Source of the DNA: Desulfobacterales bacterium
Lineage (GTDB): Bacteria > Desulfobacterota > Desulfobacteria > Desulfobacterales > JAIPEE01
Reading direction: 5' to 3'
Assembly (NCBI GenBank): GCA_021737275.1
Contig: JAIPEE010000038.1
Span: 1-34,831 of the forward strand
DNA length: 34,831 bases
Program-made: the position numbers and the translations under genes
Notes under the pieces: model-generated
What the model saw: the letters and a program-made list of their open reading frames with translations, nothing else
Told to the model about the DNA's origin: nothing
Databases searched by the model: none
Shown: piece after piece, positions 1 through 34,831 of the stretch
Position numbering within the stretch: position 1 is the first letter of the stretch
Layout: each line of letters starts with the position of its first letter

Positions 1-6
1 CTAGAG

Positions 7-40
7 GCCGCGCCTTAATAACAATTAATAAAGGCGCGGC
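7..40. repeat. GC-rich perfect inverted repeat (10-bp arms)
   Basis: GCCGCGCCTT at 7-16 pairs perfectly with AAGGCGCGGC at 31-40 around an AT-rich 14-base loop, in a region that is otherwise AT-rich. It is not followed by a T-run on either strand, so it is not a classical intrinsic terminator. It could be a transcript 3' end of a gene outside the window, or the end of a mobile element. Confidence 0.6.
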
Positions 41-563
41 GCGCGAATCCGCTATGATGTCAAGTACTTTCTACAATATTTTTTACATTTCTTGTAATTT
101 TTCAAAGAGCAAATGTGTTATGAAACTCTAAACTATAGTGAAAAAAAAATAGAGCCATATAATGGACCCCAATGTCAAGACAGCTTTTTGTTCACTTGGC
201 ATAGGATAGTCATCAGATGTTGCCTATACACAGTCTTTTCTGCTATCGATTAGTTCAAGTTTGTAACCGGTAGTTAACTGATAACTGATGCCGGCCAAAT
301 CGCACGATAATCATTCTGATAACAAGCCTTTACACGTATAATTTTATCGGGTAGAGTATAGTTTATCGTTGCTTTAGCGGCCTGGGTACTGAGAATACCG
401 AACCTGACCACTCAAGGTATTCAGTCAAACGCCACGCCAGCTTTTGGAACAGCGATGTGTTCCGCCGGATATTATATGAGTATGGTTATCACATCTGAAT
501 CTTGGAAAAAGGTATTTATCCCACTCTTTCATTTTTTGTTTTTAATATTTCATTATATTTTAA

Positions 564-572
564 TGGTATAAT
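564..572 (+). promoter_or_regulatory. Extended -10 promoter for the deacetylase-fold gene
   Basis: TGGTATAAT at 564-572 is a consensus extended -10 (TGn plus TATAAT). No good -35 lies 16-18 bases upstream, which extended -10 promoters tolerate. The predicted start near 579 leaves a leader of about 50 bases that contains AAGGAGG (615-621), eight bases before the ATG at 630. Confidence 0.5.
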
Positions 573-629
573 TATTTCTATTGGCCAAAATAAGTATACG
601 CTTTCCACGATTACAAGGAGGAACATACC

Positions 630-1517
630 ATGATACTTAACTGTGCACTTACCTTCGACTTTGATGCGATGTCGGTCTGGCTCGGGTCGTACAAAAGCCG
701 TAATCCTTCGATGATTTCGCGCGGGGAATTCGGAGCCATAGCAGTTCCTCGTATCCTTGATATATTGAAAAAGCATAACATTTTCGCGACTTTCTACATC
801 CCAGGCCACACGGCACTCGCCTATCCTGATATAGTCAAGCGCATCAATGATGAGGGGCATGAAATCGCCCATCATGGCTGGGTTCATGAAAACCCAGCCA
901 ACTTTGATGAGGCTAATGAACGTAATAATCTCGACCGGGGACTTGAAGCGCTCCAGAAAGTTGCTTGTGTGACTCCCAATGGTTATCGTTCCCCGTCCTG
1001 GGATTTTTCGACTCGCACGATCCAGCTTCTTTTGGAATATGGTTTTGTCTATGACTCGAGCTTAATGGGTGCCGATTTCACTCCTTACTATGCGCGTAAA
1101 AACGATGAGTTCGACGACAGAAATCCATATAAGTTCGGACCCAACGTTGATATTGTCGAACTTCCCGTCACTTGGCTGATGGACGATTTCGTGCATTTTG
1201 AATTTGTCGATAACGACACGTTTGGGCTGTCTGCCCCTTCCAAGGTTCAAGAGATCTGGACTAAGGAATTCGACTACGCACGCAATAACGAGTTGGGTGG
1301 GCTTTATTCGATCACAATGCACCCCCAGGTTATCGGGCGTGGGCACCGGCTTATGATGCTGGAACGATTGATTGAGAATTTTAAATCTCACGATGATGTC
1401 GGTTTCACGACGATGATCGATTATGCTAAAAAATGGCGCACGGCCAATCCTCTCGAGACATGGGTTGCCTCTGGTGCGCCTCAGGCAACGGGGGGTGCAG
1501 GCCGCGACAAACTCTGA
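630..1517 (+). CDS. Polysaccharide-deacetylase-fold hydrolase (PgdA/PuuE/cyclic-imidase type)
   Basis: A 295-residue NodB-fold hydrolase. The N-terminal strand has the TFDFD motif (Asp10, Asp12), followed by HEIAHHGWVHE (His81/His82, His86) and GYRSPSWD (118-125), the metal- and substrate-site motifs of this family; the length is typical. There is no signal peptide or membrane segment, so it is cytosolic. This favours the branch that holds Helicobacter PgdA, PuuE allantoinase and bacterial cyclic-imide hydrolases over secreted chitin or peptidoglycan deacetylases. It converges on an operon of HyuA/HyuB, a nitrilase-fold amidase and an amidohydrolase, so I infer hydrolysis of a cyclic amide or imide; a cell-wall deacetylase remains possible. 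The start is fixed by AAGGAGG eight bases upstream. GC content and codon use are visibly higher than in the operon next door, suggesting separate acquisition. Confidence 0.8.
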   Translation: MILNCALTFDFDAMSVWLGSYKSRNPSMISRGEFGAIAVPRILDILKKHNIFATFYIPGHTALAYPDIVKRINDEGHEIAHHGWVHENPANFDEANERNNLDRGLEALQKVACVTPNGYRSPSWDFSTRTIQLLLEYGFVYDSSLMGADFTPYYARKNDEFDDRNPYKFGPNVDIVELPVTWLMDDFVHFEFVDNDTFGLSAPSKVQEIWTKEFDYARNNELGGLYSITMHPQVIGRGHRLMMLERLIENFKSHDDVGFTTMIDYAKKWRTANPLETWVASGAPQATGGAGRDKL

Positions 1518-1695
1518 TCTTAGATTATAAGGAGCAAATTTTAAAAATTGAGATATGCATGAATAAGTTATTGTTGAAATGAATTTATGGGGCAGTGTGC
1601 CTGTACAAACGTTGAAAATTGACTTAAACCTGTTCTACAAAAAAATTAACCATATTTAAACAACTTTGGGTCTAAATGGATTGGTTGCGTAAACT

Positions 1696-1717
1696 TTTGA
1701 AATACCTATATTTCAAA
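1696..1717. terminator. Stem-loop between the convergent genes
   Basis: TTTGAAATA (1696-1704) and TATTTCAAA (1709-1717) form a perfect 9-bp stem with a CCTA loop, 15 bases past the stop codon of the nitrilase gene and between two converging transcripts. On the plus strand a T-rich tract follows after about a dozen bases; on the minus strand there is no immediate U-tract. A bidirectional or processing terminator is the likely role. Confidence 0.5.
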
Positions 1718-1732
1718 GGACTATTGTTGTTT

Positions 1733-2695
1733 TTATTTTTTATATGAAGTGTTTTTTGTATGACCTATCGTCATTATTCCTGCATTTTTAAATTTTTCTT
1801 CGCGTTCAGCTCGAGTTAAATCATAATCTGGTAGATTTTTAAATACAGGAGCTTTTTCTATATTATCAGCAAAAGGCATTTTGATTTTGAAATGTTTTAG
1901 CTGTCTTAACAATTGTTCTGTATAATTCGTACCGTGTACTCTTACCTTTCTTATCAAATCTAAATCAAATGTCCATGTAAGAAATGTTGGGTTATCACCT
2001 GCTTCATAAAGGATTTGAGCATCGGGGCCAACTATCATACTATGCCCATAGGAGTAATAGCCATTGAAATAACCTGCCATATTTACTGAGATAAAATATG
2101 CTTGGTTTTCAAAAGCTCTTGTAGGTGGGATTGTTTTGCAGTTTTCATATAATCCCACCGGATCTGCTGATAATTTAATAAGTATTTCAGCACCCAATAA
2201 TGTTAAATTTCTTGATATCTCAGGAAAGCACCAGTCATGACAATTCATGACCCCTATCTTGATTTCTTTCTCTGCAATTTCAAAAACGACATATTCGGTT
2301 CCAATAGTTATATATTCTTCGGCTGGATAATAGGGGCACATTTTACGATATACATTTATTATAAGACCATCTGGCCCAAAAATAGGCATTGAATTATACA
2401 ATTTTTCTTCGCCATCTACAATTTTTAATTCAGTCATCGTGCCTGGGATAAAATATATTCCGTATTTTTTTGCTATTTTTCCGTAATAATCCGTTAATTT
2501 TCCTGGAATTGTGTCGTGATTATTTATATCCTTTTTCCAATGGAACCCTATTGCTGATTCTGAACCAACAATTAATTCAGGTTTATTTAATCCATTCATT
2601 AAATCATCTACATTTGATGAAAATCGCTTCATATTTGCTTCGTAATCTGTAGCACCACTATTCTGAATTATGCCAATATTTAAATATTTTGACAT
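1733..2695 (-). CDS. Nitrilase-superfamily carbon-nitrogen hydrolase (amidase)
   Basis: A 320-residue member of the nitrilase superfamily, which hydrolyses non-peptide C-N bonds through a Glu-Lys-Cys triad. The triad is visible as Glu46 (VGSES), Lys118 (YRKMCPYYPAE) and Cys152 (MNCHDWCFPE), with Glu127 as the usual second glutamate. The sequence around Cys152 and the PTRAFENQAYFISVN stretch resemble aliphatic amidase, formamidase and N-carbamoyl-amidase branches more than true nitrilases. It is cytosolic. It is the last gene of the minus-strand operon, 179 bases after hyuA, with its own strong ribosome site (AAAGGAGG about seven bases before the ATG). Expected role: removing an amide or carbamoyl nitrogen from the ring-opened product of HyuAB. 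The exact substrate cannot be read from sequence. Confidence 0.85.
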   Translation of the reverse strand: MSKYLNIGIIQNSGATDYEANMKRFSSNVDDLMNGLNKPELIVGSESAIGFHWKKDINNHDTIPGKLTDYYGKIAKKYGIYFIPGTMTELKIVDGEEKLYNSMPIFGPDGLIINVYRKMCPYYPAEEYITIGTEYVVFEIAEKEIKIGVMNCHDWCFPEISRNLTLLGAEILIKLSADPVGLYENCKTIPPTRAFENQAYFISVNMAGYFNGYYSYGHSMIVGPDAQILYEAGDNPTFLTWTFDLDLIRKVRVHGTNYTEQLLRQLKHFKIKMPFADNIEKAPVFKNLPDYDLTRAEREEKFKNAGIMTIGHTKNTSYKK

Positions 2696-2874
2696 ATTTT
2701 TGCCTCCTTTTCTTATAGTAATAAAAATTACTCCTTGTAATCAAATAAACAAATCAATTCCAATCCAGATAAAACCCACAATGATCTTCCCCCGAAAAAA
2801 TGGAAACGAAGTTAAGCAACTTTTTTCATTTAATTATGAAATTTTAAAATGCATATAGGTTTCAGAGCTTTCAC

Positions 2875-4938
2875 TCATATATTTCTTTCGATGATAAAAT
2901 ATCCATGAAGCTGAGTAAGAAGCTTATGCTGTTTAGGAACAATTACCGTTGTATCAGGCAGTACAACAATTGCCGGTCCTTCAACTTTCATGCCGTTATA
3001 TAGTTTTTCGCCATCATAATACGGGATTTCAGCAAATTCCATGCTGTCATCAAAAATAGCCTGTTGTTTTCCTATCATTGCATCCGAAGGATCTGAAGTA
3101 CAAAAGGTCTTCTCCTGAAGCGTAATTCCAGGAGTAAGACACTTCGCAACGCTTCGCCACATGACAAATTCTACCTGAGATCCAGAATCCGATGTTTTAT
3201 ACCTCGCATGATGCATTGCATGAAAATCTTGTATTAACTTGGATAGGCTTTGAGGAGATAACTCTTTATTTTCAAGCGGTATTTCCAATTCAGTGACCTG
3301 CATGGGATATCTTGCTGAAACATAAAATTCGAATTCACATACTGTAGATGATAATCCCAACCGGTTAATAAAAGCTTTTCCTTTTTTATCCAATTCTTCC
3401 AATGTTTGATTAATCTTTTCATAGTCGAATTCGTTGCTGATCGAGTATTTACTGGCGACGTTACTCATTGATATATCTGCGTTGAGTCCACCAAAAGCAC
3501 ACAGAACGGCTGTTTCTTTGGGGATAATCACTCGCCTAACTTTAATTTCATCAGCAAGGCTAGCTGCAAAAAGGCCTGTAGCTCCTCCTCCTGAAACAAT
3601 CACAAATTCACGGGGGTCAATGCCACGTCTAACGGTCATATTGAGAATTCCACCTACCATTTTTTCTCTGGCTATTTGACAAATGCCAAGAGCAGCTTTC
3701 TCAACAGACATGTTAAGGGGTTTTGCTATTTTTTCAATAGCTTTTCGAGCCAAAACCGGAGATAACGCCATTCTGCCACCAAGAAAATAATCAGGAACAA
3801 TGTAACCTAATGTTACACAAGCATCGGTGACAGTGGCCTCCCTACCACCTCTCATATAACAGGCCGGCCCTGGTATTGCCCCTGAACTTTTTGGCCCGAC
3901 ACTTAAAATGCCTGAGGAATCAACCCATGCAATACTCCCGCCCCCAGCTCCAAGGGTTAATATTTCATTTGAAGCAACCCCGGTAGGATATTGATTTATG
4001 CGGCCTTCACGTGTAGTTGTAATGAGTTCTCCAATAACAGTGCCTACATCAAAGCTTGTGCCTCCCATATCAATGATAATACAATTTTTTTCATTATTCT
4101 TTTGAGCATAATATCGTCCTGAAACTGGTGCCATTGATGGCCCTGAAAAAAGCATAAAAACAGGTTTCTTTTTTACCTCTTCAATAGGAACAACTCCTCC
4201 ACTTGATATTACAATAAGCGGATCTCCCTTAAACCCTTTATTAGCAAGCGCCTCCTGAAGTTTTTCAAGATAGTCAGTCACAATGGGCTTAATCATAGCA
4301 TTGAGGGTAACGCAAGACATCCGATGATATTCACGAATAATAGGTTGGATATCAAAGCTCAAACTAAATGGAATTTCCGGCCATTCGTCATTGATAATTT
4401 CGCCAATTCTCTGCTCATGAATCGGATTTATGATGGACCATAATAAACATACGGATATAGCCTCAACATTCCATTTTTTAAACTGTCGTACGGATGATCG
4501 TACATCGTCTTCATTTAAAGGAAGCAATATCCGACCATCTTTATTTATCCGTTCAGAGACCTCCAAACATAAATAAGGGCGAACTAATTCTTGATTTGCA
4601 CTAACTTTATAATTAAAGAGATCTTTTCTTCTGCCCTCACCCCGCCATAGAGTATATTTTGTCCCTTTTGTACAAATTACACCGCACTTAACACCTTTTT
4701 TCTCCAATATCGCATTGGTTGCAATTGTTGAACCATGTATAAAGACGTCCGTTTGACTTAAAAGTTCTGCTGTAGAAATATTTAACCTATCACCGGCAAG
4801 ACCAATACAATTTAACACGCCCTGCGTTAAATCCTCCGGAGTCGTTGGAGATTTATGTCTTCCAAGTAGTTTATCCTCATCGGAGATGGTGAGATCTGTA
4901 AATGTACCTCCAACATCAACACTGATTTTGTAACCCAT
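2875..4938 (-). CDS. hyuA: Hydantoinase/oxoprolinase subunit A (HyuA)
   Basis: A 687-residue HyuA-type subunit of the ATP-dependent hydantoinase/5-oxoprolinase family, which opens five-membered cyclic amides with ATP hydrolysis. The N-terminal hydantoinase A domain starts with the nucleotide-binding motif DVGGTFTD (8-15); the second ASKHA-like motif DMGGTSFDVG is near residue 290, followed by GAGGGSIAW and a SGGGATGLFAA phosphate-loop-like stretch, then the C-terminal domain. The length matches N-methylhydantoinase A (about 690). It begins three bases after the hyuB stop, so the two subunits are probably translationally coupled and form one complex. Acetone and acetophenone carboxylase subunits share this fold, but their small extra subunits are absent here. 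The substrate (hydantoin, N-methylhydantoin, oxoproline or another lactam) is undetermined. Confidence 0.9.
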   Translation of the reverse strand: MGYKISVDVGGTFTDLTISDEDKLLGRHKSPTTPEDLTQGVLNCIGLAGDRLNISTAELLSQTDVFIHGSTIATNAILEKKGVKCGVICTKGTKYTLWRGEGRRKDLFNYKVSANQELVRPYLCLEVSERINKDGRILLPLNEDDVRSSVRQFKKWNVEAISVCLLWSIINPIHEQRIGEIINDEWPEIPFSLSFDIQPIIREYHRMSCVTLNAMIKPIVTDYLEKLQEALANKGFKGDPLIVISSGGVVPIEEVKKKPVFMLFSGPSMAPVSGRYYAQKNNEKNCIIIDMGGTSFDVGTVIGELITTTREGRINQYPTGVASNEILTLGAGGGSIAWVDSSGILSVGPKSSGAIPGPACYMRGGREATVTDACVTLGYIVPDYFLGGRMALSPVLARKAIEKIAKPLNMSVEKAALGICQIAREKMVGGILNMTVRRGIDPREFVIVSGGGATGLFAASLADEIKVRRVIIPKETAVLCAFGGLNADISMSNVASKYSISNEFDYEKINQTLEELDKKGKAFINRLGLSSTVCEFEFYVSARYPMQVTELEIPLENKELSPQSLSKLIQDFHAMHHARYKTSDSGSQVEFVMWRSVAKCLTPGITLQEKTFCTSDPSDAMIGKQQAIFDDSMEFAEIPYYDGEKLYNGMKVEGPAIVVLPDTTVIVPKQHKLLTQLHGYFIIERNI

Positions 4939-4941
4939 TTC

Positions 4942-6825
4942 TCAATTACCTCCATTTTCAATCAAATCTTTTTGACGTAATTTGTTCGTTGCTTCATAAT
5001 CTACTTCGTATAATTCAGGCTCAGTATTGATTACAACTTTATAAACATTTTTTGCCATTTCAAATGAAACAAAACCGTCTCTAACATCATCTTTTACTAA
5101 TTCCGGATCTCGTTCATCTGGTTTTCCAAAACCACCACCTCCACTACTTAATGCAATCCAATCCTGATCTGATTGAAGTTTAGAATGGCCGGCATTAGGC
5201 AGCTGTTGAATATAATTATGGGTAGTATGTTCCTCAATCCAATGGTCATCTCTTGAACCTGGCAACCCACCAAATAGACCGAAGGGTCTATTTGTGTAAC
5301 CTGTTGCAGCAGAAATAAGATACATTTCGTGATCAACAGGTTGAATTCTTTGTCCCATCGATATTCCGCCACGCCACTTTCCAGGGCCACCTGAATCAAT
5401 TATGGCAAAAAGGTCCCAAATAATGTTAGGGACAGCTAATTCGAGTATTTCTATAGATTCATATCCCATATTTCCCATAATACATGGGGCAAACAAATGT
5501 GAAAGACCGTCATACCCTTCTGTTGCACCACCAGCCCCGGCAGATAAATAGTATTCATGGGTATATGGTTCATGAGTTTGAGGGTCGACTCCTGATGCAT
5601 CAAGATTTGCAACTGAAAATTCGCTCATACCGGCTATGGCTCGATCCGGTAAAACTTTTGCCCAGGTTTTGAAAACAAGATTACTCACCGTATCAGCAAA
5701 ACCAGTTGTCGCCAACATTGTACCAACCGGCCATCTTGGAATTCCAGCTACCGTTCCTTCTTTCAGTAAAACCTGTATCCTGTCCAAAGCACCATCATTT
5801 AAAGGAACAGAAGATGCAATTATCGGCAACGTTCCCTGTATGGCTGAACATCTTGCTGTCGCATACGACAAATTATACGAACACTGAAGTTGGTCAGGCA
5901 TGTCTCTGTAATCAAATATGATTAATCCCTTTTCAGGATCGACAGTCAATTTAACTTTTAGCAAAACACCATCCGGACAAAAATCTTTAATTTTTTCAGA
6001 CATCATTTCTTCTTCGACAAATATCTTTGGAAAATTTTGGATTTCTTCCTTCATCTTGCGCTCACCAATTTTTAAGGTTTCTTCAAAACATCCTTTCACT
6101 GTTCCATAGCTGAAGCGATTACAAAGTTCTTTAACTCTATTTTCAGCAACCCACAAAGATCCAAGTTGAGAAAGAAAATCTCCATACCACTGTTTGGAAT
6201 ATCTGATATTATAGCCCAGAAATCGAATCAAATCCGGGATCATTTCATGGTTTCTGCAGAGCCTCACTCCAGGAAGGTGAAGACCTTCCTGGTAAACATC
6301 CTTGGCATAGACATCTCCAGTTGTAGGCGTCGGGCACCCAATATCTATAAGATGACATTTATTTACCGCCCAACAAACAAGTTTACCGTCATAAAAAACC
6401 GGTGCAAACATTGTCCAATCACCAGCATGAGCATTGCCGGCATGCGGAGCATTATTAACAAATACATCTCCTTCATGGATATCATTTTGAAAGGATCGTA
6501 TAATCCATTTCAATGCAGGGGATAGCGTGCCGACATGCGCAGGAATACAATCAAACAAAAAAAGAACTTTTGCTTCTGCATTAAGCAGGGTACAGGTAAA
6601 ATCCTTTGCGCCATACAAAATAGGGTTTCGTGCTGTTGCAAGGATGGTTTCTGTCATTTCGCTCATTATGCCCTCGGCCCTTGCAACAACGATAGAAAAA
6701 GTAATAGGATCTATTTCTGTATCACCGGTATCTGTGGCACCCGGTATCATTTCAATTTCATTAACTTTAATCGCTTCAGATAATTTTTCAAATTTATAGG
6801 GAGGAAATTCAATTTCCTGATACAT
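4942..6825 (-). CDS. hyuB: Hydantoinase/oxoprolinase subunit B (HyuB)
   Basis: A 627-residue hydantoinase B family protein, the partner of HyuA in ATP-dependent cyclic-amide hydrolases. Family hallmarks include the early ITFSIVVARAEGIMSEM segment, the FVNNAPHAGNAHAGDWTMF region corresponding to the NDPY..G.H..D block, the QEGLHLPGV motif and a C-terminal SSGGGGFGKPDERDPE, where glycine-rich GGGG..P is typical. The N-terminus (about 40 residues) is slightly longer than in compact homologues. The ribosome site AAGGAG lies about seven bases before the ATG. A 281-base gap separates it from the amidohydrolase upstream, larger than elsewhere in the operon, so an internal promoter is possible although none is obvious. 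It is followed at once by hyuA. Confidence 0.9.
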   Translation of the reverse strand: MYQEIEFPPYKFEKLSEAIKVNEIEMIPGATDTGDTEIDPITFSIVVARAEGIMSEMTETILATARNPILYGAKDFTCTLLNAEAKVLFLFDCIPAHVGTLSPALKWIIRSFQNDIHEGDVFVNNAPHAGNAHAGDWTMFAPVFYDGKLVCWAVNKCHLIDIGCPTPTTGDVYAKDVYQEGLHLPGVRLCRNHEMIPDLIRFLGYNIRYSKQWYGDFLSQLGSLWVAENRVKELCNRFSYGTVKGCFEETLKIGERKMKEEIQNFPKIFVEEEMMSEKIKDFCPDGVLLKVKLTVDPEKGLIIFDYRDMPDQLQCSYNLSYATARCSAIQGTLPIIASSVPLNDGALDRIQVLLKEGTVAGIPRWPVGTMLATTGFADTVSNLVFKTWAKVLPDRAIAGMSEFSVANLDASGVDPQTHEPYTHEYYLSAGAGGATEGYDGLSHLFAPCIMGNMGYESIEILELAVPNIIWDLFAIIDSGGPGKWRGGISMGQRIQPVDHEMYLISAATGYTNRPFGLFGGLPGSRDDHWIEEHTTHNYIQQLPNAGHSKLQSDQDWIALSSGGGGFGKPDERDPELVKDDVRDGFVSFEMAKNVYKVVINTEPELYEVDYEATNKLRQKDLIENGGN

Positions 6826-7106
6826 TTTAAACTCCTTAACTTTTTGTTTAAATTAATTCCCCGGAGATTTCTACGACGAGGGTATCTATTCGTAACTCCG
6901 TTCTGCTATCAGCGAGGTAGTTTACTGTTTTTCTTTGAATTTTTTTCAGATAATTCTACTTAATGCTTTCCATAGCATATTTTAAAAAACTCCGACTCAA
7001 AAATGACATATAAGTTGTTATTTTTATTATGCCCTCTCTATTAGTCAATGAGTGGACAACAACTAAATAATTGCTATAAATCTTTAGTATCAGAGTAATA
7101 AATTAC
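6826..7106. other. 281-base gap inside the cyclic-amide operon
   Basis: No open frame is convincing. A 16-base perfect palindrome, GAGTAATAAATTACTC (7093-7108), overlaps the stop codon of the amidohydrolase and could form a small hairpin; it has no U-tract on the minus strand. I found no well-spaced sigma-70 or sigma-54 promoter for hyuB here. Confidence 0.4.
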
Positions 7107-8387
7107 TCAATTTATCAAATTTTTAATAAATTTACCTTCTTTCATTATAGCTAACATACCAGATTCACTGACAAAGTTAATATCATCCAAAGGGTTATTT
7201 TGAAGAATGATAAGGTCAGCTGATTTACCAATTTCAAGTGTACCGGTGATGTCATCTATTTTCAATATTTCGGATCCATTCTTTGTAGCTGCAACAATTG
7301 CCTCCATCGAACTCATCCCATACTCTACCAGTGCCTTGAGCTCATTTAGGGACTGTTCACCATAGGGTGTAATTTCGTTGCAAAAGGAATCACTGCCTAA
7401 TCCAATTCGAACCCCGGCAGCTTTTGCTGCCATAAGATTTGATGAGAGCCTTTCCCAAAGTATAGGCCTCAAGCTCTCCTTATCTGATGGCAAGTCATCT
7501 CCCCCACCGGGAACAAATGGAGTGCCATAAAAACCGCCATCTCCTGACCATTCGAACCATTGATTAAGCAAAAATAAAGTTGGAACGAGTGAAACTCCTT
7601 TCTGAGCCATCATGTGAATTGTCTCTTCATCGAGCTCCTCTCCATGTTCGATTGACCAAGCGCCAGCCATAACAGCATCACGAGCTGCGGAAGCACATTC
7701 ACAGTGAGCAAGTAATGGAATGCGTGCATAATTAGCTTCTTCCACCATTACTTTCAACTCTTCGAAACTATAATGTTGTGCATCCGATGGCTCGTTCTCA
7801 TGAAGTCCGCCACCAGAGGCCCAGACCTTTATGCCGTGTGAGCCGTTTTTAATGATTTCGCGAGTTATTTTTCTTACCTCATCAACACCATCTGCAACGA
7901 TACCCCATGGGTGAGAGGTCCTGACCATTTCAGGCGAAACACCCCCTGCATCACCATGGCCTCCTCGCCGGGATAGGCCACGCCAAGTCGGAACAATTCT
8001 AGGACCGTCTATAAATCTTTCCATAATTGCTTTTCGTAAATGAGGGCCGTTCACAGAAATATCGCGGACACTGGTGATGCCATAGCGTAACATTTTATTA
8101 GCCTGCCCTACAGATGATATGGCCTGATAAGTGTCATTTTCTATTACCCAGTTCTCCTCTTCCTTATAGGATGCCCCACCAAGGTGAACATGTGCATCAA
8201 TGATGCCTGGCATTACAGTTGTACCCGAAGCATCAATAACCTGTACATCGTCTGCTAAATTAATTTCACTTTCGTGACCAATTCCCTGAATTGTCGACCC
8301 CTCGATAATCACTACGCCTCGCTTTAGTGGATCTTCACCATTGCCATCAATCAATGTTACCCCTTTAATTGCTATTCGCTGAGTCAT
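7107..8387 (-). CDS. Metal-dependent amidohydrolase (imidazolonepropionase/prolidase-like)
   Basis: A 426-residue amidohydrolase-superfamily enzyme. Ligands visible in order: His66 and His68 (DAHVHLGG), Lys187 (GIKVWASGG, candidate carboxylated lysine), His228 (LLAHCE), His248 (SIEHGEE) and Asp333 (LGSDSF). Short beta-sandwich segments flank the TIM-barrel at both ends (residues 1-60 and about 375-426), as in the HutI/Xaa-Pro dipeptidase-like group. No signal peptide, so cytosolic. It follows livM by 112 bases and precedes hyuB, and probably deaminates or opens the imported cyclic compound before HyuAB. Group members act on imidazolones, peptides, organophosphates and lactones, so the reaction is not fixed by sequence. 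AAAAGGAT ahead of the ATG supports the start. Confidence 0.85.
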   Translation of the reverse strand: MTQRIAIKGVTLIDGNGEDPLKRGVVIIEGSTIQGIGHESEINLADDVQVIDASGTTVMPGIIDAHVHLGGASYKEEENWVIENDTYQAISSVGQANKMLRYGITSVRDISVNGPHLRKAIMERFIDGPRIVPTWRGLSRRGGHGDAGGVSPEMVRTSHPWGIVADGVDEVRKITREIIKNGSHGIKVWASGGGLHENEPSDAQHYSFEELKVMVEEANYARIPLLAHCECASAARDAVMAGAWSIEHGEELDEETIHMMAQKGVSLVPTLFLLNQWFEWSGDGGFYGTPFVPGGGDDLPSDKESLRPILWERLSSNLMAAKAAGVRIGLGSDSFCNEITPYGEQSLNELKALVEYGMSSMEAIVAATKNGSEILKIDDITGTLEIGKSADLIILQNNPLDDINFVSESGMLAIMKEGKFIKNLIN

Positions 8388-8499
8388 GTTTTTATCCTTT
8401 TATTTAATTAAGTAATGTAATAATTTTAGAACTTTAAAGAATGATACCCCCTTTTATGAATTCTAAAAGACTATTTAGCATAATATCTTTGCCGGATAT

Positions 8500-9468
8500 T
8501 CATTTTTTTTTACCTAAAATCAATTTGTCCAGGAAGTCAATGTAACCAATAACGCCTTTTGGCATGTAAATAATTGAGGCTACAACGGTGGCACCCAAAA
8601 TTACAAGGCGATAAAGCCCAAAACCTCGCAAAAATTCACTCAAAAGTGTTATAATAAAAGCGCCTAACAGTGCTCCTGGAAATCTCCCAGTTCCACCAAA
8701 TTCAACCATCATGATTACTGTCAGAAAGAGATCAAGACCGAGCAATTTAGGTGAAAGAACTGTAACGTAGTGGGCATAAAAAGCCCCCATGATACCAGTA
8801 ATAAATGCAGAGATCCCGAATACAATGAGTTTGTATTTATAATCGTTAAGTCCAAGACTTTTTGCAAATTCCGGTGAGTCTCTAAACCCTATAAATCCGA
8901 GGCCAATTTTAGAGTGAATAACACGATAGATGATATAGAGGCATATCCCTGATATTACCAATCCGGTGTAATAATATGGAATCTTTTGAACTCCATATTC
9001 ATAGTGAAAAAAACTCAATGTTGGGATGCTGGAAAGGCCACCAGATCCACCACTACCAAATCTTTCTGCCCAAAGAATCAAATAGGGAACTGAATCTGCA
9101 GCGGCGAGAGTCAACAATGCAATATAAACACCTTTTAATCTCAAACAAGGCCCTGCCATGATTAGGCCGAAAACAGATGCTGAAATGCCACCGGATAAAA
9201 TTCCTAACCATGGGGACCATCCCAGTTCCTTTGCTAACATCGCGGATGAATAGCCCCCAAAGACAAAAAAAGCTATTTGTCCAAGAGAAAATATACCAGA
9301 ATATCCCATGATCAAATTCCAGGCTTCAGCAACCGCAGCCCATATAAAACAAAGGATAAGAAGATGAAGGAAATATTCGTCTTGTACAAATACAGGGAAA
9401 ACCAGGAGTATCAAAATAAAAATCAGACTAATAAAAATTTTATATTCTTTTAAAATTTTATAATTCAT
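8500..9468 (-). CDS. livM: Branched-chain-type ABC permease LivM
   Basis: A 322-residue inner-membrane permease with about nine hydrophobic segments. It shows the LivM pattern: LxxGYSGIFSLGQIAFFVFGGY near 54-73, then the cytoplasmic loop IGLGFIGFRDSPEFAKSLGL that contacts the ATPase, and a C-terminal VIYMPKGVIGYID-type end. It works with the LivH, LivG and LivF proteins just upstream and the binding protein at the head of the operon. It starts six bases after livH. 'Liv' is a family label; in this setting the cargo is more likely a cyclic amide or ureide than an amino acid. Confidence 0.9.
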   Translation of the reverse strand: MNYKILKEYKIFISLIFILILLVFPVFVQDEYFLHLLILCFIWAAVAEAWNLIMGYSGIFSLGQIAFFVFGGYSSAMLAKELGWSPWLGILSGGISASVFGLIMAGPCLRLKGVYIALLTLAAADSVPYLILWAERFGSGGSGGLSSIPTLSFFHYEYGVQKIPYYYTGLVISGICLYIIYRVIHSKIGLGFIGFRDSPEFAKSLGLNDYKYKLIVFGISAFITGIMGAFYAHYVTVLSPKLLGLDLFLTVIMMVEFGGTGRFPGALLGAFIITLLSEFLRGFGLYRLVILGATVVASIIYMPKGVIGYIDFLDKLILGKKK

Positions 9469-9474
9469 TATAAA

Positions 9475-10344
9475 TTAACCCCAAGATCCCAAGAGGCCTT
9501 TAGGCCTTATTGCCAGAATTAAAATAAACAGCAACGTCCAGAAAGGAAACACCCATAGCGGCCCAATATAAAGGGAAACCATGGCTTCAACAAGACCCAA
9601 TATAAAAGCAGCATAAAGAGTCCCGGAAAGACTACCGAGTCCTCCAAATGCAACAATTATAAACCCTTTAATCAGTGGGCCCCAGCCTCCAAGTGGTGTA
9701 ATGTAAAACTTGGGAGCCATAAGAATTCCGGCAATTGCTGCCAAAACAACAGAAATTCCAAATGTTCTTGAAAATAACTGATCAACTTTAATACCAATGA
9801 TTTGGGCGCCTACAACGTCTTGAGATACTGCACGTATAGCCATACCAGTCTTAGTTTTTGAAAGATACAATTTGACAAATATTATCGTTATTATTCCCAC
9901 AAAAAAAATGATAATTTCGTGTTTACTCATAACATAGCTCTGGAACTTCACTGTCCCATTAAGAATGGGGGGAAGCATTTTGGTTCGAGGGTTAAAAATG
10001 ATCTGACATAAATTATCTAGCATGATTGCTGTAGCAAGAGTGGCAACTATGGTTGTGAATTGCCAGTCAGACTTCCAGCGGAGAGGACGAATGACAATAC
10101 GTTCAAGAGCTATCCCAAAACAATACATGACCGGCAATACGATAATGAAGGTGATCAGATAGTTTAGTCGGAACTGGTTAATACATAACCATGCGAGATA
10201 TGCGCTCCAAGTAAACATGGTACCATGAGCGAAATTAAAAATCTTTGAGACACCATATACCAAGCATAACCCCATGGCAATAACTGCATAAATAGATCCA
10301 AGTGTGATTCCGCTAATTATTGCTTCAATTAACTGATAAGTCAT
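9475..10344 (-). CDS. livH: Branched-chain-type ABC permease LivH
   Basis: A 289-residue inner-membrane permease. The N-terminal GITLGSIYAVIAMGLCLVYG and KIFNFAHGTMF segments are the LivH signature. The cytoplasmic coupling loop is KTGMAIRAVSQDVVGAQIIGI, and the protein ends in the family's AIRPKGLLG motif. About eight hydrophobic spans. Its start lies inside the last 20 bases of livF, so translation is coupled. Partner of LivM, which follows after six bases. Confidence 0.9.
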   Translation of the reverse strand: MTYQLIEAIISGITLGSIYAVIAMGLCLVYGVSKIFNFAHGTMFTWSAYLAWLCINQFRLNYLITFIIVLPVMYCFGIALERIVIRPLRWKSDWQFTTIVATLATAIMLDNLCQIIFNPRTKMLPPILNGTVKFQSYVMSKHEIIIFFVGIITIIFVKLYLSKTKTGMAIRAVSQDVVGAQIIGIKVDQLFSRTFGISVVLAAIAGILMAPKFYITPLGGWGPLIKGFIIVAFGGLGSLSGTLYAAFILGLVEAMVSLYIGPLWVFPFWTLLFILILAIRPKGLLGSWG

Positions 10345-11062
10345 GAACAGCTCCTCGATTCTTACCTAAATAGGCAGCTTTAATTATAGGATTATTCATT
10401 GCTTTTTTTGTGGTGTCACCATAGGTTATTCTCCCATCTTCCATCAGGTAGATATGATTGGCGATGCTACCCGCTAATTTTATGTTTTGTTCCACTAAGA
10501 GAATTGTTATATTTTTTTCATTTATATCTTTAATCTTTTTGAAAACTTCATTCGTAAGCAAGGGTGATAAACCTAATGATGGCTCGTCTATAGCAAGAAA
10601 ACTTGCACCAGACATCAACCCCCGACCAATAGCCAGCATTCGAAGCTCGCCTCCACTTAAGGTTGAAACAATTTGGGCTTTACGCTCCGATAGACGCGGA
10701 AACAATTTGAAAACCAATTCGAGACTATGATTCATCTTCGGCCAAGCAAAGCAGTTGTATGCCCCTAATTTGAGATTTTCAAGGACAGTCATCTCTACAA
10801 ACAAATTTCTTTCTTCTGAGATATAGGTGAGTCCCATTTCAACGGTTTTGTCAACCGGCAAGTTATTAATATTTTTATCGCGGAATTTGATACTTCCTGA
10901 AGTGGTCCTAATTAAACCCGCAATTGTCTTCAGGAGGGTGCTTTTACCATGACCATTTGGACCTACAAGCAAAACCAATTGGCCTTCTTTTACACTTAAT
11001 GAAACATCTTTCAAAACATGAAATTCATCATAGTAAGCATTTACTTTTTCCAGTTGCAGCAT
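10325..11062 (-). CDS. livF: ABC transporter ATPase LivF
   Basis: A 245-residue nucleotide-binding protein. Walker A reads GPNGHGKST (residues about 34-42), with His where Ala is usual; the signature is LSGGELRML, Walker B is ASFLAIDEPSLGLSP, and the switch histidine region is ILLVEQN. These are standard LivF features. It starts one base after livG and overlaps livH by 20 bases. It energises uptake together with LivG. The Ala-to-His change leaves the Lys and Ser/Thr nucleotide ligands intact, so the protein is probably active. Confidence 0.9.
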   Translation of the reverse strand: MLQLEKVNAYYDEFHVLKDVSLSVKEGQLVLLVGPNGHGKSTLLKTIAGLIRTTSGSIKFRDKNINNLPVDKTVEMGLTYISEERNLFVEMTVLENLKLGAYNCFAWPKMNHSLELVFKLFPRLSERKAQIVSTLSGGELRMLAIGRGLMSGASFLAIDEPSLGLSPLLTNEVFKKIKDINEKNITILLVEQNIKLAGSIANHIYLMEDGRITYGDTTKKAMNNPIIKAAYLGKNRGAVHDLSVN

Positions 11063-11063
11063 G

Positions 11064-11783
11064 TCAGTCTATTCCTTCCCCTATATAATCCTTGATGACA
11101 TGTTTGTTATTTATGACATCGTTGGGTAGACCGATGCATAACTTCTTTCCGAAGCTCAATATGAGCAATCGATCGGATAAATCCACAAGATATTCCATAA
11201 GGTGTTCGATCATCAATATTGTTACACCTGTTTTGGCCCTGATCTGGTAGATCAGAGCCAAAAATTGATCGATCTCGTCTGGATTAAGTCCTCCAATGGG
11301 TTCATCAAGTAGAAGTAATTTGGGCTTTGTGGCCATGGCTGTAGCCAACATTGTCTTTTTTTTGGTAAAAAGATCAATGTTTTTACCTTCAATATCTTTT
11401 TGGGATTGAAGATTCATTAATGTTAACAATTTATCAATGGTTATTTCAATGTTTCTTTTTTTTCCAGGGTTACCAAATTGGATGCCGAATTTAATATTAT
11501 CATGTACACTCAAGCTTGGGAATATAGTAGGAATTTGAAAAGTTCTTGCGATTCCATGATAGCATGCCTGATAAGGTGTGAGCCGGGTTATATCCTGTTC
11601 TCGGAATTGTATTTGACCAGTACTATGGTAGTATCCGGCCAAAATATTAAAAAGGGTAGTTTTTCCGGCTCCGTTTGGCCCAGCAATACCCAAGAATTCA
11701 CCTTCCTGGACATCAAAGCTTAGATTTTCAATTGCAACAAGGTTGCCAAATTTAAGGCCAATATTTTTTACTGAAAGTAACAT
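11064..11783 (-). CDS. livG: ABC transporter ATPase LivG with atypical signature
   Basis: A 239-residue nucleotide-binding protein. Walker A is GPNGAGKTT, the Q-loop lies in ARTFQIPTIFPSLSV, Walker B is PKLLLLDEPIGGLNPDE and the switch region is ILMIEHLMEYL. Where most ABC ATPases have LSGGQ, this one reads LFTKKKTML. Some Liv-type ATPases have relaxed signatures at this site, so it may be natural; in the dimer the paired LivF keeps LSGGE. It is the second gene of the operon, 68 bases after the binding protein. The ribosome site is weak. Confidence 0.88.
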   Translation of the reverse strand: MLLSVKNIGLKFGNLVAIENLSFDVQEGEFLGIAGPNGAGKTTLFNILAGYYHSTGQIQFREQDITRLTPYQACYHGIARTFQIPTIFPSLSVHDNIKFGIQFGNPGKKRNIEITIDKLLTLMNLQSQKDIEGKNIDLFTKKKTMLATAMATKPKLLLLDEPIGGLNPDEIDQFLALIYQIRAKTGVTILMIEHLMEYLVDLSDRLLILSFGKKLCIGLPNDVINNKHVIKDYIGEGID

Positions 11784-11851
11784 AACTGTCGCCCTATTGA
11801 ATTTATTTCCTACTTTAGCATCTGGTTAAATATCAGTTTTTATTGTGATTT

Positions 11852-13078
11852 TTACTTAATCCAGGGAGGTTTGGTATAGTGACCATGGACTTCATCACTC
11901 AGGTTCAACAAAACTTGTTTGCCGTTTACAATTTGATAATAATGCATCGGAATCTTATCGGCAGCCGAAATGGCATGCTGGTCTGTGGGATCAAAAACGT
12001 AAGTTCCGCAAAGACCAGTGTAAGGGGTTTTTACTATTTCTTCACAGATTGCTCGATATTTTTTTTCGCTTCCTACTTTTTTTACAGCTCTGCTCCAAAG
12101 CATTACTTCGTCATAACATATGGCAGAAGTACTGTAACCAGGTGATCGTCCGTATTTTTTTTCGAATTTATCCGCCCATTGTCTTGCCTCATCTTTGTGA
12201 TAAAGAGCCGCAATTGTTGTCGCCCAAGTTACTCCGTTGCCGGCTTCACCTGCAAGTTCCAGAAACTCCGGAATTGCCGGACCATATTGCATATATACGT
12301 GTGCATCGATTGGATTTTCGACAAATTGACGTATGAAGGACGCTTCTTCCATAGGAATCATATTTGAGAAAAAAATGAACGATGGATTTGTTGATCTTAG
12401 TTTTCCTAAAGTTGTACCCCATTCCGTGTGTCCAAATGGAACAACATCATCTACGACAATTTCCCAACCATCAGCTGCAGCTAATTTTTTAAAATCTTCA
12501 GTAATCCATTGGTTATATAAATACTCACTAGTTATGATCGCCACTTTTTTATTTTTTAATTTAACATCAGGATTTTGGGTCATCATTTTATATGCATACG
12601 GTGCGTAAAGTCCCTCGTCACCATCCATCATAAAAATATTCCAATAATTTTCAAGGTTTTCCCGCACCATATCTGTTGAAATATGGGTTGTATCCGCATG
12701 GAAGAAAGGCATATCATATTTCCCGGCTGTAGAAACATCCGCACCAGTATCAGCATAACCGGTAAATAGGGCATCCACTTTGTCCCGGCTGATTAATTTT
12801 TCAATGGCTGTAACAATCTTATCGGGTTCCAGATCTCCTGTGTCTCCAATTACGGTTTTGATTTTTTTGCCGAGCAATCCTCCAGAAGCGTTTATCTCTT
12901 CTACTGCCATCAAAACGCCCTTTAGCATATCATCTCCGTCACTCGCATAACTGCCTGTGTAGGGAATGGGAATTCCAACTTTGATCACCTCCTCTGCTTC
13001 TGCTTGAAAAACAAATAATCCCAAAATACCAAAACAAAAAATAGTCATCTGGAAAGCCAATTTTAATTTTTTAATCAT
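11852..13078 (-). CDS. Periplasmic substrate-binding protein of Liv-type importer
   Basis: A 408-residue type I periplasmic binding protein (Peripla_BP_6 family). It has a signal peptide: positive MIKKLK, a hydrophobic core at 8-24, and likely cleavage after Ala28 (QAEA|EE). The mature protein begins with VIKVGIPIPYTGSYASDGDDMLKG, the usual first strand and ligand loop of the family, followed by AVEEINASGGLLGKKI. First gene of the operon, with TAAGGAGG ahead of the ATG. It delivers the ligand to LivHMGF. Binding proteins in this family recognise amino acids, amides, urea and aromatic acids, so the ligand is open; the downstream genes suggest a cyclic amide. Confidence 0.9.
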   Translation of the reverse strand: MIKKLKLAFQMTIFCFGILGLFVFQAEAEEVIKVGIPIPYTGSYASDGDDMLKGVLMAVEEINASGGLLGKKIKTVIGDTGDLEPDKIVTAIEKLISRDKVDALFTGYADTGADVSTAGKYDMPFFHADTTHISTDMVRENLENYWNIFMMDGDEGLYAPYAYKMMTQNPDVKLKNKKVAIITSEYLYNQWITEDFKKLAAADGWEIVVDDVVPFGHTEWGTTLGKLRSTNPSFIFFSNMIPMEEASFIRQFVENPIDAHVYMQYGPAIPEFLELAGEAGNGVTWATTIAALYHKDEARQWADKFEKKYGRSPGYSTSAICYDEVMLWSRAVKKVGSEKKYRAICEEIVKTPYTGLCGTYVFDPTDQHAISAADKIPMHYYQIVNGKQVLLNLSDEVHGHYTKPPWIK

Positions 13079-13215
13079 GACATCCTCCTTATTTAATTAT
13101 TAGTATAGGAATTGAACACATCGAATTGGAGAAAATTGTAATAATGGTTTATTTTTAATGGCACTCTGTATGTCAACAACAAGGAAACTTCAGAATTGAG
13201 TAATCGGACATGCTA

Positions 13216-13244
13216 TTGACTATAAAACTAATTTGATGTAAATC
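13216..13244 (+). promoter_or_regulatory. Possible sigma-70 promoter of the TetR-type gene
   Basis: TTGACT at 13216-13221 is followed after 17 bases by TAAATC (13239-13244). The -35 is good and the -10 poor. If used, transcription would start near 13251, just before the palindrome at 13261-13274, so the regulator could also repress itself. Confidence 0.3.
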
Positions 13245-13260
13245 TATATTGGATTTTCGT

Positions 13261-13274
13261 TGATTATCTAATCA
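13261..13274. promoter_or_regulatory. Palindromic operator candidate for the TetR-type regulator
   Basis: TGATTATCTAATCA has perfect 6-base arms around a two-base centre. It lies in the divergent intergenic region and contains the -10 box of the operon promoter, the classic position for a repressor site. Binding by the adjacent regulator is inference from position. Confidence 0.55.
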
Positions 13275-13291
13275 GTCAATGTTATTGTCAA
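13263..13291 (-). promoter_or_regulatory. Sigma-70 promoter of the cyclic-amide operon
   Basis: On the minus strand TTGACA (13291-13286) is followed by a 17-base spacer and GATAAT (13268-13263): a full -35 consensus, ideal spacing and a 5/6 -10 match. Predicted start near 13256, about 180 bases before the binding-protein ATG. The -10 falls inside the palindrome at 13261-13274. Confidence 0.7.
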
Positions 13292-13334
13292 GAAAAAAAT
13301 GCATTTTACAACAAAAAAAAGAAAAATTAATCAT

Positions 13335-13970
13335 ATGAAACAAGATAGAAAAATTTCACGATCAGAACAAAAAAAAAATACTCGAAGAAAACTTATTCAG
13401 GCAACTTATGATGTGATTGCCCATGAAGGGATTGCAGGCGTAACCTTTGCAAAGGTAACGAAAAAAGCTGGTTATTCCTTTGGGATAATTAATTTCCATT
13501 TTGAAAGTAAGGAGCTACTTTTAAGAGAAACTCTAAATTTTTTGATGTCGGATTTTGAAATCTCCTGGAAAAACATCATAAAAGATGCTGACCTCTCACC
13601 TGTTGATAAGCTTCTTAAAATTATTAATATTTCATTACATCCACCCTTAGTTGAATATAGAAGAATTATCGTCTGGCTTGCTTTCAGTTCTGAACTTCAT
13701 ACTCGTGACACTTTTATGGAAATCAACAACAATCATGATCGTGAATGGGAAGACTGTATTGAAAACCTGATTCACCAGGTTGCCGAGGAAAGTTTTATTT
13801 CATACGGTATGAGCCTGAAACAGATAGCCATATCCCTGATATCTATAATTACAGGTTTTTGGATGGAGTTCTATTTTAATCCCGATCGACGAAACTCTGA
13901 AAATGCGGTCAATATTTGTGTGATATATTTATCCAACTTTTTTCCGACCCTTAAAAAGCAAATCAATTAA
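13335..13970 (+). CDS. TetR-family transcriptional regulator (BetI-like)
   Basis: A 211-residue TetR-family regulator. The N-terminal DNA-binding domain is complete: ARG-type helix RRKLIQATYDVIAHEG, then GVTFAKVTKKAGYSFGIINFHFESKELLLRETL, with the helix-turn-helix at about residues 33-52. The C-terminal ligand domain resembles the BetI/TetR_C_6 type. An ATG at 13299 in the same frame would add a basic 12-residue tail; I prefer 13335 because family members begin shortly before the first helix, though neither start has a good ribosome site. It is divergent from the importer operon and is its likely repressor, responding to the imported compound or a product. Confidence 0.85.
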   Translation: MKQDRKISRSEQKKNTRRKLIQATYDVIAHEGIAGVTFAKVTKKAGYSFGIINFHFESKELLLRETLNFLMSDFEISWKNIIKDADLSPVDKLLKIINISLHPPLVEYRRIIVWLAFSSELHTRDTFMEINNNHDREWEDCIENLIHQVAEESFISYGMSLKQIAISLISIITGFWMEFYFNPDRRNSENAVNICVIYLSNFFPTLKKQIN

Positions 13971-14123
13971 ATTACTCTTTTTACCTGTATTGCCAGATAT
14001 CCGTCTCTGAAAGCCTAAAATAATACGTATAGGAAGTATTACTTTTTAAAAAGAGAATTATTTAACATCTTCATCAAGATAAATGATCACGTCAGATCGG
14101 TTAAAGTTATCCGGCTGGAATAA

Positions 14124-14523
14124 TTTATAAAATGGCTTAATAAAAGAGCTTCTCAGAACCCTCCAAAAGGGTTGCTCGGCAATTCGATAAATTATGCGCC
14201 GCCCCCAATGGGAGAAGTTGATCGTTTATATAAAAGACGGACGCTTAAATCCTGATAACAATCTTGCAGAAAATACCATAAGGCCGTTTGTTGTGGGAGA
14301 AAGAATAGGTTGTTTTCTGGTCATCCAAGAGGAGTAGAAACCGCTTCAACATTTTATAGCCTGATAGAAACAGCGAAAGCAGCTGGACTGGATCCGTATA
14401 GTTATTTGCTATATATATTTGATTGATCTTCCCTTTCAGAAACCACAGCAGATTATAAAAAGCTGTTACCACTTAATGTCGATCGAAAAGAAATTCAAAC
14501 TATGGCCTTGAGTGTGTTTAATT
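14124..14523 (+). pseudogene. tnpC: IS66-family transposase (TnpC), C-terminal remnant
   Basis: Read across frameshifts, this DNA encodes the conserved C-terminus of IS66-type transposases: FIKWLNKRASQNPPKGLLGN-like text, then WEKLIVYIKDGRLNPDNNLA with ENTIRPFVVG after it, then LFSGHPRGVETASTFYSL and ETAKAAGLDPYSYLLYIF, ending with DYKKLLPLNV. At least two frameshifts (near 14205 and 14300) and an in-frame TGA near 14424 break it, and the N-terminal two thirds are missing. Just after it, GACGCTTAT (14525-14533) resembles the IS66 terminal repeat end. It is a dead fossil copy, not a gene. Confidence 0.85.
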
Positions 14524-14773
14524 AGACGCTTATAAACAAAATGATTTGGGAAATGCCATAATACATGTGATAACTTTTTAAATCTGCTCACAGCGTTTCC
14601 TTTATTTGCGTTGCGGGAACAACTTAAAGTTTAGATAGCATGTGAACAGTCTTTCGGCAAAGCCTTCAGATTCTGACCACGGCCAAAGGACGTGAATTTC
14701 TGTGTCTAACTAAACAATTTTAGCATTTTAAAACATAAGGTATAAATTTTAATCCAAAAAAAATATTGTTTCT

Positions 14774-14806
14774 GAAGGCCTGCAAAGTTGGTGGGGAATG
14801 GCCTTC
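14774..14806 (-). terminator. Possible terminator after the activase gene
   Basis: GAAGGCC (14774-14780) pairs with GGCCTTC (14800-14806) across a 19-base loop. On the minus strand an eight-base U-run follows after about a dozen bases (around 14754-14763). It lies 122 bases past the activase stop. Loop size and distance to the U-run are not ideal. Confidence 0.35.
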
Positions 14807-14927
14807 TATCTTTGGGGAAGAGAGTTTAGGCCTGCAGAGCCTTCAAAAACAAACTTATAAAAACTATTTTTTATAATGAAATTACCTCAGTTATTAATCA
14901 TTGACCATTATAATCATTAATTCTAAA

Positions 14928-15836
14928 CTATTCATCTATATAAAGATTTTCCCTTACTTCTGCTTTAATGCCATAGCTCTTAATAAGTTCTTTTAATTTG
15001 AGAATTTTATTTTTATTCATAGGTGAAATGTCTTTTAATTTGTATTGTTTATCTAACCACGAGTATTTATTTTCTCCAAGGGGGTGATAAGGGAGAAGTT
15101 CAATTTTATTTAGGTTGTTTAAATTTTTTGAAAATTTAATAGTGGCTTCAATATTGTCTTTTGAGTCATTCATTCCGGGAATTATTGGTATTCGTATCGT
15201 TATAGCTGAAATTGAATCCAGTTTTGTTGCATTTTTTAAAATCAATTCATTACCCTTACCAGTTAATGTTTGATGAATTTTGGTATTCATGTGTTTGATA
15301 TCAAAAAACACATGATTCGTATATTGAGCAACAGATTCTAAATGTTCCCATTTTGCATAACCACAGGTTTCAATTGCTGTATTGAGGTTAAGTTCTTGGC
15401 ATTTCTTTAGAAATGTTGAAACAAATTTATATTGTAATAATGGTTCTCCTCCACTTACTGTAATTCCACCATCTGAATTTCTGTAAAAGATTCTATCCGA
15501 CTCAACTTCATTTATTAATTCGGGCACAGTATACCATTTCCCTAAATCTATTTTTGAATTAGCAGGACAGATATCAACACATTTAAGACAACGATCGCAT
15601 ATATGCCTATTAATATCAAAGGTTTTTGGTTCAATTGCTCCTATAGGACATATATCCAGGCAGTCACCACAACTTACACAATTTTTTCTTATAAATATTA
15701 TTTCATTAAAATGATTCTGAGTTTCTGGATTACTGCACCATTGACACCTTAAAGGGCATCCTTTCATAAAAATTAATGTTCTAATTCCAGGACCATCATG
15801 TATTGAGAACTTTTGGATATCTGATATAAGTCCCAT
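14928..15836 (-). CDS. Glycyl-radical enzyme activase (radical SAM, two-ferredoxin-cluster type)
   Basis: A 302-residue radical-SAM protein that uses S-adenosylmethionine to abstract hydrogen from the glycine of its partner enzyme. The SAM cluster motif is Cys27-x3-Cys31-x2-Cys34 (CPLRCQWC), preceded by FSIHDGPGIRT, the activase hallmark. Two inserted 4Fe-4S ferredoxin motifs follow (Cys52/55/58/62 and Cys79/82/85/89), then the SGGEPLLQ SAM-contact motif. The two extra clusters are typical of activases for dehydratase- and lyase-type glycyl radical enzymes and absent from pyruvate formate-lyase activase. It follows the radical enzyme gene by 115 bases on the same strand, as expected for a dedicated pair. 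The ribosome site is weak. Confidence 0.92.
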   Translation of the reverse strand: MGLISDIQKFSIHDGPGIRTLIFMKGCPLRCQWCSNPETQNHFNEIIFIRKNCVSCGDCLDICPIGAIEPKTFDINRHICDRCLKCVDICPANSKIDLGKWYTVPELINEVESDRIFYRNSDGGITVSGGEPLLQYKFVSTFLKKCQELNLNTAIETCGYAKWEHLESVAQYTNHVFFDIKHMNTKIHQTLTGKGNELILKNATKLDSISAITIRIPIIPGMNDSKDNIEATIKFSKNLNNLNKIELLPYHPLGENKYSWLDKQYKLKDISPMNKNKILKLKELIKSYGIKAEVRENLYIDE

Positions 15837-15951
15837 CTCATTTTTATTTTTTCCGTGAATAAGCCCCCCTTTTTTTTAAAAAAAACTATACCTGAATAGT
15901 TACTTTATGTGATTAATAAATAACATTGTGTTACCTATCAATATCAAGCCT

Positions 15952-18345
15952 TTATAGCGCATGTATTGTTCTTTGAATTATATCATCTTGCATTTCGCGA
16001 CATAATTCGACAAAGTATGCGCTATAACCAGCGACTCTGACTATTAAAGATTTATATTGGTCAGGATTTTTTTGCGCTTCACGAAGCATCTCACTATCGA
16101 TAGTATTGAACTGGATGTGATATATATTTAAATCTACAAAAGATCTTAATAATGCAGCTATTCTTTTTTCTCCATCCACATCCTTTGCTACAAAAGGATC
16201 CAGTCTCATGTTTAATAGGGTCCCAGCGACGTGAGCATCATGATTAATTTTTGAAACCGATTTCAGTACAGCAGTTGGACCATTTCTGTCTGTCCCTCCT
16301 TTAGGAGAACATCCGTCTGCTAAAGGAGTTCCTGATAATCTACCATAAGGGAGGGCCGATACAACTAAACCATGCGGAACATGGGATGCAACCGGGTATA
16401 ATCCTGAAATAAAGTTTGGACCACGAAATGATTTATAACTGGTAATCTCATTAAAAGCAAAGTCGGTCATTTCCCGTGCAAAATTATCCACATAGTCATC
16501 ATCATTTCCAAAAGCAGGGCTTTGATTTATAATCTTTAATTTGAGATTGTCCCGGTTTTCGAAATTATTTTTAATTGCATCAATCATTTGTTCCATGCTA
16601 ACCGATTTGTTGTCATATACAAATTTTTTAATAGTTGCTAACGAGTTGGACAGATCTGCAATTCCGGTTCCAATAAATGCAGGACCTATAGTATATTTTG
16701 CTCCACCAACTGTTATGTCCATACCTTTTTCTAAGCAGCCATCAATAAGAGATGACATAAATGGATATGGCGTGAGCTCGGCATGTAGCTTCTCAGCAAT
16801 ATGACACGCTATAGCTATATTTCTAATAAAATAAGCCAAATGTGCCTTAGTTGCTTCTTTTAATTCATCAAATGTCATATTTATCGGGTCGCCAGTTTTG
16901 GGGCCGATCTGCTTATTCCCATTCATAAGACTGATGCCATTTGTGAGAGCAAATTCGATTGCTGACGCAAAATTATAGTGCCCCCCATCTGTCCATTTTG
17001 ACATTTTCCCTGGTATATAAGGTTCGACACAACCGACTAGTTGATAATTTCTAGCATCTTCAATGGTCGCTCCTGTTTGAAGCATCATTTTAATTGCTGC
17101 TTCATCGTTATGAATAGCTGGAAATCCAGTGCCCATTTTTGATAATTTTGCAACAGCTAATAAAAATTCCTCTGGACTTTGTTTATAAATTCGAACTGCT
17201 AATGATGGAGAATGCAGTTGAACATCCATTTTTGCTTTGATAAATTTATATGACAGCTCATTGGTAGCATCACTTCCATCAGGTTTGACACCACCGACAG
17301 TTATGTTTTGGTAAGGCTGATAGCCTGCAAAATACATAGCCGCATTTTTGCTTAAAAACCATGTATTTTCAGCAAACTTTAGGTATAAACACTCTATTAT
17401 TTCTAAAACTTCATTCTCAGAAAGCTCCTTTTTTTCAATATCACTTTTATAAAAAGGAAATAGATATTGATCAACTCTACCGGGTGAATATGAAGGCCCG
17501 TTACCCTCCATGTGGCTACCGATCTGAATAAACCAAAGTAATTGTACAGCTTCCCAAAAGGTTTGTGCTGGTTCTGCCGGTACCCGTTCACAAATTTTTG
17601 ATAATTTTTTAAGCTCTGCTTTTCGATTCGAATTGGTCTCTTCTTCCATCATTTTATTCGCAAGGTTTGCATATCGCTTCGCCAGCGAGATTAAAGCTTC
17701 TAGAGAAATTATTACGGCGTTATAAAAGTTAATTTTCTCAAAATCCTCTGGAATAGTATAGTTTAAACAAGAAAGTTTCTCTTTTGCTTCATTTATTATA
17801 AAATTGATTCCTTTATTAATTATCATTTCGAAACCAGGCGCAATTTCACCTGGCGCACTTTGTGTTTTAATCTCGACATCAATAATACCTGTTTTTACAG
17901 CGATTTGTTTTACATCTTGTGGTATCTGCTTTATCCAGTGGTCACTGATGGTTTTTCCTTCCCAATAAGGAAAAATACTACTTTTAAGTATTTTCTTTTG
18001 TTTATCTTTAACCTCATAGGGATCTTGGTGTCTTGTATCAAGCGTATCTATTTCATCTTTTAACCAATCGGATGCATGTTCAGGGCAGAAAATAGCAGCT
18101 CTTGGTTTAGATGCAGCGCCACCAATTATCAGCTCATTTCTTGAAATATTTATACTTTTTTTCTGACAATACTCTTTAAATGCTTTAGCCCTTCTGATAA
18201 TTATAGGCTCACCCTCTGTGTTTTTAAAAACATCAGTGTAAATAATAGCTCTCTCAATACAAAGTGAAGGTTGCAATTGGAAATATTTATCTAAAAGCTT
18301 ATTAATACGTTGAAACGGTGAAGTATTATGTTCTTTAATATTCAT
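15952..18345 (-). CDS. Glycyl radical enzyme, diol/hydroxyproline-dehydratase-like clade, substrate unknown
   Basis: A 797-residue glycyl radical enzyme, full length for the family. The C-terminal radical loop is RVAGYSAYF with Gly773; the thiyl cysteine is Cys439 in GCVEP with the general base Glu441. SPGRVDQY (287-294) and Asp453, 14 residues after the cysteine, match positions that bind substrate in glycerol/diol dehydratases. The GxVEP core and RVAGYSAYF ending exclude pyruvate formate-lyase and benzylsuccinate-type enzymes. Where glycerol dehydratase has its substrate-binding His164 (G-H-V/I), this protein has Gly166-Glu167. By my unaided alignment it also lacks the tyrosine that choline TMA-lyase has 17 residues after the cysteine (His456 here). 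It probably eliminates a leaving group from a small hydroxylated or amino compound. GGAGG six bases before the ATG fixes the start. Cytosolic and oxygen-sensitive. Confidence 0.9.
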   Translation of the reverse strand: MNIKEHNTSPFQRINKLLDKYFQLQPSLCIERAIIYTDVFKNTEGEPIIIRRAKAFKEYCQKKSINISRNELIIGGAASKPRAAIFCPEHASDWLKDEIDTLDTRHQDPYEVKDKQKKILKSSIFPYWEGKTISDHWIKQIPQDVKQIAVKTGIIDVEIKTQSAPGEIAPGFEMIINKGINFIINEAKEKLSCLNYTIPEDFEKINFYNAVIISLEALISLAKRYANLANKMMEEETNSNRKAELKKLSKICERVPAEPAQTFWEAVQLLWFIQIGSHMEGNGPSYSPGRVDQYLFPFYKSDIEKKELSENEVLEIIECLYLKFAENTWFLSKNAAMYFAGYQPYQNITVGGVKPDGSDATNELSYKFIKAKMDVQLHSPSLAVRIYKQSPEEFLLAVAKLSKMGTGFPAIHNDEAAIKMMLQTGATIEDARNYQLVGCVEPYIPGKMSKWTDGGHYNFASAIEFALTNGISLMNGNKQIGPKTGDPINMTFDELKEATKAHLAYFIRNIAIACHIAEKLHAELTPYPFMSSLIDGCLEKGMDITVGGAKYTIGPAFIGTGIADLSNSLATIKKFVYDNKSVSMEQMIDAIKNNFENRDNLKLKIINQSPAFGNDDDYVDNFAREMTDFAFNEITSYKSFRGPNFISGLYPVASHVPHGLVVSALPYGRLSGTPLADGCSPKGGTDRNGPTAVLKSVSKINHDAHVAGTLLNMRLDPFVAKDVDGEKRIAALLRSFVDLNIYHIQFNTIDSEMLREAQKNPDQYKSLIVRVAGYSAYFVELCREMQDDIIQRTIHAL

Positions 18346-18858
18346 GATATCCTCCGCTATATTTTAAAAATATATATTATGAATTCAAGCAGATATTTTA
18401 CATAGGTCGTGAATTTTTTTCTCAGTGCAAATTTTTAAATTCGAGATTAAACCATCCTGTACAAAGTGCACAAACTACTATAATGTTACAATTAATTTGT
18501 TTTAACAACTTATATTATTAGTCTAAAATATGCATATGTAGGTTAATTTTTTTATTCTATTTTATTATCCTTATAAAGGTGTTTACACCATTATAATATG
18601 TATTTTTACGCTAATATCAATAGCGAATAATCAAATTTACAAACATATAAAAATTATAATTTCCTATTGATGTTGTATCAATAATTTTTTAATATGCAAT
18701 TTGCTACTTGTTGAATTGTAATATTCTAATATGTCATTAAATAATTATTTCCTAATTTTATTTTAAAACAGTGTTTTATAATATGTTTTGAAATTTTCTA
18801 ATATAATGCTTCAGAATAATTATTGATTAAATATTTTCACTAATTTTCAAAATAAACT
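18346..18858. other. 513-base AT-rich regulatory gap upstream of the glycyl radical enzyme
   Basis: No coding frame is convincing on either strand. It is extremely AT-rich. It holds the enzyme's ribosome site (GGAGG, near 18352-18356), a perfect interrupted palindrome at 18665-18683, and two AGTGCA copies around 18434-18480. I found no -24/-12 promoter and no clear sigma-70 promoter. Its length suggests that the enzyme and activase have their own regulated promoter. Confidence 0.45.
18665..18683. promoter_or_regulatory. Perfect interrupted palindrome, operator candidate
   Basis: TATTGATGTTGTATCAATA has 7-base perfect arms around GTTGT, about 320 bases upstream of the glycyl radical enzyme start and in no gene. 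It may be a regulator-binding site; the TTGAT half differs from the TGATGCA sites near 28,800-28,990. Confidence 0.4.
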
Positions 18859-19563
18859 TTATAATCCAAGATACGCCTTTTTAATATGTTCATTATTTTG
18901 GAGTTCAATATTTGTTCCTCGAAATACGATACGTCCAGTTTCTAATACATATCCTTTATCAGAAAGCTTCAAAGCCAAGCTAGCATTTTGTTCAATCAAT
19001 AAAATAGAGATATTTTTAGTTGAAATTTGTTTTATAATTAAAGCGACTTCTTTAGTAAGCAATGGAGATATTCCCAAAGAGGGTTCATCAAGAAGAAGTA
19101 TTTTAGGTTTCGCCATCAAACCTCTACCAATAGCAAGCATTTGTTGCTGGCCACCACTTAATTTTGATGCTTCTCGATTCTTTGCAATTTTAAGATCAGG
19201 AAAATATTCAAACACTTCGTTTAAATCCTTTTTTATTTCATCTTCATTGTTTCTTAAAAATGCACCAATTAAAAGATTATCCAAAATATTCATTTCTAAA
19301 AAAAGGTGTTTACCTTCTGGTACATGTACAATACCTCTTGAAACAATTTGTTCTGGCGTTAATCCATCTATTCTCTCATCATTTAAATATATTTTCCCTT
19401 CAGTTAAAGGTGCCAATCCTGAAATAGCACGTAAACAAGTACTTTTCCCTGCGCCGTTAGATCCAATCAGTGTTGTTATTGATCCTTCTTTCACTTCAAT
19501 TGAGATATCATCAATGGCGTTTACTTGGCCATAATGAACCGATACATTTTCTAGCTTTAACAT
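18859..19563 (-). CDS. livF: ABC transporter ATPase LivF (second system)
   Basis: A 234-residue nucleotide-binding protein with Walker A GSNGAGKST, signature LSGGQQQML, Walker B PKILLLDEPSLGISP and switch region ILLIEQN, all canonical for LivF. Its start overlaps the end of livG by seven bases. It is the last gene of the second importer; the glycyl radical enzyme follows after 513 bases on the same strand. Confidence 0.9.
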   Translation of the reverse strand: MLKLENVSVHYGQVNAIDDISIEVKEGSITTLIGSNGAGKSTCLRAISGLAPLTEGKIYLNDERIDGLTPEQIVSRGIVHVPEGKHLFLEMNILDNLLIGAFLRNNEDEIKKDLNEVFEYFPDLKIAKNREASKLSGGQQQMLAIGRGLMAKPKILLLDEPSLGISPLLTKEVALIIKQISTKNISILLIEQNASLALKLSDKGYVLETGRIVFRGTNIELQNNEHIKKAYLGL

Positions 19564-20351
19564 AATATTAAGTCATCCTCATCATCTGGGCTCCCCAAAT
19601 AAGCTTCAATCACCAATGAATTTTCACACACATTTTCAGGAGGACCTTCTGCAATTTTTTGACCAAAGTTTATTACAGTTAACTTATCACATGTGCTCAT
19701 AACAGCTCGCATGTTATGCTCAACAATTAAAATTGTAATGCCTTTTTCTCGAAGGCATTTTATTTTTTTCATTGTGTTTAGAGCTTCGACAGAGTTCATT
19801 CCTGTAATGGGCTCATCTAGCATAAGTAATTTTGGTTCTGTAGCCAAAGCTATAGCTATACCTAATGATCTTTGGTGGCCGTGTGGTAGTTCGCCAGCAA
19901 TTTCATTTTTTAGTTCTAAAAGACCCATAAACTCGAGCAATTCCAGAGACATTCGCATTGCTTCCTTTTCTTTTTCTTTAACTTTTCCTAACCCCAATAA
20001 TTGCGCAATAACGCCTATATTAACATGAAGATGATGTCCAATAAGAACATTTTGAAGTACTGTCATATCTTTTAATAACACATCAAGTTGAAATGTTCTG
20101 GCTATACCGTTTTTAACAATCGTGGATGGAGCGCTTCCAGTTATATTTTTTCCTTGCCATACTATCTTTCCTTTATTTGGAGTTAAAAATCCACTAATTA
20201 AATTAAATAATGTTGTTTTCCCAGCACCATTTGGGCCAATTAAACCTCGTATTTCTCCTTGTTCTAATTTTAAATCAATATCATGAACAACAAGGTTTTT
20301 GCCGAAACTTTTAAATAACCCTTCAACATTTAAAAAATATTTTTCAATCAT
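19557..20351 (-). CDS. livG: ABC transporter ATPase LivG (second system)
   Basis: A 264-residue nucleotide-binding protein. Walker A is GPNGAGKTT, the Q-loop is in ARTFQLDVLLKDMTV, the signature LPHGHQR is the relaxed form common in LivG, Walker B is PKLLMLDEPITGMN, and the switch region is ILIVEHNMR. The open frame extends upstream to a TTG at 20363, but the ATG at 20351 has GAGG at proper distance and is the better start, leaving 21 bases after livM. It overlaps livF by seven bases. Confidence 0.9.
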   Translation of the reverse strand: MIEKYFLNVEGLFKSFGKNLVVHDIDLKLEQGEIRGLIGPNGAGKTTLFNLISGFLTPNKGKIVWQGKNITGSAPSTIVKNGIARTFQLDVLLKDMTVLQNVLIGHHLHVNIGVIAQLLGLGKVKEKEKEAMRMSLELLEFMGLLELKNEIAGELPHGHQRSLGIAIALATEPKLLMLDEPITGMNSVEALNTMKKIKCLREKGITILIVEHNMRAVMSTCDKLTVINFGQKIAEGPPENVCENSLVIEAYLGSPDDEDDLILC

Positions 20352-20372
20352 AATTCGCCTCAAATAAATATA

Positions 20373-21350
20373 TTATTTAACTTTAGGGTTATAAAGTTTC
20401 CATAATTTTCTTACTTTTCTTGGTAATCCCTCCAATCCTTCAGGCAGAAAAAGAACGGTAACTATCAAAATAAACCCATAAACCATCGGTAACCATTCTG
20501 CTAAATTACGCAAAAGTATTTGTACAATTGTCAAAACCGTAACACCTAACAACGGACCAATAAAGGTTTTTGTCCCCCCAAAAAGAACCCAGACAATTAA
20601 GTAAAGAGTTGTTAAAAAACCAAAGGCTGAAGGATCGATTGATTGATAACGATGTGCAAAAACTACTCCGGCTATTCCAGCAAAGAAAGCTCCTATAACA
20701 AAAGATATCATCTTATATTGAGTCGCCTTAATGCCAACACTATTAACAATTCTGTCCTCCATTTCAATAGCTTTAAGCGTGTACCCGATTCGAGATTCAT
20801 CTATTCGATATAAAATGATTAAAGAAACTCCTGTTATTAGGAACGTTAAATAGTAATATGGTATTGAATCATAGAAATTAATTGAAAATAATCCAGGAAT
20901 TATAATTTCATTTGGAACGGGAATCATAACAATACCTCGATGGCCACCAAATGGATAGCGAATTCTTGTCCATGCAAGTCTCATTGCTTCACCTGCTGCA
21001 AATGAGGCGATAAAAAATGCAAAACCTTTAATTCGAACTAAAGGAAAACTCATCACCCAACTAATCAAAGCAGCAACTGCACCACCAGTAGGAAGGGTAA
21101 TCCAGAAAGGCCAACCATAATATCTAGTTAAGATTGCACTTGTGTAAGCTCCAAGTCCCATTAGAGGAATGTGAGCTAAGGACCACCCACCCATCGTAGT
21201 TATCAATCTGAAGCTTGATACTAAAATAAAATTTATAAGAAGTGTAATAGCTACATCGCGATGATATTCACTAAGTAAAAAAGGCAAACCAATAAATGCT
21301 AATGTAATAATCAAAAATCCGTAGAATTTGGATGAATTATTTTTCTGCAT
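20373..21350 (-). CDS. livM: Branched-chain-type ABC permease LivM (second system)
   Basis: A 325-residue inner-membrane permease with about nine hydrophobic segments. It has the LivM-type GGWSLAHIPLMGLGAYTSAIL segment (about 54-73), the coupling loop ESRIGYTLKAIEMEDRIVNSVGI and a C-terminal LFLPEGLEGLPRKVRK end. It overlaps livH by 14 bases. Pairs with LivH, LivG and LivF of the same operon. Confidence 0.9.
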   Translation of the reverse strand: MQKNNSSKFYGFLIITLAFIGLPFLLSEYHRDVAITLLINFILVSSFRLITTMGGWSLAHIPLMGLGAYTSAILTRYYGWPFWITLPTGGAVAALISWVMSFPLVRIKGFAFFIASFAAGEAMRLAWTRIRYPFGGHRGIVMIPVPNEIIIPGLFSINFYDSIPYYYLTFLITGVSLIILYRIDESRIGYTLKAIEMEDRIVNSVGIKATQYKMISFVIGAFFAGIAGVVFAHRYQSIDPSAFGFLTTLYLIVWVLFGGTKTFIGPLLGVTVLTIVQILLRNLAEWLPMVYGFILIVTVLFLPEGLEGLPRKVRKLWKLYNPKVK

Positions 21351-22200
21351 ACCCTAGTATTCCTTGTGGTCTAATAGATAGAAATGTCAACATAAATACA
21401 CTCGAAACGATCGAAGCAACAGTTGAATCGAATATTGTTGATACTATAGTATTCAAATAACCGAAAACCAAGGCAGCTATTATTGTTCCTTTTATGTTGC
21501 CTGCACCTCCGACAATTACTACAACAAAACATGTCCAAATTACTGAATGACCCATATAAGGTGTAACTGACATTATTGGGGCCATTAAGGCTCCGGCCAG
21601 ACCAGCCATTGCTGATCCAATCCCTAATGCTATAGCCGCACACTTATTGACATTTATACCATACAATGACGCAGCTTCGCTATCTAAAGCAACTGCTCGT
21701 AGTGCACGGCCCCATTTTGAATTTCTGAGGAAATAAAAAAAACCCAAAAAAACAATAACTGCAGAAGGTAAAATTATAACACGTTGCCAGCCAATTGTCA
21801 CACCAAATATATCTAATGCTCCTTTAAAAACAGCTGGAACAGGTTTTACATGTCCAACTCCCCACATCCGAGCTACAAACACCTGAATAATAAAGACCAT
21901 TCCGACAGAAATTATAAAACTACTAAGTGCTTTTCCTCTTACCGGCCTAAATATTATCCTTTCGACAATAATTCCTAATAATCCAACAAGTATTGTCGCA
22001 ATCCCAACCGCCAGAAAGAATGGCCAGTGATGTATAGCGTATAGTTGCCAAACAGTATAGGCTCCAATCATATAAAACTCGCCATGAGCATAATTCACAG
22101 TGTTCATAACTCCAAAGGTAAGGCTAAGACCAACTGCTATAATTGCGTAGAACGCACTGGCGATAAGACCATTAGCAATTGTTTGCAAAATAAGTTCCAT
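21337..22200 (-). CDS. livH: Branched-chain-type ABC permease LivH (second system)
   Basis: A 287-residue inner-membrane permease with the family N-terminus (GLIASAFYAIIAVGLSLTFG, then NYAHGEFYMIGAY), the coupling loop WGRALRAVALDSEAASLYGI and the C-terminal SIRPQGILG. About eight hydrophobic spans. It follows the binding-protein gene after 87 bases that hold a long stem-loop, and overlaps livM by 14 bases. Confidence 0.9.
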   Translation of the reverse strand: MELILQTIANGLIASAFYAIIAVGLSLTFGVMNTVNYAHGEFYMIGAYTVWQLYAIHHWPFFLAVGIATILVGLLGIIVERIIFRPVRGKALSSFIISVGMVFIIQVFVARMWGVGHVKPVPAVFKGALDIFGVTIGWQRVIILPSAVIVFLGFFYFLRNSKWGRALRAVALDSEAASLYGINVNKCAAIALGIGSAMAGLAGALMAPIMSVTPYMGHSVIWTCFVVVIVGGAGNIKGTIIAALVFGYLNTIVSTIFDSTVASIVSSVFMLTFLSIRPQGILGYAEK

Positions 22201-22220
22201 TCGCTTTAATACACCTCTCC

Positions 22221-22262
22221 ATAAGAAAGAATATCATATTTTTTTTAGATATTCTTTCTTAT
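22221..22262. promoter_or_regulatory. Long stem-loop between binding-protein and permease genes
   Basis: ATAAGAAAGAATATC (22221-22235) and GATATTCTTTCTTAT (22248-22262) form a perfect 15-bp stem with a 12-base loop. It sits between the binding-protein stop and livH. On the minus strand no U-run follows, so rather than a full terminator it is probably an mRNA-stabilising or processing element that keeps the binding protein in excess over the membrane parts, a known arrangement in importer operons. Confidence 0.65.
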
Positions 22263-22287
22263 TTAATTAAAGTATTAAGGATATAAA

Positions 22288-23568
22288 TTACCTTTGATTC
22301 CAAAGCAAGTCGTATTTTTTGAGATATTTTAGGGTAACTTCTTTATTTTTGTTATACCATTCGATTATATCATACTTATCTATTGTTACTTCTTCGCCAT
22401 TTAATATCTCAGTTATATACTGAGGTGATATAAGCGAAGTATTTATTCCAAAAACCTCATCGCCCCACCAATTTGAAGAGCCAAGCGTATGTGGTAAATC
22501 TTTAGAAGCCATCAAAGCGTTCCTTACTTTTTCAGGTTCAACAGATCCGGCTTTTTGTGCGCCATATGCCCATATTTGTAGTTGAGTCCTGTATTCATAA
22601 TCAATTGAATAATACTCACGACCTATATCATCTTTACCGCCCTTACCATAACGCTTTTGCCAATCAGAATAAAATTTATTTGCATCAGCTGGCAAAAGTT
22701 TATTATCTAGCCTGGGATAATGACCAACTGCATGATCTAGAAAGGACTTTGGAACCTTCGCAAATAGATCAGTTAATTCATATTCGCTAGTTTCAATTTG
22801 CCCTTTAAAACCTTGTAAATATAACTGCTCAACAAGATGTGCCCGGTACTCTGGCCAGGATGCACATAAGGAAACAACATCTGGTTTTGTTGCAAGAATT
22901 GCACTGATAATAGGGGCAAAATCTGTTGTTTCAGTGCTGTAAAATTTTGAATATACAATTTCCATGTTATTTGCTTCTGCAGCAGCCATAGCCCATGCCA
23001 TAGAACCACGTCCCGAAACTTCATCTTGAACTGTTAATGCAATTTTTTTATTTAGCGGATATTTGTCTGCAATATATTGTATAGAAACACAATGATACAT
23101 TGGATAGTTCTCAGATATTCCCATGTAGTAAGGATGTTCTGGTGCACATGTATCAGACGTCAAACCCATCACTATTACTTTTTGCCTTGTTACAAATGGT
23201 TGAATTGCAGTTGCATCAGCACCTCCCTGTGTCTGCAATAAAACAACATTATCTTGTAAAATTAGCTTTTTAACACCATCAATGGCTTTACTCGGAACAC
23301 CCTCCGTATCATATTTAATTATTTTAATTTTATATGTGTCATTTCCAACTTTAAGCCCGCCCTTGGAGTTCTGTTCATCTACCCATATATTTACTCCTGT
23401 AAGTCCTGGCAAACACCAACCAGATGCAGGGCCAGATAGCGGTCCAAGATAACCAATATTTACCGTTTTTGTTTCTGCAATAGGTTCCGAAATACTAATA
23501 CCGAGTGTAAAGATTATAGTAATTAATAACAAAAACAAAATTTCGAATCTTCCATAATTACATTTCAT
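22288..23568 (-). CDS. Periplasmic substrate-binding protein of second Liv-type importer
   Basis: A 426-residue type I binding protein (Peripla_BP_6 family). Signal peptide: basic MKCNYGR, hydrophobic core 9-26, likely cleavage after Ala31 (EPIA|ET). The mature part starts VNIGYLGPLSGPASGW, the expected first strand and ligand loop. Several tryptophans and tyrosines occur in the C-terminal half, which may matter for an aromatic-caged quaternary or amine ligand, but this is speculative. First gene of the second importer, 288 bases after the SDR gene, with AGGAGA ahead of the ATG. The ligand is unknown. Confidence 0.9.
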   Translation of the reverse strand: MKCNYGRFEILFLLLITIIFTLGISISEPIAETKTVNIGYLGPLSGPASGWCLPGLTGVNIWVDEQNSKGGLKVGNDTYKIKIIKYDTEGVPSKAIDGVKKLILQDNVVLLQTQGGADATAIQPFVTRQKVIVMGLTSDTCAPEHPYYMGISENYPMYHCVSIQYIADKYPLNKKIALTVQDEVSGRGSMAWAMAAAEANNMEIVYSKFYSTETTDFAPIISAILATKPDVVSLCASWPEYRAHLVEQLYLQGFKGQIETSEYELTDLFAKVPKSFLDHAVGHYPRLDNKLLPADANKFYSDWQKRYGKGGKDDIGREYYSIDYEYRTQLQIWAYGAQKAGSVEPEKVRNALMASKDLPHTLGSSNWWGDEVFGINTSLISPQYITEILNGEEVTIDKYDIIEWYNKNKEVTLKYLKKYDLLWNQR

Positions 23569-23671
23569 AACGTTTTCTCCTATTCGTTAATTTCGTATTT
23601 AATTTTATGTAGAACCTTTTACAAAAAAATGTTTATCTTGAAAACACATTAAATACAATATAGCGTTTGAG

Positions 23672-23689
23672 TCATTCAGTAAAAGTCAT
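23672..23689 (-). CDS. Possible five-codon leader ORF with strong ribosome site
   Basis: On the minus strand ATG ACT TTT ACT GAA TGA is preceded by AAAGGAGATG at an ideal distance, about 100 bases before the binding-protein ATG. So good a Shine-Dalgarno with no long gene behind it suggests a leader peptide or a ribosome-stalling/standby site; it may also be chance or the vestige of a lost gene start. Confidence 0.25.
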   Translation of the reverse strand: MTFTE

Positions 23690-23856
23690 AATCATCTCCT
23701 TTCCTGAGTATAATTTTTTTAAACTCAATAAAAACACCAAAATTAACGATTAATAATTTCGAAGCAAGCTTAAACTTAAACCAATACCTCAAGGTAAACA
23801 GTATTTATTTTCATAATTTTATTATATTATTACAATAATATAATTATTTATTGTAT

Positions 23857-24624
23857 TTAAATTACAGTTCTCCCGCCATCAACCATTAACGTATGGCCAA
23901 CACACATACTCGAAGCTTCTGATACGAGATAAATAGCAGCTCCAACAATTTCTTTTACTTTTCCAACCCGACCAATAGGTAATGCATCTATAATCCAATT
24001 TTTGTATTCATCAGTTTCTAGATGTTCTGCAATCATAGGAGTGTCAAAATCGCAAGGTCCAATTGCGTTAACATTTATACCATGCTTAATCCAGTCTACA
24101 CTCAACACACGTGTTAATTGGTTTACTGCACCTTTGCTTGCACAGTAAACAGCTTGATTTGGTACACCTAAATAAGCATCTGTTGAACTAAAATTAACTA
24201 TTTTCCCATATTTCTGTTCAATCATAACCTTGCCCACTGCACGACAACAATAAAATGTTCCGTACAAATTAACTTTTATCACTTCGTCCCATTCTTCATC
24301 TGTTATCTCTTCACAAGGTCCAACTCTAAATATTCCTGCAGCATTCACTAAGATATCAATTCGAGAATATTTTTCTTTTACAAATTTAACCATATCTTCA
24401 ACACTTTTTTTACTCGTGACATCTACATAAAAAAAGTCAGAAGTAGCACCTTTTTCACGAATTTTGTTTATTACTGCTTCGCCACGATCTTTACTCCTTC
24501 CTGTTACCGCAACATTTGCTCCAAAATCTGACAATGCCTCTGCAACAGCAGCGCCCATGCCACTTGTACCTCCTGTAACTATTGCATTCTTACCTTCAAG
24601 AGAAAATATCGATTTGCAATCCAT
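23857..24624 (-). CDS. Short-chain dehydrogenase/reductase (SDR)
   Basis: A 255-residue classical SDR oxidoreductase. The cofactor motif TGGTSGMG spans residues 17-24; NAAG is at 94-97, and the catalytic Ser147, Tyr160 and Lys164 (YxxxK) are present. Arg43 after the second strand (TGRS) suggests NADP(H) preference. Cytosolic; members interconvert alcohols and carbonyls. It lies between the nucleotidyltransferase-like gene (42 bases upstream) and the second importer. I infer that it reduces or oxidises the aldehyde or ketone produced by the glycyl radical enzyme, or oxidises the imported alcohol. AAGGAGG before the ATG fixes the start. Confidence 0.9.
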   Translation of the reverse strand: MDCKSIFSLEGKNAIVTGGTSGMGAAVAEALSDFGANVAVTGRSKDRGEAVINKIREKGATSDFFYVDVTSKKSVEDMVKFVKEKYSRIDILVNAAGIFRVGPCEEITDEEWDEVIKVNLYGTFYCCRAVGKVMIEQKYGKIVNFSSTDAYLGVPNQAVYCASKGAVNQLTRVLSVDWIKHGINVNAIGPCDFDTPMIAEHLETDEYKNWIIDALPIGRVGKVKEIVGAAIYLVSEASSMCVGHTLMVDGGRTVI

Positions 24625-24666
24625 TACGCCTCCTTATTCATATAATTAATTGTTTTTAATAAAGTT

Positions 24667-25422
24667 TTATCGTACCCGTTCTTCAATATCGTTATACCAT
24701 TTTATCTTATTTCCAACAATCGATCTAATTTTCCAAGATAATTTTTTTTGTTTAGTTTCAACAGAAGTAATTAACTGATCTATTCGCTTAATAATTATTT
24801 TATGATCAACATCCTTTAATACTTTAAACGAATTTAATTTGTTTTTAACTTTAATCAAATTGTTAGTTGCCGTATAATAAAAACCCCAATCACTTGATAA
24901 TATTTCAGCAATATATTTATCATCTATTTTATCTTTACTGTTTTTACCTATTTCATGTTCTAAAAAAAGAATTGCTAAATCTTTTAAGTCCTTTTCATTT
25001 ATTTCTATAATTTGAAGCTTTGTTAACAAAATATTTGATAAAGGAATTGTAGGATAATCCAATTTTAAACGACCCCGAAAATCAATAGTATGACACATTT
25101 CTAATTTATCAAAAAACACATCCACAATAATTCCAGAATTTTTATGGCTATATATATGTCTGTTTTTCCCATAGTATGCCATATGTCGTACTTCTGGTTC
25201 ATATCCAAGCTTTTGAAAAAATAATGGAAGTCTAGAATTATATTTACCGTATGACATAAAATCAATATCTGTTACAACTCTACTTAAATTTTGATAAAGT
25301 TCTGCATATTTTGGACAATGTAAAATAACAGATATAGCACCAACTAAACGTAAAGGTATGTTTTGATCATCTGCCGCTTTCATAATGATCTCATATTCCG
25401 TAAGAAATGTTTCTGTTTTCAT
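24667..25422 (-). CDS. Nucleotidyltransferase-fold protein of unknown function
   Basis: A 251-residue protein with the minimal nucleotidyltransferase pattern: RLVGAISVILH (25-35), then RVVTDIDFM with the DxD pair Asp52/Asp54, and a third carboxylate at Asp101 in IIVDVFFD. The order G-A ... TDIDF ... VDVFF resembles nucleotidyltransferases of the AbiEii/streptomycin-adenylyltransferase-like superfamily. The lysine-rich C-terminal half (140-251) is helical in character and not recognised. It lies between a metallophosphoesterase (27 bases upstream) and an SDR (42 bases downstream), so it is embedded in a metabolic operon rather than next to an obvious antitoxin. It may nucleotidylate a protein or small molecule; a toxin or a structural relic is also possible. 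Confidence 0.6.
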   Translation of the reverse strand: MKTETFLTEYEIIMKAADDQNIPLRLVGAISVILHCPKYAELYQNLSRVVTDIDFMSYGKYNSRLPLFFQKLGYEPEVRHMAYYGKNRHIYSHKNSGIIVDVFFDKLEMCHTIDFRGRLKLDYPTIPLSNILLTKLQIIEINEKDLKDLAILFLEHEIGKNSKDKIDDKYIAEILSSDWGFYYTATNNLIKVKNKLNSFKVLKDVDHKIIIKRIDQLITSVETKQKKLSWKIRSIVGNKIKWYNDIEERVR

Positions 25423-25449
25423 TGTCGGTATTCTCCTATCTTAACGAAT

Positions 25450-26388
25450 TTATCCAACGGTTAGCATATAAGACTTAACTTTATTTTTACTTAGATCAAA
25501 CAGAACCCCGCTTAAACTACCATCTCCGTATGTACTCCCTGGATTTATGCATAAAGTTTTCCCCAACTTTTGAACACCTTTTGATTCATGAATATGTCCA
25601 TGTAGGCCTAATAAAGGTTGGTATTTTAGAATAATTTTTTTAACAGCTTTACTTCCTACAGGTGCCATAACTGTACCCCCTCTTTTAGGAGACATATTGT
25701 CGTCCATTTCTGGAGCAACATCTAAGCCCGAACCATGAGGCGGTGCATGTAAATTAAATATGGAATTATTAATATTTTTTAAGCCCCCAACAAGTGCTTC
25801 AATTTTATTATATAAGTCCTCTTCAGAACATTCTCTTGGAGTGTTCCAAGGCGTTGGATTACTCCAACCAAGGCTGATCATCTCATGGTGGTCATCTATC
25901 CAAATAGCTTTTTCTTCTCCATCTACAATAAAGCTATTTTGTTTTAATACTTCATCTATTTCAAAATGATCATCATTTCCAGGTGTTAAAATGCATTTAA
26001 CATCAACCCCGTTAAGCTTATCTTCTGCATACTCCAACCATTCAACAAGGGTGTTAGCCATCGTTTTTAAAAAAAAACTATGGACTTTATTTTCATCACT
26101 CTCCAACTCTAAAACCTCATCTTCTGTTAGACGAACAGGGTAATAGCCTGCATTTTTTACTTTTCTTTCAAACTCTGACAATTCTGAGCCAGAAAGGTCC
26201 AATTGATTTCCAAGATAGTTAGTGCTAAATTCACTGTTATTTTTTTGAACTAATGGTACAATCATTTTTCCAGTACAATCACCGCCCATTATTAAAACAT
26301 TAGCCTTATAAAACTTTGCAGACGCTATAAACTTTTTAAAGCAAATTTCAGACCCATGAATATCTGTTGTGAATAAGACTTTTGTCAT
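25450..26388 (-). CDS. Calcineurin-like metallophosphoesterase
   Basis: A 312-residue metallophosphoesterase with all family motifs: Asp9-x-His11 (TTDIHG), Gly36-Asp37 (GGDCTGK), Gly137-Asn138-Asp139 (TPGNDDH), a histidine in NLHAPPHGS and the final GLHGHIHES. An insertion of about 90 residues (45-130) between the second and third motifs is larger than in minimal members and may be a lid or specificity domain. No signal peptide. It hydrolyses a phosphomono- or diester, substrate unknown. It sits 84 bases after the permease and 27 before the nucleotidyltransferase-fold gene; this pairing may reflect opposing reactions. GAGG ahead of the ATG supports the start. Confidence 0.85.
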   Translation of the reverse strand: MTKVLFTTDIHGSEICFKKFIASAKFYKANVLIMGGDCTGKMIVPLVQKNNSEFSTNYLGNQLDLSGSELSEFERKVKNAGYYPVRLTEDEVLELESDENKVHSFFLKTMANTLVEWLEYAEDKLNGVDVKCILTPGNDDHFEIDEVLKQNSFIVDGEEKAIWIDDHHEMISLGWSNPTPWNTPRECSEEDLYNKIEALVGGLKNINNSIFNLHAPPHGSGLDVAPEMDDNMSPKRGGTVMAPVGSKAVKKIILKYQPLLGLHGHIHESKGVQKLGKTLCINPGSTYGDGSLSGVLFDLSKNKVKSYMLTVG

Positions 26389-26472
26389 AAAATCCTCACT
26401 TTTTTTAGAAAAATTGGGATTTTACCATATAACAAATCAATAAAATCCCAATTCACTAAAATCTAAATAAAA

Positions 26473-28116
26473 TTATTCTACTGGAATATCTTTATAGGCA
26501 ATAGAAACATCAATTCCTTGCTTACGCCTATAGCTTTTATAGCCGAAATATATTACTATCGCAATTGCGTATAACACTCCCATAAATATTAATGATAAAG
26601 GATTATTGATTCCATATGTTGAATTAGTTAATAACGTAATTACCATCCATATCGCAAAAATAAAAAAGATAAACCCTGCAATTGTTATAAAGGGTATATT
26701 ACCTATTTTCCATTTAGCGGCAGGAGTGTCCTTGTATAAATTTGGCTTTATATAAGGCATAAGGGCTCCGGCTAGACATGAAGTCCCAAAACATATAATA
26801 TTAAGAATGGCTGTAGCTAAAGTAAGTTTCCAAAACCCGGTAAACGAATATAACGCACCAAAAATAATACAAATTATACTAAAAAAGATAATAGCTACAA
26901 CCGGAGTTCGAGTCTTGGGATGTACTTCACCGATTTTTTCCGGCAAAACACGATCGAAAGACATGGCAAGCAACACTCTTGAAGCAGCTAATGTAATATT
27001 TGGATGCCACATCCAAAACCAGGCATTAAACGCTATAAAAACAAGTATTAGAAATAGTGGATTACCAGCCAGGATTCCAATAAAAGTTGCAAATAATGGC
27101 TCAACTGGCAATGGATATACATCACTTGCTTCAGTATAGAGATATCCTACTGATGAAAGAAATTCGGAACCGAACCGATTAACAAGAAGTGCCGCCAAAC
27201 CTGCGGCGACTATAAATGAAAATACCTCTGCAAGAGGCATCTGAATAATTTGAGAACGAAGACTAGTACCACTTTTTATCTCACCAGCCTGAGCAACTCC
27301 CCATGCTGGATAAATTAATGAAAATGCCGCAAGAGGAATAATGGCAATTGTTGCTCCAAATCCTGTCATTTGTGCAGGGCTATATCCAGCATTTTTGGCT
27401 GCAGCTATAACTGAATTATAGGCATCTGGTTGATTGAATGTATTTAACATAAATTCATTTAGTTTTAATATAAAATCATTATGTGAATTTGTTAATAATA
27501 CTATAAACATTGCCACCAAACAAATTAATCCTATTGCGAAAGACCAGCGTTGCAATAAGGCATAGGGCCTCATTCCCCAAATGTTTATTATTGCAGCCCA
27601 TCCTATAACGATTAACGTTACCAGGAAAAAACCTGCGGGTGTAGTTAGCCAAACTCCAAAATCTACCATCCATTTAATTTTATATACACTTCCAATTAAA
27701 ACAAAAAAAGGTGAAGTGCAAAGTGCGGTACCAAGCCAACCTGCAATGGCAAGCCACATTGCCCCAGCTGACACAATGGCCGTAAACGCCAGTACTGACC
27801 CTAATCCACCTGAAAAAATACGGCTTTGGAAAATGTAATCTCCACCAGAGCGCGGCATTGCCGCAGTCATCATCGCATAAACCAAAGCTTCAAATGTACA
27901 AATAATTCCTGTTATAATGATTGCTAATGTTAAATTACCTTTTGGAAATAGATAGGTTGCCGTATAATATGTAAACGAAATCATCACAACCACATTCATT
28001 GCCAAAACATTATAGATCCAACCATCAAGTGGTGACCATGAACGATACACTCCTGAAGCTTTTCTAAGAAAAACGCCAGTTGAAGATTTAGTCTCTTTAA
28101 CTTCGCTTTCACTCAT
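26473..28116 (-). CDS. APC-superfamily amino acid/amine permease
   Basis: A 547-residue inner-membrane transporter with 12 or more hydrophobic segments. The N-terminal tail is followed by SPLDGWIYNVLAMNVV and then MPRSGGDYIFQSRIF, the conserved loop after the second span in amino acid-polyamine-organocation transporters, and later by AASRVLLAMSFDRVLPEKIGEVHPKTRTPVVA, a hallmark APC cytoplasmic loop. The length is slightly above average owing to a hydrophilic external stretch (about 210-250). Likely substrate: an amino acid or amine, by symport or exchange. It follows the small orphan gene by 80 bases and has AAAGGAGG before its ATG. With the Liv importer downstream, the cluster holds two independent entry routes or an importer plus a product exporter. 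Confidence 0.9.
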   Translation of the reverse strand: MSESEVKETKSSTGVFLRKASGVYRSWSPLDGWIYNVLAMNVVVMISFTYYTATYLFPKGNLTLAIIITGIICTFEALVYAMMTAAMPRSGGDYIFQSRIFSGGLGSVLAFTAIVSAGAMWLAIAGWLGTALCTSPFFVLIGSVYKIKWMVDFGVWLTTPAGFFLVTLIVIGWAAIINIWGMRPYALLQRWSFAIGLICLVAMFIVLLTNSHNDFILKLNEFMLNTFNQPDAYNSVIAAAKNAGYSPAQMTGFGATIAIIPLAAFSLIYPAWGVAQAGEIKSGTSLRSQIIQMPLAEVFSFIVAAGLAALLVNRFGSEFLSSVGYLYTEASDVYPLPVEPLFATFIGILAGNPLFLILVFIAFNAWFWMWHPNITLAASRVLLAMSFDRVLPEKIGEVHPKTRTPVVAIIFFSIICIIFGALYSFTGFWKLTLATAILNIICFGTSCLAGALMPYIKPNLYKDTPAAKWKIGNIPFITIAGFIFFIFAIWMVITLLTNSTYGINNPLSLIFMGVLYAIAIVIYFGYKSYRRKQGIDVSIAYKDIPVE

Positions 28117-28196
28117 TTTAAAACCTCCTTTTTATTGTGTTGTGTTAATTAATACAATTGATATTAAATCTTTCTAACTCATAAACGAAGCCTGTC

Positions 28197-28514
28197 CTAT
28201 TCTTTTGGCCAACTATTATAAATAGTAAAAGAAAAGTCTTCAGGATCAATTATACTAATAAGCTCTTGAGTAATATATTCTAATTCAATTGGTGCCAATT
28301 TAACTACAATAAAAAGATGCCTTCCTGTCACGTCACAATAATCTTCGTGGTTCACTATATTTTTTTTAAAGCGTGTAAAAAGATTTATTATTTCCTTTGT
28401 GTTAGCAATTTCACCAGGCCTTAATATTTTTTCGAATATAATATAGGTATAGCTATCCTCTAAATTATTTTTTATTTGAGAAAGATTTATTGGTTTATCT
28501 GCTTTTTTTTCCAT
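28197..28514 (-). CDS. Small orphan protein, first gene after the sigma-54 promoter
   Basis: A 105-residue soluble protein (from the ATG at 28514; the frame also opens at a TTG at 28547). I do not recognise a family. It has a lysine-rich start, then a predicted helix-strand mix (SYTYIIFEKILRPGEIA, RHLFIVVKLAPIELEYI), and no signal peptide, membrane span or cysteine cluster. Neither start has a convincing ribosome site. It lies about 100 bases downstream of the -24/-12 promoter and 80 bases before the APC permease, so it is expressed with the permease. A regulatory or accessory role for the transporter is possible but unsupported. Confidence 0.6.
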   Translation of the reverse strand: MEKKADKPINLSQIKNNLEDSYTYIIFEKILRPGEIANTKEIINLFTRFKKNIVNHEDYCDVTGRHLFIVVKLAPIELEYITQELISIIDPEDFSFTIYNSWPKE

Positions 28515-28624
28515 ATTAATATTTCTGAAATCATAATAGGGAAACAACAGCTTTCATGTTATTAATGTAAAATGAATAGGTCTAATTGACCCTTTAGAAA
28601 AGAGTTTGGCGCACTTAAATATGT

Positions 28625-28640
28625 AGCAAAACATGTGCCA
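28625..28640 (-). promoter_or_regulatory. Sigma-54 (-24/-12) promoter
   Basis: On the minus strand TGGCAC (28640-28635) is followed by five bases and TTGCT (28629-28625), a full match to the sigma-54 consensus with correct spacing. Transcription should start near 28613, about 100 bases before the small orphan gene, and run through the permease, phosphoesterase and following genes. The gene immediately upstream encodes a sigma-54 activator. Confidence 0.85.
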
Positions 28641-28798
28641 AAAATTAAAATACTATTAAGGTTACTTCTAAAAATAGTATTTAAGGATGAAATCCAAATT
28701 TTAAAAAAATTTAACCGTAAGAATATATTGAATATATTAAGGATTAAAATTTTCTATAATGCAGAATTAAACCGAAAGGCAATTTTTGGAAGTAGCCT

Positions 28799-28805
28799 TG
28801 ATGCA
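28799..28805 (+). promoter_or_regulatory. TGATGCA half-site (candidate activator site)
   Basis: A copy of the 7-base half-site found in the palindrome at 28969-28986, about 160 bases upstream of the -24 element, within normal enhancer distance. Confidence 0.35.
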
Positions 28806-28902
28806 GGATATTAATCCAAAAAAACAAAGGCGGTGCTTTTATAAAGAGCAATATTACATCAAAAGACAATATAACTATTTGAATAAATTATGATTATTTA
28901 TA

Positions 28903-28909
28903 TGATGCA
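28903..28909 (+). promoter_or_regulatory. TGATGCA half-site (candidate activator site)
   Basis: Another copy of the half-site, about 260 bases upstream of the -24 element, between the first half-site and the full palindrome. Confidence 0.35.
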
Positions 28910-28968
28910 AAAATAAAAAATTAATATACTGTATAAAGATCCAATTTAATTGATATAAATAGTATATT

Positions 28969-28986
28969 TGATGCATATATGCATCA
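28969..28986. promoter_or_regulatory. 18-bp perfect palindrome, candidate enhancer site for the sigma-54 activator
   Basis: TGATGCATATATGCATCA is a perfect palindrome ending six bases before the stop-codon end of the activator gene and about 330 bases upstream of the -24 element. Palindromes of 16-18 bases are typical of Fis-type HTH activators. It could also end the activator transcript, but it is AT-rich and has no U-run. Confidence 0.55.
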
Positions 28987-28992
28987 TTTGAA

Positions 28993-30729
28993 CTAAATTA
29001 ATTTATATTTTTTTAATTTTCTAACAACTGTTGATTGATTTATGTTCAATTGATCTGCGATCTCTCTCGTTGTTCTCAAATGTTGGAGAGCCATTTTAAG
29101 GATACTTTTTTCGAGAATAGAGATTTCTTTTTTTAGATTATTTGGCAATTTGTTTAGTTTCCTATTATTTTGATGATAATCTTTTAGATTTGTAAGATTC
29201 TTTAAGATAATATCATCTATGTAAGAATCTTCACAAACCACAACAGCCATCTTTATCAAATTTTTTAATTCTCGAACGTTGCCATAAAACGGATAAGACT
29301 GTAACTTTCCTATAATCTTTACGGAAATTCTTTTGTTTTGGCTGTACTGTTTATTAAATTTTTTCAAATAATACTGGATTAGTTCGAAAATATCTTCGTA
29401 ACGTTCTCTAAGCGGTGGAATTTTAATAGTAAATGCGTTAAGTCTGTAAAATAAATCATTCCTAAATTTACCTTGTTTTACACGTTGCTCTAAATCTCGA
29501 TTAGTAGCCGCAATTATCGTACAATCCACTTTTTTTGACTTTATACTACCTAAACGCATCACTTCCTGATCATCTAAATATTTAAGAAGCTTAGCTTGGA
29601 CTGTTTGAGGAAGATCTCCAATTTCATCTAAAAACAATGTGCCTTCATCTGCCAACTCAAAAAGACCAATTTTCCCCATTTCACTTGCCCCGGTGAAAGC
29701 ACCCTTTTCATATCCAAATAATTCGGCCTCCAATAAATTTTCCGGCAAAGCAGCGCAATTAACTTGTATAAATGATTTTTTCTTTCGTTTACCGCTATCG
29801 TGGATATATTTAGCCAATAAGCCCTTACCGGTACCCGACTCACCCAATAATAAAATATTTGAAACTGACATTTTTGACAGTCTAAGAGATAGTTCTAACA
29901 CATGTCGTATTTTCTCACTTTCGGCAATCAGTTTTTGTTGTTTAAGTTCTCGCATGCTTAGTTCCGCGAGTTCAGTTTTATATTTTTCAGTTACCATTTG
30001 ATTCTTTTTGAGTTTTTTCTGAATAGCATCAAGCTGAGTAAAATCACGCTCATTCACTAAAACAAGAGAAATGTTCCCATTCTCATCAAATGCAGGAGTA
30101 GCTGTTACTAACAGATGTTTATTTGTTTTTTTAACATATTGCATAAGACTAACTTGCATCTTAGTATCTAATACTTCCAATGTTGCAGATCTATCAAAAA
30201 ATTCAGACTTAATTAAATCATGAATATATCTTCCTGCAATCTCTTCATTTTTAACGCCATAAAACCGTTCCGAAGCTTTATTAATTTTAAGAACTTTTGC
30301 TTGATTATCACAAATCCAAAATCCATCAACCGAAGATAAAAAGATGGTTTCAAGCTGTTTGTTAAGCTGCTTATAGCATTCCAGTTGTCGGGCAGCTGTC
30401 TCAAAATTCTGTAATTCCTGAAAATTTGTAACCGTTCCAATTATCATTTTGTTTTCTTTAATCAGTGTTGTATTCAGCACGAGATTCAGATGCTTATCTT
30501 GGATAAAGAAATTTAGTTTATCTTTACACGTTGATATGCAATCATTTATGTACAGGCCAGCCGCCGGGAAAACTTGTGAGATATTATGGCCAATCAGCTC
30601 TTCTTCCTTTACTGTTAATATTTTTGAAGCCCTTTCATTTATAAGCGTAACAATTCCGTTTTTATCTGTAACAATAACTCCATTGCTGGTTGAATCAAAA
30701 ATATGCCTATAGGTTATTTTATCATTCAT
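28993..30729 (-). CDS. PAS-domain sigma-54-dependent transcriptional activator
   Basis: A 578-residue enhancer-binding protein. Order: PAS domain (about 6-60), second PAS domain (about 126-185), a charged linker likely to coil (about 230-275), AAA+ domain with Walker A GESGTGKG (296-303), the sigma-54-contacting GAFTGA (343-348), Walker B GTLFLDEIGDL (363-373), and a C-terminal HTH with TTREIADQLNINQSTVVRKL. There is no receiver domain, so it senses a small ligand or redox state through the PAS domains rather than a histidine kinase. The intact GAFTGA predicts full activity. It is cytosolic. It lies upstream of a -24/-12 promoter on the same strand and is the likely activator of the permease-SDR genes, and perhaps of the importer and glycyl radical enzyme. 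Its own ribosome site is weak. Confidence 0.93.
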   Translation of the reverse strand: MNDKITYRHIFDSTSNGVIVTDKNGIVTLINERASKILTVKEEELIGHNISQVFPAAGLYINDCISTCKDKLNFFIQDKHLNLVLNTTLIKENKMIIGTVTNFQELQNFETAARQLECYKQLNKQLETIFLSSVDGFWICDNQAKVLKINKASERFYGVKNEEIAGRYIHDLIKSEFFDRSATLEVLDTKMQVSLMQYVKKTNKHLLVTATPAFDENGNISLVLVNERDFTQLDAIQKKLKKNQMVTEKYKTELAELSMRELKQQKLIAESEKIRHVLELSLRLSKMSVSNILLLGESGTGKGLLAKYIHDSGKRKKKSFIQVNCAALPENLLEAELFGYEKGAFTGASEMGKIGLFELADEGTLFLDEIGDLPQTVQAKLLKYLDDQEVMRLGSIKSKKVDCTIIAATNRDLEQRVKQGKFRNDLFYRLNAFTIKIPPLRERYEDIFELIQYYLKKFNKQYSQNKRISVKIIGKLQSYPFYGNVRELKNLIKMAVVVCEDSYIDDIILKNLTNLKDYHQNNRKLNKLPNNLKKEISILEKSILKMALQHLRTTREIADQLNINQSTVVRKLKKYKLI

Positions 30730-31137
30730 ATCAGTTATTTAATTTTAAAAATTTTAAGCCAAACTGATCCAACTTCAGTTTTAGCACTACTTTTCAGAAG
30801 CTATCTCAAATATTAACTTTCACCATCATAGATCAATTATAAAATTTAAAAATATTTTTGAGCTTGCCAGACATGTTTAGTTACTTCATTATACTTTTAA
30901 ATGAGGTATGTATTCTTTGTTATTCATAAATGGATATGATTATATATCTTTATATCGCATAAAATATTTGATTTTTCAAACTAAGAAATAAATGCGCAAC
31001 CTACTTGCCATAAATCGTATCAAAAGTGCATCTTTGTTTGCCTTTCAAAATTTTAGAATTTAAAAATTTATTGGGTAAAGGTCTGGGAAAAATAGCGGAC
31101 ACAAAAACCTCATGCATTTAAGACCTCTAGTTTTGCT
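30730..31137. other. Gene-free AT-rich stretch upstream of the sigma-54 activator
   Basis: No open frame of interest. It presumably holds the activator's promoter, but I could not pick one out with confidence. It ends where the IS21-type repeats begin. Confidence 0.4.
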
Positions 31138-31188
31138 AACCTAAAATTGACCCATTTGAGTCACAAATGACAACCTAAAATTGACCCA
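31138..31188 (+). repeat. Two 17-bp direct repeats at the left end of an IS21-type element
   Basis: AACCTAAAATTGACCCA occurs at 31138-31154 and again at 31172-31188, 34 bases apart, just before an istA-like start. Multiple short terminal repeats that bind the transposase are a feature of IS21-family ends. I found no matching inverted copy downstream of istB, so the right end is lost. Confidence 0.7.
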
Positions 31189-31257
31189 CCTTACAACGTG
31201 CTTCTGGTAAGAAGATTATACACAGAGTGTAACTCTATTATCGGAGGTGGAGAAAGG

Positions 31258-31478
31258 ATGTTAACAGTGGATCAATATGAATATATTCGGACAGCACATT
31301 GTGTTTACGGAAAGAAAATCAGGGAGATAGCAAGAGAAACAGGTCATTCAAAAAACACAGTTAAGAAAGTGGTTAATCAGGAATACACCGGGTACAGTCC
31401 TCGGCAGACCCAGCACTTCCCGTCACTTGGTCCATACATAAAAACAATCGACCAATGGATTACGGATGATAAAGAGAG
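31258..31478 (+). pseudogene. istA: IS21 transposase IstA, N-terminal fragment
   Basis: From the ATG at 31258 (GGAGG upstream) about 74 residues match the IstA start: MLTVDQYEYIRTAHCVYGKK followed by the HTH text IREIARETGHSKNTVKKVV and SLGPYIKTIDQWITDDKERP. A full IstA has about 400-500 residues including a DDE integrase core; everything after the HTH is deleted, and the frame then runs into istB sequence and stops at 31581. Confidence 0.85.
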
Positions 31479-32026
31479 GCCGCTTTTCCTTTGCTTAAAC
31501 TACTTGAGGCCTTTGAGTTTGAATCAGCTCCTGATCTCGATACACGTCTCATCAGAGAGCTTTCAAGCGGAGAGTATATAAAAAATAAGCAGAATATAAT
31601 ATTTTAGGCAAAAGCGGGACCGGTAAAATACACCTAACAACAACATTGGAAATCGAGGCATGTGATCTGGGCATCAAAACACGATTTGTTACAGGCTGCG
31701 GCCTTGTGAATGAGCTGATCGAAGCCAGGGACGAGAAAATGCTAAGGCGCATCATAAAAAGAGGCTTCAGTTATAGTTTACTGATTATTGATGAATTTTG
31801 CTATGTTCTGTTTTCTAAAGAGGGGCCTCAGAACTCCGTTTTCAAGTTTTGGCAGAACGCCATGGGCGGAAGCCGTTAATTATCACCACCAATAAATGAT
31901 TTGGCGAGTGGACTGAAATATTTGGAGATCCAGCTCTTACGTCAGCCTTGCTGGACCGGGTCACACACAAGGCTCATGTTATCAACTGCACCTGGGAAAG
32001 CTATAGGCTAAAAGAAACACTGAGAA
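31479..32026 (+). pseudogene. istB: IS21 helper ATPase IstB, damaged
   Basis: Read across frames this encodes most of an IstB: AFPLLKLLEAFEFESAP, then IIF and GKSGTGK (Walker A), LLIIDEFCYVLFSKEG (Walker B region), LIITTNK, FGEWTEIFGDPALTSALLDR and ESYRLKETLRK. A base is missing near 31605, an in-frame TGA falls near 31899, a further frame change lies near 31870, and the Walker A threonine is replaced by isoleucine (GKIHL). The first part of IstB is absent at the deletion junction. Non-functional. Confidence 0.85.
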
Positions 32027-32574
32027 AAGGTAACACCAGAATTAAAAATAAAGCCTCTGGATTTTAACGCTTTGAATAATGAATTCAGAACCATTAAAGC
32101 CCGTTTTAAGTTATTTGGTGTCACTCTGATATCCAGCCCATCTTTGAAAGACAAACGAAGCATTCCATAATCATCAGGTTTTGATTTTGATAAAATCCCT
32201 CGGGCCTCTTTTATAAGTGGATGCGGAGATATGAGTCTGTCGGGAACAATAATCTTTTCAGCTGATTGCTCCGTTAAAATTAATTCTTCTGCTTCTTTGC
32301 TGATATCTTTTACAATATTAGGCTTATTGTAACCATAAATAGTATGAGTTGTTGGCTCATCTCTCTTGATCTTTGGTAAGGATATACGCTTTACTTGGAT
32401 ACCATGCTGTAATTTCGCCCAATAACCCCGAGGGGGTGTTGGCACATTAAGCTTATTGCATATTTTAGTAAGCCCCCGATCTGATATACCGTATCGGGAT
32501 GCAATTTTAATTATTGGTTCTTTCCATACAAGGTTGTAAAGTTCGTCACGCTTAAGGGTAATGGGTTCATTCAT
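32008..32574 (-). pseudogene. Conserved hypothetical protein truncated at its C-terminus by the IS21 remnant
   Basis: Starts at 32574 after GAAGGTGATATTAA and encodes 188 residues. The N-terminus, LKRDELYNLVWKEPIIKIAS then YGISDRGLTKICNKLNVP and PPRGYWAKL, matches a conserved bacterial protein type of unknown function that I recall as considerably longer and that starts with a helix-turn-helix-like region. The last residues (about GVTFSQCFF) are read from the antisense of the istB end, so the natural C-terminus has been lost by insertion and deletion. It may still make a protein, but probably not a complete one. Confidence 0.65.
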
Positions 32575-32758
32575 TTAATATCACCTTCAGGAATATAATT
32601 TACGGCAAATATCAATTGATTCAATTACAGCTTAACGCGCAAATCGCAAGTGCATGTTGTTTTGCATACTGTGATTTTTATGGTTCGCCAAAACCGCAAA
32701 TCCGTTTGTAACTAGTTCTGTAAAAAATCAAGATCCCGTTGCTTTTCAAAAGTAACAC

Positions 32759-34018
32759 CTATTGCTCAACTGAAAAGGGATTTAGAAACTGCCGTCTCCA
32801 AAGAAGTTTCTTATCCACTTCATTTAGCTCAGCTTCTTCACAGACGGCGTCCCAATGCTGTTCGATTGCGGCAATTATGTTACCGAATGTTTCACGGGCT
32901 TCTTCCCCAGAAAGAAGGAAGTTATGCGCGGTTTCATGGCACGTTTTGAGTTGACTCAGATTATTGTCGCCAGATATAAGCATGGCCTGTGAAGCTTCAT
33001 TGCCTGCCCGGCCCTGCGGACAAATGTCATAAGCAGGTGTCAGGGTTAATGCTTTACCATCCCAAAATGCCGCATGGTTCCGCGCATGATCGTCGGTATT
33101 GCCGCACAGAATATTGAAGACGAGTCGAGAGAATAGCTCTTTCAGTGTATGCTTTGGGTTGGTAAAACGATGGCGGATAATTTCGGATAACGTTTCATAG
33201 CTGGCGTACCTCACCATCATGTCATCCAGGCGAAACAGAGTTAGAGCTGAGACCATGGCCTTTCGTGCCCACTTGTCACCTGTTGGAACGCGGTCAAAGC
33301 GCTCGATCAACAGTACATCTTTGTTAGTCGCTTTAGCCAGTTTTACCGGCGCAACATTCAACCCGGCCAATTCAGCCAATCGCATGGCGATGAATTCAGC
33401 TTTAACGACGCTGTACAAATCGGTGCTGGATGAAAACTTGGCCACGTATTTTTTACCTTGGTCTTGAATTAAGGCTTTAGGACGAGCACCGCCAATAGAG
33501 CTACCATGGAACAACGCCTGATCCAACTCCGGTGTAAGGGGTATACCTTTTTCGACCCGTTCTGCAGATTCAATCAATTCTTCCATACTGACATTATTTG
33601 AAATACGCGGTACATATTCTGTAGGGGAGCACTGAAAATCAAGCGCACCGATCCGGTCCGAGCCGGACTCCAGCAGATAAGTCAGTTCATCTATTTCGGC
33701 AGTATCAGTGTCGGCGCCTTTAAGCCCTATCTTTTTGTTGATAATCACACGCCGGCCCCACGCATCAGGCGCGGCGTCCCTGATGCAGCCGGGCATGGCC
33801 AGCCCCTGGGCCAAGGGGAGCACTCCTGCCTTTAGCGGCAGTTCGGGTTCGTAAATTGAGATTGCTGGTATACTGTCACCGATACGATCCAGATAGCTTT
33901 TACCATAGTTGAACAGGTTATTTCCGTTATCAGCTTCGAGCCGGCCGGCTATAACAGGATCAGTTTCACCCGGCAGCCATATCCAGACAAAGGCTTCTTT
34001 CTCTCTCTTAGAAGTCAT
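32759..34018 (-). CDS. hipA: HipA-family serine/threonine kinase toxin
   Basis: A 419-residue HipA-type kinase, close to the usual 410-440. The N-terminal subdomain is followed by the phosphate-loop GSSIGGARPK (172-181), which includes the autophosphorylated serine region of the family, then KYVAKFSS (nucleotide-binding lysine), the catalytic GNTDDHARNH (Asp309 or Asp310) and the metal-binding PAYD (Asp331). E. coli HipA phosphorylates glutamyl-tRNA synthetase to arrest growth; the target here is not known. All catalytic motifs are present, so it appears active. It overlaps the upstream antitoxin gene by 11 bases, so expression is coupled. GC content is higher than in region C, consistent with transfer. 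Confidence 0.92.
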   Translation of the reverse strand: MTSKREKEAFVWIWLPGETDPVIAGRLEADNGNNLFNYGKSYLDRIGDSIPAISIYEPELPLKAGVLPLAQGLAMPGCIRDAAPDAWGRRVIINKKIGLKGADTDTAEIDELTYLLESGSDRIGALDFQCSPTEYVPRISNNVSMEELIESAERVEKGIPLTPELDQALFHGSSIGGARPKALIQDQGKKYVAKFSSSTDLYSVVKAEFIAMRLAELAGLNVAPVKLAKATNKDVLLIERFDRVPTGDKWARKAMVSALTLFRLDDMMVRYASYETLSEIIRHRFTNPKHTLKELFSRLVFNILCGNTDDHARNHAAFWDGKALTLTPAYDICPQGRAGNEASQAMLISGDNNLSQLKTCHETAHNFLLSGEEARETFGNIIAAIEQHWDAVCEEAELNEVDKKLLWRRQFLNPFSVEQ

Positions 34019-34349
34019 CGTGCACCGCTTTGGATTTCTTGCGAACAGATTTTGGCAGGAGCGTCAATTTTTCCCTGGTTTGATGCAGGTATTTAGTCAG
34101 AGTAGTGTCATCGGCATCAAACAACTTGATACCAACAATGGTTGCCACTTCGAAAACGGCTCCGATTTCACATTTGAGGTTGCCTTTTTCGATGCGTTGC
34201 AGTAGTCCTCTGGAAATACCGGCTCGATCGGCCACTTCCTGAGCAGTGAGCTTACGCTCATTACGCGCTTCGCGGATTAATGCGCCAAGCAAGGCAGTCG
34301 CATCACGGTTATAGCGTGAGTAGGTGCGTGTGATGGCCTTTGACATCAT
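34008..34349 (-). CDS. hipB: HipB-type XRE-family antitoxin/repressor
   Basis: A 113-residue DNA-binding protein with a lambda-type HTH (ALIREARNERKLTAQEVADR, then GISRGLLQRIEKGN, about residues 24-58) and a C-terminal extension likely to contact HipA. It neutralises the kinase and represses the operon. ATG codons at 34349 and 34346 are both possible; GGGGA lies a few bases upstream and is better spaced for the second. It is first in the operon, overlapping hipA by 11 bases. Confidence 0.9.
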   Translation of the reverse strand: MMSKAITRTYSRYNRDATALLGALIREARNERKLTAQEVADRAGISRGLLQRIEKGNLKCEIGAVFEVATIVGIKLFDADDTTLTKYLHQTREKLTLLPKSVRKKSKAVHDDF

Positions 34350-34407
34350 TTCCCCTTTAGTTTACATATATACCATAAAATAGATTAATGATCTTTCTGT
34401 GAACCAC

Positions 34408-34436
34408 AAGATAGTGAATTCTCAACAGCTTGTCAA
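34408..34436 (-). promoter_or_regulatory. Sigma-70 promoter of hipBA
   Basis: On the minus strand TTGACA (34436-34431) and TATCTT (34413-34408) are separated by exactly 17 bases. Predicted start near 34401, about 50 bases before the hipB start. Confidence 0.7.
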
Positions 34437-34442
34437 GACATA

Positions 34443-34469
34443 TTTGATCCGTATATAGATCATATAACA
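34443..34469. promoter_or_regulatory. Imperfect palindrome upstream of the hipBA promoter
   Basis: TATTTGATC and GATCATATA form arms that match at 8 of 9 positions around an 8-base centre, next to the -35 box. Position suggests an operator for the HipB repressor; binding is inferred. Confidence 0.4.
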
Positions 34470-34831
34470 TCCTTATGGGCTATACATAGAGCATTTATTA
34501 ATAATTTTGATTTTAGATGAGAACAAGGACGCCATCGTAATGATGATGTATGAAGAAAATTAAATGCCGGACTCTGAGTAGTCCTGGAGTTTGATTAATT
34601 TAACCGAAAAAACTGTGACATTTTTGGAACACTTTATTCAACAAAAGTTGCCGCAATTACCACAATTGATTTTTTGTTCTTTGGTATTTTTATTAACTAA
34701 AGTTTAGAGTTACAGCTCCACCTGGCATCTCATTTTATAGGTGGATGATTTTTAACAATTTGCTCTTTTACAATTAACGGTGCACCCTTTACTACAGTCA
34801 GGTACAAAATGGCTCATTTGGCGGTTTGAAT

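Follow-up and report, generated by a model that had tools for sequence, protein, structure and literature searches.

What does a glycyl radical enzyme act upon when glutamate occupies the place of the usual substrate histidine? This question is raised by a gene at positions 15952-18345 of the window, the stretch of 34,831 nucleotides analyzed here. The gene lies on the minus strand (18345 to 15952), where it forms a single intact open frame of 797 amino acids with an ATG start and a GGAGGA immediately 5' of it; the plus-strand translation of the same positions contains many stops. The product matches PF02901 (720.6 bits) and the Gly-radical domain PF01228 (109.8 bits, with the RVAGY motif), and it combines these with the thiyl cysteine and the paired radical-SAM activase that mark glycyl radical enzymes. 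Gly773 and Cys439 are each conserved in 67/67 rows of our alignment, and the C-x-E motif reads Cys439-Val-Glu441. These residues, together with Asp453, Glu167 and the SPGRVDQY block, were found at the numbers given in the initial annotation. As the subfamily match has an E-value of 5.7e-236, chance is no concern for the family call. A search of the window's genome with the enzyme returned only the enzyme itself (E <= 0.001; two candidates scored). Judged from its sequence, the window enzyme is a glycyl radical eliminase that depends on an activase and represents an uncharacterised subfamily, within a superclade shared with choline trimethylamine-lyase (CutC); the radical glycine, thiyl cysteine, C-x-E glutamate, paired activase, family and clade are established at that level.

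The enzyme exceeds the cut-off of the broad NCBIfam subfamily model TIGR01774 (PFL2-3; 785.5 vs 678.2 bits) and lies below that of every characterised glycyl radical family modeled in NCBIfam, which bears out the earlier description of its specificity as unassigned. The highest-scoring equivalog model is that of CutC (TIGR04394), missed with 753.3 bits against a cut-off of 1050. HypD (NF043068; 637.8 vs 1100 bits), the isethionate and sulfopropanediol lyases (NF048011 and NF048009; 687.8 bits, the score for sulfopropanediol dehydratase, and 576.5 bits vs cut-offs of 1000) and the other equivalogs listed are missed as well. As controls, four CutC rows (1559-1661 bits) and one HypD row clear their own cut-offs by hundreds of bits. 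Among solved structures, the best phmmer match per aligned stretch is 8id1 (653.8 bits), followed by the glycerol dehydratase 1r8w (645.0) and the CutC structure 9ht9 (641.7); 9f3w ranks above these solely because its chain contains a second, degenerate copy. In the PDB, 8id1 bears the molecule name 'Formate C-acetyltransferase', which need not describe its true substrate.

In the pairwise phmmer alignment, Glu167 stands opposite the histidine of G-V-G-H in 1r8w, as had been proposed; we take this histidine to be the one numbered His164. The corresponding column of the 67-row alignment holds His160 of HypD, Gln193 of isethionate lyase and Asp216 of CutC, and the site (the beta-1 site) is known as a substrate-touching position in these relatives. 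The window enzyme has no histidine there in the 67-row alignment; the presence of one had been named beforehand as fatal to the reading. Pocket residues given in passages of published work on HypD and CutC served as alignment controls (PMC7077986; PMC8473560; PMC12838924). Since eight HypD residues (R156, H160, D278, S334, D339, F340, Y450 and T645) and ten CutC residues (Y208, D216, T334, F389, F395, M487, T502, Y506, L698 and I700) all fall on the right letters with the right spacing, the alignment is trustworthy at the pocket. Passages of the same sources describe the HypD histidine as essential and propose that it tunes the C-x-E glutamate (PMC7077986), and locate the CutC aspartate near the trimethylammonium moiety (PMC12838924).

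Glu167 is not the exceptional replacement that it was first taken to be. In the clade of 33 rows that includes CutC, an acid is present in 33/33 (Glu in 25, Asp in 8), whereas the 34 rows outside carry His (30), Gln (3) or Glu (1, L035, on a very long branch); on the 42-row tree, from which L035 is absent, the residue type (acid, His or Gln) needs two changes. The acid is thus a clade marker and no private change of the window enzyme. As it marks the whole branch in the rows sampled, it is by itself no cation-binding signature. The suggestion that a carboxylate would suit a cation holds in so far as CutC, the sole characterised carboxylate relative, binds a cationic substrate there, but it does not follow for the window enzyme: the 8id1-like group also has Glu at the site, together with two pocket arginines, and in Enterococcus raffinosus an alpha-rhamnosidase gene is found close to its gene, so that Glu167 could just as well act as general acid toward a departing oxygen group. 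Of the pocket residues listed in the initial annotation, Ser287 (40/67 rows) and Asp292 (67/67) belong to widely shared motifs and are therefore poor specificity residues. Ser285 is the equivalent of the glycerol dehydratase serine that presumably bears the name Ser282.

As the 67 rows were selected for their likeness to the window enzyme, they do not amount to an unbiased census. Same-gene duplicates (L001, L002, L003, L004, L006 and L031) were dropped before counting, as were L037, which has an in-frame stop, and the incomplete second genes of L042, L050, L054 and L056 (below the 480-bit cut); L073 was never added, and matches without a locus (12/32 in one search, 3/11 in another) were unused. 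The partial L005 stands outside the trees and site counts and was placed by the identity of its C-terminal part only. A quick tree of all rows recovers the 33-row clade (SH-aLRT 99), which contains CutC, the window clade, the 8id1-like group, a Peptoclostridium acidaminophilum and Acetoanaerobium group, and smaller groups. A tree built with more care from 42 rows of this set, without L035, the sole outside row with Glu, gives UFBoot/SH-aLRT support of 100/99 to the superclade that includes CutC and of 100/100 to the window clade. Adjoining the window clade in this tree is the branch of L027 with the 8id1-like group (91/84), rather than that of CutC. The enzyme had been assigned to the diol/hydroxyproline-dehydratase side of the family, and this has to be revised: pairing the window clade with a Citrobacter diol-dehydratase-type row costs 194 log-likelihood units (p-AU 4.57e-53), a rejection that covers the diol-dehydratase-type pairing only. 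L026 groups with CutC (100/99); joining it with the window clade, tried as their pockets agree, was rejected too (p-AU 0.013).

The window group comprises six loci, the window and five others, with identities of 81% (L002/L007, from the same order as the window genome), 70-72% over the C-terminal part only (L005, a Spirochaetes MAG), 64% (L006/L028, Anaerovorax odorimutans SL.3.17), 59% (L003/L029) and 58% (L004/L030). Carriers numbered 2/96 relatives at clade level and 1/297 in the phylum (the window's own genome), and 3/297, 1/296 (the genome of L005), 1/391 and 3/286 in four further draws centred on known carriers; all these draws overlap. As carriers are few even in carrier-centred draws, the group is rare. 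Scanning viral contigs with the enzyme gave no relative, and a second scan four distant or partial ones; a limited literature search yielded no published study that we recognized as dealing with this clade. Two carriers (G382 and G385) also encode a separate CutC above the cut-off, which disfavors choline as the substrate of the window enzyme.

The pocket combines likeness to CutC with marked differences. Six of the 67 rows combine an acid at 167 with Asp453 and His456; these are L026 and the clade's five full-length members. Shared with CutC (TIGR04394; 5fau, 9ht9, 9f3w) are the superclade, the beta-1 acid, the FAGYQP-aromatic strand, Thr or Ser at the Thr502 position and the C-x-E loop; the elements kept in the window clade are F339, Q343-P344, Y/F345 and T/S452. 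The CutC residue at the Y/F345 position, Phe395, is named as a cation-pi residue in a passage of PMC8473560. In contrast, the window enzyme is only 39% identical to the Klebsiella CutC row, and eight of ten published pocket residues are changed (Y208I, D216E, T334P, F395Y, M487V, Y506H, L698Y and I700V), although F395Y is mild and two clade members have Phe. Only Thr502 is kept among Tyr208, Asp216, Thr334, Thr502 and Tyr506, which read I, E, P, T and H in the window enzyme, and the residue after it is Asp453 instead of Ser. Asp453 and His456, which are Ser and Tyr in CutC, would suit an amine bearing N-H better than a trimethylated one. Compared with IslA, Gln193 and Arg189 are replaced by Glu167 and Ser163. 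L026 (G241) has a near-identical pocket and an adjoining short-chain dehydrogenase/reductase (SDR) like that of the window, but is only 48% identical overall and groups with CutC. An AlphaFold2 prediction of the window enzyme on a six-sequence input had a mean pLDDT of 55 and a pTM of 0.49, with the pocket stretches below 50.

Given the C-x-E loop, the activase and the family, the chemistry is very likely a radical 1,2-elimination, as established for the eliminase class. The radical of Gly773 would pass to Cys439, which would take a hydrogen from the carbon bearing the hydroxyl group, while Glu441 would accept the hydroxyl proton. The group on the neighboring carbon, held by Glu167, Asp453 and His456, would then leave, so that the products would be this group and an aldehyde (or ketone); the aldehyde may subsequently be oxidized, in some hosts by aldehyde ferredoxin oxidoreductase. 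As to the leaving group, our tentative preference, held with somewhat less than even confidence, is for a CutC-like lyase in which a protonated amine would leave a small amino alcohol other than choline itself: ethanolamine, an N-substituted form of it or a longer relative. An amine is favored by the two carboxylates and the histidine around it, the cation-pi position Y/F345 and the kinship with CutC. An oxygen leaving group is favored by the diol-dehydratase-like Asp453, Ser285, Tyr650 and Val652 and by the Glu-bearing, sugar-linked neighboring branch.

The genes around the enzyme are collected in Table 1.

Table 1. Features of the window around the glycyl radical enzyme gene, with the basis of each assignment.
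Feature	Positions	Strand	Basis
TetR-type regulator, BetI-like C-terminal domain, divergent from second Liv importer	13299..13970	+	PF00440, PF13977
Glycyl-radical enzyme activating protein, radical SAM with ferredoxin-type motifs, 302 aa	14928..15836	-	TIGR02494 348 bits vs cut-off 174.35; PF04055 and Fer4
Glycyl radical enzyme, 797 aa; Glu167, Cys439, Glu441, Asp453, His456, Gly773	15952..18345	-	ORF, solved-structure alignment, NCBIfam, Pfam
Liv-type ABC ATPase, importer 1	18859..19563	-	ORF; named by eye
Liv-type ABC ATPase, importer 1	19557..20363	-	ORF; named by eye
Two Liv-type ABC permease ORFs (20373-21350, 21337-22200)	20373..22200	-	Named by eye
Liv/urea-type periplasmic binding protein	22288..23568	-	Weakly like solved urea-/amide-binding proteins, best E 1e-08
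Short-chain dehydrogenase/reductase (SDR)	23857..24624	-	75% identical to SDR directly upstream of L026 enzyme
Unnamed protein, 251 aa, nucleotidyltransferase-like by eye	24667..25422	-	No Pfam/NCBIfam match
Metallophosphoesterase, 312 aa	25450..26388	-	PF00149 23.6 bits vs 21.5
APC-type permease, 547 aa	26473..28116	-	PF13520, PF00324
Sigma-54 promoter-like site	28625..28640	-	Exact match to TGGCACNNNNNTTGCW; sole zero-mismatch site in window
PAS / sigma-54 activator with HTH	28993..30729	-	51% identical over length to regulator near another glycyl radical enzyme (G087)

Along the minus strand these features follow one another as sigma-54 activator, sigma-54 site, APC permease, metallophosphoesterase, unnamed protein, SDR, five-gene Liv importer, enzyme and activase, with a gap of ~510 bases directly upstream of the enzyme gene. 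Sites with up to two mismatches to the sigma-54 motif are near their expected number (20 found vs 15.2 expected; 13/100 shuffles reach 20), so that only the exact site is notable; the activator and this site probably switch on the permease and the genes downstream. The APC permease had been read as agreeing with an amine-bearing substrate, but it says little on this point, as it belongs to a three-gene module that recurs on another contig of the genome, in which the enzyme is matched only once. Matches to the periplasmic binding proteins are confined to binders of the urea, amide and amino-acid types. Hydantoinase A/B-type genes occur near the enzyme both in the window and in L065. They were considered as a conserved partner and rejected, the L065 copies being on the other strand and the HyuA proteins only 33% identical. 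The hydrolase cluster of the window has its own importer.

Genes for aldehyde ferredoxin oxidoreductases adjoin the enzyme on the same strand in L002, L005 and L065, which suggests an aldehyde product. These neighbors belong to different subfamilies (31-43% identity) and some hosts encode many of them (12 in G241 and 13 in the window's genome, G000); none was found on the window contig, nor on the enzyme contig in G382, G383 and G385. Two of the 13 in the window's genome resemble the neighbors in relatives, with 60% identity to that of L002 and 55% to that of L065. An SDR with 75% identity to that of the window adjoins the enzyme in L065, while the SDR of the window stands in one gene series with the enzyme; it is present (E <= 1e-55) in 2/9 carrier or relative genomes, and passes no NCBIfam cut-off among the 25 matches listed. 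L006 has as partners an NCS1-type permease (PF02133; 35.9 vs 23.5 bits) and a LuxR-type regulator, of which L003 contains look-alikes as judged by eye; L004 has a cupin that narrowly passes the EutQ family cut-off (24.3 vs 21). We saw no transporter shared among the clade loci, two of which, L002 (7.4 kb) and L005 (3.6 kb), are too short for a verdict.

Several of these observations run against an amine as the leaving group: the scattered subfamilies, high copy numbers and absence from the window contig of the oxidoreductases, the SDR in so few genomes, and no shared transporter seen. So do the higher scores of 8id1 and 1r8w over CutC 9ht9 per aligned stretch, and the neighboring branch, Glu-bearing L027 with the 8id1-like group, for which a sugar is indicated by the type of pocket and the neighbors in one record. 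The strongest competitor, which we regard as unlikely though deserving of serious attention, is a dehydratase of a polyol or diol, possibly of a longer hydroxylated acid, in which Glu167 and Asp453 would act as general acid for the leaving hydroxyl; their counterpart in glycerol dehydratase is, we assume, the pair His164-Asp447. The B12-independent glycerol/propanediol dehydratases (1r8w, 5i2a) share the fold family and the C-x-E loop with the window enzyme, whose Asp453, Ser285, Tyr650 and Val652 equal the diol dehydratase row; moreover, the SDR is most like gluconate/polyol dehydrogenases, and the 8id1-like neighbors have Glu at the site. Against this, these dehydratases have His in place of Glu167 and lie far from the window clade, as the rejected pairing indicates, and an inspection by eye of the ORF lists for the clade loci turned up no recognizable genes for microcompartments or polyol use.

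A less probable alternative, to which we give little credence, is a ring-opening C-O lyase whose substrate would be a cyclic ether sugar and in which Glu167 would protonate the oxygen of the ring. Its precedent is the cleavage of anhydro-sugar phosphates by YbiW and PflD, described in a passage of PMC12441222, and the Glu-bearing 8id1-like group, which forms the neighboring branch and provides the best solved match, would be in line with it. However, the site is His in YbiW and PflD, which fall in the other half of the tree, and no PTS genes were recognized by eye in the window. The 8id1-like enzymes themselves (about 42% identity, L077) have two pocket Arg where the window enzyme has Ile159 and Ser163, leaving no obvious phosphate site, and Ala, Phe or Leu, and Asp at positions 453, 454 and 456, where the window enzyme has Asp, Gly and His.

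A HypD-like dehydratase, acting on a hydroxylated cyclic amine, appears improbable: HypD and the window enzyme have the family and the C-x-E loop in common, an amine-bearing substrate would suit the two carboxylates, and the hydantoinase-type genes near the enzyme in the window and L065 might hint at it, but none of five HypD pocket residues is kept (0/5; His160, Asp278 and Ser334 become E, P and F, and Tyr450 and Thr645 are changed as well), the HypD model is missed by a wide score (638 vs 1100 bits), and the hydrolase cluster shows the poor HyuA conservation and separate importer noted above. That the enzyme is simply a divergent choline lyase is the least credible option and very improbable, since the top equivalog score and the common superclade are set against 753 bits versus a cut-off of 1050 and the 1559-1661 bits of true CutC rows, the eight changed pocket residues, and the separate CutC of G382 and G385.

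Returning to the amino-alcohol lyase that we prefer, its relation to CutC raises the question of how the choline lyase pocket came about. The question matters because choline lyase drives the formation of trimethylamine in the gut; we know of no account of the origin of its pocket. On the 42-row tree, parsimony makes Glu167, Ser285, Tyr650 and Val652 ancestral for the window clade and CutC and the CutC states derived (Glu to Asp, Ser to Gly, Tyr to Leu and Val to Ile at 167, 285, 650 and 652), and leaves Asp453 and His456 undecided. This would derive choline lyase from a window-like pocket. It is conceivable, though rather improbable, that the window clade and L026 keep the pocket type ancestral to choline lyase, and that the survivors represent a B12-independent lyase for small protonated amino alcohols (ethanolamine-like). 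To our knowledge, such a radical lyase reaction is documented only for B12 enzymes; the window clade may reveal an anaerobic amino-alcohol lyase without a need for vitamin B12. As a small, testable clade that shares an ancestor with CutC and has a different but related acidic pocket, it offers a direct route to the origin of the CutC pocket. The proposed hosts of the B12-independent lyase are relatives of a Deltaproteobacteria MAG and Clostridia.

The glutamate of the C-x-E motif (Glu441 in the window enzyme) is not retained throughout the superclade that unites the window enzyme with CutC. In the alignment and tree, one group within this superclade, comprising 9 of the 67 rows (L057, L038, L039, L058, L074-L076, L008 and L009) and including the glycyl radical enzyme of Peptoclostridium acidaminophilum, carries Val at this position (G-C-V-V-P). 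The chemistry of this group may differ from that of the C-x-E enzymes.

More than one glycyl radical enzyme is encoded in two other Clostridial loci, L066 and L004, the latter containing a second enzyme (43% identical). By eye, three ORFs of L066, separated by other genes, resemble glycyl radical enzymes; the first alone was scored. A glycyl radical enzyme gene at locus L037 (genome G630) is broken by a single in-frame TGA. In L002, of the window enzyme's own clade, a gene for a 180-aa protein lies between the aldehyde oxidoreductase and glycyl radical enzyme genes, and Pfam and NCBIfam scans of this protein gave no match.

The APC permease, the metallophosphoesterase and an unnamed protein of 251-284 aa form a module present in two copies in the window's genome, with identities between copies of approximately 42% for the metallophosphoesterase and the unnamed protein and 25% for the permease. 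Near the second copy, genes resembling those for glycine cleavage, lipoate and dihydropyrimidinase functions were recognized by eye. An exact sigma-54 promoter consensus is placed between the sigma-54 activator and APC permease genes.

A separate cluster encodes a second Liv importer, an amidohydrolase, hydantoinase/oxoprolinase A and B and a nitrilase-type hydrolase, with a divergent gene for a BetI-like TetR regulator; its gene content looks like a pathway for cyclic amide or imide breakdown. Near the window end, a small ORF overlaps the start of a HipA-like gene, named from its PF07804 match, and the two resemble a toxin-antitoxin pair.

Coordinates of the features in the window and related loci
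Feature	Location	Strand	Basis
Second Liv importer and hydrolase cluster	window 1733-13078	-	
Module, copy 1	window 24667-28116	-	
Module, copy 2	L110 12942-16489 (contig C8)		
Sigma-54 (-24/-12) site	window 28625-28640	-	motif scan of window
HipA-like gene	window 32759-34018	-	PF07804
Small ORF	window 34008-34349		
Val-group enzyme	L057 11992-14361		
180-aa protein	L002 2405-2947		
Second glycyl radical enzyme	L004 3737-6178		
Three enzyme-like ORFs	L066 2288-14523		by eye
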